This document shows positions 1 through 64,000 of a stretch of 64,000 nucleotides of DNA, in pieces; the stretch's first letter is position 1, and each line of letters begins with the position of its first letter. The stretch lies in contig JAFCGI010000001.1 in NCBI GenBank assembly GCA_017608235.1, positions 65,423 through 129,422 of the forward strand, read 5' to 3'. This DNA is from Candidatus Pacearchaeota archaeon. GTDB lineage: Archaea > Nanobdellota > Nanobdellia > UBA10117 > JAFCGI01. The position numbers and the translations under genes are program-made. The notes under the pieces were generated by a model. The model was given only the letters and a program-made list of their open reading frames with translations. It had not been told where the DNA came from and searched no databases.

Positions 1-2
1 CC

Positions 3-326
3 AAAATTGGAAATAATACTATTATTAATACATCTGCAATAGTTGAACACGAGTGTGTGGTGGGTGATCATGCCCATGTTGCACCAGGCACAAATATTGC
101 AGGCAGAGTAACTATTGATAGTGGAGCTTTTGTAGGTATAGGTTCTACAGTTATTCAAGGTATTAAAATAGGTAAATATTCTGTTGTAGGAGCGGGATCT
201 ATAGTTATTAATGATATTCCGTCTGAGGTTGTTGCCGTAGGTACGCCTTGCAAAATTATCAAAAAAATTAATGAAAATATTTGGTTTGGTGAGCAGCAAG
301 CACATGAAATTAAAGAGGATACATAA
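3..326 (+). CDS. NeuD-like sugar O-acyltransferase, left-handed beta-helix (5' end outside window)
   Basis: The frame stays open upstream of the listed start to the window edge (KIGNNTIINTSAIVEHECVVGDHAHVAPG...). Hexapeptide repeats and the NeuD-like ending VAVGTPCKIIKKI. Confidence 0.75.
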   Translation, partial: KIGNNTIINTSAIVEHECVVGDHAHVAPGTNIAGRVTIDSGAFVGIGSTVIQGIKIGKYSVVGAGSIVINDIPSEVVAVGTPCKIIKKINENIWFGEQQAHEIKEDT

Positions 327-328
327 AA

Positions 329-1165
329 ATGATATATATTTCTACGTGTTGTTTGAGAGATAATCGAGATATACTTAGAGTTTTGCAAGTATATGAGGAA
401 GCGGGCATTAAAAATGTAGAATTAGGATCTGTGCATACTTATTTTCCAAATTTGGATATTCTTTTAGATTTTAATTTTAATTATTTAATTCATAATTATT
501 TTCCGCCTAGTAAGGAAAGTTTTAATTTTAATCTTGCATCAAAAAATCAAGATATAAAGATTAAAAGTATAAATTTAGCTAAAAGAGCAATTGACTTATG
601 TAAAAAAATAAGATCTCCTTTGTATTCCTTTCATGCAGGATTTAGATTAGATCCTTTGCGATTGGGAGAAAAATTTGTAGGAAATATTATACCTTATGAT
701 GAGGCTATTAGCATATTCGAAGAAAGTTTACGGATAATATGTAATTATGCAAAAGCTGTGAATATTAAATTAGCTATCGAGCCAAATGTTGTATCCGCCT
801 TTAATGTGATTGATGAAACTGATAGTATACTTTTATTAACAAGAGAAGAGGAAATATCTAGCTTTTTAAGTAAGTTAGCTTATGATAATTTAGGCCTTTT
901 ATTAGATATAGGACATACGCAGGTTTCTGCTAATTTTCTTAAGTTTGATAAGGATATTTTTTTTGATGGATTATTATCTAGAGCATTTGTTATACATATA
1001 CATGATAATAACAGCGTAGATGATCAGCACTTGGCTTTAAATAAGAGTTCATGGGGATTGTATAAGGTTAGATATTGTAAGAATATACCTATTATTTTAG
1101 AGAGTCAGAATTTATCCATCCAACAAATTTTTAAAAATATAGATTTAATAGAAAATAATATGTAG
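329..1165 (+). CDS. sugar phosphate isomerase/epimerase-like TIM-barrel protein (AP endonuclease family 2 fold)
   Basis: YSFHAGFRLDP, LAIEPNV, LLLDIGHTQVS and HIHDNN metal-site-like motifs along the barrel. Sits 2 nt after the NeuD-like gene. Confidence 0.7.
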   Translation: MIYISTCCLRDNRDILRVLQVYEEAGIKNVELGSVHTYFPNLDILLDFNFNYLIHNYFPPSKESFNFNLASKNQDIKIKSINLAKRAIDLCKKIRSPLYSFHAGFRLDPLRLGEKFVGNIIPYDEAISIFEESLRIICNYAKAVNIKLAIEPNVVSAFNVIDETDSILLLTREEEISSFLSKLAYDNLGLLLDIGHTQVSANFLKFDKDIFFDGLLSRAFVIHIHDNNSVDDQHLALNKSSWGLYKVRYCKNIPIILESQNLSIQQIFKNIDLIENNM

Positions 1166-2752
1166 CTATTTCATGCTTTTTTTTATTAATTTAATGATTT
1201 TTTTTGTTGGACCAGCCAAGTTATTGCTATTTGGACTTAATTTATAAGATCTCTTTTTATTATTTATTATTTTTTTAAATTCATGTTCTAGTTTTTTTTT
1301 ATTATATACAGAAGGTATTCCTAATTTCTCATAATTTCTAATGATTTTTTTATTGATAGGAGATTTATTTTTTTGTTTGTTATATATTATGGCTGGCGTA
1401 CTAATCATTAGGGCTTCTAAACAAGTAGTTGACCATCCAGTGAACATTATTTCAGCATGTTTTAATAATGAATAAAAATCAATATTACTATCATCAATTA
1501 TTTTAATATTTTTAATGCTGCCATATTTTTTCTTTTCTTCCTTAGGATGTATTTTTAATATTATTTTTATTTTGAAAGACTTTGCGATATCTACAATATC
1601 TATTATATTTTTTATAGACCATATTGGCTGTGTACAAATAACTATATATTTTTCATTTGTATGCATATTTAAGTGTTTTTTAACTTCTTTTTTTGATTTG
1701 AGATGAGAAATATTATCCCATTGAGGGTTCCCATAAACACATATTTTTTTATTTTTATTAATAGAATTTATTAATTCTTTTTGTTTTTTATCCCAAACAA
1801 CAATATTATCTGGAATTAAGAAGTTTCCTAAATCATAATAAGAATTGAAATCTGAAGTTAATAGTACAGGGATAATACTTATTGTTTTAATGTTTTTATT
1901 TTTGGCTGCATAAAAAAAACTATTTTCGATAAATCTTCTAATTTTTCCACCAATGAGAACTTTTATTTTATATCTTGAATAAATTTTATTTGCTATTTTT
2001 ATGTAAGCAATGTTTTGTGGAAGATATCTAGTGAATACTTTTTTTATTGAGGGTGAACTATATTTTAAGATATTTTTGTTATCATAGTAAAATATTTTTT
2101 TAATTTTTCTAATATTTTTTTTATAGAAATTTTCGAATTTATCTATATCTTCTAAAAGTTCTTTTTTTAATTCTGAATTTAGTAAGTTTTCTATAAATAA
2201 TATATTACAAAATTTATATTTATGTAATTTATTTAGAAAACCCCATGATTTTGATTTTAATGGCAATATTACAATGAATTCTTTTTTTTGTTTATTTAAT
2301 TCGTCAAATATATTAAAGAAAGTCTTGAAATAAGAAGGATCTGTACAAATAAAACCCATGTCTATTTTTTTTGGTTTGCAGATTTTATTTTTGATGTTAC
2401 AATCTATTAAGTTAATTTCATAATTATCTCTTTTTTCTTTAAAATTAAGTATCACATAATAATATATTGTTCGCATTAGAAATAAATAAAGGAATATTTT
2501 TTTTTTAAACTCATTTTTTTCTAAACTTAATACCTTTATGATATTACTTATATTAATATCGTATCCTAGTAATCGATATTTAATTATATCAATTAGATCT
2601 ATATTATTATATTTTAGATTTAATTTATTTTTTAAATCCTGTATTATTTTTTCACAATTTGAGATTATTTCTTGTTTATTTTGTTTTAAGACTTTATCTT
2701 CATCTAAAAAATATGATTTTAAATTATTAATAATTGTCATTAGCTGAGTCAA
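1166..2752 (-). CDS. GT-B-like capsule/CDP-glycerol-type transferase family protein
   Basis: C-terminal ILKIHPKE...LLKHAEIMFTGWSTTCLEALMISTPAIIYN, typical of GT-B/CDP-glycerol transferase-like folds. Stop codon abuts the stop of the convergent gene. Confidence 0.55.
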   Translation of the reverse strand: MTQLMTIINNLKSYFLDEDKVLKQNKQEIISNCEKIIQDLKNKLNLKYNNIDLIDIIKYRLLGYDINISNIIKVLSLEKNEFKKKIFLYLFLMRTIYYYVILNFKEKRDNYEINLIDCNIKNKICKPKKIDMGFICTDPSYFKTFFNIFDELNKQKKEFIVILPLKSKSWGFLNKLHKYKFCNILFIENLLNSELKKELLEDIDKFENFYKKNIRKIKKIFYYDNKNILKYSSPSIKKVFTRYLPQNIAYIKIANKIYSRYKIKVLIGGKIRRFIENSFFYAAKNKNIKTISIIPVLLTSDFNSYYDLGNFLIPDNIVVWDKKQKELINSINKNKKICVYGNPQWDNISHLKSKKEVKKHLNMHTNEKYIVICTQPIWSIKNIIDIVDIAKSFKIKIILKIHPKEEKKKYGSIKNIKIIDDSNIDFYSLLKHAEIMFTGWSTTCLEALMISTPAIIYNKQKNKSPINKKIIRNYEKLGIPSVYNKKKLEHEFKKIINNKKRSYKLSPNSNNLAGPTKKIIKLIKKSMK

Positions 2753-2781
2753 GAGAGTAACTTATAAAAAATTACTTATTT

Positions 2782-3414
2782 TTATTTTCTTTCGACAGTT
2801 TCGATATTATGTCTAACTTTAATTATTTTATTGCTAGCATAAAATCCTCTTAAACTTGCATGGGGGTATATGAGATTATTTTTTCCAATAAGTGTGCCAG
2901 GATTTGTTTCAACTGCGCATCCAGTACTAGTTTTGTCTCCAAGGATTGCTCCAAATTTTTTTAATCCTGTGTCAAATATTTTTTCATTAATTTTTATTTT
3001 TACTGGCGACGGATCTATTTTTAGATTTGACAATATTGTACTTGCACCAAGATTAACTCCATCACCAATTATACTATCTCCTATATAGCTAAGATGTGCG
3101 GCATGACTATTATCCATCATAACAGCATTTTTCATTTCAGATCTGACTACACAATTATCACCGATAATCACATTGCCTCTTAAATAAGAACAACTTCTTA
3201 TCTCACAATTTTTGCCAATAAGGCATGGAGGTTTTATAACTGCTCCCTGCTCAATAACTGTTCCTTCTTCAATAACTATGTCATTTGTTCTTTTTTTAAT
3301 AAACTCTGCTATTTTTGGAATTGCTTCCCATATATAATTAATATCTTTGAATAACTCTTTAAATTTCTCATTTGAGAAAAAATATTGCGCTTTTAAAAAT
3401 TCTAAATTTTCCAT
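2782..3414 (-). CDS. stand-alone GlmU C-terminal-like left-handed beta-helix acetyltransferase
   Basis: VIEEGTVIEQGAVIKPPCLIGKNCEIRSCSYLRGNVIIGDNCVV...NPGTLIGKNNLIYPHASLRG; no nucleotidyltransferase domain. Confidence 0.7.
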   Translation of the reverse strand: MENLEFLKAQYFFSNEKFKELFKDINYIWEAIPKIAEFIKKRTNDIVIEEGTVIEQGAVIKPPCLIGKNCEIRSCSYLRGNVIIGDNCVVRSEMKNAVMMDNSHAAHLSYIGDSIIGDGVNLGASTILSNLKIDPSPVKIKINEKIFDTGLKKFGAILGDKTSTGCAVETNPGTLIGKNNLIYPHASLRGFYASNKIIKVRHNIETVERK

Positions 3415-3476
3415 TTTAACTTTTAATTATTTAAAATTATAGTTATTTAAGTTTTTTCTAAAGGTAAAGAATAATA

Positions 3477-4751
3477 TTATCTATTTGATATCTTTTTCGA
3501 AAAATATAAAGATAATCCAAATCCAAGATAATTAGATATTATTAGAGATATTATTGCGCCCATTATCCCAAATAAAGGAATTAATAATGCAAATAATCCT
3601 AATTTTGATAAATCTATATATAAATTTAATTTGAAGATACTTTTTGTCTTTTTTTGAGATATTAAAAATTGATTAAATATATGTGTAGGGATTGTAAATA
3701 AGTATGATAAAAATAATAGTTGCGCATAGATAATTGCAGAGTTATAGTTTAATGGAAATAAAAATCTTATTATATATGGACTTAATAAAATTCCAATCAA
3801 TATTATTGTGATTGAAAATAGTATTATATATATTAATTTACCTCTCAAAAATTTGTATGTAGCACTCTTATCTTTTACTAAGGATAATTTGGGCAATATC
3901 ATCTTTGTTATGGGTTTTATAATTAGTCTAATTTGGCTTGGAAATGCTAATGTAATGGTATATATGGCTAATGTTTTAAATCCAAGTAAATATGCAAGAA
4001 TTATTTTATCTGCATGTGATGTTATAAGAGGAATGAGTGTGATTAAATTAATTTTAAACCCAAATTTGAATAATTCAGGATCTTTTTGACTTTTGATAAT
4101 TTCATTAATAAATTTTTTCTTAATTTTTATATAGAAGAATAGTCCGCTAATTGATGTTGCTGAAATATATGTTAAAATAATAATTAGTATGTCTTTAGTT
4201 AAAATTATTGAACTTATTAAAAATAAATGAATTATAATAAAATGGGATGTGAGGTATTTTGAATATAAATTAAATTTTTGTTTTGCTTGCAAGTAAAAAA
4301 ATCCACTTTGTAAAGAATAAATAAATGGAAAAAATAAAGCTGCTAATAATAAATATATCCAAGAATTTGAAGTATTACCTATATTTAGAATTTTGAAATA
4401 AATACTAAGTATAATTAATGCTATAGATCCCATAATCGACCATTTTATTTTTATTAGTGTAGTGTCTATTAGAGATTTATCATATGATCTAGCTGCAGAT
4501 TGAACTAAAGCAGTATCCATTCCAGGTAATGCAAATATAGCAAGTGTCTCTAAGATTACAATAAAGAATTGGTATTCCCCAAATATACTTTGAGACATGG
4601 TTCTTGTAAATATAATTGTTACTAAGATTGCTAGAATTGATTTTGAAATAAGAGGTATACTAGTAAATATTCCTTGTTTTGTAAATTCTAAAATATTAAT
4701 TCCAAAATGATTATTTAATCTTAAAATGAGATTATTTATTTTTTCTTTCAT
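3477..4751 (-). CDS. oligosaccharide flippase (Wzx/MATE-like polysaccharide exporter)
   Basis: About 12 hydrophobic segments; N-terminal SKSILAILVTIIFTRTMSQSIFGEYQF is typical of Wzx/PST flippases. Confidence 0.8.
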   Translation of the reverse strand: MKEKINNLILRLNNHFGINILEFTKQGIFTSIPLISKSILAILVTIIFTRTMSQSIFGEYQFFIVILETLAIFALPGMDTALVQSAARSYDKSLIDTTLIKIKWSIMGSIALIILSIYFKILNIGNTSNSWIYLLLAALFFPFIYSLQSGFFYLQAKQKFNLYSKYLTSHFIIIHLFLISSIILTKDILIIILTYISATSISGLFFYIKIKKKFINEIIKSQKDPELFKFGFKINLITLIPLITSHADKIILAYLLGFKTLAIYTITLAFPSQIRLIIKPITKMILPKLSLVKDKSATYKFLRGKLIYIILFSITIILIGILLSPYIIRFLFPLNYNSAIIYAQLLFLSYLFTIPTHIFNQFLISQKKTKSIFKLNLYIDLSKLGLFALLIPLFGIMGAIISLIISNYLGFGLSLYFSKKISNR

Positions 4752-6649
4752 ATATTAGTTAATATTTTTTGAATTAGATTAATTACTCTATTGGTTGATT
4801 TGCCATCAATACCATACATATAGTCTTTTAGAAATTTAGTCCTGCCTATTTTTAATTTATCTTTTATTTTTTTATTATATAATGTCATTTCGAGGCCATC
4901 AATTATATTTTTAAATTCATATACCCCATATCCAGCACCATATTCGACAAAAGGTAATGTACATCTTTTAAATAAATCAATAATTAATACAGGTTTATTA
5001 AGATACATAGCTTCTATGGCTACTGTTGAAGATACAGTAATTAATAAATCACATACATATAATAATTCAAATAGATTTATATTATGAATTAATTTTACAT
5101 TTTCAGATTCTATAATCCTTTTTTTTAATTTAGGAATGTTTGCATTTGGATGTGCTTTAAAAATTAGCTGTATTTTATTTTTATTAACATACATACTTAA
5201 AATTTTAAAAATTCTATTTTCATTCTCCAAAAATTTACTAGCATATATTATAATTTTTCTTTTTGGATCTAAATTAAATTTTTTGCATATATCTTTTTTA
5301 TTAAATTTGTTATATTTTGTTAGCTCATCATATCTTGGTTGGCCAGTAATTATAATTTTTTCTTCTGGATAATTGCATTGTTTTAATAGTATTTTTTTTG
5401 CATAATTTCCACTTACACACTTATAATTTGGCAAGGGTCTCCACAAGAAATTATTTTTATCTAATGCACGTTTAGATTTTATATGTCTATGTATACATGT
5501 TATTGGATTGATTAATTCATGTTGCAGCGCAATTATTTTTATCTTTTTATCTTTTTTCGAATTTACTATTAATCCCTTACCATAATAATTATCTTCGTGA
5601 TCTATTAAGAATAGTTTATTTTTATTTTCTTTTAATATGTTTTTAGTAATACCTAATACATCTCCAATGAAATATGATAATGATTCGAAAATTAAATTAA
5701 ATCTATCTTCTATAAAATTATAAATATTTATTCCTTTGTAATTTAATGATTTTTTAAAATTTTTATTTCTTTTTAAGATTTTTAATTTTTCTTTTAAGAA
5801 TTTAGCAACTTTAATGCTATCTGATATAACTTCATAATTATAATATTGGCTAATATGTTCAATATCTTTATAATTTTTAAAATAAGTTTTATTTAAAGAT
5901 TCTACTTTCCATAATCTATCATATTCAATTATTTTATTACTTATTTTTTTATTATCTAAATTTTTACTTATTTCCCCCCAAAAAATATTATTTTTTTTAT
6001 TTCCATATGAAAAACGATCGCTTGATAGCATTATTATTTTTTTATTTATTTTTTTACTTTTAAAATATCTAAGAATAAATCGCAATATCTGTCTTAGAAT
6101 TATATATGTTCTTATTAAAAATAAATTATTTTTTAGTTTTTTACCAATATTTATTTTTTTATTGTATATATTTAGATTTTGAATTTCTATATTTTTATTT
6201 TGGCATATTTTTATTACTAAATTATAAAATAATTTATTATTATTTTTTATTATTACTTTTTTAGGCTTATATTTGCTAATAAAATAATTTATTGCATCTA
6301 TATAATACAGTATTTTACTCGTCGGCGTAAAATAATCTAGTGTCCAAGTTCCCGAATAAATTAAATACTCAATAAAATACCAAAGAGTTTGTTTTTTATA
6401 AACCAACATTTCTTTTATTGATTTTCCATTTATTATTTTTTTATTAGACCAGTTTTGTAACCAATTTAAACCATAGAGATATTTTGTTTCTTTAAGATTT
6501 TTATCAAATTCTTCTAAATAAGTTATGTTAGTTTTTTTTTTACTATTAAATTCTTGAATAATTATGCATAGATTTTTATTTTTCTTAAAAAACTTTTCTA
6601 GATCAGAATAGTCTTTTAAATTATCTATAAATAATATTGTTTTTTTCAT
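4748..6649 (-). CDS. GT-B-like capsule polysaccharide biosynthesis protein
   Basis: IIIYASKFLENENR...LIFKAHPNAN...LLYVCDLLITVSSTVAIEAMYLNKPVLIID motif; 4-bp overlap with the flippase gene. Confidence 0.6.
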   Translation of the reverse strand: MKKTILFIDNLKDYSDLEKFFKKNKNLCIIIQEFNSKKKTNITYLEEFDKNLKETKYLYGLNWLQNWSNKKIINGKSIKEMLVYKKQTLWYFIEYLIYSGTWTLDYFTPTSKILYYIDAINYFISKYKPKKVIIKNNNKLFYNLVIKICQNKNIEIQNLNIYNKKINIGKKLKNNLFLIRTYIILRQILRFILRYFKSKKINKKIIMLSSDRFSYGNKKNNIFWGEISKNLDNKKISNKIIEYDRLWKVESLNKTYFKNYKDIEHISQYYNYEVISDSIKVAKFLKEKLKILKRNKNFKKSLNYKGINIYNFIEDRFNLIFESLSYFIGDVLGITKNILKENKNKLFLIDHEDNYYGKGLIVNSKKDKKIKIIALQHELINPITCIHRHIKSKRALDKNNFLWRPLPNYKCVSGNYAKKILLKQCNYPEEKIIITGQPRYDELTKYNKFNKKDICKKFNLDPKRKIIIYASKFLENENRIFKILSMYVNKNKIQLIFKAHPNANIPKLKKRIIESENVKLIHNINLFELLYVCDLLITVSSTVAIEAMYLNKPVLIIDLFKRCTLPFVEYGAGYGVYEFKNIIDGLEMTLYNKKIKDKLKIGRTKFLKDYMYGIDGKSTNRVINLIQKILTNI

Positions 6650-6650
6650 T

Positions 6651-7397
6651 TTATTTTTTATAAATCATCATTTTGTGATCGGAAAGTAATGTAAATATAC
6701 TAAATTTACTTAGTAATAGATCTATTTTTTTGCATACATTTAAAATTTTTTTTTGTATGTTTTTTTTATTTCTTTTTCCTAAAAAATATTCACTTATCCA
6801 AAATAAATAATAGCCAGAAAACATAGTTCCTCTAATTTTTAGTATTTTAAAACCGATTTTTAGCAAGTATTTTTTTTGTTTATGAAATGTTCTCTCAGCT
6901 TTATAATTTAATTTTTTATTTTTCTTAAATGTAGGTGCAGATTCTATCATAAATAATATTCCTCCTGGTTTAAGAAACTTGTAAATCTTTTTTATAGCGT
7001 TGATCCAATCATTATATCTTGTTAGATGTTGTAAACTAGTTATAGAGATTACTAGATCAAATTCGTTTTTTTTGAAATTAATTTTTTGTGCAGGTTTTCT
7101 TATAAATTTTATTTTAACTTTTCTTTTATTAGCTAATATTTTAGCATTTTTTATACATTCATCACTTATGTCAACTCCAGTAACATTATTTCTTTTTTTT
7201 GCTAATTTTATAGCCCATTTACCATATCCGCAACCCAAATCAAGAATTTTTAAATTTTTAAAGTTAATTTCATTTTTAAAAATATTCCATTTTAAATAAT
7301 CGCTATAGTCATATAAATTTGTATGTATGGTGCCACTCGCTTTTAATCCGTATTTTTTTATTCTATGATTCCAGTATGTTCTTTCATTAATTTCCAT
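6651..7397 (-). CDS. class I SAM-dependent methyltransferase
   Basis: LKILDLGCGYGKWAIKLAKK, VTGVDISDECIKNA, FDLVISITSLQHL. Start moved to an internal Met (7397) so it no longer overlaps the upstream gene. Confidence 0.8.
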   Translation of the reverse strand: MEINERTYWNHRIKKYGLKASGTIHTNLYDYSDYLKWNIFKNEINFKNLKILDLGCGYGKWAIKLAKKRNNVTGVDISDECIKNAKILANKRKVKIKFIRKPAQKINFKKNEFDLVISITSLQHLTRYNDWINAIKKIYKFLKPGGILFMIESAPTFKKNKKLNYKAERTFHKQKKYLLKIGFKILKIRGTMFSGYYLFWISEYFLGKRNKKNIQKKILNVCKKIDLLLSKFSIFTLLSDHKMMIYKK

Positions 7398-7398
7398 A

Positions 7399-8118
7399 TT
7401 ATTTTTTTGCAATTACTATTAAGTCTTTTGCTAAACCTCTAAAACTTTTTTTATTTGTTAACCACAGCTCAATAGATAGTAATATTTTTTTTGGAAGAAA
7501 TAATGTATTTAATCTTCCAGGAAAATATGCTAATGGATAGATTTCTATTAATTTGTATTTTGTTTGCTTTAATAGTTTTTTTATATCATAAATGCTCATA
7601 GTGTTAATTACTTTTTGTTTAAATATTTTTTTTCTAATAAAAAATTGAAAACCAATTATGCTAGAACGATTCATATGTATATTAAAAATAAGATACCCAT
7701 TTTCTTTTAATAGATCTCGCAATCTTAATAATATCTCTTTTTTTAACTTATATTCGGCATTTAAAAAAAATCTCCATGCTGTTATCAAATCAAATCTTTT
7801 ATTAATTTTTGTTTTGGATATATTTTTGTTAAGAAATTTTATATTTTTATATTTTTTTTTAGCTATTTTTAACATGTCTCTAGATATATCTACTCCAATA
7901 GTTAATTTAGAATACTTATCTATTATTTTTGTTATTCTTCCAGTACCGCAAGCAAAATCTAAAAAATTACTAATTTTACCATTATAATATTTTTTTATAA
8001 TTTTTTTTATAATTTTTTTTTCGATTTCAAATATAAAATTTTCAAATTTATTATTTAATTTTTTATCATAACTAGTACCAATGTTACATCCAATATGAGA
8101 TTTACTATATGATTTCAT
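7399..8118 (-). CDS. class I SAM-dependent methyltransferase
   Basis: ISNFLDFACGTGRITKIIDKY, TIGVDISRDMLKIAKKKY. Internal Met at 8118 gives a 4-bp ATGA overlap with the upstream gene. Confidence 0.8.
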   Translation of the reverse strand: MKSYSKSHIGCNIGTSYDKKLNNKFENFIFEIEKKIIKKIIKKYYNGKISNFLDFACGTGRITKIIDKYSKLTIGVDISRDMLKIAKKKYKNIKFLNKNISKTKINKRFDLITAWRFFLNAEYKLKKEILLRLRDLLKENGYLIFNIHMNRSSIIGFQFFIRKKIFKQKVINTMSIYDIKKLLKQTKYKLIEIYPLAYFPGRLNTLFLPKKILLSIELWLTNKKSFRGLAKDLIVIAKK

Positions 8119-8906
8119 AGTTCTTTTAATTCTTTTTCTATTATTTTTTTCCACCAAATTTTAATTAGCAAGTTCTCCTTTTTTAAGGAATATAAGTATT
8201 TTTTTAAATAATATTTTTTTGCATAAGTTAAATATTTATTATTGAGTTTTTGATTTGCATATTTAAAATAATAATTTATAATTGTTTTTTCAAAGTTTAG
8301 TTTAGTATTATAAATTAGTCTATATATTAATGGAGGGTATTTTATAGCATATATTAGATATACTAAATCAAAATAGCAACTGCCCATAATATTGCAAGTT
8401 TTGATAGGAAACATATATTGTGATGGACTGAAATCTATTAAATATATTTTATTTTTTTTAATTAATATGTTAGAATTACATAAATCTGTTAATAATGCTA
8501 CGTTTAATCCATTTATTTTACTATGATAAATTGTCTTAGTATCATTTAATTTTAGATTTTTATGTAAAAACACTAATTCACGTACTAATATTTTTAATAT
8601 TTTTAATATTTTTTTTTTATTTGAAAAAAAGATATTATTATTTATAAGTAAGAATTTTTTTATCTCTGTAGTATTTGGAATATATTCAAAGATAATTTTA
8701 TTTTTATTTATTTTTAATGGTTTTGGAGTATTTACAAATTTATTTTTTTTTAAAATATTATATATTTTTTTACTCTTTTTGAACTCGCTTGTTATTAGAC
8801 TCTTAGGATATTTTGAATAATATTTTTTTATAAAGTAAAATTTATTATTATTTTTAATTATATATGTTTTACTTATTCTTTGTTTTTGACTACTAATTAT
8901 TTTCAT
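8115..8906 (-). CDS. aminoglycoside phosphotransferase/choline kinase-like protein, altered catalytic loop
   Basis: ALLTDLCNSNILIKKNKIYLIDFSPSQ resembles the HGDLHxxNIL...IDFxxS pattern of APH-like kinases, but the HG before the Asp is replaced by LT. Confidence 0.5.
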   Translation of the reverse strand: MKIISSQKQRISKTYIIKNNNKFYFIKKYYSKYPKSLITSEFKKSKKIYNILKKNKFVNTPKPLKINKNKIIFEYIPNTTEIKKFLLINNNIFFSNKKKILKILKILVRELVFLHKNLKLNDTKTIYHSKINGLNVALLTDLCNSNILIKKNKIYLIDFSPSQYMFPIKTCNIMGSCYFDLVYLIYAIKYPPLIYRLIYNTKLNFEKTIINYYFKYANQKLNNKYLTYAKKYYLKKYLYSLKKENLLIKIWWKKIIEKELKEL

Positions 8907-10089
8907 TTTTAAGAGTTTTATTAATTATTTTGCTTATTTTGCTTAAATCTTTTTTATTTAGATTTGTATAAAATGGAATATTAATTATTTTTTTTGAAAT
9001 TTTTTTTGAATTTGGAAATTTAGAATTACTATTAAAATATTTTTTAGTATTTGGAATATAGTAATTAAATGTAGTACCTATATTAATTCTTTGTTTTCTA
9101 AATAAATGAATAACTCTAGATCTATTTTTTACTAAAAGGTTATAATGTGAGTGGTTTATTTTTTTATGTATTTTTGATTTATTAGTATATTGTTTACTAA
9201 TAAATTTATTATAGTAATTTTCTATTTTTTTTCTTTTCTTAAGTATTTCTTCAATTTTTTTTAATTGTTCTAATCCCACTTTAGCTTGTAAATTTGTCAG
9301 GAAAGTAAAATTATCAGATGGTAAATTTATTTTATTTAAATTCCAATTTTCAAATTTGGTTTTTCTTTTAAAGAATGAAGATTTATTTCTAAATTTTTGA
9401 ATTAAACCATATAACGCGTTATTATATATTAATGGACTTGCTAATAGTAATGCTAAAATTTTTAATTTCTTTTTAAATGGAGCTTTTTTAAATTTTTTAT
9501 TCCTATATTTTTTTATTTTTTCAAAATACTCTTTATTGTTTGTAACCACTATCCCACCATCAAATGTAGTTATTTGTTTTGATATGTTAAAACTAAAAAA
9601 AGCTAAATCACCTAAAGTTCCTATTTTTTTATTATTTATTTCAGATAATAAGCCTAAACAAGCATCCTCAATTATTAATATATTATTCCCAACTATTTTT
9701 CTAATTGCTATAATATCCATGGGATATCCATACATATGAGTAGGAATTATAACTTTAGTATTTTTACTAATATTTTCCTTAATTTTTGTGAGTTCCATGT
9801 TGAAATTTTTTTTATTGATATCTATAAATACGGGCTTATTATTAGATAGAACTACAGCATTTGGCACTACAATGCAAGTATATGCAGGCATTAATATTTC
9901 TTTATTATTTATTTTAAGTGCTTTGAGAATTGAAAAAAGCCCAGATCTTCCATATGGAAAAGATATAGCATATTTTGCACCTATTTTATTAGCAAATTTT
10001 TGTTCAAATTCTCTGACAGCATTATTATTAAATTTAAATATAGCTAATATTTCTGAAAGTCCTATATCTGGTTTGATTATTGGATACAT
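8893..10089 (-). CDS. DegT/DnrJ/EryC1/StrS-family PLP aminotransferase
   Basis: YAISFPYGRSGLFSILKAL, ILIIEDACLGLLSEINNKKIGTLGDLAFFSFNISKQITTFDGGIVVTNN. Confidence 0.85.
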   Translation of the reverse strand: MYPIIKPDIGLSEILAIFKFNNNAVREFEQKFANKIGAKYAISFPYGRSGLFSILKALKINNKEILMPAYTCIVVPNAVVLSNNKPVFIDINKKNFNMELTKIKENISKNTKVIIPTHMYGYPMDIIAIRKIVGNNILIIEDACLGLLSEINNKKIGTLGDLAFFSFNISKQITTFDGGIVVTNNKEYFEKIKKYRNKKFKKAPFKKKLKILALLLASPLIYNNALYGLIQKFRNKSSFFKRKTKFENWNLNKINLPSDNFTFLTNLQAKVGLEQLKKIEEILKKRKKIENYYNKFISKQYTNKSKIHKKINHSHYNLLVKNRSRVIHLFRKQRINIGTTFNYYIPNTKKYFNSNSKFPNSKKISKKIINIPFYTNLNKKDLSKISKIINKTLKNENN

Positions 10090-10106
10090 TTTTTATTAAA
10101 TGGTTA

Positions 10107-11264
10107 CTAATTTTGTTTATTTTTGGTTAAAATATCATCAAATACCTTTTTATGCTTTTTTGTATAAATATTCCACGTATATTTTTTTTCTAGTATTTTT
10201 CTTGAGTTTAAACTCATATTCTTTAAAAGTTTGTGATTATTTAATATTTGGATGATTTTTTTTGCAAATTCTTTATAGTTATGGTTTGTTACGAAACCAT
10301 TTTTTCTATCTATTATAAAGTCTTTTGCAGCAGAAGTATTATATGTAACCACTGGAGTTCCTGAAGCTAATGCCTCACAATTTGCTATTCCAAATCCTTC
10401 AAATTTTGAAGTTAGAATAAATATATCTGCAGTTGCGTATAATTTTGGCAGTTCTTTTTCTTCTACAAATCCTAAAAAAATAATATTTTTTTCTAAATTG
10501 TATTTTTTAATAAGTAATTTTAGATTGGTTTCTTCTTTTCCTTTTCCTACTATTAATAGCCTTATATTAGGAAATTTTTTAGTGATTAGGGACATAGCTT
10601 TTATTTGGTCTGGTATGTTTTTTCTTTTATTTAATCTAGAAACAGTTAATAAAAGGAAATCTTTTATTTTATATTTTTCTTTTATTTTTTTATCATATTT
10701 TTTAGGAGAAAAATATTTTTCATCAGTTCCTTGGAAGGCTATAATAATGTCTTTTCTTTTAGATATTTTTTCGACAAATTTTTTTTGTTCATTGCTAATT
10801 GCTATAACTTTATCAGCTTTTTTATATGCTCGTTTGAGAAAGGGTTTAATATATAATGGATTTTGGTCTTCTTTAATAATATCCATTCCCGTGCCTAAAT
10901 GAAATTCTGTTATGATTAGGGGACATTTTGTTTTTTTCTTTAGCCAGCAAGAAATGAAATAGTTTGGAAAACCATAATTAATATGAATTAAATCATATTT
11001 TTTTGTTAGTAATAATTTTTTAATTTTTTTATATTCATACCACTGATATAATATAAATTTTGAAAATTTATTATTTACTTTTTTACCAACCCTATAAATA
11101 TTTAAGTTATTAATTTTTTCAAATTTATTTCCGCCTAAGTTAGGGGTAACTAAATCTATTTGATATTTATATTTATTTAGTCTTTTATAGAGCTCATCTA
11201 CTGTTCTTTCAGCGCCCCCCATCATTGGGAAGTATGTTGGAGTGATTGCTAGTATTTTTTTCAT
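10107..11264 (-). CDS. GT4-family glycosyltransferase
   Basis: PTYFPMMGGAERTVDELYKRL, LLTVSRLNKRKNIPDQIKAM, ADIFILTSKFEGFGIANCEALASGTPVV. Confidence 0.9.
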   Translation of the reverse strand: MKKILAITPTYFPMMGGAERTVDELYKRLNKYKYQIDLVTPNLGGNKFEKINNLNIYRVGKKVNNKFSKFILYQWYEYKKIKKLLLTKKYDLIHINYGFPNYFISCWLKKKTKCPLIITEFHLGTGMDIIKEDQNPLYIKPFLKRAYKKADKVIAISNEQKKFVEKISKRKDIIIAFQGTDEKYFSPKKYDKKIKEKYKIKDFLLLTVSRLNKRKNIPDQIKAMSLITKKFPNIRLLIVGKGKEETNLKLLIKKYNLEKNIIFLGFVEEKELPKLYATADIFILTSKFEGFGIANCEALASGTPVVTYNTSAAKDFIIDRKNGFVTNHNYKEFAKKIIQILNNHKLLKNMSLNSRKILEKKYTWNIYTKKHKKVFDDILTKNKQN

Positions 11265-12333
11265 TTTTTATTATATCACAAATATATTTTATTTGTTCTT
11301 CTTTAAGGTCAATATGTGTTGGCAGTGTTACTCCTTTTTTTGCGATTATTTCTGAATTTGGAAATTCTGAAGAATCTAAGTATGGGCGCATTTTGTTTAA
11401 TGGATAGAATACTTTTCTTGTTTCTACTTCTGCATTTTCTAATTTTTTGATTAAGTTATCTCTAGGTATATTATTTGCTAGTATGGAGAATAGCCAATAG
11501 ACAGCTTTTGATTTTGAATTTATTTTTTGAAATTCTATACCAGGTATATTTTCTAATATTTCCTTATATATATGGACTATTTCATTTCTTTTTTTGATAA
11601 ATTCATTGATTCTTTCTAATTGTGCTAGTCCGATTGCAGATTGTATATTTGTTAATCTATAATTATATCCAAGGATATCGTGCCAATATCTTTTTTCTTT
11701 AGACATCCCATGGTTTTTTAATAAGTTGATATTATCAATTATTTCTTTATTATTTGAGGTGCACATTCCTCCTTCGCCAGTTGTTATTATTTTATTACCA
11801 AAAAAGCTAAAACATCCAATATGGCCTATATTACCTATTTTTTTGTTTTTATATTCTGCACCATGAGCCTCCGCACAGTCTTCAATAATGTATAAGTTAT
11901 GTTCGTTTGCAATTTCTATTATTTCATCCATTTCACAAGGATTTCCATAAAGATGTACTGGAATTATTGCTTTTGTTTTAGGAGTGATTTTCTTTTTAAT
12001 CTCATTTGGACTAATATTCCATGACTTACTATCAACATCAGTTAAGATTGGTTTTGCATTACAGTATTTTACTACATTTGCAGTAGTTGCGAAAGTTAGA
12101 TTTGGTACTATAACTTCATCACTATCTTTAATATCTAACGCGAGTAATGCAAGATGTAATGCACTAGTTCCGCTGCTACAGCTACTAGCAAATTTACAAT
12201 CACAAAATTCTGCAAATTTTTTTTCAAATTTGCCTACGAATTTTCCATTGGAAGAGATCCAACCAGTATTAATACACTTATTTACATATGCTAATTCATT
12301 TCCTCTTAGATTTGGTTTTGCTATTGGAATCAT
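11209..12333 (-). CDS. DegT/DnrJ/EryC1/StrS-family PLP aminotransferase
   Basis: IPIAKPNLRGNELAYVNKCINTGWISSNGKFV, IIEDCAEAHGAEYKNKKIGNIGHIGCFSFFGNKIITTGEGGM. Confidence 0.9.
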   Translation of the reverse strand: MIPIAKPNLRGNELAYVNKCINTGWISSNGKFVGKFEKKFAEFCDCKFASSCSSGTSALHLALLALDIKDSDEVIVPNLTFATTANVVKYCNAKPILTDVDSKSWNISPNEIKKKITPKTKAIIPVHLYGNPCEMDEIIEIANEHNLYIIEDCAEAHGAEYKNKKIGNIGHIGCFSFFGNKIITTGEGGMCTSNNKEIIDNINLLKNHGMSKEKRYWHDILGYNYRLTNIQSAIGLAQLERINEFIKKRNEIVHIYKEILENIPGIEFQKINSKSKAVYWLFSILANNIPRDNLIKKLENAEVETRKVFYPLNKMRPYLDSSEFPNSEIIAKKGVTLPTHIDLKEEQIKYICDIIKNEKNTSNHSNILPNDGGR

Positions 12334-13385
12334 TTTATATTATTTTTAGAGTGTCTTTTCAAAATAGTTATGTTGTCTGGGAAACTTGGTGCATCCCAAG
12401 CAAAACTTTCACCTGCTAAGAAATTCTCCCATCTTTTTATATCTGCATTGACCATTACTTTTACTAATTCTGCGAAGGTAGTTTTACAATTCCAATTAAG
12501 ATTATTTTTTATTTTTGAGGGATCTCCACATAGAAGGTTGACATCGTGAGGGCGCACAAATATTTTATCAGTTTTAACAAAATCATCAGCGTTTAAATTG
12601 GCTTGTTTGAATGCTTCATTGACAAATTCTCTAACTGAATGAGTTTCACCAGTTGCAACTACAAAATCATCTGGTTTTTCTTGCTGTAACATTCTCCACA
12701 TAGCCTCAACGTATTCGGGTGCGAAGCCCCAATCTCTTTTTGCATCTAAATTTCCTAAAACGAGCTCTTTTTGTAAACCTAGTTTTATTTTGGCTACAGC
12801 ATTAGTTATTTTTCTTGTTACAAATTCTAATCCTCTTAGGGGTGATTCATGATTAAATAATATACCATTGCACGCAAATAATCCATATCCTTCCCTGTAG
12901 ATTCTTGTATTATGAAATGATAAGAGTTTAGCTGCTGCATAAGGAGAATTTGGACAGAAGACTGTATTTTCATTTTGTATGTTTTCGGCTACAGTACCAT
13001 ATAGTTCACTAGTTGATGCCTGGTAAAATTTAATGTCTTTATTAATATGTCTTATTATTTCTAATATTCTTGTTGCTCCGCTGCCATCTATTTCAGTAGT
13101 TAATAATGGTTGATCAAAAGATGCTCCCACATAACTTTGTGCAGCAAGATTATATATTTCATCTGGATCAGATACGCTGATTGCTTCGAATAATGAAGAC
13201 ATGTCTGCCATATCTGCAGGTATTAGTGTTATTTTATCAAGAACATTAAGATATTGTAATCTCCAAAAGTTAGGACTGGAGACTCTCCTATAAGTTCCAT
13301 AAACAGAATATCCTTTTTCTATTAATAGTTTAGCTAGATATGCGCCATCTTGTCCTGTAATACCTGTTATAAGTGCTTTTTTCAT
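12330..13385 (-). CDS. gmd: GDP-mannose 4,6-dehydratase
   Basis: ALITGITGQDGAYLAKLLIEKGYSVYGTYRR; YQASTSELYG; RDWGFAPEYVEAMWRMLQQEKPDDFVVATGETHSVREF. Confidence 0.9.
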   Translation of the reverse strand: MKKALITGITGQDGAYLAKLLIEKGYSVYGTYRRVSSPNFWRLQYLNVLDKITLIPADMADMSSLFEAISVSDPDEIYNLAAQSYVGASFDQPLLTTEIDGSGATRILEIIRHINKDIKFYQASTSELYGTVAENIQNENTVFCPNSPYAAAKLLSFHNTRIYREGYGLFACNGILFNHESPLRGLEFVTRKITNAVAKIKLGLQKELVLGNLDAKRDWGFAPEYVEAMWRMLQQEKPDDFVVATGETHSVREFVNEAFKQANLNADDFVKTDKIFVRPHDVNLLCGDPSKIKNNLNWNCKTTFAELVKVMVNADIKRWENFLAGESFAWDAPSFPDNITILKRHSKNNIK

Positions 13386-13649
13386 TTTTATTCTCCTGAT
13401 TGGTTTAATAATTATTAGATGATTTAGAGAATATGGCTGATATTATAAATATTGTGGTAATTAATTATTTATTATTTTTTAGGACTTATTTCTTTAGTTT
13501 ATTTATTTTAAGGGTAGTAAATAGGATGATTGTGAAAATAAATAAAAAATTCAATTTAAATAAAGATTTTGTATTGAGGATATTATAATATATTTGAAAT
13601 GTTATGTCAAAATATTTTATTTTTGAATGAAATTTTATTATTTTTAATA

Positions 13650-13785
13650 TCATATTTATTATTGGCCGTTTTTTTACAATATATACAAATTAATCTACCT
13701 TCAATTATTTCTTTATTATGTGAATAGAATTCTTTTATTCTTAGATTTTTTTACATCGAATACAATTAATATTATAGATGTTCTT
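13650..13785 (-). pseudogene. decayed remnant of a CxxC...CxxC zinc-ribbon protein (Trm112-like/methyltransferase N-terminus type)
   Basis: Reverse strand reads EKNIYNINCIRCKK / frameshift at an A7 run / NLRIKEFYSHNKEIIEGRLICIYCKKTANNKYDI, then stops. CxxC codons at 13753-13764 and 13676-13687. Confidence 0.4.
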
Positions 13786-13788
13786 TTC

Positions 13789-15570
13789 TCATTTTTTTTC
13801 AAAAACTTCTTTATACCACATTTCAAAAACTAATATACTCCAAAGTTTTTGAGCTAATATAAAATTTAATTTATAATTTTTATTAGATTTTTTTCTGATT
13901 TTTTTAATTAAAAAATATATGTATTCTTTATTATATAACTTATGATTACTTTGGTCTAGTAATTTCTTAAGTTTTAATCCTAGATTATCCTTAAACCAAT
14001 AGTCAATAGGTACATCGAAACCATGTTTTTTGCGATTTATAATCTTTTTTGGTAGTTTGTTTTTAAATGTTTGCTTAAGGATATATTTTTCATTTAGTAA
14101 TTTAAGTTTATATTTTAAAGGAATAGAAAAAGCAAATTCAACGAGTTCGTGATCTAAGAAGGGAACTCTTTGTTCTAAACCGAATGCAGAGCTCATTTTA
14201 TCACATTTCATGAAAAAATCATTTGGAAGAAGAGTATTAATGTCGAATTCTTGTGCATTTATTAAAGAATTTTTATATTTTTCTTTCCAAAATTTATTTC
14301 CATTAAATTTTTTTATTTTTAATTTTTCTAATTCTTCATCATCAAATAATCTGATTACTTCAAAGAAAGCTGCATAATTATTTTTCCCTTCCATTTTTTT
14401 AATTCTTTTAAGTATGTCATTTTTGGAGTTAAACAATGCTAGATTTCTTAATGATAATCCATATTTATATAATTTATATCTATCATATCCACAAAAAACT
14501 TCATCTCCGCCATCTCCGCTTAAAACTACTTTATTATATTTACTTGTTTCTCTAGATAGGATAAATATAGGTAAAAATCCTGGATCTCCAATAGGTTCAT
14601 CCATATAATAAATCATTTGTTCTAAGTAATCTAGCATATTTAGTTTATTTATTTTAAATTCATAATGTTGTGTATTTAAGTGATTAGAAATTATTTTTGC
14701 AAAAGGAAGCTCATTTGTAGTATCAAATCCTATAGAAAAAGTATTTAGCTTTTTATTGTGTTTTTTTGCTAAGTAAGTAATTATTGAACTATCTATCCCT
14801 CCAGATAAAAAACAGGCAACAGGGACATCAGCAACCATTCTTCGTTTAATTGATTTTTCAAATGTTTTTTCTAGTTTATTTTCATAATATTTTAGTGGTT
14901 TATTTTTAATTATCTGTTTTTTTAGCCAATAATATTTAGAATATTTTTTTATTTTTTTATTTTTAAGATCATATATCATATAATATGCTGGTTTAAATTT
15001 TAAAATATCTTTTATAAGTGTTTTTTCTCCCAGTGTAAATCTAAAGTTAAAGAATTGACTTAGTGCTTCTTTGTCTATTTCTTTTTTATCTAAGAAGTCT
15101 AATAATGCTTTTATTTCAGAACTAAAAATAATTTTTTTGTTTTTGTTAATAAAATACAAGGGTTTAATTCCGAATCTATCTCTTGCTAAAAATAGCTCTT
15201 TTTTATTTTTATTATATATGCAGAAAGCAAATTGTCCATTAAATTTGTTTAAACATGTACTTCCCCATTTATCATAAGCAGCTAGGATAACTTCGGTGTC
15301 TGATTTAGATTTGAATTTATATTCTTGCAGATCTTTTTTTAATTCTTTATAATTATATATTTCACCATTAAATGAAATAACATACCCAAATGCAGACATA
15401 GGTTGGTGACCTTTTTTAGACAGATCTATTATTGATAATCTTGTGTGGCCTAAGCTAATATTATTATCTGTAAAACTTCCAATATCATCTGGACCCCTAT
15501 GTATTAATATTTTTGTTTGTTTATTAATTAATTTAGAGTTTTTCCAATTAAAGCCAATTATACCACACAT
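13789..15570 (-). CDS. asnB: asparagine synthase (glutamine-hydrolysing)/AsnB-type amidotransferase
   Basis: N-terminal MCGIIGF (Cys2 glutaminase), IHRGPDDIGSF, CFLSGGIDSSIITYLAKKH PP-loop, LSGDGGDEVFCGYDRY. Confidence 0.9.
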   Translation of the reverse strand: MCGIIGFNWKNSKLINKQTKILIHRGPDDIGSFTDNNISLGHTRLSIIDLSKKGHQPMSAFGYVISFNGEIYNYKELKKDLQEYKFKSKSDTEVILAAYDKWGSTCLNKFNGQFAFCIYNKNKKELFLARDRFGIKPLYFINKNKKIIFSSEIKALLDFLDKKEIDKEALSQFFNFRFTLGEKTLIKDILKFKPAYYMIYDLKNKKIKKYSKYYWLKKQIIKNKPLKYYENKLEKTFEKSIKRRMVADVPVACFLSGGIDSSIITYLAKKHNKKLNTFSIGFDTTNELPFAKIISNHLNTQHYEFKINKLNMLDYLEQMIYYMDEPIGDPGFLPIFILSRETSKYNKVVLSGDGGDEVFCGYDRYKLYKYGLSLRNLALFNSKNDILKRIKKMEGKNNYAAFFEVIRLFDDEELEKLKIKKFNGNKFWKEKYKNSLINAQEFDINTLLPNDFFMKCDKMSSAFGLEQRVPFLDHELVEFAFSIPLKYKLKLLNEKYILKQTFKNKLPKKIINRKKHGFDVPIDYWFKDNLGLKLKKLLDQSNHKLYNKEYIYFLIKKIRKKSNKNYKLNFILAQKLWSILVFEMWYKEVFEKK

Positions 15571-16679
15571 TCTAAAATTACCTTATATTTTTTAATTGTA
15601 TTTTTCCAAGAAAATTTTTTGAGATTTATTTTATATTTTTTATTACTTTTTAATATGTTTTTTATATGATCTCCATATTTTTTAATTGATGATGTGTTTT
15701 TTATTATTTCATTTGCACCCTCATGTTCTGTTGCTATAGGAGTACATCCACAATATATTGCTTGAAGTAAGGAATTTGATAGACCTCCTCCAGGATAAGA
15801 GGAATGAAGATAATAATCACATGATTTCATTATACTTATGGTTTCTTTGAATTTTTTTTTGCCTAGAAAGAAAATTGTTTTATTTAATTCTTTATTTGCA
15901 AGTTTCTTTAGTCTTTTTTCATCTTCACCATATCCTATAATTAGAAATACTATCTTTTTGCTTATATTTTCAGGTAGATTTTTTATTGCAGATATAGAAT
16001 TTTCTACTCCTTTCCATTTATATAATCTTCCTGCGAATAATAATTTTATTTTATTTTTATATTTTTCATTGATTTCTTTATTTGGTGTAATCTTGTCTAT
16101 GTATTTGAAGTCTATACCTCTATAAATTAAATGTGTTTTTTTGTTTTTAACAAATTTTTTAACAAATTTTTTAACAGCTTTTGATATTACGATTATTTTG
16201 TCTGCTTTTTTAAATATTAATTTTCCAATTATTAAATCATAATATTTAGCAAGAAAATTTTTTATTTTTGAGTCTAATTGTATAAAACTACTTCCATGCT
16301 CAACATGGATTAATTTTGTTTTGTCTAGTTTCCATTTAGCAAGAATATATCCAAGGAAAGTATTTGAAAAAAATCTTGTTCTAGTCATTACAATATCAAA
16401 TTTTTCTTTTTTTATGTTTTTCCATGTTTTCCAAAATTTTACACTCCAGAATTTTGGAATTGGATAGTTTGAAATTAATTCAAATGCAGGATATCGTATT
16501 ATATTTACTTTATCCCATCTTATTTCTTTTTCTTTTGCATATTTTGGAATTTTAGGAGCAAATATTGTTATTTTATAATTTTTATATTTTGATAGGTATT
16601 TTGTAAATTCATCAACATGGGTTTCTAATCCACCAATATGGGGAATATAATATCCTGGAAAAATTATTAGTTTAATCAT
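15558..16679 (-). CDS. GT4-family glycosyltransferase
   Basis: FPGYYIPHIGGLETHVDEFTKYL, LLFAGRLYKWKGVENSISAI, YYLHSSYPGGGLSNSLLQAIYCGCTPIATEHEGANEII. Confidence 0.88.
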   Translation of the reverse strand: MIKLIIFPGYYIPHIGGLETHVDEFTKYLSKYKNYKITIFAPKIPKYAKEKEIRWDKVNIIRYPAFELISNYPIPKFWSVKFWKTWKNIKKEKFDIVMTRTRFFSNTFLGYILAKWKLDKTKLIHVEHGSSFIQLDSKIKNFLAKYYDLIIGKLIFKKADKIIVISKAVKKFVKKFVKNKKTHLIYRGIDFKYIDKITPNKEINEKYKNKIKLLFAGRLYKWKGVENSISAIKNLPENISKKIVFLIIGYGEDEKRLKKLANKELNKTIFFLGKKKFKETISIMKSCDYYLHSSYPGGGLSNSLLQAIYCGCTPIATEHEGANEIIKNTSSIKKYGDHIKNILKSNKKYKINLKKFSWKNTIKKYKVILECVV

Positions 16680-16720
16680 TTTGTTCTGAAATAAGATAAA
16701 ATTTAAAAAACCTATGAAAT

Positions 16721-18580
16721 TTAATCTGTTTTGATTTTATATAATTTTGCTATTTTTTGATTATCTTCTTTATAATTCCATATTTCTTCTAAATATGCAT
16801 TTAGATTTGGGTTCCAAGGACTAGTAAAATTATGATAATTTTCTGGAGAAATATATAGTAATTTTTTCTTTTTCATATGTTCACTATTTCTATTTGCAGG
16901 ATCATAAGAACCATAATAATTAATATATTTTATATTGTATTTTTCTAAAAGCTTTTGGTTTTCTATAGTATCATCTATAACTAATGGATCAAATAAATTT
17001 ATAATATTTCCTTTTTCATCAAATTGATATTCACTATTTATCCAATAATTATCCCAGTAAAGAAATTTTATATTATTTTTTTTAATTAATTCTAGACTTT
17101 TTTGTGTATTATTCCCATAAAGGATAATTGCTACTTCTTCTTGAAGAGTTAGATGATCTAAAAAAGGACTTTGATGAGTAGGTCTAAATGCTATTGTTTT
17201 TCTTCCGGATAGTGCAAAAACGCTAAAACTTAATTCATTAGTTGATAATATAATATCTGTGGTATTTGTATTTTTTTGTAAATAATTTGTTAGTTCTTTA
17301 TAATGAGTAGGTAATTCGCTTTTTCCTACTCTAATCCATTGATTTTCTAATGCTCCATTTATTCCAGATATAATAATTCCTATTACTAGAATTATTAGTC
17401 CTATATTTGAAACTATTTTAAATATTTTAGATTTGTTTGATAATAGTATTAATAATTTATCGAATAAAAAGAACGCACAAAGAAGTATTAATGGACTTAA
17501 TAATACCATATTCATATAATGTGGTTGAAAAAGCATGTTAAAGAGAGCTAATGTTACAAAATAATGAAGGAAAATTAAGGTGTTAAGTATTAAGAATAAT
17601 TTTAAGAATTTTAGCTTTGAATAACTTGAAATTTGAGTATTAAAAATTTGAGTATCAATGCTATTAGATTTTTTAATTCTGATTATTATTAAACTGAAAA
17701 ATCCAATACAAATTATTAAAGATATGATACTGCTTTTGAAATTGTTAAAATTGAAAAATATGTTTTTTATTGTATCTGTAAGAAAAACAAATTTGTATGA
17801 TGCAATATTTAGATATTTATAACTCATATCATAAGTTTGAGCTTTATATATTGTTAGTGGTTTGAACCAATATAATAAGCTAATTGGAACTGTAATTAAT
17901 AAAAATATACTAGTTTTTTTAATAAGTTCTAAATATATTTGTAAGTCTCTAATTTTGAATTTTTGAGTTTTCTTAATTAGAATGTAGCTAAGGAGAAATA
18001 TAGTATTAAAAAAAGCCATAATAGCTAATGTCCCATGAGCAGTCATAATTATTCCAGTAATTATAGCAAGTTGTATTATATTTTTGTAATTAAATTTAGT
18101 GAATAATTTAAACATAGAATAAATAAATAGAGGTGTTAAGACAGCTATGGTAAAACTAGTATGTTTCATAATTGGAAAAAAAGAAATGCTTATACTAAGA
18201 GCTAATAATATTAATAATTTATTCTTTAAAAATTGATTATACAACAAGTAGTAAGAAAATAGACTTAATAAAGCCAGTATTAATGAAAAAAAAATTATAG
18301 ATTTAATGTGTGTTAATCCAAATATAATTCCGAATAAGGAAGTTATCCATGCATAAAATGGTAGATATAATGATGGGATATTTTCATTATTACATCCAGA
18401 AAAGATATTATGACTATATTGATAGTCTGCTACGCAACCAGCACTCATATAAATATCTCCACCATATATAGGAGAAGGTAGTTGCTTCATAACGAATATA
18501 TTAGATATGAAGAAAAAAACCAATATTATTATAAGTGGAAGTAATAATATAATTACATTTATTTTGTTATGTTCGTTCAA
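16721..18580 (-). CDS. polytopic GT-C-like membrane protein (paralog of 25051-26892)
   Basis: LPSPIYGGDIYMSAG near the N-terminus, many TM segments, C-terminal NYHNFTSPWNPNLNAYLEEIWNYKEDNQKIAKLYKI; all mirrored in 25051-26892. Confidence 0.6.
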   Translation of the reverse strand: MNEHNKINVIILLLPLIIILVFFFISNIFVMKQLPSPIYGGDIYMSAGCVADYQYSHNIFSGCNNENIPSLYLPFYAWITSLFGIIFGLTHIKSIIFFSLILALLSLFSYYLLYNQFLKNKLLILLALSISISFFPIMKHTSFTIAVLTPLFIYSMFKLFTKFNYKNIIQLAIITGIIMTAHGTLAIMAFFNTIFLLSYILIKKTQKFKIRDLQIYLELIKKTSIFLLITVPISLLYWFKPLTIYKAQTYDMSYKYLNIASYKFVFLTDTIKNIFFNFNNFKSSIISLIICIGFFSLIIIRIKKSNSIDTQIFNTQISSYSKLKFLKLFLILNTLIFLHYFVTLALFNMLFQPHYMNMVLLSPLILLCAFFLFDKLLILLSNKSKIFKIVSNIGLIILVIGIIISGINGALENQWIRVGKSELPTHYKELTNYLQKNTNTTDIILSTNELSFSVFALSGRKTIAFRPTHQSPFLDHLTLQEEVAIILYGNNTQKSLELIKKNNIKFLYWDNYWINSEYQFDEKGNIINLFDPLVIDDTIENQKLLEKYNIKYINYYGSYDPANRNSEHMKKKKLLYISPENYHNFTSPWNPNLNAYLEEIWNYKEDNQKIAKLYKIKTD

Positions 18581-19878
18581 ATATTTTTTTTATTCTTAAT
18601 AAAAAATAAAAATCTATATCTAGATTTTAAAGCTAATAAAGTATATTTAATTAATTTAGTTAATCTAAAATAAAAATGTTTCTCCATCATAATTTTTATT
18701 TCATAAGGTGATTTTTTCTTAATATCTATCATACCTAAACTACTAGAACAATCTAAATTTTCTATTTCTTTTATTTTTTTCTCTTGTCTGAATATAGACC
18801 CTAGTCTTGGAACTAAAACATTTATTGATAAGTAGTCAGGATCTAATTTAAAAATTAATTTAATAGTTTTTTGAATATTATTATAAGTTTCTGAAGGAAA
18901 GCCAAGGATAAAACTATTAAGAGTTTCAATTTTCAATTTTTTTGTTAATCTCATTGTTTTAATAGCATTTTCTATTTTAAATCCCTTATGCATTAAATCT
19001 AGAGTTTTTTTATTTCCAGATTCAATTCCATAGAATACCAGATAGCATCCTGCTTTTTTCATTAATTTTAAAATTTTTTGATTAACAGTATCGACTCTTG
19101 GCTCACAACTAAATTTAATGTTTATTTTTTTGTTTATTAAGAAATTTAAAATTTTTTCTGTATTTGGTAATGAAAATGTAAAATCTCTAAAGTAAAATTC
19201 TTTTATATTTGTTTTTTTAATATATTCTATATCTTTAAATACTTCATCTAAATCTCTATATTTAAATCCTAATTTATTTGAATTACAGAATTTACATCCA
19301 AAAGCACATCCATAATTAGTTAATAAACAAGTTATAGGATATAATGAATAAGGCATATGATATTTATATTTAATAAATAGCTTATGTTGAGGTATTCCAA
19401 TTGAAAAAGTTTTATTTTTTCCAAAACCTATTATTTTCTTTTTATTTTCTTTTTCTATTATCTGTTTAATTTCTTTTTTTTGAGTAAAATCTTGAATGAT
19501 ATAATCTATTTCTTTTATATTAGCAAGTCTTTTTGGTATAAATGAAGCAATATCTCCAGATACACTGATTTTAGTGTTAATTTCTTTTTTAATTTCTTTT
19601 ATAATTGAAATATCTTCTTTTTCAGAAATTGATGAAATTAGCATGAAAATAAAATCTGGATTAATTTTTTTAATTTTTTTAATTGTAGCAGATATATTTA
19701 ATTTTTCTTTTATTGCATCAATATAATAAGTTTTATTTCCTCTTATTATTCCGCTTATAGCTAATAAATCAATTGGGGGCCAGGAATAGTCTCCTTTACA
19801 AGAATGAGGACATGAATAATCTCTTAATAAATTATTATTTTTTTGTGGAGGATTTAGTAATAATATTTTAGTTTGCAT
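18577..19878 (-). CDS. B12-binding-domain radical SAM protein
   Basis: ILLLNPPQ...WPPIDLLAISGII start; TNYGCAFGCKFCNSNKLGFKYRDLDEVFKDI (CxxxCxxC); SCEPRVDTVNQKILKLMKKAGCYLVFYGIESGNKKTLDLMHKG. Confidence 0.88.
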   Translation of the reverse strand: MQTKILLLNPPQKNNNLLRDYSCPHSCKGDYSWPPIDLLAISGIIRGNKTYYIDAIKEKLNISATIKKIKKINPDFIFMLISSISEKEDISIIKEIKKEINTKISVSGDIASFIPKRLANIKEIDYIIQDFTQKKEIKQIIEKENKKKIIGFGKNKTFSIGIPQHKLFIKYKYHMPYSLYPITCLLTNYGCAFGCKFCNSNKLGFKYRDLDEVFKDIEYIKKTNIKEFYFRDFTFSLPNTEKILNFLINKKINIKFSCEPRVDTVNQKILKLMKKAGCYLVFYGIESGNKKTLDLMHKGFKIENAIKTMRLTKKLKIETLNSFILGFPSETYNNIQKTIKLIFKLDPDYLSINVLVPRLGSIFRQEKKIKEIENLDCSSSLGMIDIKKKSPYEIKIMMEKHFYFRLTKLIKYTLLALKSRYRFLFFIKNKKNI

Positions 19879-19985
19879 TCTTTATATTTTTCATATAGTT
19901 AAAGCTATTAAAAGTATTATTAAATTGTATTATATGTAATTAATAGTAGAAAATATTAAAAGATTAATCAATCAATCACATATAG

Positions 19986-20663
19986 ATGAAAATAAGTTTT
20001 ATTATACCTTCACTTAATGAAGAGAAAGCAATTGGAAAAGTAATTGATGAGATTAAATCTCTTAATTTTAAATCATCAAGTTATGAAATATTAATAATTG
20101 ATGGTAATAGTGTGGATAATACTAGACAAATTGCAAAATCTAAAGGAGCCAAGGTTATTATTGAAGCTAGAAAAGGTTATGGTAGAGCATATAAGACTGG
20201 TTTTAAAGAAGCTAAAGGAGATATAATAATTACAGGTGATGCAGATTGTACATATCCTTTTAAAGATTCTAAAAAATTTATAATGCTGTTAAATAAAAAT
20301 AATTTGGAATTTATTACCACAAATAGGTTTTTCTATATGGATAAAAAAGCTATGTCATTATCACATAAATTTGGTAATTTTATTTTAACTTTTGTTTTAA
20401 GAGCACTTTTTTTCTTGAATATTAAGGATTCTCAAAGTGGAATGTGGATTTTTAAAAAGGAAATATTAAATGATTTAAATTTAACATCAGATGGCATGCC
20501 TTTAAGTGAAGAAATTAAAATTGAAGCTTTTTCTAAAGTAGTATCTAAAGAAATACCAATAATATATAGAGCTAGGGAAGGAGATGTAAAGTTAAATACG
20601 CTGAGAGATGGTGCCTTAAATTTATTTTTTTTATTTAAGAAACGATTTTTATTAAGAAAATAA
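19986..20663 (+). CDS. GT2-family glycosyltransferase (DPM1/dolichyl-phosphate sugar synthase-like)
   Basis: ISFIIPSLNEEKAIGKVIDEI, ILIIDGNSVDNTRQIA, KGDIIITGDADCTYPF, FITTNRF. Confidence 0.88.
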   Translation: MKISFIIPSLNEEKAIGKVIDEIKSLNFKSSSYEILIIDGNSVDNTRQIAKSKGAKVIIEARKGYGRAYKTGFKEAKGDIIITGDADCTYPFKDSKKFIMLLNKNNLEFITTNRFFYMDKKAMSLSHKFGNFILTFVLRALFFLNIKDSQSGMWIFKKEILNDLNLTSDGMPLSEEIKIEAFSKVVSKEIPIIYRAREGDVKLNTLRDGALNLFFLFKKRFLLRK

Positions 20664-20666
20664 TTA

Positions 20667-20999
20667 TTATTTTTCCTTATTTTTTAATATTGCTATATTT
20701 CGTACTATTTTTGTTATATCTTGGTTAGTTTTTTCTACTTTGACATATGTTTGAAAGATTAAATAAAATAATATTACAATACTACAATATACTATTAGAT
20801 CTGTAGCTCTAGTAACGCCAGCAATATTTGCAGCAGCAGTTATTGGTCCAGTAAATATGGATATTGTGATTACAGATATCCAAAAAAGAGCCCATGTTAA
20901 AAATTCATTTTTTTTAATTTCTTTTTTTTTAAATTTTAAAAGTACTGAACTATATGCGAATGATGCAAATATTATTAAAAATAATTGTATGATTTCCAT
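20667..20999 (-). CDS. DUF2304-family membrane protein
   Basis: About 110 aa with three TM segments; adjacent to a GT2 gene, the usual DUF2304 context. Confidence 0.7.
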   Translation of the reverse strand: MEIIQLFLIIFASFAYSSVLLKFKKKEIKKNEFLTWALFWISVITISIFTGPITAAANIAGVTRATDLIVYCSIVILFYLIFQTYVKVEKTNQDITKIVRNIAILKNKEK

Positions 21000-21682
21000 T
21001 ATGAAATTATTCCTCTGATTATCATTTTAAATAAGATACGAAATGCATTTAAAGTGCTCTGTCCATGTTGTTTTGAATATTTAGTATATTCTATAGTTAC
21101 TGGAATTTCTTTATATTTTAATTTATGTTTTGTAATTTCAGATATTATTTCAGATGCATGTTCCATTCCATCAGATTTGATATTTATTTTTTCAGCAGCA
21201 TATTTTGAAATTGCTCTAAGACCATTATGGGAATCAGTTAGTTTTATCTTATTTGTTTTACTTAAAAGAAATGCTCCTGCTTTTAGAAATATTTTACGGA
21301 TTAAAGGGGTATTTGACTTTTTGTTTTTAAATCTTGTACCTAAACTAATTTCTACTTCTTTTTTAATTATTGGTGTTACTAATAATTTTATATCAGATGC
21401 TTTATGTTGACCATCAGCATCGAAAGTTACTATTATATCTGCACCTTTTTTTAATGCAAACTTTATACCTGTTTGTAATGCTGCACCTTGACCTCTGTTA
21501 ATTATATGTTTTAAAGTAAATACTTTTCTTTTTTTAGCTAAATCATATGTATTGTCTGATGAACCATCATCTACTACTATTATGTTTTTATAATTATGTT
21601 TTTGTAAGTCTGATATTACTTTTTTTATTTTTTTAGATTCATTATATGCAGCTATTACTATGAATATTTTATTTTTTTCCAT
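20999..21682 (-). CDS. GT2-family glycosyltransferase (DPM1-like)
   Basis: IFIVIAAYNESKKIKKVISDL, IIVVDDGSSDNTYDLAKK, ADIIVTFDADGQHKASDI, LGTRFKNKKSNTPLIRKIF. Confidence 0.9.
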   Translation of the reverse strand: MEKNKIFIVIAAYNESKKIKKVISDLQKHNYKNIIVVDDGSSDNTYDLAKKRKVFTLKHIINRGQGAALQTGIKFALKKGADIIVTFDADGQHKASDIKLLVTPIIKKEVEISLGTRFKNKKSNTPLIRKIFLKAGAFLLSKTNKIKLTDSHNGLRAISKYAAEKINIKSDGMEHASEIISEITKHKLKYKEIPVTIEYTKYSKQHGQSTLNAFRILFKMIIRGIIS

Positions 21683-21696
21683 TTTTTAATAAAAAA

Positions 21697-24300
21697 TTAA
21701 ATTATATAATTTTCTTCAAATTCTTTTGATGTAGAAGCCAAAAAGATTGGATCTTCTCTTATATCTTCTGGATAATTTAATTTCCAAATCCTTATTGGAC
21801 CTATTAAATTACCATTATATATTGCAAGAGGTAGCTTATCATTATATACCTCTTCAAATTCTGAATAAGTATTATTTAATATGTAAAGTCGTGTGAATAA
21901 AGTATCTTTAGTTTTTTCAGATAGGTAAAATATTGTACCTTCATTATTTATTGTATTTTGATTTGATATTAAAGGTGCTAATTTGATACACCCTCCAATA
22001 TTACTTGTTATATTAAATTCTTGTTTTTTGTTTTTTTCATATATACAAGAAATTGGTTCTTCTATTTGTTTTTTATTATAATATATTACTGCAATAGGAG
22101 GTTCTGCTATTTTGTTATTTTTATCTCTAGTTAGTATAAATCCTGCAATTGCTGCCTGTTTTTCTGGAATTATAGCTTTATTGATGGTTATGTCTTTGTC
22201 AAGCATCCATCCACCAGTATAGATTTGCTTTGTTCCATTTCTTACTTCTTTTTCTTCATTTAATGTAAATATTCCTATGGTAGATTCTCTATCAGAGTTT
22301 TTGTCTGACCCTAGATAAGAGAATGCATGATATTTTCCTATTTCCTCTTTTGAAAATAGTAAATAAGATGTATTATGGCTTTTGAAGTAAGTAAGTGCAT
22401 TATTGTTATTTATAGCAGTCATTCCATATCTTGCTAATGTATAAATCATATAATCTCCACCAGGTTTTCCACCATCTTGTATAGATGCTCTTTCTCCTAC
22501 TGCTTGGGTCCAGTATCCATAATCCCACCAATGTGCAATTATTGAATCTTCTGGAGTGTTAGTTCTGATAAATGTCATTGAGTTATCCCATTGACCTGGT
22601 AATCCTGAACCACTATAGCTTGCCTGAACAGTACTAGCTTGTCCTATAGTAAAAATTAAGAAAAGAGCTATAATATAGGGAATAGTTGCAGTAATTTTTA
22701 TTTCGCTTTTATATAATGAATTAGCTATAAAATAAATAGTAAATCCAGTAGTTAAGCAAATAAATGGTGCTGCTACAAATGGAAACCTTGCTGCACTTCT
22801 TGCTAAATATGCAGATATGAGTATTGCTATTAAAGGTAGCAAGTATATTGCTTTTTCTTTATTTATTTGTTTTCTTATTCCAATATATGAAATTAATATT
22901 ATTGCTACTGAAATTAATTGTATTTCTTTTGATATATTTGTGAATATAGCTATTGTAGCTAATATAGAAATTATGGAGTTAGTAATTAGCATATATTTTT
23001 TATTTTCTATTAAGAGATAGTTTAGTATTATTATGCTTAATAAAGCTAAGATAAGAATCCAAGAGAATTCACCCCAAATATTTCTACTACCTCCAATAAT
23101 TTCGGCAGTTGTAAAAGATACTTTTGATGATCCTGCAGGATTTAAAAAAGAAGTTAATAAATTTTTATAATTTTTAAATATTAAGGGAAATCCAATAAAT
23201 ATAGCTATTGGTATAGCAAATAAAGGGTTCTGTATTTTATCAAATTTTGAAATATTAGTTTTGTTTGATAAATAGATAAGCAATGTATTAATTATGATTA
23301 AAAATATAGAAAATATAGGTAATATTACTGCAAGATTTGCTAAAGAGAATTTGTAAATAATTATTAATGGAAGATATCCTAACGTCCAGGCTAAGATACC
23401 AAAAAAATATTTTTTATTTGTATTTTCTAATAGAAAATCTATAATTATAAATATAGATATGATAATTATTAATATTAAGAATCCACTCCATAGTAAACCT
23501 GCAAATGCAGCAATTATTCCTGAAAGAAATCCAAATGTTATTTTGTTTTTAAGATTCAATTCTTTTCTAAATTTGACAAAAAACCAAAGTGAAGCAAATA
23601 TAAATAACATACAAATTGCTTCGTGATCAGCAAAGCCAGCCATGTTTCTGTAAAGATATGCTGGAACTACTGCTAGAAATGCTGTAGAAATTATGGCTGA
23701 TTTTTCATTGAATATTTCCTTTACTAATAAGAAGAAAAATATTAAGCCTATTGTGGATATAATTGGAGGATAAATAATATGTGCAAATATTCTTTCTGTA
23801 TTAGGTGAAATTAGGTGAACAAATTTATACCAATATGCTAAAAAATAAGGAAATAAATCATGATTTCCAAGATAGCTAACGCCTATAGGTGCATTTCTAA
23901 ATATATCTAGACTTGGAAGGTTGCCCTGTTCCAAAATAAATCCAGATAATCTATAAAAATGATATGGATCTAATCCTAAAAGATATTTTCCTTGTAAGTT
24001 TTCTAAGTTTCGCGTTCTTATGAATAGATTAAGTAATAAAATTGGAATTAATAATAAATAATATATAAAATTGTTTTTGAAGATTGTTTTGATATTTTCT
24101 ATCTTTTTAAAATCTATTTCAAAATCATCTAATTCTTTATTTTGAGAATCTATAGGTTTTTTAATTTCTTCAGTTTCTTTTTTTTCTATTTTTGGTTCTG
24201 TTTTTGGTTCTGTTTTTGATCCTAAGGAGGATGTTTTTTTCTTTATAGAAATAGGATTTATTTCATTTAGTGTGTTTTTTAGTTTATCCTTGAAACTCAT
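21697..24300 (-). CDS. aglB: archaeal oligosaccharyltransferase AglB (STT3 family)
   Basis: N-terminal TM domain with GLDPYHFYRLSG and GFADHEAI, then catalytic motif DSIIAHWWDYGYWTQAVGERASIQDGG. Confidence 0.93.
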   Translation of the reverse strand: MSFKDKLKNTLNEINPISIKKKTSSLGSKTEPKTEPKIEKKETEEIKKPIDSQNKELDDFEIDFKKIENIKTIFKNNFIYYLLLIPILLLNLFIRTRNLENLQGKYLLGLDPYHFYRLSGFILEQGNLPSLDIFRNAPIGVSYLGNHDLFPYFLAYWYKFVHLISPNTERIFAHIIYPPIISTIGLIFFFLLVKEIFNEKSAIISTAFLAVVPAYLYRNMAGFADHEAICMLFIFASLWFFVKFRKELNLKNKITFGFLSGIIAAFAGLLWSGFLILIIIISIFIIIDFLLENTNKKYFFGILAWTLGYLPLIIIYKFSLANLAVILPIFSIFLIIINTLLIYLSNKTNISKFDKIQNPLFAIPIAIFIGFPLIFKNYKNLLTSFLNPAGSSKVSFTTAEIIGGSRNIWGEFSWILILALLSIIILNYLLIENKKYMLITNSIISILATIAIFTNISKEIQLISVAIILISYIGIRKQINKEKAIYLLPLIAILISAYLARSAARFPFVAAPFICLTTGFTIYFIANSLYKSEIKITATIPYIIALFLIFTIGQASTVQASYSGSGLPGQWDNSMTFIRTNTPEDSIIAHWWDYGYWTQAVGERASIQDGGKPGGDYMIYTLARYGMTAINNNNALTYFKSHNTSYLLFSKEEIGKYHAFSYLGSDKNSDRESTIGIFTLNEEKEVRNGTKQIYTGGWMLDKDITINKAIIPEKQAAIAGFILTRDKNNKIAEPPIAVIYYNKKQIEEPISCIYEKNKKQEFNITSNIGGCIKLAPLISNQNTINNEGTIFYLSEKTKDTLFTRLYILNNTYSEFEEVYNDKLPLAIYNGNLIGPIRIWKLNYPEDIREDPIFLASTSKEFEENYII

Positions 24301-24306
24301 ACTATT

Positions 24307-24332
24307 TTGGAATAAGAATAAGATATTAAAAG
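24307..24332 (-). promoter_or_regulatory. putative promoter element of aglB (CTTTTAATATCTTATTCTTATTCCAA on minus strand)
   Basis: Matches the element at 27544-27569 at 25/26 positions; each ends 6-8 nt upstream of its ATG. Confidence 0.5.
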
Positions 24333-24400
24333 CTTATTAAAGTCCAATAAATGATAAGATTATGAAAAAGTATTAAAGGTTTTCTAATTAGATTTATTAT

Positions 24401-25058
24401 ATGGGCGTTGTATTTATTATACCTACATTAAATGAGGAAAAAGGAATAGCAGAAGTAATAAATCAATGTAAGTCTTTAATGGTAAAAAATTCTTCAATTT
24501 TGGTAGTAGATGGTAATTCTAAAGATAGAACTGTTAATATAGCTAAAAATAATGGTGTCAGAATTTTGATTCAAAAGGGAAAAGGAAAAGGTAATGGTTT
24601 GCGACAAGCAGTTGATATTCTTAAAAATGAAGATATAGTTGTCATGGTTGATGTAGATAATACTTATTCATTGAATAGAGTTAAGGAAATGATATCTTTA
24701 GTTAGGGGATGATTGTCTTGTACAAGGCAATAGGATTTTTGATAAGTCATCAATGACGTTGTTGAATTAGTTTGGGAATATTTTTTTTGATATGTTAGTA
24801 GTATTATTATATAGAAAGCGCGTTTGTGATTTATTAACTGGATTAAGGGTATTTAAAGTAAAAACTTTCAAGTTTTTGAATCTTAAGTCTAAGGGATTTG
24901 ATATTGAGACAGAAATGACATTAAAAGCTATAAAAAAAGGGATAAAAATAATAGAAATTCCTTGTAAATATAAAGAAAGACTTGGAGAAACAAAATTAAA
25001 TCCTTTGAAAGATGGGTTTCTTATACTCATAAGAATATTTAGTATGTGTATTAGTTAA
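24401..25058 (+). pseudogene. disrupted GT2 glycosyltransferase, split by a +1 frameshift and an in-frame TAG
   Basis: 24401-24712 encodes the GT2 N-half. Removing one G from GGGG at 24705-24708 continues as VRDDCLVQGNRIFDKSSMTLLN, then TAG at 24768-24770, then FGNIFFDMLVVLLYRKRVCDLLTGLRVFK. Paralog 19986-20663 is intact. Confidence 0.75.
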
Positions 25059-26892
25059 TATTGAATTTATATAATTTTGCGATTTCTTGATCTTCTGAAG
25101 TGTAATCCCAAACCTTATCTAAGTAAGGATTTAGATTAGGATTCCATGGATGTGTGGAATTATAATAATTTACTGGAGATATAAAAATCAATTTAAATAT
25201 TTTATAATTTTCTCCTTTCATTGCAGGATCTACCCATGTATTTTCAACAAAATAACTTATATTATTTTCTTGTAGTATTTTTTCTTTTTCTTCAGAATAA
25301 AACATTATTAATGGATCAAACCAGCCAGTTACTCTTCCATTTTTATTAGTATAATATTCTGATTCTATCCAATAATAATCCCAATATAAATAACTAATGT
25401 TATATTGTTTAATTAATTCTTTTTTATATTCTGTATTATTTCCATAGAGGATTATTGCTTGAGCTAGTTCTCTTGAGTCCATATCTAAGAAAGGATCGTT
25501 TTGTGCTCTTCTACATGTTAAAAGTTTTCTTCCGGTTAATGCATTAACTGCAAAACCAATTTCTTTTGTAGTAAGGATTACATCGTTAACATTACTTTCT
25601 TTAACTAAATATTTTTCTAAATTTACTAATTGTGCTGGTAATTCATTTTTTCCAGCATTGTACCATACATCATTTATTCTTTGTTGGTATGCTTGGCTCT
25701 GACCTAATAATAAGATTAGAATTATTAACAAGAAATATAGCTTTTTTGGAATTTTTGATTTTTTAATTATAGAATAACTAAATTTTAATCCGAATATTGT
25801 TAAAAGTACTAAAATAGGTGTTAATAATAATGTTGCAATATAATTTGGTATAAAATCAAAATCAAATAAATTTCTAGTTATTAAGTAATGAAATGTTATA
25901 ATGAATGCTGAAACTGTTAAAAAATATATATGACTTTGTTCACTAGTTTTTTCATGATCTTTTTTTATTAATAATAGACCAGTAATTCCAAATAATCCAA
26001 AAATAGATATTAGCGTAGATCTAATACTAGAGATATTAAAGAAAGAATTTTTTAATGTGCTAAATAAAAAGCTAATTTGCAATCTTATATCAGCCCAATT
26101 TTGGTTATTCCAATCATTATAGTAAAGAGAAGTATGGCCGTGATAGATAAAAAGAGGTTTATACCACCATAATAATGCTATAGGAATTCCGATTAAAAGG
26201 ACAAGACTATATGCAAAAAATTCTTTTTTGATTTTATTAAAATTTATTTTCTTTTCTTTAATATTTATGTTTTGAAATAAGGTATAGTAAATAAATGCTC
26301 CAGTAAATAGTAATGAAGCAGATATAAATGCTATACTATGTGTTAGTCCAAGTAAACCATAAATTATTCCTAGCTTTATAATATTTTTAATATTTTTTTT
26401 AATAATAAAATCATATATTGATAAGAGAAATAGAGGCATCATTAATATATATGCAAAATCAGTATATTTTAGAATAGGCATTTTAGCTGCGGAAATAAAA
26501 ATTAAACAAGCTATTAGGGCAAGTTCATTATCTTTAAATATTTTTTTTGTTAAAAAGAAAAATATAATAGCTGAAAATAAGATTATTATGTATGAAAAAA
26601 AAAATTCTGTTGTTATAGCATCTAATTCTAAGAATTTAGAAAGATTTCCAGTTATTGTAGAATATAATACAAAATAAATAGGTAACGATCCCTTTATATT
26701 TGGTGATTTTAAAGGACTTCCTCCATATTTTACGTGATTGGTTGTACCTAGTTGATGATAGTAATCTCCTCCATAAATTGGTGAGGGTAATGAGATTAAT
26801 GGATTTATGATTAAGTGGTGTATAATTAGGAAAAATAATATTATAGAAAATATTGTTATATAAGTTCTTTTTTTTTCGATTATTTGATTCAT
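25051..26892 (-). CDS. polytopic GT-C-like membrane protein (paralog of 16721-18580)
   Basis: SLPSPIYGGDYYHQLG, ALTGRKLLTCRRAQNDPFLDMDSRELAQAIILYGNNTE, YLYWDYYWIESEYYTNKNGRV, STHPWNPNLNPYLDKVWDYTSEDQEIAKLYKF. Confidence 0.65.
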   Translation of the reverse strand: MNQIIEKKRTYITIFSIILFFLIIHHLIINPLISLPSPIYGGDYYHQLGTTNHVKYGGSPLKSPNIKGSLPIYFVLYSTITGNLSKFLELDAITTEFFFSYIIILFSAIIFFFLTKKIFKDNELALIACLIFISAAKMPILKYTDFAYILMMPLFLLSIYDFIIKKNIKNIIKLGIIYGLLGLTHSIAFISASLLFTGAFIYYTLFQNINIKEKKINFNKIKKEFFAYSLVLLIGIPIALLWWYKPLFIYHGHTSLYYNDWNNQNWADIRLQISFLFSTLKNSFFNISSIRSTLISIFGLFGITGLLLIKKDHEKTSEQSHIYFLTVSAFIITFHYLITRNLFDFDFIPNYIATLLLTPILVLLTIFGLKFSYSIIKKSKIPKKLYFLLIILILLLGQSQAYQQRINDVWYNAGKNELPAQLVNLEKYLVKESNVNDVILTTKEIGFAVNALTGRKLLTCRRAQNDPFLDMDSRELAQAIILYGNNTEYKKELIKQYNISYLYWDYYWIESEYYTNKNGRVTGWFDPLIMFYSEEKEKILQENNISYFVENTWVDPAMKGENYKIFKLIFISPVNYYNSTHPWNPNLNPYLDKVWDYTSEDQEIAKLYKFNIN

Positions 26893-26938
26893 TTTTATAT
26901 ATTATCTATTTCTTTTAATATTTCTATTTTATCATAAT

Positions 26939-27535
26939 TTATTTTTTACAAATAGCAGCTTGGTTTAAACCAAATTGAAAGTATTCATATTTTATTATTT
27001 TAAAATTTGCTGCTTTTAGTACTTTAAATAATTTTTTTTTATTATAGTAGAGTTTATGATCAAAAATTTCTTTTTTATTGAAAATTCCAAATTTAGCTCC
27101 AAATTCTAAAATAGGTTTTGATTTTGGTGATGGTGTTGTTAGTAATAATGTTCCATTTTTCTTTAAAATCCTATGCATTTCAGAAAGAATATTTGTTGGA
27201 TTTACTATATGTTCGATTACAGCAAGCATTACTATAATATCTATAGAATTATTTTTCAGAGGAATTTTATTTTTTGTTATATCTATATTAAAAAAGACAA
27301 GGTTGTCTTGTCTATGATTATTGACTTCTAGATCAATTCCATAACCTTTTTTAATTTTTTTCTTTAGAGTTTTTAATAATTTAAAACGATAACTGCAACC
27401 TACATCTAATAAAATTGAGTTTTTTGGAATATATTTTTTAATTTTATTTAATCTTATATTTTCTAAAATTATATCTACAAAATTTACTTTTTTTATTACT
27501 TTGAATTTTTTTTTATTTGTTTTTTTCCAGAACAT
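26939..27535 (-). CDS. class I SAM-dependent methyltransferase
   Basis: NSILLDVGCSYRFKLLKTLKKK, GYGIDLEVNNH, IDIIVMLAVIEHIVNPTNILSEMHRILKKNGTLLLTTPSP. Confidence 0.85.
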   Translation of the reverse strand: MFWKKTNKKKFKVIKKVNFVDIILENIRLNKIKKYIPKNSILLDVGCSYRFKLLKTLKKKIKKGYGIDLEVNNHRQDNLVFFNIDITKNKIPLKNNSIDIIVMLAVIEHIVNPTNILSEMHRILKKNGTLLLTTPSPKSKPILEFGAKFGIFNKKEIFDHKLYYNKKKLFKVLKAANFKIIKYEYFQFGLNQAAICKK

Positions 27536-27543
27536 ATTTAGTA

Positions 27544-27569
27544 TTGGAATAATAATAAGATATTAAAAG
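27544..27569 (-). promoter_or_regulatory. putative promoter element of the 27535 methyltransferase gene (same motif as aglB)
   Basis: TTGGAATAATAATAAGATATTAAAAG on + strand; one mismatch to 24307-24332. Confidence 0.5.
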
Positions 27570-27585
27570 ATTGTGCAAGTTTAAT

Positions 27586-28434
27586 TTATATTATTTTTAT
27601 TAATGGAGAGATGTTTGATTCTATTATAGCTGAGATTATTAGAACTAATATTGCTAGAAGGGTTAGTTTTGCTGCGTCTAAGAGAGTGATTTTGAATTTT
27701 TCTGAATTAAATTCATGAGCAATCACCCCTACAGATATCATTCCTCCAGCAAGCCCGCCAAGGAAGTAAGCAGTTATCTCTGGAATACCATGAATCATAT
27801 ATCTTAATAATCCTAGTGAGATTGCGCTGAAATATCCAGATACTGCAACTGCCCCAGTTATTGAAGCATAAGTTGCTATAGTAGATCTTATTGCGTTTCC
27901 TATTGCTGCAGCTATAACAGATGCGTTCCATGTAAGTATAAATATTGCACCTGCCCCATATATGAATGAAAACAATATACTGAATGCTAAAACTCGTAGA
28001 TTATTTAGCAGAATTCTTTGAGTATATGTTGATGAAGCTATTGCGCCAGATGTTACTGCTATGTTTATTTGTTTTATTGTTGATATTTGGCTGCTAAATA
28101 AGAGTCTTACTGTATCTTCAGGTAAGAGTACAAACCAAGCAACAAATGAAATTACTAACCCAAGAAATAAGAATATAAAGAATGGAATAGCGCGCTCATG
28201 AGCTTCTATGTCTCCTTTGTATACATCTTCTTTATATTTTTCAAATTTAATCATATTGATCATTATTGGAATGCAAGCAGATACAGTTAGAAATACCATT
28301 ACTATGCTAGCATGTGAGGGGAAAACCCATAAAGCTAGGAATACTCCTATTGTAGAATAAAGAATTGCTAGAAGTAGTATATTTAATGGTTTTCTTTCTG
28401 CTAATTTTATAGGTAGGAGCGACTCTAAGACCAT
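27586..28434 (-). CDS. stage II sporulation protein M (SpoIIM/DUF95)-family membrane protein
   Basis: N-terminal LAERKPLNILLLAILYSTIGVFLALWVFPSHAS; core FIYGAGAIFILTWNASVIAAAIG and HGIPEITAYFLGGLAGGMIS. Confidence 0.8.
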   Translation of the reverse strand: MVLESLLPIKLAERKPLNILLLAILYSTIGVFLALWVFPSHASIVMVFLTVSACIPIMINMIKFEKYKEDVYKGDIEAHERAIPFFIFLFLGLVISFVAWFVLLPEDTVRLLFSSQISTIKQINIAVTSGAIASSTYTQRILLNNLRVLAFSILFSFIYGAGAIFILTWNASVIAAAIGNAIRSTIATYASITGAVAVSGYFSAISLGLLRYMIHGIPEITAYFLGGLAGGMISVGVIAHEFNSEKFKITLLDAAKLTLLAILVLIISAIIESNISPLIKII

Positions 28435-28668
28435 TTTTTATTTAGTTTTTCCTATTTTTTCTTTAAACAATGTTTTAGTTTTTAGATTATAGCTATAAAT
28501 AAAACTTTGTTTCTATTTAAATATAAGGGTTCTATTGAGTTCTATTGAAAGTCGTTTATAATTAGTTCTATTTCTTAAAATTCTTAAGTTATTTTCTATA
28601 GAAATTTTGTATGTTGAGATTTTGCTTTTTTATATGGTTTAAAAATTTCTGAATCTTAATTGGATGAT

Positions 28669-30204
28669 TTACTTTAGCAGAATTTCTATGATTTTTGCAT
28701 ATGCTGGACGTGTTAAGAATACACCAATGGTTACTCCTATTGTTGTTGTGATAGCAAATCCTTTTAGTAAACCTGCACCCATCATCCATAGCGGAGCAAG
28801 AGCAACAACTGTTGTGAAATATGCAGCCATTATGATGAAGAAAGCTTTCTTTATTTTTTCTTTCCAACTGCCAAATGCGGTTTCTCCTCGTAGTATTTCA
28901 TCTGTTATGACTATTTGAGAATCTACACCAGTTCCTACTGCTGCAAGTATTCCTGCTATTGCAGCTAAGTCTAGATTCCATTTTATTAAAGAAGCAACTC
29001 CAAAAATTATTATTATTTCACTTAAACCTGTTAGAATAACTGGCAGAGCGATTTTTAGTTTTCTGTATCTTATAAATATTACAGATGCTACAGCAAGTAT
29101 TGCTACTATTATAGCCATTATAGCAGATTTGAAAAATTCTTCTCCTAGTTTTGGAGAAATTATATCAAGTTTAGCTATGTTGAGCTTTACTGGTAAGGAT
29201 CCAGTGATTAGAACAGTTTGAAGTTTTTTCATATTAGTTAAGCCATTGTTTATTGCTTCTTCTCTTGTTCTACCAGTGCCAGATCCTTGTATTACAAAAG
29301 ATGTTAATTCTTGTCCTTTTAGGTTTTCAGAGATAAATAAACTATCTACTAGTGCATTATCTAAATAGAGATCTAATTTTTTATCTAGATATCGTTCATT
29401 GCCTTCTAAAATTGTGCCAAGTTTACCTGTTACTTCAGCATGGGTTTTTGCAGATTCTGGACTTACATCTACTTGGAATTGGAATCTACAAGCCCATCCA
29501 TCTTCGAATTGATCACAACTTCTTATTCCAGAACAATCTCCAGATCTACATACATATTTTATGTCTGTTCCACCATGAAATACAGTATCATTACCAATTT
29601 TTGCTTCGAATTTTCCTTGCTTTTCTAAAAGATTGATTACTTCTTCTTTGTTTGCACCTGCGATTTCAGTTAGTATGTAAATATTTCCCTCTAGATCTTT
29701 GACTTCTCTTACATTTATGTCAGATAATCCATATACATTAAGTCTCTTTTTTGTTATTGTGATTATATCTTGAGTTTGCTGTTCAGTTATGGTTTCTTCT
29801 GGTTGTAATAGTATTCTGACTCCTCCAGCAAGATCTAAACCTTTTCTTAGGTTGGAGGTTGGAACTTCCCCTACCTGAATTCCTGTATAAATAGTTCCAT
29901 TGTAATCTTCAATAAGAATAGAATATTCTGCTTTGTTTGTTTTTATTTTTGTGATTTCATTTGGAGCTAGAGAAGATATTTTTGAAGAATAATCTTGGGT
30001 GCTTAGAACTTTTTCATTGTTTATTTCCAATATTATTTCTCCAGTGGTTAAGCCGTTTGCTTCTGCACTGCTGTTTTTGTCAATGGTTTTTATTAGAGCG
30101 CCGCTTGTATCTAGCTTTGGATTTATAGCTACTATAGCCATTATTACAAATATAATTAGAATAATTATTCTCCAAGATGTGAATATTTCTTTTAATTTAT
30201 TCAT
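28669..30204 (-). CDS. secD: protein-export membrane protein SecD
   Basis: LRKGLDLAGGVRILLQPEE; AAIAGILAAVGTGVDSQIVITDEILRGE; immediately downstream of secF. Confidence 0.92.
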   Translation of the reverse strand: MNKLKEIFTSWRIIILIIFVIMAIVAINPKLDTSGALIKTIDKNSSAEANGLTTGEIILEINNEKVLSTQDYSSKISSLAPNEITKIKTNKAEYSILIEDYNGTIYTGIQVGEVPTSNLRKGLDLAGGVRILLQPEETITEQQTQDIITITKKRLNVYGLSDINVREVKDLEGNIYILTEIAGANKEEVINLLEKQGKFEAKIGNDTVFHGGTDIKYVCRSGDCSGIRSCDQFEDGWACRFQFQVDVSPESAKTHAEVTGKLGTILEGNERYLDKKLDLYLDNALVDSLFISENLKGQELTSFVIQGSGTGRTREEAINNGLTNMKKLQTVLITGSLPVKLNIAKLDIISPKLGEEFFKSAIMAIIVAILAVASVIFIRYRKLKIALPVILTGLSEIIIIFGVASLIKWNLDLAAIAGILAAVGTGVDSQIVITDEILRGETAFGSWKEKIKKAFFIIMAAYFTTVVALAPLWMMGAGLLKGFAITTTIGVTIGVFLTRPAYAKIIEILLK

Positions 30205-31093
30205 GTTTCTTTTCTAAATATATTCTTAGTATTCCAGCATTCATTATCCAAGTATTCATAAAGTCTAATAGTAAACCCATGATTAGGATTAATGCTATTT
30301 GTTTTAGCATTAATGCTGGTGAAACTATAAAGATAACAGATAGACTTACTAAAGTAGTTATTTCCATTGTAAGTCCAGTTTTTATTGCTCCAAATAATCT
30401 TTCTAGTTCAGTTCCTTCTCTTCGTTTTATTAGTTTAGTGGTAAGTAGAATGTTGGAATCTACAGAATAACCAATTAACATTAATATGGCTGCTACTCCT
30501 GCAGTTGATAGTTTTATATCAAATAAATTTATTAGTGCTAGTACTCCTATGATATTTGACATTACTGCTAGAATTATTGATCCTGAGATTAGAGGTTTTC
30601 TGAAATAATAGAAGATTACTATTGCCATAAAAATAAATGCTAGAGCTATAGCCTTCATTGTGCTGTTCCAGAAAGCTTCTCCTAATCCAGTGGAGATTTC
30701 TTCAATAGCATAATTGTCTTCTGTTAATTTTATATTTGTAACTTTTTCTATAGCTGCTTTAATGGTTTCAATATCAGAAGGTTCCACCTCAAAAGAATAT
30801 CCTATGCGCCCGCCACTTATACTTCTAAGTTCTTTTACTGATAAGCTTAAGTCAAGTTCTTGTTTAAGATTTGTTTCTATTAGAGGAATATCTAGCTGTT
30901 CAGAGGTTTGTATTGTTACTAAGTAACCTCCTTTTAAACTTATATCTTTGCTTATGAATTCTCCTGTGTTTATTTTCCAGAATCCAAGCATACATAATGA
31001 AAATATTAAGAAGATTATGGGTAAGAGCATTAGTTTCTTATATTTTTCTTCATAAGTTTTTGTGAAGATGTTTTGTTTTTTAGGTTCTTCCAT
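30197..31093 (-). CDS. secF: protein-export membrane protein SecF
   Basis: DISLKGGYLVTIQTSEQ; TAGVAAILMLIGYSVDSNILLTTKLIKRREG; 8-bp overlap with secD. Confidence 0.92.
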   Translation of the reverse strand: MEEPKKQNIFTKTYEEKYKKLMLLPIIFLIFSLCMLGFWKINTGEFISKDISLKGGYLVTIQTSEQLDIPLIETNLKQELDLSLSVKELRSISGGRIGYSFEVEPSDIETIKAAIEKVTNIKLTEDNYAIEEISTGLGEAFWNSTMKAIALAFIFMAIVIFYYFRKPLISGSIILAVMSNIIGVLALINLFDIKLSTAGVAAILMLIGYSVDSNILLTTKLIKRREGTELERLFGAIKTGLTMEITTLVSLSVIFIVSPALMLKQIALILIMGLLLDFMNTWIMNAGILRIYLEKKHE

Positions 31094-31112
31094 TTTTTGA
31101 ATGTTAGCACCG

Positions 31113-31127
31113 AAAGTTTTAAACTTT
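31113..31127. promoter_or_regulatory. palindromic TATA-like element AAAGTTTTAAACTTT between divergent secF and trmI
   Basis: Perfect 7-1-7 palindrome centred at 31120, 27 nt from the secF ATG (31093) and 28 nt from the trmI ATG (31148). Confidence 0.55.
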
Positions 31128-31147
31128 GTGATTTTTTAGTTTTTTGT

Positions 31148-31900
31148 ATGAAGATACGAAAAAATGATAAAGTTTTGTTAATTGGGCCTGAGAATTCAAG
31201 ATTTATTGTAACTGTTGATAAAAAAGAGTTTTCTAGTAAATATGGTCAAATAAGTCTAGGTAAATTAATTGGTAGGGATTATGGATTTAAGATTAAAACT
31301 CATATTGGAAAAGGATTTATAGTATTGGAGCCTAGATTTTCTGATTTGCTAGGTAGAGCTAAGAGAGGGCCACAGGCAGTTCTGTTGAAAGATGCTATGG
31401 CTATATTAGCATATACTAGCATAGATAAGGATTCTAGTGTGGTAGATGCAGGATTAGGATCTGGATGGTTAGCTAGTTTTTTGGCAAGATACGTTAAGAA
31501 AGTGATTAGTTATGAACGAAGAAAAGAGTTTGTTAAAATCGCTAAGAAGAACATTGATTTTTTTAATATTAAAAATATTAAAGTAAAAGAAAAGGATGTA
31601 TATAATGGTATTTCTGAGAAGAATTTAGATTTGATTACTTTGGATTTGCCTGAGCCTTGGAAAGTACCAAATATTTCTAAGAATTTGAAATCTGGAGGAT
31701 ATATAGTAGCTTATCTGCCTACGATAAATCAAGTTATTGAGTTTAGAAAACATCTAGAGGAAGATAAAAACTTAATGATAGAGAAAGTTATTGATATTTC
31801 TGAAGAGTATTGGATAGTTAGCAAGAAAGTAGTTAGACCAGAGTCTCAAACATTAGGACATACTGCTTTTTTAGTGTTTGTTAGAAAAATTAGTAAATAG
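31148..31900 (+). CDS. trmI: tRNA (adenine-N1)-methyltransferase TrmI (m1A57/58)
   Basis: From the ATG at 31148: MKIRKNDKVLLIGPENSRFIV...RAKRGPQAVLLKDAMAILAYTSIDKDSSVVDAGLGSGWLASFLARYVKKVISYERR. The listed 31073 start would overlap secF. Confidence 0.85.
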   Translation: MKIRKNDKVLLIGPENSRFIVTVDKKEFSSKYGQISLGKLIGRDYGFKIKTHIGKGFIVLEPRFSDLLGRAKRGPQAVLLKDAMAILAYTSIDKDSSVVDAGLGSGWLASFLARYVKKVISYERRKEFVKIAKKNIDFFNIKNIKVKEKDVYNGISEKNLDLITLDLPEPWKVPNISKNLKSGGYIVAYLPTINQVIEFRKHLEEDKNLMIEKVIDISEEYWIVSKKVVRPESQTLGHTAFLVFVRKISK

Positions 31901-32594
31901 ATCCATTGAATTCTATTTCTTGGGATTTAAGATATAAAGAATAATTCAAATATTGTTTTGAATCTTGCTCTATTATTGTGTTGTTACAGATGATTTTTAT
32001 GAATCTCTTGTTATAGAAATCTGTTAAATGGCTACATAAATTATTTGGAAAATCTTCTTCTGCTAAGTAAGAAGTAGTTATATTTTCTGAGTTTCCTAAT
32101 CCAGAGGTTCTGTATGCTGGGACTGTGGCAGATGCATAGCCATAATAAATATAATATTGTGATAGATTTCCAGTAAAACTAGCTTGGAAACTTATATTAC
32201 AGGTTGGAGGGTTATCATATGAGATGTTTGAGTTTATTTCTGTATTATTTAAATCTGTAATTCTTATTTCTTTAGTACAATTTGAAATATGTGCTGCTGG
32301 CAGAGTTACTTGGATTTCTATAGGATTTATGATTCCATTGGTTTTTGTTATGTTTGCTTGTGTTCTGTAATCCCATGAGAAGTTCCACCAATATTCATCT
32401 AACCATAGATTTCTTTCTTTTATAGAAGTTATAGCATTTTCTAGTTCTTGTGTTGAAGTATAGTGGTCTTCCACAGAAATAAAGCATATTGGTTTTATGT
32501 AACTATAGATTGTTATGAATGAGAGAGCTATCACTAAGATTGTGATTAGGAATATTTGACCTTTTTTTCCTTTTATTTTCATAGTGCACTCCAA
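31890..32594 (-). CDS. secreted/pilin-like protein with DUF2341-like domain
   Basis: N-terminal KGKKGQIFLITILVIALSFITIY; WWNFSWDYRTQANITKTNGIINPIEIQVTLP resembles DUF2341; several N-x-S/T sequons. Confidence 0.6.
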   Translation of the reverse strand: MECTMKIKGKKGQIFLITILVIALSFITIYSYIKPICFISVEDHYTSTQELENAITSIKERNLWLDEYWWNFSWDYRTQANITKTNGIINPIEIQVTLPAAHISNCTKEIRITDLNNTEINSNISYDNPPTCNISFQASFTGNLSQYYIYYGYASATVPAYRTSGLGNSENITTSYLAEEDFPNNLCSHLTDFYNKRFIKIICNNTIIEQDSKQYLNYSLYLKSQEIEFNGSIY

Positions 32595-33019
32595 ATATAT
32601 AATTTAATTGTTACAGGATCTGATGATTTTGAGTATGTGTAAAATATGCTATGTATATTTTTATTATCTAAGTCAGAAGATCCACAACTTCTTCCTATAG
32701 AATAACAAGTATCTTGATAATAATATTCTGTTTCAAACATTATTGTTTTAGGAAGTTCTTTTTGTATGTAAAGATCTATTGTTGTAAAGTTTGAGTTTGT
32801 GATATTGTTAGCAAAATTATTTTCTAATAAGTGTTCTTTATCAAGATTATATAGTGTATTGTAGCCTATTTTTTTAAGATTCTGAGATTCTGGAATTTTA
32901 TTTACATCACAAGTTATTGTAAATACAGATGCAAATAATGCTAATAACAAGAGAATTACTAATATTTCAATTGTGTAAACATATGCTTTTTTTGTTTTTA
33001 TTATATTTGTTTTTACCAT
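32579..33019 (-). CDS. prepilin-like protein
   Basis: Short basic leader then KKAYVYTIEILVILLLLALFASVFTI; overlaps both neighbours in the pilus operon. Confidence 0.55.
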   Translation of the reverse strand: MVKTNIIKTKKAYVYTIEILVILLLLALFASVFTITCDVNKIPESQNLKKIGYNTLYNLDKEHLLENNFANNITNSNFTTIDLYIQKELPKTIMFETEYYYQDTCYSIGRSCGSSDLDNKNIHSIFYTYSKSSDPVTIKLYIWSAL

Positions 33020-34671
33020 GATACTATTTCTATGTAAGCAGGAAGTGTTTCATTTTCAGTTATTATTCTGCCTTTTGTTCTTAGATTGCAGTAGCTTTGT
33101 TTTCTTGGAATAACAGCACCGATTTTTTCTCTTAACAGAGTGTTTCCTAGGTATATTGGATATTCTCTTCCTGTATTTGGGTCTTCAAAAATCATGTTTC
33201 TAATATAGTTTATTTCTGTAGCGTTTTCAACGACAATTGTGATAGAGTCATTGTCTCCTGCAGGTATATCCCAATCTAAGATTATTGTAGTTCCATTGCT
33301 AGTGTATGTGGAGGTGTTAGTATCTTGTGCTTCTAAGCTGTAGGTATAATTTACAAAAGAAGCATTTGAAAATGGGAAGAAAAGTTCTAGTTTTAGTATG
33401 GAATCATAATCTGCATTTCTTCCTGCGATTACTGTAAGGTTTGAGTTTGATCCCTGTCTGTATAAATTTGTGGTTGGAAGTATTGGGGAGTATGGTCTGA
33501 TTACTAAATTGTTGCTTGCTGCTAGTGTTCCATCAGCACCATCATTAGGAGTTACATCATAGCTCCAAGTTTCCCAGTGATCTGTCATAGAGCTATGTAT
33601 TTCTGTATTATTTTTATTGTAGAGAGATTTTATTTGATCTGCAGTTAGTGCAGTATCCCAAATTCTTACTTCATCTACTGTACCATTAAAATAAAAATTT
33701 GGACTAACTGTACACCAGTCTGCAATCATTGTTTTTCCTGATGTAATAGATGTCCAACCAGAACCTCTAGTTGAGCTTGATTTATAATTTCCATCTATAT
33801 AGAAAGTATATTTGCTGTTTGCTTCTTTATCATACACAAGAGCTGCATGATGCCAGCCTCCACTTAGTACTCCACCACTTAAATAAAATTCAGTGGATGT
33901 GTTACCAACTCTTGCTTCAATGCTTCCTGTATTAGTTATATATATGAGATATGCGTCGTCAAAACCACTACATCCATTTATTCTGTTTTTACTAATTATT
34001 CCGCCCCATGTTCCTGCAGGTCCTAGTTTTTTGAATCTAAGTGAAACAGTAAATGAGCCTGGAATGTTTGTGCTAGAACCACTAAAGTCAATTCTATCAC
34101 CATTGCCATCGAATAGATATGCACCTCCAATATATCCATTAGAAGTCCAAGAAGTATCACCAATTAAAGTACCATTATTTTGGTTTCCAGAATAATCTTT
34201 AGCAAGACTTGTTGTATTTGTGTCAAAAGGTGTGTTTAGTGCTGTTAGAGAATTTCCATTTTTTTTCCAGTTTATTATATGAGTTATGTTATCTCCATCA
34301 GGATCTGTGCTTGTAATATATGCAGTTAGGTTATCTGTTGTTAAATTATATATGGTGGTTGCATTTAGTTTTGCGGAAGTTATTTGTGCTGCTGCAAATC
34401 CGGTTAAGAGGTTTTGTTTTGATAATTGGAAGAAGGAGCTGGGAATTAAACCATCCCAGCTCTTCTCTGCGCCCAATGAGTTTGAGTTTTGATTTAGGGT
34501 TAATAATCCTTGAAGTAAAGATATAGAATTGCTGTTTGTGTTTAGCTTGTTTTGAATGTTTATTTTTATTATGCTATCTGGAGTTAATTCAGATGCAAGA
34601 GATAAAGAATTGAGTAATATGATTAAAGTTAGGAATGCTATTACTTTTTTTGTTTCTTTTCTGATTTCCAT
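33013..34671 (-). CDS. secreted LamG/concanavalin-like domain protein, candidate pilus adhesin
   Basis: Signal-peptide-like N-terminus; SLAKDYSGNQNNGTLIGDTSWTSNGYIGGAYLFDGNGDRIDFSGS...VDEVRIWDTALTADQIKSLYN is a clear LamG pattern. Confidence 0.75.
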   Translation of the reverse strand: MEIRKETKKVIAFLTLIILLNSLSLASELTPDSIIKINIQNKLNTNSNSISLLQGLLTLNQNSNSLGAEKSWDGLIPSSFFQLSKQNLLTGFAAAQITSAKLNATTIYNLTTDNLTAYITSTDPDGDNITHIINWKKNGNSLTALNTPFDTNTTSLAKDYSGNQNNGTLIGDTSWTSNGYIGGAYLFDGNGDRIDFSGSSTNIPGSFTVSLRFKKLGPAGTWGGIISKNRINGCSGFDDAYLIYITNTGSIEARVGNTSTEFYLSGGVLSGGWHHAALVYDKEANSKYTFYIDGNYKSSSTRGSGWTSITSGKTMIADWCTVSPNFYFNGTVDEVRIWDTALTADQIKSLYNKNNTEIHSSMTDHWETWSYDVTPNDGADGTLAASNNLVIRPYSPILPTTNLYRQGSNSNLTVIAGRNADYDSILKLELFFPFSNASFVNYTYSLEAQDTNTSTYTSNGTTIILDWDIPAGDNDSITIVVENATEINYIRNMIFEDPNTGREYPIYLGNTLLREKIGAVIPRKQSYCNLRTKGRIITENETLPAYIEIVSW

Positions 34672-34695
34672 TGGACGCGTTTTAGTTTAAATTAG

Positions 34696-35088
34696 TTATT
34701 GTATGGTATCATTTATTCCAAATTTGAAAGCATAAACCTGATATGAGATTTGGAAGTTTCCATCTATTGGAGTAGAGTTTCTTATTTTTGGATATTTATG
34801 TTCCTGGGCTTTTTTCCATTTTTCATAAGAAATATCATAAAATTTTGAATTATTCATTAATCCAAATCTAGATAATGAAGAGGAATTTTCCCAATTGAAT
34901 GGTTCTCCTTGTTCTTTAAGAATTATAGCTTCTAATGTTTCTGATTGTATACATGCTTCTTCTAGGTTTGTGCTTCTTAATTCTGAACTTAGATTTGAGA
35001 TGAAAGTTATAGAGATGTAGCTGAGTATTACTATGAAAAAGAACATTATTACTATGTATTCTATAGAGGTTTGGGCCTTTGATTTCAT
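34696..35088 (-). CDS. archaeal-type prepilin (class III signal peptide-like)
   Basis: MKSKAQTSIEYIVIMFFFIVILSYISITF carries the QTSIEY motif. Confidence 0.7.
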   Translation of the reverse strand: MKSKAQTSIEYIVIMFFFIVILSYISITFISNLSSELRSTNLEEACIQSETLEAIILKEQGEPFNWENSSSLSRFGLMNNSKFYDISYEKWKKAQEHKYPKIRNSTPIDGNFQISYQVYAFKFGINDTIQ

Positions 35089-35093
35089 TTTAA

Positions 35094-36248
35094 TTATTCT
35101 GAGATTATTGATTGTACTATTGTTCGACTATAAGTTTCATAATTTACATCAACCTGCAGAGTGAAGTTTCCATATCTTAGTGGTGTTTCAAGTATTTTCT
35201 CAAATTTACCATCAGAATCTACCTTTAGTTTATAGATTTCTTCATCTTCTTCTCCCTTTGGAAAGATAATAGTTATGTCTGCTCCTTCTGAAGGAATTGT
35301 TTCAAGATATACATCACCTTTTACTACTATTCCTTGTTCTGGAGCTACAGTTGTTGGGGTAATATAAACATCTGCTACGAATTCTGCTGGATATATAAAT
35401 AGGAAAAATACAAATAATCCTGCTGAGAGCATTATTCCAATATGTTTAATTCCTGCTTTGACACTATCTTCGGTTATTTGGCCTGAGATTAGTCCTGCAC
35501 ATATTCCTTGAACTAGGATCATTAGCAAGAATAGATTTTTGAAATCCATTAGAGAAGGCATTTCTCCCCCAGCCATTCCAAAAAGCATTCCTACTCCAGC
35601 AATTTGTTGTGTGAATAAAATAGGAACTAATACTCTTTGTATTGCAATTAAAACGCCAAGGAACAGAATGAAGATAATATACATCATAAACATATGTTGT
35701 TTCATTAAAGATCTTCGGTCTGCTTCTATTTCTTTTAGAGTTCGAATTTGTTCTGCTAAAGCATTTAAAATATCTACTATGTTTCCGCCAGATATGAAAG
35801 CTTCATGAATTATATCGTTTACTCTTTTGATTAAGTTGCTTTTTCTTAATCTGTATGTAAATTTAGACCAGGCTTCTGGAAAAGGTATGCTCCAAGATAG
35901 CCAAATATTTAGTTGATGAATATATTTTGAGAGTTTTCCATAATTTGTTTTTTCTGCAGTTTTTATTGCTTGAGGCAAAGTCATACCTGCTGCTTTTGAT
36001 TGAGCAAGATCTCTTATGAATTCTGGAAAAGTTTGTTCTGCAGCTTCTAATTCTTGAATTTCAAGATATCCTAAAACAGCATAAGGAGCAGCAGAAATTA
36101 TTCCACCTAGTGTGATTATTAAGATTATGAGTGTATTAGGATAGCCTGCTAAGAAAATAAATATACTTATTAATGAAATTATTACTAGTCCTGAAACTAG
36201 TATTAATGTTCTTATGTCTATATCTTCAAGTGTTTTGTTTATTTCCAT
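35094..36248 (-). CDS. type II/IV secretion membrane protein, TadC/FlaJ (T2SSF) family, with C-terminal beta-rich extension
   Basis: FPEFIRDLAQSKAAGMTLPQAIKTAEKTNYGKLSKYIHQLNIWLSWSIPFPEAWSKF; after the last TM, about 90 aa Ig-like (DVYLETIPSEGADITIIFPKG...FEKILETPLRYGNFTLQVDVNYETYSRTIVQ). Confidence 0.8.
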   Translation of the reverse strand: MEINKTLEDIDIRTLILVSGLVIISLISIFIFLAGYPNTLIILIITLGGIISAAPYAVLGYLEIQELEAAEQTFPEFIRDLAQSKAAGMTLPQAIKTAEKTNYGKLSKYIHQLNIWLSWSIPFPEAWSKFTYRLRKSNLIKRVNDIIHEAFISGGNIVDILNALAEQIRTLKEIEADRRSLMKQHMFMMYIIFILFLGVLIAIQRVLVPILFTQQIAGVGMLFGMAGGEMPSLMDFKNLFLLMILVQGICAGLISGQITEDSVKAGIKHIGIMLSAGLFVFFLFIYPAEFVADVYITPTTVAPEQGIVVKGDVYLETIPSEGADITIIFPKGEEDEEIYKLKVDSDGKFEKILETPLRYGNFTLQVDVNYETYSRTIVQSIISE

Positions 36249-37120
36249 GGTGAGGTTTCTTTTATTATCATTATGAATATGAATGTTATTAATGGAATAC
36301 CAAGTACAACTCCTAAGTATTGCATAAATTGTAGTTGAGATAATGGAATTCCTCCCATAGAAGACATTAATGTGCTCATTACTATTAACAATGAGGATCC
36401 TACAACTACAAAACCAATATAGATTTGCATTATTGTTGAGAGTCTTTTACTATATTCATCAACAACTCTTCTCCTTGCAGCAATTAAACTATGTGCTTTT
36501 TCCTCAAGATATGCAGAAATATCTCCGCCAGTAGTAATTCCAGATTTTAAACCAGAAAGAATTTCTGTCCATTGTGGAGAAGGAGATCTTGCTATTGCTC
36601 TTGATAGTGCTTTTGGTAAATCTATTCCGAGAGCTTCAACATCTTTTGTTATTTTTCCTGATTCTCTTGCAATTTCTTTGTATTCTTTAAATTTTGATAA
36701 TAATTTGAATGCTTCTTGCGGTGGGAAGCCAGATCTTGTGATTGTAGATAAATATATTGCAGCAAATATAAGACTATTATCTATGTCACCTCTTCTTTTT
36801 TCTGCAAGAGTTTTTGGATAGTAATATGCTGTTAAAGATGCAATAAATGCTGCGAGTATTGGAATAGTGAATGTGATTATATTGCTTGATGGTCTGAGTT
36901 CTGGAAATAATATAAACAGGTAAAAATATACAAAAAAAGAAGCAGCTATTAATGTGATTGGAAATACAAAAATAATCATTGCAAGATATTTTTCTGGAGA
37001 AACATCTATGTTTGCTGCTTTTAGATTATATTTTACAGTAGGAAATATTGGTTCTAATTTTCTTACTATTGGCATAAAGATTTGCGATGCATAGTAATAG
37101 ATGTCTTTTTTGTTAGCCAT
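36239..37120 (-). CDS. type II/IV secretion membrane protein, TadC/FlaJ (T2SSF) family
   Basis: SLIFAAIYLSTITRSGFPPQEAFKLLSKFKEYKEIARESGKI...TEILSGLKSGITTGGDISAYLEEKAHSLIAARRRVVDEYSKRL. Confidence 0.82.
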   Translation of the reverse strand: MANKKDIYYYASQIFMPIVRKLEPIFPTVKYNLKAANIDVSPEKYLAMIIFVFPITLIAASFFVYFYLFILFPELRPSSNIITFTIPILAAFIASLTAYYYPKTLAEKRRGDIDNSLIFAAIYLSTITRSGFPPQEAFKLLSKFKEYKEIARESGKITKDVEALGIDLPKALSRAIARSPSPQWTEILSGLKSGITTGGDISAYLEEKAHSLIAARRRVVDEYSKRLSTIMQIYIGFVVVGSSLLIVMSTLMSSMGGIPLSQLQFMQYLGVVLGIPLITFIFIMIIKETSPWK

Positions 37121-37124
37121 TTTA

Positions 37125-40100
37125 TTATTGAATTGTTGTTTTAGTTTGGCGCTTATTTTTTTCTTTTGAAATTTTTATGAGTTTGAATAATTTGTTTTGG
37201 TCTATATAGTAGGTATTTATTGTTTTTGCAGCGTCTAAGAAACTATGTAATTTTTCTTCCTGCATCCATTCTATTATTTTTACTCTTTTGAGAATTTCAT
37301 TTTCTATTTGTTTTTTAGTCCAACCATGTTTTTCTGCAATTTTTGCTAGATGATAGCTGTTTTTGCTTATGAATTCATCTGTAGAAGGTTTCCATTTGAA
37401 TGTCTCATTAGTCTTTATTTCTTTCTTTATACGATCATAGCCTTCTAGTTCTATTATACTTCCTACTTTTCTTGTGAAGTGGCCCATTTTTTTTGCTCTT
37501 TCAAGAAAAACTATAATATCCAAATTTTGGAGTAATGATGCTGGAAGATCTATTGGTTTTGTAGTTAGTCTGTCTATAACTGCTTCTACTGTGTCTGCAT
37601 GTAATGTGGATAAGCCAGGATGGCCCGTATTATGCAAAAGTATACCACCAAAACCTCCAATGAAATTTTGTGTTCCTGGAACACAGAGATCATATACTGA
37701 TTCTTCTTTTGGCAGAGAAATATTGTTTATTTCTTTAACGGTATCAAGATATATGTCTTTAATTGTATTTTTATCTTTTTGTTCTTTTTTGTATTTAAAT
37801 GGATATTTTAATTTTGTATATTTTATGAATTCCTCTATGTATTTTGTTTTATAGATGCAAAGATTATAAACTGGAACATTTGTTCCTTTTGTTTTTTTAA
37901 TATTGCATACAATTCCAAGAGTTAATAATAGATATGCTAAATCATTTGCTAATTCTCTTGAAGATGTCCAATAACTAATATTTTTTTTATTTATGCTTCC
38001 GTTCCCAAGCCATAGTGCTTTTAGAAATTCTCCTATTCTTTGTTTTGAGAGTCCAAATATGAAAAAAGGAATTTTTCTATGTTTACTATTGTCTCCGCAA
38101 TATTTTTTCAGAAATTCAAATAATACTTTATTACTGAAACTTAATTCCGTTGATATACCAAAACCCTTTGTTAGTCTTTCTTTTATTTTGCAATCTAATG
38201 AATAGATACATTTTTTCATATCTTTTAGAATAATTGGATTTTTATTATATAGGGCTATTCTATTATTTTTCTTTGCTTTGTTAAGACTTCCTTCTGCGAT
38301 GAAATAACCTAAGAATCTTAGAAATTCGTTTGTTATTTTTAATTTTGCAGATAGTGTTTTGCTTTTTTTATCACCTTTTATTTTTAATTTATTTAAATCA
38401 TATTTGATTTTTGCTAGTTTCATTAGTTCTTCGAATTTATTAGCTTTGAGTGCTGAGAAGTGTTTTCTTGCGTAACAGTCTGATATTGTTTTTAAATTAG
38501 TGATTTTGCATGCTTTTTTATAGCCTATTTTTCTAACAGCATCTTTAATTAAACTAGGTGCTATTACTCTGAGATTTGGTAGAAGTTCTATTAAGTTTAG
38601 ATGTTTTATATTTTTGAAATTGCAAGGAAGTTTAGCAGGAATTGCTATTTTATCTCCTTTTTTAAGGTTGTCTACTACTACTCCTTTTAATTCGTTATTT
38701 TCTATTGTTAAAAGTGAATGATTTATTGTAGAAATAACTTCTCTACCTGTTTTTGTTTTGATCATAATTAAATTTGATCTTGGGCTGTGACTTTGACAAT
38801 CTTTTAGGTTAGCTATTGTTATTTCTCCAGGATTTTCTGAAAAAGTTGGTACTTTGTAATTTTTTGTGTCTTTAATTTGATTTATATTTTGTATTCTTGG
38901 AAAGCCTTTGTTATCAATTACGTATGTTTTTTCGTTGCCTTTAATTGATGCCATAGCCTGGAACATTACAGTTGCTTCTTTGCCTCTGACTTCTCCTACT
39001 ATTATATAGTCTGGACGTTGTCTCATAGATGCTTTTAGTAAATCAAACATGTCTACTTGCCCATAACCTTTTGCTCCAAATCCAGATCTTGCTACTTGTG
39101 GTAGCCAGTTGATTCTGGGAATTTGAAGTTCTGCTGTGTCTTCTATTGAGACTATTTTTAATCCTGGAGCTATAAACAAACATAGACTATTTAGTAAAGT
39201 TGTTTTTCCTGTTGCTGTTGATCCTGCTATTAAGATAGATTTTTGTTCTTCTATCATTAGCCAAAGATAAGCTAGTATTAAAGGATTAAGAGTTCCGAAG
39301 TTCAGAATATCTATAGGTGTTAGTGGAATTCTGAAGAACTTTCTGATGCTGAAGTTTGAACCCTTTCTTGCTATGTCTGTACCATATGTTAGTTGAAGTC
39401 TTGAGCCATCAGGAAGTGTTGAATCCAAAAGAGGGGTGGCAACAGAAATAGTTCTTCCAGATTTTTGGGCAAGTTTCATTACAAAAGAATCCATGTCATC
39501 CTTTTTTATGAATGATATATTTGTAGGCATTTCTGAATATAGTGGATTTCTATGAAATATAAATACAGGAGACTTTATTCCATTGCAACTTATATCTTCT
39601 ATATTTGGATCATGCATTAAAGCTTCAACTCTACCTAAGCCAATAGTGTCTCTGAAAATATAGTATTTTGTTTTAACTATATCTTGAGGCTTTAATTTTA
39701 TTCCAAGATATTCCCAGATTTCATCTATTTTATTATCTATGTAAGTATAGACTTGTTTTTTTATTGCTAAGCTGCTAAAATCTATTTCAAGTCTTTCTTT
39801 TAATAATTCGGAAGTTTTGTCTATGATTTTTCTTAATCTTATATCTATTTTAGGTTCGAGTACTTCATAGATGATATCATTTAATTGCTTATTATAATGT
39901 ATGTAAGCGAATGCTACAGGGATTACTTTTTTACCTATTTTTATTTTAATTAAGGGGTAGGTTTCTGAGATGGATTTTATTTTTTTAGAAATATCATCTT
40001 TTGCTTCTAGTTCTAGAGCTTTTTTTGTAGGTAAGCTTATTCTGAATTCTTGGTTTTTTTGTGAATTTGATTTAGCTGTAGCTATATTGGGCGCAGTCAT
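37125..40100 (-). CDS. type II/IV secretion system ATPase (VirB11/FlaI/KlbA-like), intein-containing
   Basis: ILIAGSTATGKTTLLNSL (Walker A), RPDYIIVGEVRGKEATVMFQAMA (Walker B region), TGHPGLSTLHADTVEAVIDRLTTKPIDLP after the intein. Confidence 0.93.
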   Translation of the reverse strand: MTAPNIATAKSNSQKNQEFRISLPTKKALELEAKDDISKKIKSISETYPLIKIKIGKKVIPVAFAYIHYNKQLNDIIYEVLEPKIDIRLRKIIDKTSELLKERLEIDFSSLAIKKQVYTYIDNKIDEIWEYLGIKLKPQDIVKTKYYIFRDTIGLGRVEALMHDPNIEDISCNGIKSPVFIFHRNPLYSEMPTNISFIKKDDMDSFVMKLAQKSGRTISVATPLLDSTLPDGSRLQLTYGTDIARKGSNFSIRKFFRIPLTPIDILNFGTLNPLILAYLWLMIEEQKSILIAGSTATGKTTLLNSLCLFIAPGLKIVSIEDTAELQIPRINWLPQVARSGFGAKGYGQVDMFDLLKASMRQRPDYIIVGEVRGKEATVMFQAMASIKGNEKTYVIDNKGFPRIQNINQIKDTKNYKVPTFSENPGEITIANLKDCQSHSPRSNLIMIKTKTGREVISTINHSLLTIENNELKGVVVDNLKKGDKIAIPAKLPCNFKNIKHLNLIELLPNLRVIAPSLIKDAVRKIGYKKACKITNLKTISDCYARKHFSALKANKFEELMKLAKIKYDLNKLKIKGDKKSKTLSAKLKITNEFLRFLGYFIAEGSLNKAKKNNRIALYNKNPIILKDMKKCIYSLDCKIKERLTKGFGISTELSFSNKVLFEFLKKYCGDNSKHRKIPFFIFGLSKQRIGEFLKALWLGNGSINKKNISYWTSSRELANDLAYLLLTLGIVCNIKKTKGTNVPVYNLCIYKTKYIEEFIKYTKLKYPFKYKKEQKDKNTIKDIYLDTVKEINNISLPKEESVYDLCVPGTQNFIGGFGGILLHNTGHPGLSTLHADTVEAVIDRLTTKPIDLPASLLQNLDIIVFLERAKKMGHFTRKVGSIIELEGYDRIKKEIKTNETFKWKPSTDEFISKNSYHLAKIAEKHGWTKKQIENEILKRVKIIEWMQEEKLHSFLDAAKTINTYYIDQNKLFKLIKISKEKNKRQTKTTIQ
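37629..38948 (-). mobile_element. 440-aa in-frame intein with LAGLIDADG (DOD) homing endonuclease domain
   Basis: N-extein ...VMFQAMA | SIKGNEKTYVIDNKGFP... (Ser1); block B GREVISTINHSLLTI; DOD helices FLRFLGYFIAEGSL and IGEFLKALWLGNGSI; C-terminal SVYDLCVPGTQNFIGGFGGILLHN | T+1 GHPGLSTLHAD. Confidence 0.9.
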
Positions 40101-40175
40101 ATCTTAGAAGTATGTATTTTGCATTAAAAAAGCTTACTTAATGTTTAGAAATCGTAGTTATTATAGAGTAACAAG

Positions 40176-40601
40176 CTAAGATAGAATGATTTTATCTTTT
40201 TCAGGAGAATATTCTAGTGAGATTTTTTGATTTTCTGAAAATGCTAATCCTTGAGTGCTTTTATTCCAGGTTTTTATGTTATGTATTTTGGAGATTGCTT
40301 GTGTTCCTCGAATGTCTATTTTAGTTTTGTTTCCTAATAAGGAAATTTCATAAGAGTCTTTTCCAATTTCTGCTGGAATTGGTTTTGAGATTTTTATATA
40401 ACCATATTCTGAGAATATTTTTAAATTTTCTATAGAGTTTTCTAGGTTTTGATTTTCTAGAGAAATTATTTGTTCTCCTGATTTTTCTATAACATTTTTT
40501 TCTATTCCTTCATAAGAGATTATTATTAGTGCAAGTACTGTAATACTTATTATGGAAGAGATTATTAGAAAAAAAGCACTAAAAGCAGTTTTAGATTTCA
40601 T
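40176..40601 (-). CDS. prepilin-like membrane-anchored protein
   Basis: MKSKTAFSAFFLIISSIISITVLALIIISYEG; small soluble C-terminal domain; in the operon. Confidence 0.5.
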   Translation of the reverse strand: MKSKTAFSAFFLIISSIISITVLALIIISYEGIEKNVIEKSGEQIISLENQNLENSIENLKIFSEYGYIKISKPIPAEIGKDSYEISLLGNKTKIDIRGTQAISKIHNIKTWNKSTQGLAFSENQKISLEYSPEKDKIILS

Positions 40602-41121
40602 AGGATTTGACCTCTATTATTTGATAGATTGTTTCTGAACATGGAGAGGTGGTTATGTTTTCTTGTTTGTATGAGAGATATATATTATTATAGGTGTTTT
40701 TTGATAGAGATAAAGTGTTTTTTAATTGAATACCATAGCAATTATCTGCTGTAGGATCTTTATATTCTAGGACAACCCTATTAGAGTTTGAACCTATTTT
40801 AGATAGGCTATCTTGATAAAAATTAGCATAATTAGATTGGGAATTTCGCTTTATGAATTCTATTTTATTTGTGGTGATGATAAGATCTTCATCATCTTCT
40901 AGAAAGAATTCATAAGGACCTTTTTTACTTTGTTCGCGGGCAGAGTCTTGTATAAGCTGATTTATTTCGTGAAAGTTTAATTCGACTGTATTAAGTCTTT
41001 TTTTATCTTGGCTTTCTTTTAGTGTGGTTCTTGCAAACACTAAAGATATTGTAAGTATGGATATTATCATAATTAATACTAAAAGATATGAGATCATTGC
41101 TTGGGCTTTTTTTTTAGCCAT
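40591..41121 (-). CDS. prepilin-like protein
   Basis: MAKKKAQAMISYLLVLIMIISILTISLVFA; KAQxxISY resembles class III signal peptides. Confidence 0.6.
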   Translation of the reverse strand: MAKKKAQAMISYLLVLIMIISILTISLVFARTTLKESQDKKRLNTVELNFHEINQLIQDSAREQSKKGPYEFFLEDDEDLIITTNKIEFIKRNSQSNYANFYQDSLSKIGSNSNRVVLEYKDPTADNCYGIQLKNTLSLSKNTYNNIYLSYKQENITTSPCSETIYQIIEVKSYEI

Positions 41122-41171
41122 ATTAATTATATGTGTTTAGAAGTTTAAAAACTTGTAGATTTTGAATAAAA

Positions 41172-41711
41172 TTAGAGTTCTATTGAGGATATTATTTGAC
41201 CAAATCCGCAAGGAGTATCAAAATAAATATTATAATTTATACTTCCTGATTCTGCGGTTAGAGAACAAGCACTCCCACTTAAATTAAATTTTAATTCTAT
41301 AGCATTATTAAATGAGGTATTACAACCAGTTGTACAATCTATGTCACCAGAGACCCCGTTTACAGGCTCATTAAAACATATATCCCAATTATCTAAATAA
41401 CGTCCGTTTTCGGTTTGTATACTAAAATAAGTATCATTATCATTGCTTTCATAAATTGTTTCAGCTGTAGATCTTAGATTTGTTAGTTGGACTGTTAGCA
41501 CATCTGTGGTGCTATTATATGTATTTCCTGAAACTAGAAATTTTGAGCACATTCTTGATTGACCTTCTTCATTTATTGTGGATTCTAGTTCTGCTACACT
41601 TTCTTTTCCGTATTCTAGAACAACTCTTGTACCTAGTATAGTTATGAGTAAACTTATGGTTAAGACTGCTAGCATTTCTATTATTGTAAATGCTTTTTTG
41701 GAATTAATCAT
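41172..41711 (-). CDS. bacterial-type (FTxxE) prepilin
   Basis: MINSKKAFTIIEMLAVLTISLLITILGTRVVLEYG; Glu at +5 if cleaved after KKA. Confidence 0.7.
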   Translation of the reverse strand: MINSKKAFTIIEMLAVLTISLLITILGTRVVLEYGKESVAELESTINEEGQSRMCSKFLVSGNTYNSTTDVLTVQLTNLRSTAETIYESNDNDTYFSIQTENGRYLDNWDICFNEPVNGVSGDIDCTTGCNTSFNNAIELKFNLSGSACSLTAESGSINYNIYFDTPCGFGQIISSIEL

Positions 41712-41784
41712 ATTATTATTTTAGAAATTGTTGATATATATTTGTTTTGATATTAGATAAAAGAAAAAGAAAAAATGCATGGGA

Positions 41785-42297
41785 TTATGCTGCATTTGTT
41801 ATTGCGTTACTTGTTGCATAATTACCAAGGTTATTTTTATCACATACAACGTCATTACTATCTTGAGCTGCAGTTAATACTACTTTTGTTACATTGTCGC
41901 TAAATGTTAAGTCCCATATACCATCATTATATGATACACCACCTTGTATCCATACAGATCCATTATATCCTCTTGCGGCACCGCTTCCATTTAATATTGT
42001 ATATTGTCTAAGTGGACATCCAGAGCTAGAATCTATTCTCCAACTAGTGTTTACTGTGGTAATACTTACGGTGTTTTGATATTGACCATTTTCACAATTC
42101 ATTACTGCTGTTGAAAAACCTGAGGACCAGCTATAACAGCTAGCTGCTTGCGTACCTTGATTTTCAGTTAGTATTAATTGGTCTGGTACAGACTCTAATG
42201 CTCCTCTTAAAAAAGTTATAGCTATACTACTTAATACTGCTATAATAGTCATAACTACTACTAATTCCATTAATGTAAATGCTTTTTTATTTACCAT
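41785..42297 (-). CDS. bacterial-type (FTLMEL) prepilin, candidate abundant pilin
   Basis: MVNKKAFTLMELVVVMTIIAVLSSIAITFLRGAL; strong Shine-Dalgarno AAGGAGGAAAAATG. Confidence 0.75.
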   Translation of the reverse strand: MVNKKAFTLMELVVVMTIIAVLSSIAITFLRGALESVPDQLILTENQGTQAASCYSWSSGFSTAVMNCENGQYQNTVSITTVNTSWRIDSSSGCPLRQYTILNGSGAARGYNGSVWIQGGVSYNDGIWDLTFSDNVTKVVLTAAQDSNDVVCDKNNLGNYATSNAITNAA

Positions 42298-42378
42298 TTT
42301 TCCTCCTTATTTTTATATAATTCTTAGTTTAGTATTGAGTAGTTGCTTATTATTTATATATATTTCTCTAGGATTAAA

Positions 42379-42873
42379 CTATACTACTCTTGCTGGAATT
42401 TGTCTATATGTATATGTTTCGCATCCAGATAGTGTTAGATATAACCATGATGCTTTTTCTTGTGCACATCCAGGTACTTCTGCACTAGTATTTCCTATAC
42501 AAGCTACTATAGACCCTGTGGCATTCTTACATGTTAGATTGGAAGTACATATACTATATTCTGTGCTGCTAGAATTTTTAAGATAATCTATTTCTACAGC
42601 ATAAGGTTCAGTTAATAATTCAAGACCGTCTTTAATGGATGGTATAGTGAATGTATAATTATTTGATGTTTCATTATAGGAAACATTAATATTTTCTATA
42701 TCTTTCATTATTTCTTCAGTATTTTCATAGCAATCTGTCTGGTTTGTGGATTTGTCAAGGGTTGTTCGTCCAAATGTTATTACTAATGTATATAGAGTAG
42801 CTATTATTATAGTAGTGATTACTAATTCAATTATTGTAAACGCTTTTTTATTATTCTTTTCTTTTAATTTCAT
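42379..42873 (-). CDS. bacterial-type (FTIIEL) prepilin
   Basis: MKLKEKNNKKAFTIIELVITTIIIATLYTLVITFGRTTL; internal Met at 42873 preferred because it clears the overlap with 42878-43396. Confidence 0.7.
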   Translation of the reverse strand: MKLKEKNNKKAFTIIELVITTIIIATLYTLVITFGRTTLDKSTNQTDCYENTEEIMKDIENINVSYNETSNNYTFTIPSIKDGLELLTEPYAVEIDYLKNSSSTEYSICTSNLTCKNATGSIVACIGNTSAEVPGCAQEKASWLYLTLSGCETYTYRQIPARVV

Positions 42874-42877
42874 ATGG

Positions 42878-43396
42878 CTAAAATGTAAATTTGAATACAT
42901 CAATTTCTTCTCCACAACCTTCTATAAGTAATAATATTTGTGATGCTTGGTTTCCTCCACATATATTTGTACCATTTATAGTACCTATTTTTCCAGGAGT
43001 ACATTCAGTAGATCCACATCTAAGGGTTGCATATTCTTTAATATTATTTTGACATGTTACAATAACATCATTTATTTCATTAGATAGTCTGAAATCTCCT
43101 GCTTGAGAATCTGAATAAGGATGTAGTCCACAACTATTATAATTTGGGATATCGTTAGTGGTATAGATTTTTGTAGAACTGTTATAAGTTATGTTAAGTG
43201 CTGGACAGCCTGAGAAGTCTGGAGCTTCATTATAAATAATTAGTTGAGCATAATCAAATATACATCCTTGTTGGTTTTTATGTTCTCTAATAGCACCTAT
43301 TACTTGTGGTGCTGCAGTTGCTATTATTGTAAATGCAATTGTGATTGCTACCATTAATTCAACTATGAATGATGCTTTTTTGTTTAGGTGCGCCAT
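42878..43396 (-). CDS. prepilin with (S)FIVEL N-terminus
   Basis: MAHLNKKASFIVELMVAITIAFTIIATAAPQVIGAIREH. Confidence 0.65.
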   Translation of the reverse strand: MAHLNKKASFIVELMVAITIAFTIIATAAPQVIGAIREHKNQQGCIFDYAQLIIYNEAPDFSGCPALNITYNSSTKIYTTNDIPNYNSCGLHPYSDSQAGDFRLSNEINDVIVTCQNNIKEYATLRCGSTECTPGKIGTINGTNICGGNQASQILLLIEGCGEEIDVFKFTF

Positions 43397-43456
43397 TTTA
43401 TTATTAGTATTTAGTGTTTTAATTGTTTATTATTTTTTTGATTTTGATAGTTATGA

Positions 43457-43891
43457 TTATGAAGGCATTGGTGCTGATGCTGGAAAGCTTATTTTGGAAG
43501 GCATTATTAAAACATTAAAGTAAGTTCCAGTGCAACCACCAGGAATTGTTGTAGAAATAACACATGAAAATGCTGTGCAAATTTGTTCGCTGTTGACATT
43601 TGAAGTACATACAATATCTTCATTTTGATCAAGTATTTGTACTTCTGATTCTGTAGATATTTTTAGAGTAGGAGCAAATTTTATAAATTCAATACTGAGA
43701 GTGTTTCCAATTAAAACCGCACCTTCATATTGTATTCCAGCCATGCTTTGAGCATTATCGCCTATATTTTCATATATTCTTTGAGGATTTTCTCTGAACC
43801 AAGGAAGAGATATTGAGATACCAAGCAAGATTATAATTACTACTATTACGAATGATATATAGTTTGCTAGGGCTTTTGAGTTGTTTTTCAT
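43457..43891 (-). CDS. prepilin-like protein
   Basis: MKNNSKALANYISFVIVVIIILLGISISLPWF; Met at 43891 clears the overlap with the upstream gene. Confidence 0.55.
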   Translation of the reverse strand: MKNNSKALANYISFVIVVIIILLGISISLPWFRENPQRIYENIGDNAQSMAGIQYEGAVLIGNTLSIEFIKFAPTLKISTESEVQILDQNEDIVCTSNVNSEQICTAFSCVISTTIPGGCTGTYFNVLIMPSKISFPASAPMPS

Positions 43892-43896
43892 TTTAT

Positions 43897-44409
43897 TTAA
43901 CGACACCAAAATGGACAGTGAGATCCTCCATATGCATAAGGTAACCTATAAGTATAATTTGTATTTAGGGGACAATTGGTGAGATTAATTAATCCATTAT
44001 TTGCGCAATCTGTGCAACTTGCTGTACAATATTCTTTAGTTCCATCTGACTTATATACAGTAACTGTGCCACCGTCTTGGATTCTTAATGTAGAGGGTAA
44101 AGGATAAGAATCATTTGGCATGTTAAAATAACCATCAGAGCAAGTTTCTCCAGTATCTAATATCCAGTTTCTAAATTGTTTTTGTTCATTTGTACATGTT
44201 GCAAAATATTGTTGAGTAAGTGGAGGTGTTATTGTATTTAGTGCAGTGTTTCCTGCAGTAGGAGCTGTTGGATTATATATTCCATTAGTAGTAGCTTTAG
44301 TTTTTTCTATAATATCTTCTTTGTATGTACGCTCAACAATAGTAGTGCTAGCTAATACAATTAATATTAATACTAAAATAGAGATTATGTTTGATATAGC
44401 TTTTTTCAT
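43897..44409 (-). CDS. prepilin-like Cys-rich protein (paralog of 44465-44947)
   Basis: MKKAISNIISILVLILIVLASTTIV; CSDGYFNMP...CTASCTDCANNGLINLTNC...CPFWC. Confidence 0.6.
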   Translation of the reverse strand: MKKAISNIISILVLILIVLASTTIVERTYKEDIIEKTKATTNGIYNPTAPTAGNTALNTITPPLTQQYFATCTNEQKQFRNWILDTGETCSDGYFNMPNDSYPLPSTLRIQDGGTVTVYKSDGTKEYCTASCTDCANNGLINLTNCPLNTNYTYRLPYAYGGSHCPFWCR

Positions 44410-44464
44410 TGTTTTATATTTTATAATTAGCTTTTGAATTATTTATTTCTTTTTATTATTATAT

Positions 44465-44947
44465 TTAACATGTGAATTTGCAGGTAGCTTCATTGCCTTC
44501 GTAAGTAACTTTATATTTTATAGTGTAAATTAGTGAGTTTGCAAGACTGCAGTTAGAGAGATTTAATAAACCATTGTTTCCGCAATCACTACAAGTTACT
44601 ATGCAGGTTTCAAAAGTCTTATCTGGATATTTAACTATAGTATCACTATTGTTTATAACTTCTCCAGATAAGTATGTGAAGGTTGCAGGAGGCATGTTGA
44701 AAGATCCATCATTACATTTTTCATTGTATTTTAATTGGTAATCATGAATTGCTGTTATGTCATGAATACAGAGTTCTTTTGCTTTGGTGCTGGGAAATAA
44801 TGTATCTAAAACTTCTTTGTGTTTTATAGATGTGTCTGATGCAAACATATCTATGTTTTCTTTATAGTTATTGTAGAGAATTGCTAAGCTTGAAAGTGCT
44901 ATTAATATTATTATGCTCATAGAAATTAGATGTGAGGCTTTTTTCAT
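44465..44947 (-). CDS. prepilin-like Cys-rich protein (paralog of 43897-44409)
   Basis: MKKASHLISMSIIILIALSSLAILYNNY; CNDGSFNMP...CIVTCSDCGNNGLLNLSNC...CKFTC. Confidence 0.6.
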   Translation of the reverse strand: MKKASHLISMSIIILIALSSLAILYNNYKENIDMFASDTSIKHKEVLDTLFPSTKAKELCIHDITAIHDYQLKYNEKCNDGSFNMPPATFTYLSGEVINNSDTIVKYPDKTFETCIVTCSDCGNNGLLNLSNCSLANSLIYTIKYKVTYEGNEATCKFTC

Positions 44948-44965
44948 TATGAATCATATGTATTG

Positions 44966-45442
44966 TTAGGCTATAAAGCTTACTGGTACAGAATGTATGT
45001 TATTTGGTTGGAAGATTATTTGGGCAGATATTTCTCCAAGATTAGTTAGATTGCATACTGGGATTGTAAATTCGTTGAAAGAGTTTTCTTGAATAATTAT
45101 TTCACCAGTGGTATTACATATTTCTATTATACATTCTGTTCTTGTTGTGCTGATATCTTTTAGTATAAGAAGAGATTCTGGATCATAGTTTCTACAAGCA
45201 AATAATTTTGTAGTACCTTTATTTTCAGCTTTAATAGTAAGATTTAATACTGAGGAATCATAAGAAGGATTTGATAATATAATATTGGTTTCTACTTGGG
45301 CAAATACATTATCTGCTTGATCTTTGCTTATGGATGTGAGTTTGTCTCTTTCTATAGCATACCAAACAGAAACTATTGAAAGTAAGAAAACAGTTAATAA
45401 AATAATTAAAGAAAGAGAAAGAGTCTGGGTTGCTTTCATCAC
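44966..45442 (-). CDS. prepilin-like protein
   Basis: MMKATQTLSLSLIILLTVFLLSIVSVWYAIERDKL; beta-rich C-terminus with Cys residues. Confidence 0.55.
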   Translation of the reverse strand: MMKATQTLSLSLIILLTVFLLSIVSVWYAIERDKLTSISKDQADNVFAQVETNIILSNPSYDSSVLNLTIKAENKGTTKLFACRNYDPESLLILKDISTTRTECIIEICNTTGEIIIQENSFNEFTIPVCNLTNLGEISAQIIFQPNNIHSVPVSFIA

Positions 45443-45942
45443 TCAGATGTTAGATAGAATAGATATCCATCTATATTTGTTGGTTTGAATGTTAATAGTA
45501 TTTTTGTGTTTACTCCAGATGACACTGCATTTATGCTACAGTTTAGATCTCCACTTGCATTAAGTCCACAGCAAGGAAGCGAAATTTCTAGTTTTTCTCC
45601 TGAAAGTGCACCATTATGACTAAAATGGCCATCACAATATACTTGGTCGCCTTCTATTGATACTACTTGGTATGTACTGGCGTTAGAGGAGTCAGCTTTT
45701 ATTGTTGTAGTGCCTACATTTTTGAAAGTGATATTTATTGGGTTTACTCCATCTTGAGCTATAACTCTTAATGAGCCAGCTAATGCTTGAGATACTTGTA
45801 TGTCTGTAGCCTGTGATTGGGCAGCACTTGTTTTTTCTTGAGATGATTTCCAACTTACTCCTGCTGCTGCTGCAATACCTAAAACTATTAATACTAACAT
45901 TAATCCGCCTACTAAGTTTGATTGTGCTTTTTTACTTATCAT
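45439..45942 (-). CDS. archaeal-type prepilin-like protein
   Basis: MISKKAQSNLVGGLMLVLIVLGIAAAAGVSW; CDGHFSHNG motif; 4-bp overlap with the next gene. Confidence 0.6.
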   Translation of the reverse strand: MISKKAQSNLVGGLMLVLIVLGIAAAAGVSWKSSQEKTSAAQSQATDIQVSQALAGSLRVIAQDGVNPINITFKNVGTTTIKADSSNASTYQVVSIEGDQVYCDGHFSHNGALSGEKLEISLPCCGLNASGDLNCSINAVSSGVNTKILLTFKPTNIDGYLFYLTSE

Positions 45943-45999
45943 TTTTAATCCTCTTTTTGTTTAAATTAGGAATTGTTCCTTTTTTTATGTTATTTAGTA

Positions 46000-46500
46000 T
46001 TATCTGGTGAGGAATATTGATAGAGGATACTTTATTTCTTTTAGTGCTATATAGTCTCCTTGATGAAATCCAAGAATTATGATTACTGTATTATTTACTT
46101 GAGAATCTCTGTAAGATGTTAGATCACAGTCAGAGATTAGTATTGTACCTTTTTGCTGTTTTGGAATTTCTGGGGAATTAAAGTGTCCATCGCATATTTT
46201 TTTTTCAGATTCTTGTTTTATGAAGTATGTGCTGGATGAGTTTTTAATTTTGATATCTCCTTGATTAAGTATTGTTATATTAATAGGATTTCCTGCGGTT
46301 CCTATTCCTGTGATACTTAGTGTTTCAAGATTGTGAGAAAGATATCCAGCAACTTTTTGATCCACTAGCTGAGTGCCTGCTGCAGTCAAGTCATCTACAG
46401 AGTTTTTTTGAGTATCATTAAAAAATACAAATATGGAAATCATGATTAAAGTTATGGCTAGAAATCCTAGTGTGTTTGCTGCAGCTTTTTTTGATTTCAT
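46000..46500 (-). CDS. prepilin-like protein
   Basis: MKSKKAAANTLGFLAITLIMISIFVFFND; CDGHFNSPEIP motif shared with 45439-45942. Confidence 0.55.
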   Translation of the reverse strand: MKSKKAAANTLGFLAITLIMISIFVFFNDTQKNSVDDLTAAGTQLVDQKVAGYLSHNLETLSITGIGTAGNPINITILNQGDIKIKNSSSTYFIKQESEKKICDGHFNSPEIPKQQKGTILISDCDLTSYRDSQVNNTVIIILGFHQGDYIALKEIKYPLSIFLTR

Positions 46501-46534
46501 GATATAATGATTAAATAAGAAAAAAGTAAAAAAT

Positions 46535-47107
46535 TTATGTTGCGTAAGCTATAAACATTGCTGTTGCTTCTACACCATCAGGTTCAAAAGTGGTTTCTAC
46601 TGTTATTCTCTTATTTATGTTGTTATTTAGTCCTTCATAACAAGTGGTGTTTGTTAGATTTAGTTTAATTCTTCTAGAATCATGTCCTGGAAGATCTTCA
46701 CTACAACCTTCATTACATTCTATATAGCTATTTGATCCATCTCCACACCATTTAACTGCTGAACAAATTGGATCTAAATCTTCATCTAGAATATTTGTAC
46801 GCGTTGTTGAAATTCCTTCTGCACATATGTCTCTAATTTCTCTTAGAGTTGTTCTACCATTATTAACAACTGTGAATTCCATTCCCCCAGAATCATTATC
46901 ATATACTACATTTTCTATAGTTATTGCTTTTCCATATTTAGCAGTTTGTGCATCTACTTGTTCAGTACCTGCTGCCTGAAGTCCAGAACTCATTTTTGAG
47001 AACCAGATGAATGCTGCTCCAGCAGAAGCTACAGCTAACATTAGTAATAATAAAACCGCTAAAATTGGAGAGATACCTTTCTTTGATAAAAATAAGTTGC
47101 CTTTCAT
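46535..47107 (-). CDS. archaeal type IV pilin N-terminal domain protein
   Basis: MKGNLFLSKKGISPILAVLLLLMLAVASAGAAFIWFSKM, the classical archaeal KKGISPxLAVLLLL pilin start. Confidence 0.75.
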   Translation of the reverse strand: MKGNLFLSKKGISPILAVLLLLMLAVASAGAAFIWFSKMSSGLQAAGTEQVDAQTAKYGKAITIENVVYDNDSGGMEFTVVNNGRTTLREIRDICAEGISTTRTNILDEDLDPICSAVKWCGDGSNSYIECNEGCSEDLPGHDSRRIKLNLTNTTCYEGLNNNINKRITVETTFEPDGVEATAMFIAYAT

Positions 47108-47176
47108 TTTCGGTTTGGTTTCCTTTATTGTATTATTGAGTGTATTTGAGCTTTTTATATTTTTCTTTTTAAATTC

Positions 47177-47683
47177 TTAACGATATTGATAGAGATTTAG
47201 GAATGATTTTAATTCATTATAGAAGTCCCAGCCTTCTTTCCAAAGTTCTCCTTTTAGTTGTTCTAGTGTAGATTTATAGAGATATTTATCATAAAAACCT
47301 TTTAAGAATTTAAAGAAAGGGCTTTTTTCCCAAGCATCTTCATAATCAGTTACTATATAAGCAGTTATGAATATATTTATTTCACCTTGATTCATTTTTA
47401 TGTCTTGGCCTGCCTGCTGTACTTTGACGTCATTAATTCCAAAGAGCTGCCATTTAACTTTAATTACAAATCTAGAATATTCATCTATGTCGCGTATAGC
47501 TTCCCATTTGATTTCAAATTCTTTGCCTTGAGGTTTTACTTTTTCTGTATATTTAGCTTCATATACATCATATTTGTACCATTCAAGCCAATTATGAGCA
47601 TGCTTATATACTTCATCAAAATCAAAGATTATATTTTTAACTTGGATTCTTTGATCGGTAAGTAATTCAATCTTTTCAGACAT
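47177..47683 (-). CDS. uncharacterised 168-aa protein
   Basis: Intact ORF with balanced composition, aromatic-rich (YKHAHNWLEWYKYDVYEAKY); no family recognised. Confidence 0.6.
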   Translation of the reverse strand: MSEKIELLTDQRIQVKNIIFDFDEVYKHAHNWLEWYKYDVYEAKYTEKVKPQGKEFEIKWEAIRDIDEYSRFVIKVKWQLFGINDVKVQQAGQDIKMNQGEINIFITAYIVTDYEDAWEKSPFFKFLKGFYDKYLYKSTLEQLKGELWKEGWDFYNELKSFLNLYQYR

Positions 47684-47786
47684 AGCTAGAACTAAGCTGT
47701 AAGGGAATATAAGTTTTTTGTTAGAGTAAAAAAGCTAGTCGTAAGTTTTTTAAATAATACTGATAACTTTTTGTTATGATTTTAGT

Positions 47787-47793
47787 GGAGGTG
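47787..47793 (+). promoter_or_regulatory. Shine-Dalgarno GGAGGTG for the thermosome gene
   Basis: GGAGGTG 5 nt before the ATG at 47799. Confidence 0.7.
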
Positions 47794-47798
47794 TTAAA

Positions 47799-49439
47799 AT
47801 GAATCAAAATCAGATGCAACCTATTTTTGTGTTACCAGAAGGTACACTAAGAAATTCTGGAAAGAATGCACAGAAGATTAATATAATGGCTGCAAAAGCA
47901 GTTGCAGATACTGTTAGAACTACCCTTGGACCAAAGGGAATGGATAAAATGCTTGTGGATTCTATCGGGGATGTGGTTATTACAAATGATGGTGTTACTA
48001 TCTTAGATGAGATGGAAATAGATCATCCTGCCGCTAAAATGATTGTCGAGATTGCTAAGGTGCAAGAAGATGAAGTTGGAGATGGAACTACTACAGCAGT
48101 TATTTTGGGAGGAGAGCTATTGAAGAATGCTGAAACTCTGATAGATAAGAATATCCATCCAACAGTTATTGCTAATGGATATAAGTTAGCTGCATCTAAG
48201 GCACAAGAAATATTACAAAATTTAGGAACTGATATTTCAGTAAATGATAAAGATATTCTAAAAAATGTGGCTTTGACTGCTATGACTGGAAAAAATGTAG
48301 AGTGGGCAAGAGACAAGCTTGCTCAGATTGCAGTAGATGCTATTTTATATGTGGTTGATAAAGAAGACAATAAAAGTGTGATTGATATAGATAATATAAA
48401 AATTGAGAAAAAAGAAGGTGGCGGAAGCAATGACACTGAGTTAGTACAAGGATTAGTAATAGATAAGGAAAGAGTTCATGCAGGAATGCCTAGATCTGTT
48501 GAGGATGCTAAGATTTTACTTCTTGATTCTGCTCTTGAAGTTAAGGAAACAGAAACAGATGCTAAAATAAGCATAACTAGTCCAGATCAGTTGCAAGCAT
48601 TTATTGATCAGGAAGATAAGATGCTTAGAAATATGGTTGATAAAGTAGCAGCCACAGGAGTGAATGTTTTATTTTGTCAGAAAGGAATAGATGATATTGC
48701 TCAGCATTATTTATCTAAGCAAGGTATTTTTGCAGCTAGAAGAGTTAAGAAAAGTGATATGGAGAAATTAGCAAGAGCTACTGGAGCAAAAGTTATTACT
48801 AATTTAGATGCTATTGAGGAGCAAGATATTGGATCTGCTGGCTTGGTTGAAGAGAAGAAGCTTGGTGGAGAAAACATGACTTTTATAAGAAAATGTGAGA
48901 ATCCTAAGGCAGTTTCTATAGTTATTAGAGGCGGAACAGAACATGTTGTGGATGAGGTTGAGAGAGCATTAAAGGATGCTGTTGGAGACTTAGCTGCAGC
49001 AATTCATGTAGGTAAGTGCGTTTCTGGTGGTGGAGCCATAGAAGTAGAGCTAGCTAAGAAGCTTAGAGAATTTGCAGAAGGCACTTCCGGAAGAGAACAG
49101 CTAGCTGTGCAGGCTTTTGCAGATACTTTGGAGATAATTCCAAGAACTTTAGCTGAGAATGCAGGTTTAGATCCGATAGATATGCTTACAGATCTAAAAT
49201 CAAAGCATGATGAAGGTAATGTTTCTGCAGGATTAGATGTTTTCACAGGGAAAGTTGAGGATATGTGGGCTAAAGGAGTTATTGAACCTTTAAAAATTAA
49301 GACTCAAGCCATACAGTCTGCATCAGAAGCAGCAATTATGCTGTTGAGAATAGATGACATTATTTCAGCAGGAAAACTTGATAAGGATCCTGGAATGGGT
49401 GGTGGAATGCCTCCTCAAGGAATGCCTGGAATGATGTAA
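47799..49439 (+). CDS. thsA: thermosome subunit (group II chaperonin)
   Basis: [64 protein letters not shown]-terminal [15 protein letters not shown]. Confidence 0.97.
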
Positions 49440-49586
49440 TTTTTTATTTTTTACTATTTTCCTCTTGTTTTAACTTAAATTATCGAAAAGCTTTTAAAGC
49501 GAAATAGTTTGAGTTTTAGTGCGAAAACAAAAGAAAATCGCGTATTAATTTAACTTTCATCATTTCATTATTTGAAAAAAAAGGAA

Positions 49587-49622
49587 GGCTAAATAGCCAT
49601 AATAAAGCTAATAGAGCTTTAT
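49587..49622 (+). promoter_or_regulatory. two adjacent hairpins in the putative dnaG leader
   Basis: GGCT-AAAT-AGCC (49587-49598) and ATAAAGCT-AATAG-AGCTTTAT (49602-49622), upstream of SD GAGGTGAT. Confidence 0.4.
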
Positions 49623-49682
49623 CAGAGTGGAAAGAGCTGTTTAGTAGAGTGTAGATTTCTTTTGTTTTAAGAGGTGATAATA

Positions 49683-50903
49683 ATGGGAAAAATAAGCCCT
49701 GTATCAATTAAGTATATTATTCATGCAAGTATAAAATTGAATGGTTTGATAGATAAACCAGATGTAATTGGTGCTGTTTTTGGCCAAACAGAAGGTTTAC
49801 TAGGAACTGAATTAGAGTTAAGAGAACTACAGAAATCTGGTAGAATTGGAAGAATTGATGTTAAATTAGAAACAAAATCTGGCAATACTGAAGGAGAGAT
49901 ATTTTTACCTAGTTCTATGGGTAAATCTGAAACTGCTATAATTGCAGCATCTCTTGAAACTATTGAGAGAGTAGGTCCTTGTGATGCTAAGATTAAGGTA
50001 ACGAATATAGAAGATGTGCGTGTAGCTAAGAGAAATTTTATTCTTGACAGAGCTAAAGACTTATTAAAAGGATTAGTTGGAGATATGCCAGATTCTCAAG
50101 CATTTACCAATCAAGTTACTCAAACTGTTAGAACATTAGAAATTACAGAATATGGTAAAGATAGGTTACCTGCAGGTCCAAACATAGAAGATGTAGAAGA
50201 AATAGTTATAGTTGAAGGTAGAGCAGATGTTATTAATTTGCTTAAATATGGCATTAGAAATGTTGTTGGATTAAATGGAGCAACCACTTCTGATAGTATT
50301 ATTGATTTATTGAAAAAGAAGGTAGTTACTTTGTTTGTTGATGGAGATAGAGGTGGAGATTTAATAGTGAGAAAGCTAGCTTCATTAGCAGATATTGATT
50401 TTGTGGCAAAGGCTCCAGATGGTAAGGAAGTTGAAGAGCTTACTCTTAAGGAGATAAATAAGTCTCTTAGAGCTAAGATTGCTTGGGAGCAAGCACAGGA
50501 AGAATTTAAGAGTGTTAGCCAATTAAAAGAAAAGCAGCAAGTTTCAAGAAAGCCACAACAAAGAAAAACATCTAATACTGGTTTTGAAAGGAGAACTAGT
50601 GTGGAAGATATTCCAAAAAAGAGTTTGAAACTTATAAGGCAAATGGCTGAAGAGTTAATTGGTACTAGAGGAGCATTTGTTTTGGATGAGGCTTTGAATA
50701 TTCTTGGAAAGGTTCCAATAAAAGAATTGAATGATACTCTGAAAAACATGACAGATGATATATTTGCAATTGTTATGGATGGTACAGCAGATAACAGATT
50801 AGCTAAGCTAGCTAATTCAAAAAATGTAAAATATTTGGTAGCTACTAGTTCTCAAGTTACAGAGAGAGTATCTACAAAGATTTTAATTTCATCTAAGATT
50901 TAG
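49683..50903 (+). CDS. dnaG: archaeal DnaG (Toprim-domain primase-like protein)
   Basis: MGKISPVSIKYIIHASIKLNGLIDKPDVIGAVFGQTEGLLGTELELRELQKSGRIGRIDV; Toprim VIVEGRADVINLLKYGIRNVVGLNG and LFVDGDRGGDLI. ATG at 49683 sits after SD GAGGTGAT. Confidence 0.95.
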   Translation: MGKISPVSIKYIIHASIKLNGLIDKPDVIGAVFGQTEGLLGTELELRELQKSGRIGRIDVKLETKSGNTEGEIFLPSSMGKSETAIIAASLETIERVGPCDAKIKVTNIEDVRVAKRNFILDRAKDLLKGLVGDMPDSQAFTNQVTQTVRTLEITEYGKDRLPAGPNIEDVEEIVIVEGRADVINLLKYGIRNVVGLNGATTSDSIIDLLKKKVVTLFVDGDRGGDLIVRKLASLADIDFVAKAPDGKEVEELTLKEINKSLRAKIAWEQAQEEFKSVSQLKEKQQVSRKPQQRKTSNTGFERRTSVEDIPKKSLKLIRQMAEELIGTRGAFVLDEALNILGKVPIKELNDTLKNMTDDIFAIVMDGTADNRLAKLANSKNVKYLVATSSQVTERVSTKILISSKI

Positions 50904-50948
50904 ATTCTTAGTTTTTCTTTTTTTATTCTAATTTTGTTTTTTAATTTT

Positions 50949-51587
50949 TTATTTTTTAATTTCTGCAAAGATGTTATTTTCAAATATTTCAGATTTTGTT
51001 GTATTTAGGGTTGCATTTTTAATCAGATCTAGAAGTTCTTTTTTTGTGAATAAGTGATAGAATCGTTTGTATTTTTTACCCCAAGGCACATAGATATCTC
51101 CAAAATCTTTTTTGCCTTTGAGCTTGTCTTTAAAGAACTCTAAGAAAAATCTTTTTTGCCAGCGCTTCCATGCACTTATTAGTGCTTTTGATTTTGGCTT
51201 AAGTATCCTTTTTAGTTCTTTTAGACTTTTTATTCTTGATTTTTTAGAAGGTAGATGATGTATTGTAGCGATCATTATTCCGGCATCAAATTTATTTGAT
51301 TTGAAAGGAAGATGTTCAGCATCTCCTTGTACTAATAATATTTTAGGATAATTTTTTTGAGATTCACTTAATGATTCAAATGAAAAATCAAGTCCAATAA
51401 ATTTTTGATTTTTTATGTGTTTAATATCGTTGCAGTTTCCACATCCAATATTTATGATTAGTGAATATGGTTTTAGTGAGTTTAAAAAAGAATTAAGTGG
51501 CTTCCAAGTTTTTCGTTTATATCCTTTGAAGTCTTTAATTATACTGTCATAAGTGTGCATTAGTTCTTTCTTTTTGTTTTTATCCAT
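50949..51587 (-). CDS. class I SAM-dependent methyltransferase (Trm9-like)
   Basis: SLIINIGCGNCNDIKHIKNQKFIGLDFSFESLSESQK, LLVQGDAEHLPFKSNKFDAGIMIATIHHLPSKKSRIKSLKELKRILKPKSKALISAWKRWQKRFF. Confidence 0.8.
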   Translation of the reverse strand: MDKNKKKELMHTYDSIIKDFKGYKRKTWKPLNSFLNSLKPYSLIINIGCGNCNDIKHIKNQKFIGLDFSFESLSESQKNYPKILLVQGDAEHLPFKSNKFDAGIMIATIHHLPSKKSRIKSLKELKRILKPKSKALISAWKRWQKRFFLEFFKDKLKGKKDFGDIYVPWGKKYKRFYHLFTKKELLDLIKNATLNTTKSEIFENNIFAEIKK

Positions 51588-52839
51588 TGTAAATTTTTAG
51601 TATTTTTACTTTTTTTAACTCTGGATCTTTTATTAATTTTTTTAGAAGGTTTTCGATTTTTGTATATTTTCTTTTTAGCATTACAAAATATCTTTTATTT
51701 TCTTTTTGTATTTTGTATTTTGAATATTTTTTTTTGAATGCAAGAATATTTTCTTTATTAGCTTTAACTGGTGGACCAAAATGTTTCTTTTGTTTATCTA
51801 GATCTTTTTTGTTTGTGATTATATAGAAAAGTGCTTTTCCTTTTCCGAACCATTGCCATTCAGCTTCTAGTATTTTAAAGTTAGAATCAGATATTTGTTT
51901 TTTTAGATATTTGAATTTTTTTAGGAGTTTTGAACCTATTATATCTTTTTTACCTTTTTCAGGGGTTGCTTCAAAGATTATTAATTTTTTGTTTTTACTT
52001 TTTTGCTTAAGATCTTTGATTGAGATTTCTTGTACTTTGAATTTATCAGGATAGCTAGGTTTGAAGTCTTTGAATTTTGAGATTACTTTTTCAAACTTAT
52101 CTAAGCTTAGAGCTGCTGCTGCATTTCTTTCTGGTTGTATTGGATCGATTACAATTAAAGGAGATATTTTTGATTTATTGATTTTTGATAGAGCTTCTTT
52201 TTCAGATCTATAATATTTCATAGGATCTATTACTTGATTTTTTTTCCATTTTTTTCCTTGAGTTATTAGTTTTTTAAATGATCCATAATATATTGTTAGT
52301 ATTTCAAGAACATGGCCAGAAAAACCACGAATATGACTTTCAGCTCCATATGCATTTATTGATTTGCATAAGGCTTTTGTATATCTGATTTCTTTTTTAA
52401 GCTTTGGATTATTTTTTACTTTGGACTTTACCCAGTTAATATGTAGAGGAGAGATGTCTGTTATGTTTTTTGCTTGTTTTGGAATTGAGATTTTTAGAAC
52501 TGGTATAATTTCTATATCAAATTTATTTTTTTTAGTTTGGAAATAATCTCTTGAACCATGAACTCTTTTTATGTTTTTAAGAGAATTTTTCAGAATTTTT
52601 TCTGCTATGTTTGAGAGTTTAGTGGATTTATTTTTATATTGGTTATAATTAAATCTTAGGAAAAAATCGATATCATTTGCTCCTGGTAGCCAAGTATCTT
52701 TTGCAATGGAGCCACCAACTATAATATCTGCAGGAGTTTTTTGTTTTTTAATTTCTTTAGTTATTTTATCTATGATATTTTTAGTTGTAATTTTTATTGA
52801 ATCATATTCTTTTTTATTAGGAATCACTTGTATTTCCAT
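51580..52839 (-). CDS. cca: archaeal CCA-adding enzyme (tRNA nucleotidyltransferase)
   Basis: ADIIVGGSIAKDTWLPGANDIDFFLRF nucleotidyltransferase motif; HGSRDYFQTKKNKFDIEIIPVLKI; INWVKSKVKNNPKLKKEIRYTKALCKSINAYGAESHIRGFSGHVLEILTIYYGSF. Confidence 0.93.
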   Translation of the reverse strand: MEIQVIPNKKEYDSIKITTKNIIDKITKEIKKQKTPADIIVGGSIAKDTWLPGANDIDFFLRFNYNQYKNKSTKLSNIAEKILKNSLKNIKRVHGSRDYFQTKKNKFDIEIIPVLKISIPKQAKNITDISPLHINWVKSKVKNNPKLKKEIRYTKALCKSINAYGAESHIRGFSGHVLEILTIYYGSFKKLITQGKKWKKNQVIDPMKYYRSEKEALSKINKSKISPLIVIDPIQPERNAAAALSLDKFEKVISKFKDFKPSYPDKFKVQEISIKDLKQKSKNKKLIIFEATPEKGKKDIIGSKLLKKFKYLKKQISDSNFKILEAEWQWFGKGKALFYIITNKKDLDKQKKHFGPPVKANKENILAFKKKYSKYKIQKENKRYFVMLKRKYTKIENLLKKLIKDPELKKVKILKIYNG

Positions 52840-52929
52840 GCTTTAGAATTATAATTAGTAAGTAATAAGCGTTTCTAAAGCTATTATGTAAAGATTTAAA
52901 TATCTTTCAAATTTCTAGTTTAATTAGTT

Positions 52930-53301
52930 ATGGATAAGGTAGTAGTTGGTTTAATTGAAGAGATAGAAATTAGTGGTAGAAATAAGAAGAAGATTTTAGC
53001 TAAATTTGATACTGGTGCTACAAGGAGCGCTGTGGATTTTGAATTAGCATCTGAACTGGAATTAGGACCTGTTGTTGGAAAGACTATTGTTAGAACAAAT
53101 CATGGTGTGGGTAAGAGAGCAATAGTTAGGGCTATGCTTAATATATGCGGCAAAGAAATTGAGGCTAATGTTTCTTTATCAGATAGAGAGAAAAATAAAT
53201 ATAAACTGTTAATTGGTAGGGATGTTATCCATTCTAATTTTATTATAGATCCAAGCAAGAGTAATTCAAATTTAAAAGAAAGCAGCATATTAGAAAAATG
53301 A
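52930..53301 (+). CDS. RimB-like putative ATP-dependent zinc/aspartyl protease domain (pfam05618-like)
   Basis: KKKILAKFDTGATRSAVDFELASEL...GRDVIHSNFIIDPSKS; DTGAxxSA motif; directly upstream of a RimK-like gene. Confidence 0.78.
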   Translation: MDKVVVGLIEEIEISGRNKKKILAKFDTGATRSAVDFELASELELGPVVGKTIVRTNHGVGKRAIVRAMLNICGKEIEANVSLSDREKNKYKLLIGRDVIHSNFIIDPSKSNSNLKESSILEK

Positions 53302-54392
53302 AATTAGCAATTGTTAGTTTAAAAAGTGCAAGTACTAAACAAATACTTAATGAAGCAACCAGGTATTTTGATAAAGTAGATTTATGTCATATAAAGAAAG
53401 TAAGATTAGAAGCTAACTCTGATTTGGATGTTGTTTGTGAAGGAGCTAAGTTATCTGATTATGATGCAGTTCATTTGCGTGGGTCTTTTCGATATGATAT
53501 TTTTCTTTATTCTATTGCAAAGATATTAGAGAAAAAAGGAGTTTATATTGGTGCAGATCCTAGCTTTTTTAAGATCGCACATCATAAGTTTTTAACTAGC
53601 ATTGTTTTAGCTAGACATAATATACCTATTCCTAAAACATATTTGAGTAATACTGTAGGTGCTGCTAAGGAAATTTTAAATGAAACTATATATCCGATTG
53701 TTATTAAACTTCCTGGAGGCACTCATGGCAAGGGAGTTATGTTTGCAGATTCTAGGTCTAATGCAAGCGCGATATTAGATACTTTAGAAATTCTTAAACA
53801 ACCAATTTTGATTCAGGAGTATTTAGATTGTGATGGTGAGGATATTAGAGCAATTGTTGTAGGGGATAAGGTTGTTGCTGCAATGAAACGGATTGCAGAA
53901 TTAGGTGGTAAGAAAAGTAATATTCATGCTGGAGGTAGGGGAGAACCAGTATCAGTAACTAAAGAGCTTGAAGAAGTTGCGGTGGCTGCAGCAAAAGCTC
54001 TGGGTGCAGATGTTTGTGCTGTTGATTTGATAGAACATATCAAAGGCTATAAAGTTATTGAGGTTAATGTTTCTGCAGGCTTGCAAGGAATTACAGAGGC
54101 AACTAAAATAAATGTTGCAGGCAAGATTGCAGAATTTATTTATAATCAGACTAAGAAAAAGAAAAGTGTAGCAGACGAGAAAACTTATACTAAATTATCA
54201 AAAGAACTTGGTCTTAAAACAAAAGAAGACAGATTAGGTAGATCTTTATATTCTCTTGAAGCTAGCTTTGCAGGAAGCAAGCTAGTGATTCCAGATTCTA
54301 TTTCAAAATATTTAAAAGTTAAAAAAGGAGAAGAGCTTTATTTTAAAGTAGGAAAAAATCGGATAGAAGTTATTAATCCTAGAAAAGAATGA
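53298..54392 (+). CDS. RimK-like ATP-grasp ligase with C-terminal AbrB/SpoVT-like hairpin domain
   Basis: ATP-grasp: YPIVIKLPGGTHGKGVMFADS, ILIQEYLDCDGEDIRAIVVGDKVVAAMKR, VIEVNVSAGLQGI. C-terminus SKLVIPDSISKYLKVKKGEELYFKVGKNRIEVINP is AbrB-like. Confidence 0.85.
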   Translation: MKLAIVSLKSASTKQILNEATRYFDKVDLCHIKKVRLEANSDLDVVCEGAKLSDYDAVHLRGSFRYDIFLYSIAKILEKKGVYIGADPSFFKIAHHKFLTSIVLARHNIPIPKTYLSNTVGAAKEILNETIYPIVIKLPGGTHGKGVMFADSRSNASAILDTLEILKQPILIQEYLDCDGEDIRAIVVGDKVVAAMKRIAELGGKKSNIHAGGRGEPVSVTKELEEVAVAAAKALGADVCAVDLIEHIKGYKVIEVNVSAGLQGITEATKINVAGKIAEFIYNQTKKKKSVADEKTYTKLSKELGLKTKEDRLGRSLYSLEASFAGSKLVIPDSISKYLKVKKGEELYFKVGKNRIEVINPRKE

Positions 54393-55480
54393 ATCTGGAA
54401 AAATTAAGATTAATTGATTTGAAGTTAGCTAGTATTTATTACTGTGGGTCTAGAGAGCAGGATAGATTTAATTTTTTTACTCATTTAACTCCAATAAATT
54501 TGGATGTTGAGAAAGCTAAATTCTTTAAGGTGTTTGAGAAAGGCAAAGATTATGATCCTAAGTTTAGATATATGCCTCTAAGTAGGGAGCTTGCATTTAC
54601 TAAGAAAAAATTAGAGAAGTTAGAAATAGATCATAGCTCTTTAGGAAGGATATTAGATAAGAAAAAGCATGAATTGCTTTCTAAAATTAAGATTGTGGAA
54701 AATATAGGAAAACCTGGCTTTACAAATGCTGCGCAAGAATTATTTCCCTTGCCTACTAAGTCTTTATTGAGTTTTGCAGACAAGCATATTAATCTAAGAG
54801 TAAGGGAGGAAATTCAGAATCTTAGTGCTGTAGATGCAGCTAAATTATTATCTAAAGTGCTTAAGAAATATTATTTGAATTGGAAAGTTTCTGTTGCAAC
54901 TATAAGTGCTAATATGAATGTTAATCAATATAACAAGACTTTGACTATCAATAAGGATGCTAGGTTTTCAGAAAAAGAACTTAGAAGTTTAATTGTTCAT
55001 GAAATAGGTACACATATTCTTAGAAGCGAGAATGCTAGAACTCAGCCATATAATATTTTTATTGCTTTTCCAAATTATCTAACTACAGAAGAAGGATTAG
55101 CGATTGTTAACGAAGAGAATGCAAGGTGTTTAAGTTTGCAAAGAGCAAAGGTTCTTTCAGGAAGAGTGTTTGCTTCAGATTTTGCACTAAAGCATTCTTT
55201 TTCAGAAACTGTAAATAGGCTTCTTAGATTTGGTTTCCATCCGCAAGATGTTTGGAATATTGTGTCTAGAACCAAGAGAGGATTAACAGATACATCTAAG
55301 CCAGGAGTTTTCGCTAAGGATATAGCATATTTGGATGGTGTAATGAAAGTTAAGAGGTTTATTAGGTCTGGTGGAAATCTTAGAGATTTATATTATGGAA
55401 AAATAGGAATACATGATATTCATATAATAAAAGAGATTAGTTTTTTGAATAAGAAGCTCTATATACCTTCTTTTATTTAG
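54389..55480 (+). CDS. DUF1704/QEGLA-type metallopeptidase (MATCAP-like family)
   Basis: LRSLIVHEIGTHILRSENARTQPYNIF (HExxH) and LTTEEGLAIVNEEN (EEGLA motif). Confidence 0.8.
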   Translation: MNLEKLRLIDLKLASIYYCGSREQDRFNFFTHLTPINLDVEKAKFFKVFEKGKDYDPKFRYMPLSRELAFTKKKLEKLEIDHSSLGRILDKKKHELLSKIKIVENIGKPGFTNAAQELFPLPTKSLLSFADKHINLRVREEIQNLSAVDAAKLLSKVLKKYYLNWKVSVATISANMNVNQYNKTLTINKDARFSEKELRSLIVHEIGTHILRSENARTQPYNIFIAFPNYLTTEEGLAIVNEENARCLSLQRAKVLSGRVFASDFALKHSFSETVNRLLRFGFHPQDVWNIVSRTKRGLTDTSKPGVFAKDIAYLDGVMKVKRFIRSGGNLRDLYYGKIGIHDIHIIKEISFLNKKLYIPSFI

Positions 55481-57284
55481 CTATTGATGATTTTCCAGCA
55501 GGTAAAACCTGCATTATTTTATCTAGGAGTTTTTTATTGATTTTTAATTTCTTTATTATTTTTTGAGCTATCTCAGATTTTTTTTGCCAGCCAGGAGATA
55601 TTACTATATAGTTTTTAGTTTGTTTTTTAATTGCAGATTCTGGGCCTGCAATTATTTTTCCTTTGAATCCTATTGCTAATTTTAGTATGGCGTTTCTTTG
55701 ATGATTTTTCTTGCCATATATCATGAATGCACCTTTTCCTATGTACTGTCCAGAAGGAGCTTTTTTGGATACTTGATCTGGATTTATATAATATGTATCT
55801 ACATTTCCTACTCCAGATTTCCAAGCTTTAGAATATGAAGCTGTTGCGATTGCTACTTCTTCTAAAGTGGCTTTTGGAATTTTTTTGTTTTCAGGATTTT
55901 TTATTATAAAAAAAGGAGATCCTGTTATTTCTGTATGGAATACAAGATCATTTTTTTCTGTGTATTTTTTGATTATAATCTCATTGGAAGTCGCATCTTT
56001 TCCTCCTACTGCTAAGAATCCATCGCTAGAATAAAACCAATGGAATTTTTCATACCATTTTTTCTTGGTTTTGATTATTTTTTCTGGTTCCTTGAATTTA
56101 ATTTGAGTTTTTTCTTTATCTAAATTTTTTATTTTCTCAAGAGTTTGATTTATGATTTTTTCTGCACCAGAAATTTTCTTCTTGATTTGCTTTGCAGTAT
56201 CATAGTATTTTGAAGCATTTTCTTCTAATGATTTTTTTGGATTTAATTTTATGTTTTTTATTTTATCTTTGCCTTCTTTTAGATATTTAGAAACTAATGA
56301 GTAATTTGTATAGAGAAAATCCCCAATTTCTTTATTTTTTTGATATAGTTTTTTATAGTTGTCTAGGGATTCTTTTTGAGTTTCATATATTTTTTTTAAT
56401 TTAGTTATTTTAGCAAGATAGTTTGCTTCCAGTTTTGTTTTTATTTCTTGAGATAGCAATTCTGTGAAATAGATATCTAAGGCAGTATTAAAATTATCTA
56501 CTTTTTTTTGATCATATTTTTTGTATATTTTTAGTTTTATTGGCGTTACGTCAATTATTTTTTTATCTTTATAGATTAGATAAGGTGTTGGTTTTTTTGT
56601 TTTGGTTAGAAAGGTTTCTATTTCAGAAATAATTGTATTAGTTTCTTTATCTGTTAGATTTTTTGAAATTTTGTTTTTACTTATTTTTGAATTATAGCAG
56701 ATTTCTTCTGCAAAGATTCCTCCAAGAGAAAATTCTGTTGCAAGGGTTTTTACTATTTCTTTGCCTGATTTTTTAATTATGTTTTGAATTTCTGATTTTC
56801 TTAATCTAAATATATTTAGGTTTTCAGGAGGGTATTTGTAAGTATGATTTACTTTTAGAGTACGAGTTTTCCATTGCTCTGGTTTTGCTAGTGCAATTAT
56901 TTTATAATTTTCATCAGTTAGAATAAAATTTCCTTTTGAAAATAATTCGCAGATTAATATGCGATCTAAGAAATTTATTTCTATGATTCTTTCTAGGTTT
57001 TTTTGAGATATGTTTTTTATGATTTTATTACCTAGATTTTTTCTTAGAGTTGTACAGAAAGTATTTGGTTTTTCTGGAAGATCTATTTTGTGCTCTGTTA
57101 GATATATTCCTATGCCTGAGTCTATTTTAAGAAGTATTTCACCTACCTGAGATTTATATATTTTGAGAAGTATTTGTTTTGAATTTGGTTGATATATTTG
57201 GTTTATTTTTGTGTCTATTATTTTTTCTTTTATTTCTTTTATTGCTGTAGCTAATTCTAGGGAGCTTAGTTTTTTGATTTTCAT
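55473..57284 (-). CDS. rqcH: NFACT-family ribosome-quality-control factor RqcH/NEMF/Rqc2 homolog
   Basis: N-terminal SSLELATAIKEIKEKIIDTKINQIYQPNSKQILLKIY; C-terminal NFACT-R: KWYEKFHWFYSSDGFLAVGGKDATSNEIIIKKYTEKNDLVFHTEITGSPFFIIKNPE. Confidence 0.93.
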   Translation of the reverse strand: MKIKKLSSLELATAIKEIKEKIIDTKINQIYQPNSKQILLKIYKSQVGEILLKIDSGIGIYLTEHKIDLPEKPNTFCTTLRKNLGNKIIKNISQKNLERIIEINFLDRILICELFSKGNFILTDENYKIIALAKPEQWKTRTLKVNHTYKYPPENLNIFRLRKSEIQNIIKKSGKEIVKTLATEFSLGGIFAEEICYNSKISKNKISKNLTDKETNTIISEIETFLTKTKKPTPYLIYKDKKIIDVTPIKLKIYKKYDQKKVDNFNTALDIYFTELLSQEIKTKLEANYLAKITKLKKIYETQKESLDNYKKLYQKNKEIGDFLYTNYSLVSKYLKEGKDKIKNIKLNPKKSLEENASKYYDTAKQIKKKISGAEKIINQTLEKIKNLDKEKTQIKFKEPEKIIKTKKKWYEKFHWFYSSDGFLAVGGKDATSNEIIIKKYTEKNDLVFHTEITGSPFFIIKNPENKKIPKATLEEVAIATASYSKAWKSGVGNVDTYYINPDQVSKKAPSGQYIGKGAFMIYGKKNHQRNAILKLAIGFKGKIIAGPESAIKKQTKNYIVISPGWQKKSEIAQKIIKKLKINKKLLDKIMQVLPAGKSSIAK

Positions 57285-57308
57285 TGATCAAAAATAAGAA
57301 ATATTGGA

Positions 57309-57812
57309 TTAAATATCTGTTGTTTCTTCTGTTTCTTCATGCAGTTCTATTTTTTCTCCTTCTTTAAGTTTGAAGTATTCATAAAATTTCTTTGTAGGTT
57401 TTAGTCTTTTAGTTTGGCCATGTGGTTCTGCAGAAATAAATCCTAATTCAACTAGTTTTTTAACATGTGCATATGCTTTATTGCTTCTTGCTTTTATTAA
57501 ACTGGATTGTAATATTTTTTTTCTCCATGCAATATAGCCAAGAGTTTCTAGCACAGATTTTTCTATTTCTGGTTCTGCTGCCTCTTTGACATAGTTTAGA
57601 TATTCTTCTTTTACCTCGAATTTCCATTCACCATTTTTTTCTACTATTCTTATTCCTGCACCCCTGTTTTCATATTCCTGTTGCATTTCATTTAGTATTC
57701 TTTTCACGAATCCAGGCGAACCTATGTTTAATGTGGTAGCTATTTTTCTTGCACTAACTCCATGAGTTATACAATAAAGTATTGCTTCAATTTTTGCTTT
57801 TGATTCATCCAT
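57309..57812 (-). CDS. scpB: segregation and condensation protein ScpB
   Basis: Winged-helix protein (VLETLGYIAWRKKILQSSLIKARSNKAYAHVKKLVELGFISAEPHGQTKRLKPTKKFYEYF) next to scpA and smc. Confidence 0.85.
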   Translation of the reverse strand: MDESKAKIEAILYCITHGVSARKIATTLNIGSPGFVKRILNEMQQEYENRGAGIRIVEKNGEWKFEVKEEYLNYVKEAAEPEIEKSVLETLGYIAWRKKILQSSLIKARSNKAYAHVKKLVELGFISAEPHGQTKRLKPTKKFYEYFKLKEGEKIELHEETEETTDI

Positions 57813-58608
57813 TTTTTGCTTTTATTATATCCTGGCTTATATTTTTTTCTTTGATTCTAATTGATATTTCTCCAAAATGTTCTTTTTGAGATAGTTCTAT
57901 TTTGTCTTGATTTGCAAGATGCAATAATGGAACAAAAGTCCAAATTATGTCTTTTTTTTCGTTACTAGGAATTATTTGGTTGAATTCAACAACTGGTTGT
58001 CGCGTCTTTTTTAAATATTCTATAAGAGTATTATATACATTTTTTATTTTTTCAAAAATATCTACTTTTTTTCTTAGTTTTGGAGGCTCAGGACGTGGAG
58101 CATTTTTAATTAATTCATGCCGCTTTACTCTTTTTTCTTCAACATCCATTGCTTTTTTAAGAGCATCCATTAATTCAAATACAGTTACTTTTCTTTTTCT
58201 TATACCAGGAATTCTTGTTGTTAGTTCTTTGCCTTTTCTTTTTCTGGTTTTTCCAGATTCTAATGCTATATTTTCTAAGTCTCCATCTTCAAAACCCATA
58301 GAATTTAGTTCTAAGCTAAGATCATCTTCTAAATCATCTGTATTTGTTAATGCTAGAAACTTATCTAAGCCCATATATTTTGTTTTTAATTTTAGAAGTA
58401 TTGCTGCAGCAAGTATAACTTTTCCAGATAGCCTGAAGTTTAGATTTTTTAGTTGTTTTATTATAGTAAGATATTCTTTAGAAAGATGAGAAATATCTAA
58501 GTCCCAAGGATCTATTTTTTTTGATCTTACTAATTCATATATAACAGTTTGCCATTTAATATCATCTTCTTGAAATAAAATATCATATATTTGCTGATTT
58601 TTTTTCAT
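57805..58608 (-). CDS. scpA: segregation and condensation protein ScpA (kleisin)
   Basis: KIDPWDLDISHLSKEYLTIIKQLKNLNFRLSGKVILAAAILLKLKTKYM is the ScpA N-terminal signature; adjacent to smc. Confidence 0.93.
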   Translation of the reverse strand: MKKNQQIYDILFQEDDIKWQTVIYELVRSKKIDPWDLDISHLSKEYLTIIKQLKNLNFRLSGKVILAAAILLKLKTKYMGLDKFLALTNTDDLEDDLSLELNSMGFEDGDLENIALESGKTRKRKGKELTTRIPGIRKRKVTVFELMDALKKAMDVEEKRVKRHELIKNAPRPEPPKLRKKVDIFEKIKNVYNTLIEYLKKTRQPVVEFNQIIPSNEKKDIIWTFVPLLHLANQDKIELSQKEHFGEISIRIKEKNISQDIIKAKNG

Positions 58609-58609
58609 T

Positions 58610-61600
58610 TTATATTTTTAGACTGACAATATTTGATTCTCCAGTTTTTGGAGTCATAGATACACCATAGATTGTATCTGCTTCAGAGATTATTGCATCA
58701 TTATGACTTATGATTATTACTTGTGCTTTTTGAGAATATTCTTTTAGTAGTTGAGCTACCTTTTCAGAGTTTACTTTGTCTAGAGCAGCATCGATTTCAT
58801 CTAAGATATAAAATGGTGCTGGTGAAAATTCTTGTATAGAAAATATGAATGATAATGCCACCAATACTTTTTCTCCCCCGGATAAGGAAGCAAGAGATAT
58901 ATGTTTTCCTTCTTTATCAATTATTCTTACAGTTATTCCACCATCAAATGGATTTTCTTCATTTTCAAGGATTAGTTCTGCTTCTGCTTTTTCAGTCATC
59001 TTTGAGAATATTCTTGTAAAATTAGATTTAACCTTATTATAGGTTTCGAGAAAGCTATCTTTCTTTTTAGATTCAATTTCTTCAATTACTTCTAAAATAT
59101 CTTGTCTTTCAGTGCCTAGTTTACTAGTTTTCCAAGTTAGTTCTTCAAATTCTTTCTTTACAGAATCATAGATTTCTAAAGCTCTCATGTTAACGTTTCC
59201 CATTTGCTCTAGTTTGTTAGAAAGATATCTTGCTTTTTTCTTAGCTTCTTCTATTGAAGTTATTTCTAGGATTTTTATTTTTTCAAAATCTTTGAATTCT
59301 TCTTTTAGGCCTGCAAGTTCAGACTCAAATTTAGCTTTTTCAATGGCTAAGAAATTCTTTTCTCGTTCTTTAATATCTATATCTTCTTTGATAGTATAGT
59401 ATTTCTTTTCAATATCATCAAGTTTTTTGCTTTTGCTAGATTTTTCTTTGAATAATTCCCTTAATTTTCCTCTGAATTTTTCTTCTTCTAATTCTTTATT
59501 TTTAAGGTCTGATTTTAATTTTGTGATTCTAATCTCTTCTTGTTTTTCTTGTTTTTTGAACTTTATTTTTTCTTTTTCAAGTTCTTTTACAACATAAGAA
59601 ATATTTTTTCTTTCTGGTTCTAATGCATTATCTATTGTTGCATTTATACTGCTTATCTTAGCATCTATTTCAGAAAGACTGTTTTTTATTTCATCTATTT
59701 CTTGTTTCTTTTCTCCAAATCTTAATTCTTTGATTTTTAATTTTAGAGCATTCTTTTCTACTGTTTTTTTGTTTATTTTGTTTTCCAGATCTTTTAGTAG
59801 TTTGTTTGAGTTGGTTTTTTCTTTGTTTGTTATTTCTAGCTTCTTTAGAATTTCAGATTTTTCTTTTTCTATGTTGTCTAAGCTTATCTTACCCATAGCA
59901 TCTAAACTTCCTTCTAATTCTGCTTTCTTTCGTCTTAGATCTATGAGTTTTGTTTCAAGTTCGATTCTTTCAGTTTCGGTTCTTTTGATTTCGTTTTTTA
60001 GAGCAGTTATTTCAATAGTTTTTGTATCTATGGTAGATCTTAATTCTGCTTCTTTGAATTTTATACCTAAGTTTTTATGCCTGTATCCGCCAGTTATTGC
60101 TCCAGATCTGTCAAATATATCTCCAGAGAGAGTTACCATTCTGTATTTTGCTATGCCTAGTTTTTTAGCAGTTTCAACATTTTCTATAATTAGTGTATTT
60201 TGGAATATGTATTTGAATAATGGCTTGAGTTTTTTGTCACAAGAGATTAAATCAGATGCTAAACCGTAGACTCCTGCTTGGGATTTAGCTTTATTTATTT
60301 CAGGATTTTCTATAACAGTTCTTATTTTTGATAATGGTAGGAAAGTTGCTATTCCTATTTTAGATTCTTTTAGAATGTTAAGACATTTTATTGCGGTGTC
60401 TGGATTGTCTACAGCAATGTTTTTCATTCTTGCTCCAGCAGCAACCTGTAGTGCTGTTGAGAATTTTGGAGAAACTTTACCTAGTTCTGATATGGTTCCA
60501 AATATGCCTTTATTTGTTTTTTTAAGTTCAAGAATTTTCTTGATCCCACGATCTCTTAATAGCATTTCTTCAGAAGAACCATAAGTTATTTTTTCTTTAG
60601 CAAGTTCTTCTTGTTTTTGTATTAATTTTTTTCTTAGGTCTCCAATTTTTAGTGCTATTTTTGAATCCTTGTTTGCTAGAGAACTAATTTCTTGAATTAT
60701 TTTTTTATAATTGCTTTTTTGATCTTTAGTACTTTTACTTTTCTTTCCTAAATTAGAAAGTTTAGAATTTATTTCAGATATTTTGAATTCATTTATTTTA
60801 TAATCACTTTCTATTTTTTGTATTTTTTCAATAAGTTTTGATTTTTGTGTTTGAAGGTCATCTAAGGCTTTTTCTTCTAGTTCTAAGTCAGATTCTAGTT
60901 TTTTGAAATCACCAGAGACTCCTAGATCTTTTTTTATTTTTGCTTCTTTTTTTAGAATTATAGTTTTATTTTTTTCTAGCTCAGCTTTTTCTTTATTTTG
61001 TGAATTTATTTTGGATTCTATGTTTTTTAAATTATCTGCTAGCTGTTTTTTTCTATTCTCTATTCTCTGCATCTCGTTTTTAGAGCTAATTACTAAATTT
61101 TTTGAGGTTTCTATACTTACTTTTAAGTTTTCAATTTGTTTTTGTAGAACTAATTGTTCTTCTCCACCTTTCTTTTCTATATCTTTTTCTAGTTTGTTTA
61201 TTTTATTTTTTAGATTTTCTATATCTTTTTCCGAGTTGGAGAAGTCTTTTTGCAGTTTGATTTTTTCTTGATCTAAATTATTTATTTTTTTTTCTGCATT
61301 ATTTTTTCTTTGATTTGCAAGATTTATTTTTAAGTGTAATTCTGTAGCTTCTGCACTTTTGATTTCAGATTCTATGTTTTTGTATTTTTCTGCATCTGCT
61401 TTTTCTGATTCTAGGGATTTAAGATAAGTTTCTTTTTCAGTAAGGATGATTTCTATTTCTTTTAGCTTGGCTTCTACTTTGGCAAGTTCCTTAAGAGTTT
61501 GTTCTTTTCTGTTTTCGTAAATGCTAATACCTGCAACTTCTTCAATAAGAAGTCTTTTATCTACTGGTCTCATGTCTACAAAAGAGTTTATGTCACCTTG

Positions 61601-62026
61601 AAGTATGATGTTATGACCATCTGGGCTTACTTTTACTGTTGAAAGAAGTTCCAGAGCTTGTTGTCTTGATGCATTTCTTCCATTTATTTTATATTGAGCT
61701 TGCCCATTTTTTTTGATTTTTCTTAGTATTTCTATTTTATCAGTGTCATAAGGAAATACTTTAGAAGAATTGTCTAAAGAGAATTTAACTTCTGCTTCTC
61801 CTAATTTTTTTTTATCTTTTTTTCTGAAAACTAATTCAGAGTAATTATCTGCTCTTAGACTTTTTGTACCCATTCGTCCAAGAACAAAACATAGACTATC
61901 TAGAACATTAGATTTTCCAGATCCATTTGCGCCTACTATGCAAGAAAGTCCAGGACCAAATTTTAGTTCGGTTTTTTTATTAAATGACTTAAACCCGCGT
62001 AGATGTAGATCCTTAATATAGGTCAT
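58610..62026 (-). CDS. smc: chromosome segregation protein SMC
   Basis: LRGFKSFNKKTELKFGPGLSCIVGANGSGKSNVLDSLCFVLG; long coiled coils and hinge (GIFGTISELGKV...AITGGYRHKNLG); LASLSGGEKVLVALSFIFSIQEFSPAPFYILDEIDAALD. Confidence 0.97.
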   Translation of the reverse strand: MTYIKDLHLRGFKSFNKKTELKFGPGLSCIVGANGSGKSNVLDSLCFVLGRMGTKSLRADNYSELVFRKKDKKKLGEAEVKFSLDNSSKVFPYDTDKIEILRKIKKNGQAQYKINGRNASRQQALELLSTVKVSPDGHNIILQGDINSFVDMRPVDKRLLIEEVAGISIYENRKEQTLKELAKVEAKLKEIEIILTEKETYLKSLESEKADAEKYKNIESEIKSAEATELHLKINLANQRKNNAEKKINNLDQEKIKLQKDFSNSEKDIENLKNKINKLEKDIEKKGGEEQLVLQKQIENLKVSIETSKNLVISSKNEMQRIENRKKQLADNLKNIESKINSQNKEKAELEKNKTIILKKEAKIKKDLGVSGDFKKLESDLELEEKALDDLQTQKSKLIEKIQKIESDYKINEFKISEINSKLSNLGKKSKSTKDQKSNYKKIIQEISSLANKDSKIALKIGDLRKKLIQKQEELAKEKITYGSSEEMLLRDRGIKKILELKKTNKGIFGTISELGKVSPKFSTALQVAAGARMKNIAVDNPDTAIKCLNILKESKIGIATFLPLSKIRTVIENPEINKAKSQAGVYGLASDLISCDKKLKPLFKYIFQNTLIIENVETAKKLGIAKYRMVTLSGDIFDRSGAITGGYRHKNLGIKFKEAELRSTIDTKTIEITALKNEIKRTETERIELETKLIDLRRKKAELEGSLDAMGKISLDNIEKEKSEILKKLEITNKEKTNSNKLLKDLENKINKKTVEKNALKLKIKELRFGEKKQEIDEIKNSLSEIDAKISSINATIDNALEPERKNISYVVKELEKEKIKFKKQEKQEEIRITKLKSDLKNKELEEEKFRGKLRELFKEKSSKSKKLDDIEKKYYTIKEDIDIKEREKNFLAIEKAKFESELAGLKEEFKDFEKIKILEITSIEEAKKKARYLSNKLEQMGNVNMRALEIYDSVKKEFEELTWKTSKLGTERQDILEVIEEIESKKKDSFLETYNKVKSNFTRIFSKMTEKAEAELILENEENPFDGGITVRIIDKEGKHISLASLSGGEKVLVALSFIFSIQEFSPAPFYILDEIDAALDKVNSEKVAQLLKEYSQKAQVIIISHNDAIISEADTIYGVSMTPKTGESNIVSLKI

Positions 62027-62097
62027 TGTCTTTACTCCTGTCTTTCATATTTGTATTAAGAATATAAAAACTTTGTTGCTTTATAGAAATTATTAGT

Positions 62098-63390
62098 CTA
62101 AGGGCTTATTCTTTCTGGATCTCTTGGAAACATTACAGTTTCTCTTAGATTTTCTAGATTAAGGATTTGTTTTACTATTCGTCCAATTCCAGTTCCCATG
62201 CCTCCATGTGGAGCAACCCCATATTTGAATTGTTCAAAGTACCAAGGGTTGTCTTTTTCTGAGACACCTTTTTCTTTAGCTTGCTTTTTTAATATAGAAT
62301 ATCGGTGCTCTCTCTGAGCGCCAGTTGTGATTTCTAATCCTTTGTAAAGTAAATCAAATGAGAAAGTAGTGTTTTTATCTTTTAGCATGTGATAGAATGG
62401 ACGGACTGCAAATGGGAATTCTGTTAAAAATACAAATTCATGTTTGTATTTTTTTTTGATATAGTCTGCAAGTATTATTTCTTCTTTATCATTTAGATCT
62501 TCTGAATCTGGAGAAGATATTTTTATGGCTTTTTTTGCTTCTCTCATTGTAATTCTAGGGAAAGGTTTCTTTGGGATCTCAACTTTTGCATCAAATAGCT
62601 TAAGTTCGTCTTTACATTCTTCTTTTATAGTTTTTAGTATGAAGATCATAAGATCCTCCATAATATTCATTATATCTTCATAGTTTTTTATGAATGCTAT
62701 TTCGAAATCTAGAGAAGTATATTCACATAAGTGCCGAGTAGTATGGTGTTTTTCAGCTCTGAATACTTCTCCTATTTCAAACACTTTATCTAAACCAGAT
62801 ACAAGTGCTGCTTGCTTATAGAACTGTGGACTTTGTGCTAGGAATGCTTTTTTGTTAAAGTAAGCTAGCTCGAACACATTTGCTCCAGATTCTGAAGCAG
62901 ATCCTAATATTTTTGGAGTATGTATTTGCATGAATCCAGAATTGGTAAAAAAATCTTCTGAAGCTTTAGTTACTACAGATCTAATTTTGAATATTGCTTG
63001 TGTTTTTGGATTTCTTAAATCTAAATATCTATAATCAAGTCTTTTATCTAAACCAGTTTCAATATCTTTATCTAAAAATTCTATAGGTAATTTTTCTGCG
63101 GTTGTTAAAACTTCAAGATCTTTAAGTATTAATTCAAGAGCGCCAGACTTTTGCTTGCCTTTTTGCATCTTTCCTTTAGCAAGAATTACAGATTCTTTTG
63201 TAAGACTATCTAGCTTTTTGATTAGAGCTTTGTCTAGAATGGTGATTTGTAAAGTGCCTGAGTTATCTCTTAAGATTATGAAGGCTATTTTTCCTAGAGT
63301 TCGGATTTCTTGAGCCCAGCCCCCAATTATAATTTCTTTTCCTTCTTTTCCTAGAGCTTCTTTGATTAAGATTCTTTTTGAGATATCCAT
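62098..63390 (-). CDS. aspS: aspartyl-tRNA synthetase (archaeal type, Asp or Asp/Asn)
   Basis: VFEIGEVFRAEKHHTTRHLCEYTSLDFEIAFI (motif 2); GVAPHGGMGTGIGRIVKQILNLENLRETVMFPRDPERISP (motif 3). Confidence 0.95.
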   Translation of the reverse strand: MDISKRILIKEALGKEGKEIIIGGWAQEIRTLGKIAFIILRDNSGTLQITILDKALIKKLDSLTKESVILAKGKMQKGKQKSGALELILKDLEVLTTAEKLPIEFLDKDIETGLDKRLDYRYLDLRNPKTQAIFKIRSVVTKASEDFFTNSGFMQIHTPKILGSASESGANVFELAYFNKKAFLAQSPQFYKQAALVSGLDKVFEIGEVFRAEKHHTTRHLCEYTSLDFEIAFIKNYEDIMNIMEDLMIFILKTIKEECKDELKLFDAKVEIPKKPFPRITMREAKKAIKISSPDSEDLNDKEEIILADYIKKKYKHEFVFLTEFPFAVRPFYHMLKDKNTTFSFDLLYKGLEITTGAQREHRYSILKKQAKEKGVSEKDNPWYFEQFKYGVAPHGGMGTGIGRIVKQILNLENLRETVMFPRDPERISP

Positions 63391-63459
63391 ATCTGTTTTA
63401 ACAAGCTTATGCTTGAATTTAAAGTTTGCTAATTATTTACTAATTGTTTATTTTTTGAT

Positions 63460-64000
63460 TTAGAATTTAGATAAATCAGTTTGAGCTTTTTTTGCTTTCA
63501 TGTTTTTGAAAGTAGCCCAAGTTCTTCGTATGTATTTGCAGAAGATTTTGTATTGTTCATTTTCTTCGCAGCTACCTAGAAATTTCTTGGTTTCAGGGTC
63601 TGCTGGGTATCCAGAACCGATAGTAGTTCCGATTTCTTTTTCAATTTCTTTCATGGCTCTATCTCTAGTTACTTTTGCTATGATAGATGCAGCTGCAACT
63701 TCTGGATGTTTTGTATCTGCTTTGTGTTCTGAAATTATTTCTGTATTTACTGGGTTTTCAATGAATCCCTGAATCATTAATGTAAATTTTGCTCCATCTG
63801 GGGATACAGGGCTATCAACATAAATTGTATTTGGTTTTAATGCTGTAATAATCTCAGATATTTTTAGAGCTTCTAGCTGATTAAGATTAAGTCCTATAGA
63901 TGATCTTGAATCTATTTCTTCAGCAGAAATATTTATTATATGAGAATCATGAGCTAAGTCTAGAATTTTGTCAAAAAGATTTTCTCTTTGCTTTTCTGTT
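63460..64000 (-). CDS. rnhB: ribonuclease HII (5' end outside window)
   Basis: The frame continues upstream of the listed ATG to the window edge (...NTIYVDSPVSPDGAKFTLMIQGF). KADTKHPEVAAASIIAKVTRDRAM and GSGYPADPETKKFL are RNase HII motifs. Confidence 0.93.
   Translation of the reverse strand, partial: TEKQRENLFDKILDLAHDSHIINISAEEIDSRSSIGLNLNQLEALKISEIITALKPNTIYVDSPVSPDGAKFTLMIQGFIENPVNTEIISEHKADTKHPEVAAASIIAKVTRDRAMKEIEKEIGTTIGSGYPADPETKKFLGSCEENEQYKIFCKYIRRTWATFKNMKAKKAQTDLSKF

Follow-up and report, generated by a model that had tools for sequence, protein, structure and literature searches.

The 64 kb stretch of DNA analysed here (the window) carries, between positions 31890 and 47107, what is probably one archaeal type IV pilus locus. 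It belongs to a DPANN archaeon, and its set of accessory pilins is expanded. Sixteen ORFs with class III (prepilin-type) leaders are found there on the minus strand, together with one ATPase and two FlaJ/TadC proteins. The initial annotation had described this region as about 16 prepilins with one ATPase and two TadC/FlaJ proteins, and its coordinates and ORFs proved to be exact, with T2SSE and T2SSF matches. A leader was scored when a basic residue was followed by G/A/S and then by ~20 hydrophobic residues. By this rule 16/16 small ORFs of the locus matched, all of them on the minus strand within 31890-47107, and none of the remaining selected ORFs of the window did, so that the clustering of pilin genes is far above chance; these counts bear out the view of the locus as a multi-subunit type IV filament cluster with mixed N-termini and exceptionally many pilins. 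As judged from sequence, the locus is composed of a conserved core, i.e., a FlaI/TadA-type ATPase, a two-gene FlaJ and six core pilins, and of ten extra small pilins (all genes of the locus described below are on the minus strand).

The genome measures 1.2 Mb and is 93% complete, and the window lies on a contig of ~200 kb. Contamination was considered and ruled out, since the contig holds archaeal housekeeping genes (thermosome and archaeal-type primase, recognized by inspection), its G+C content is similar and the core pilins are syntenic with those of relatives. The same contig carries a second pilus-type locus ~77 kb away (L113, C19:173000-192900), which contains a 752-aa ATPase, a 691-aa TadC-like protein and its own QIS-type pilins. 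Hence, the locus at 31890-47107 is not the only pilus-type machine of this genome, and some of its 16 pilins could serve the second one. Elsewhere in the window, a SpoIIM-like membrane protein (27586-28434; Pfam E 8e-11) was observed close to the SecD/SecF genes.

The assembly ATPase (37125..40100; T2SSE E 1e-27) is 51-57% identical to the ATPases of eight relatives, and its best NCBIfam match is FlaI (E 3.5e-121), under the archaellum equivalog cut-off. The gene is interrupted by an intein (37629..38948; Intein_splicing E 6e-19, LAGLIDADG_3 E 2e-20) of 440 residues, from Ser385 to Asn824 of the ATPase, which is inserted at the conserved AMA/TGH motif. The intein ends are Ser1, a terminal His-Asn and Thr+1, a LAGLIDADG endonuclease domain lies inside, and the element is absent from the ATPases of all eight aligned relatives. 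The platform proteins FlaJ1 (36239..37120; T2SSF E 1e-14) and FlaJ2 (35094..36248; T2SSF E 1e-13) align to positions 4-248 and 263-518, respectively, of the 555-position ArlJ/FlaJ model, that is, to its N- and C-terminal halves, and therefore together equal one FlaJ. Archaeal pilus loci with two TadC genes have already been described (Makarova, Koonin and Albers 2016, PMC4858521). Although the ATPase and FlaJ families are shared with the archaellum, the FlaJ score, like that of the ATPase, is below the archaellum equivalog cut-off, and the archaellum accessory gene cluster is absent from the locus: no ArlF/G/H genes were found among the locus ORFs, and p01 gave only a weak match to ArlF, far under the cut-off.

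No prepilin peptidase gene had been seen in the window, and a count elsewhere in the genome had been recommended; a single match was found, on contig C1 (Peptidase_A24, E 9e-14). Its match to FlaK (E 1.2e-12) was under the cut-off and that to Arc_PepC_II was weak. The methylase domain of the bifunctional bacterial peptidase was not found in this protein, which consists of Peptidase_A24 with a weakly matching archaeal C-terminus, so that by these model matches the peptidase is of the archaeal (FlaK) type.

We then compared the locus with those of order-level relatives, which carry the labels Woesearchaeota, Pacearchaeota, Nanoarchaeota or DPANN (FlaJ search of named genomes). A contig search with the single FlaJ1 sequence returned nothing, whereas an alignment used as query returned 23 loci, and a FlaJ1 homologue was present in 50 of the 55 genomes searched. 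Most of the order-level relatives examined encode counterparts of the six core pilins, of the ATPase and of FlaJ1, with the gene order kept, which was the outcome of the synteny comparison in DPANN genomes proposed by the initial annotation. When profiles built from these relatives were run against the 16 pilin sequences, p01 and p12-p16 mapped onto them one to one, with E-values between 7.5e-15 and 2.4e-46 in this search of 16 sequences. At one end of the locus, p01 (46535..47107; KKG|ISPILAV; orthologue profile E 5.5e-32) is an archaellin/ITP-type core pilin, which matched the TIGR02537 archaellin/pilin model at 30.7 bits (E 1.6e-7; cut-off 20) and is probably the major pilin. Two more precede the ATPase: p12 of the IGF class (40591..41121; KKA|QAMISY; E 7.5e-15) and p13, which adjoins the ATPase gene (40176..40601; KTA|FSAFFL; E 2.8e-18). 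The others follow the platform proteins: p14 (34696..35088; KA|QTSIEYI; E 5.9e-32), which also matched Class_IIIsignal under the cut-off (E 0.0018), p15 (32579..33019; KKA|YVYTIEI; E 1.1e-31) and p16 (31890..32594; KKG|QIFLITI; E 2.4e-46). In addition, a stand-alone ITP-type pilin that resembles p01 was observed on another contig (L111, C39:126349) and is possibly an alternative major pilin.

The closest loci, L019-L031 of order-level DPANN genomes, share the order ITP pilin, IGF pilin, xxxY pilin, ATPase, FlaJ1 and FlaJ2, followed by EYI, FIE and QFF pilins, and often lie beside a thermosome gene. Here too a thermosome gene adjoins the pilus locus (47177-49439), as in many relatives, and a small protein (47177-47683) for which Pfam gave no match seems to recur at the thermosome-adjoining site. 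These loci differ from the present one in that the same count gives 3-10 pilins and that FTxxE pilins are lacking. The difference resides in the slot between the core pilins p01 and p12, which in most order-level relatives is occupied by one to four large pilins of 450-810 aa, and here by the ten small ones. Counted by the same rule, at most 10 pilins were found in any of 61 other loci, against 16 here; as roughly one to three pilins escape the rule in some loci and contig ends cut others, the real gap is smaller than 16 versus 10, yet it persists. The expectation that archaeal pilus loci usually encode one to a few pilins was nevertheless too low, since relatives have up to 10 and loci that combine two TadC genes with 5 or more minor pilins are on record (PMC4858521). 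By gene content the present locus can be likened to Makarova clades 1 and 2 (PMC4858521), with which it shares the FlaI-type ATPase, the two TadC genes, several pilins with class III leaders and secreted adhesin-like proteins, and from which it is set apart by 16 pilins in one run, four Glu5 FTxxE-like N-termini and the ATPase intein. What is unusual is thus the 16-subunit set, with its ten extra small pilins and the four FTxxE-like N-termini, whereas the two TadC genes and the multiple minor pilins were already known.

Among the extra pilins, p02 (46000..46500; KKA|AANTLGF) and p03 (45439..45942; KKA|QSNLVGG) are paralogues by their C-terminal regions (E 7e-10), as are the Cys-rich p05 (44465..44947; KKA|SHLISMS) and p06 (43897..44409; KKA|ISNIISI; E 1.5e-17). 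p04 (44966..45442; MKA|TQTLSLS) weakly resembles the ITP-type head domain, and p07 (43457..43909; SKA|LANYISF) carries a class III leader, although its true start may be later. The remaining four, p08-p11, carry FTxxE-like, bacterial-type N-termini (4/10 extra pilins). p08 (42878..43396; KKA|SFIVELM) has Glu at position 5 and gave no family match in model searches. p09 (42379..42915; KKA|FTIIELV), for which a start later than the listed GTG is probable, reached 18.2 bits with N_methyl (cut-off 21.2) and was below the TIGR02532 cut-off. The clear case is p10 (41785..42297; KKA|FTLMELV), with 28.5 bits for N_methyl (PF07963; cut-off 21.2) and 29.3 bits for TIGR02532 (cut-off 16.3), and p11 (41172..41711; KKA|FTIIEML) is placed exactly at the TIGR02532 cut-off. 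The description of archaeal and bacterial N-termini side by side holds in that both are present (p01 by TIGR02537, p10 by N_methyl), but only p10 of the four clearly passes the curated models. Furthermore, Glu5 by itself is not diagnostic, because core pilins of the EYI type carry it as well.

The bacterial-type motif is very rare in this phylum. Across 377 genomes, N_methyl gave three matches in this one, in adjacent genes, and one each in six others, and more than one match was found in none of the other 376. In none of the 61 other loci was an N-terminus of the F/S-x-x-x-E-L/M type seen. This rarity, together with the p10 model matches, favours a reading in which p08-p11 were taken whole from bacteria and a bacterial pseudopilus-like sub-complex was grafted into an archaeal machine. 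The best match of p10 in a plasmid database points the same way: it is a gammaproteobacterial plasmid protein with a GspH domain (25% identity over 89% of the p10 length), and in a pairwise comparison of the two heads the score was 79, whereas shuffles reached at most 53. On this promising match we considered p10 as a GspH-type pilin, but the assignment was rejected, because the GspH profile gave no support: nothing above shuffles was obtained with the heads of p08, p09 and p10, and the Pfam GspH model did not match them either. An AlphaFold2 prediction of p10 from its single sequence reached a pLDDT of only 43, too low to be informative. No match to any family was found for the heads of p05-p10.

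The head of p11 gave a different answer. After removal of the helix, it matched the ITP-type head profile with 30.5 bits (best shuffle 15.9; E 7e-8 in a set of decoys and shuffles), and with hhalign the probability was 95% and the score 51 (shuffle maximum 23), which almost equals the result of the true orthologue p01. Asn78 and four Cys are invariant in the p11 head alignment. The AlphaFold2 model (mean pLDDT 70) consists of a long helix and seven strands, and its top PDB matches are the M. maripaludis archaellum (5z1l) and the P. calidifontis flagellar-like pilus (8fk7), with which the predicted fold shares an N-terminal helix and an Ig-like beta-sandwich; for both, the Foldseek probability was 1.00, yet the TM-scores were low and the E-values lay slightly over 0.001. 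The model does not count as evidence independent of the profile, since the modelling alignment contained archaeal homologues. The modelling that had been suggested as a check on the pilin folds thus yielded one reasonably modelled pilin, p11, with an archaeal pilin/archaellin-like fold. With this fold and with a prepilin peptidase in the genome, the outcome that the initial annotation had named as refuting its reading did not arise. The profile and fold evidence supports p11 as a chimera, with a bacterial-type N-terminus on a predicted archaeal Ig-like head; such a head is supported for p11 by profile and model, and for p01 because it is homologous to that family.

Acquisition of p08-p11 from bacteria is accordingly rather unlikely. 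In addition to the archaeal head of p11 and the missing GspH profile signal in the others, all four carry the KKA leader seen in this locus, unlike bacterial leaders, whose conserved last residue is Gly (PMC4471445), the G+C and third-position G+C of the four genes are like those of the neighbouring genes, and the peptidase has no methylase domain. The published PibD site is (K/R)(G/A)|(L/I/F)(S/T/A) (PMC7347861), which KKA|FT fits, so an archaeal peptidase could process the bacterial-type pilins. Across 36 bases of N-terminal DNA, p09-p11 show 69-81% identity, a similarity that is compatible with recombination and with convergence alike, since shared residues and AT-rich codons account for much of it. 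Compared with bacterial GspG, GspH, ComGC and ComGD, then, p09-p11 have the N-terminal FTxxE motif in common, but the head of p11 is archaeal and those of p08-p10 are unmatched to bacterial heads, and in contrast to T2SS/T4P systems the machine is of archaeal type. As to the proposal of a hybrid multi-subunit pilus, its multi-subunit part stands, but a mixture of an archaeal with a bacterial machine is not supported, given that archaeal types were found throughout for the ATPase, the split FlaJ, the peptidase and the six core pilins, that the ATPase, FlaJ1 and the core pilins are conserved in relatives, and that the sole bacterial-type pilin with an assignable head has an archaeal one.

In the preferred reading, a single archaeal pilus with additional accessory pilins, the one FlaK-type peptidase would cut every leader after Ala or Gly, and the ATPase with FlaJ1/FlaJ2 would push the pilins into one filament. 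The shaft would be made of p01, perhaps together with its contig C39 paralogue, and the conserved core pilins would form a complex that initiates or anchors the filament. The extra pilins, and with them a secreted LamG/concanavalin-like protein encoded inside the operon (33013..34671; Laminin_G_3 E 8e-20), a candidate pilus-associated adhesin, would be minor subunits or sit at the tip, differ from species to species and determine the binding target of the filament. Tandem duplication (p02/p03, p05/p06) may account for part of the expansion of the extra set, and N-terminal recombination or convergence (p11) for another part.

An alternative is a bindosome-like or other surface array, in which the leaders would anchor diverse binding proteins through an archaeal secretion ATPase and no single long filament would be made. 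The many dissimilar Cys-rich heads and the LamG protein within one operon would suit such an array, and class III leaders are also used in the known bindosome (PMC4471445); by analogy, some of p05-p10 may be leader-anchored for other purposes. However, a solute-binding domain was found in 0/16 pilins, and six conserved core pilins with an assembly machine are typical of filament systems, which leaves the array improbable. A DNA-uptake (competence) pilus, part of the initial proposal, is disfavoured and very improbable: several N-termini weakly resemble the ComGC/ComGD models, but these matches are confined mainly to the N-terminal helix, and a search that detected ComEC (PF03772) in 12 of 14 control genomes did not detect it in this genome, which is 93% complete.

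The most likely product of the locus, as predicted from its genes, is a glycosylated adhesive filament. The pilin heads contain 59 N-glycosylation sequons, against 37 +/- 5 in shuffles, and an STT3/AglB oligosaccharyltransferase is encoded in the same window (21697-24300). Around it, close to the pilus locus, a cluster at ~1-27 kb includes glycosyltransferase-like, aminotransferase-like and methyltransferase-like genes. The sequon enrichment together with the STT3/AglB and glycosyltransferase-like genes fits glycosylated surface proteins, and N-glycosylation of the extracellular pilin domains is probable. The most likely function would be adhesion, perhaps to a host cell, by analogy and from the LamG domain; host attachment may be expected from the lifestyle of cultivated DPANN archaea (PMC11291902).

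The machine is a normal archaeal type IV machine, not a new kind, and the locus is a useful case for pilus remodelling. In published structures, bacterial and archaeal pili have the N-terminal helix in common, but their heads are unrelated and their helices pack differently (PMC7347861). With p11 and three further bacterial-type N-termini alongside it, the locus provides a testable case of module recombination between pilus kinds. A further, rather unlikely possibility is that a single archaeal motor builds a mixed filament from bacterial-type Glu5 pilins together with archaeal-type ones, with helices and heads exchanged as in p11; if this is true, bacterial and archaeal modes of helix packing, thought to be separate, would occur within one structure. 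The contrast between a core of six pilins and a variable set suggests a division between subunits that build the filament and subunits that set its specificity, in archaea that are thought to be host-dependent.
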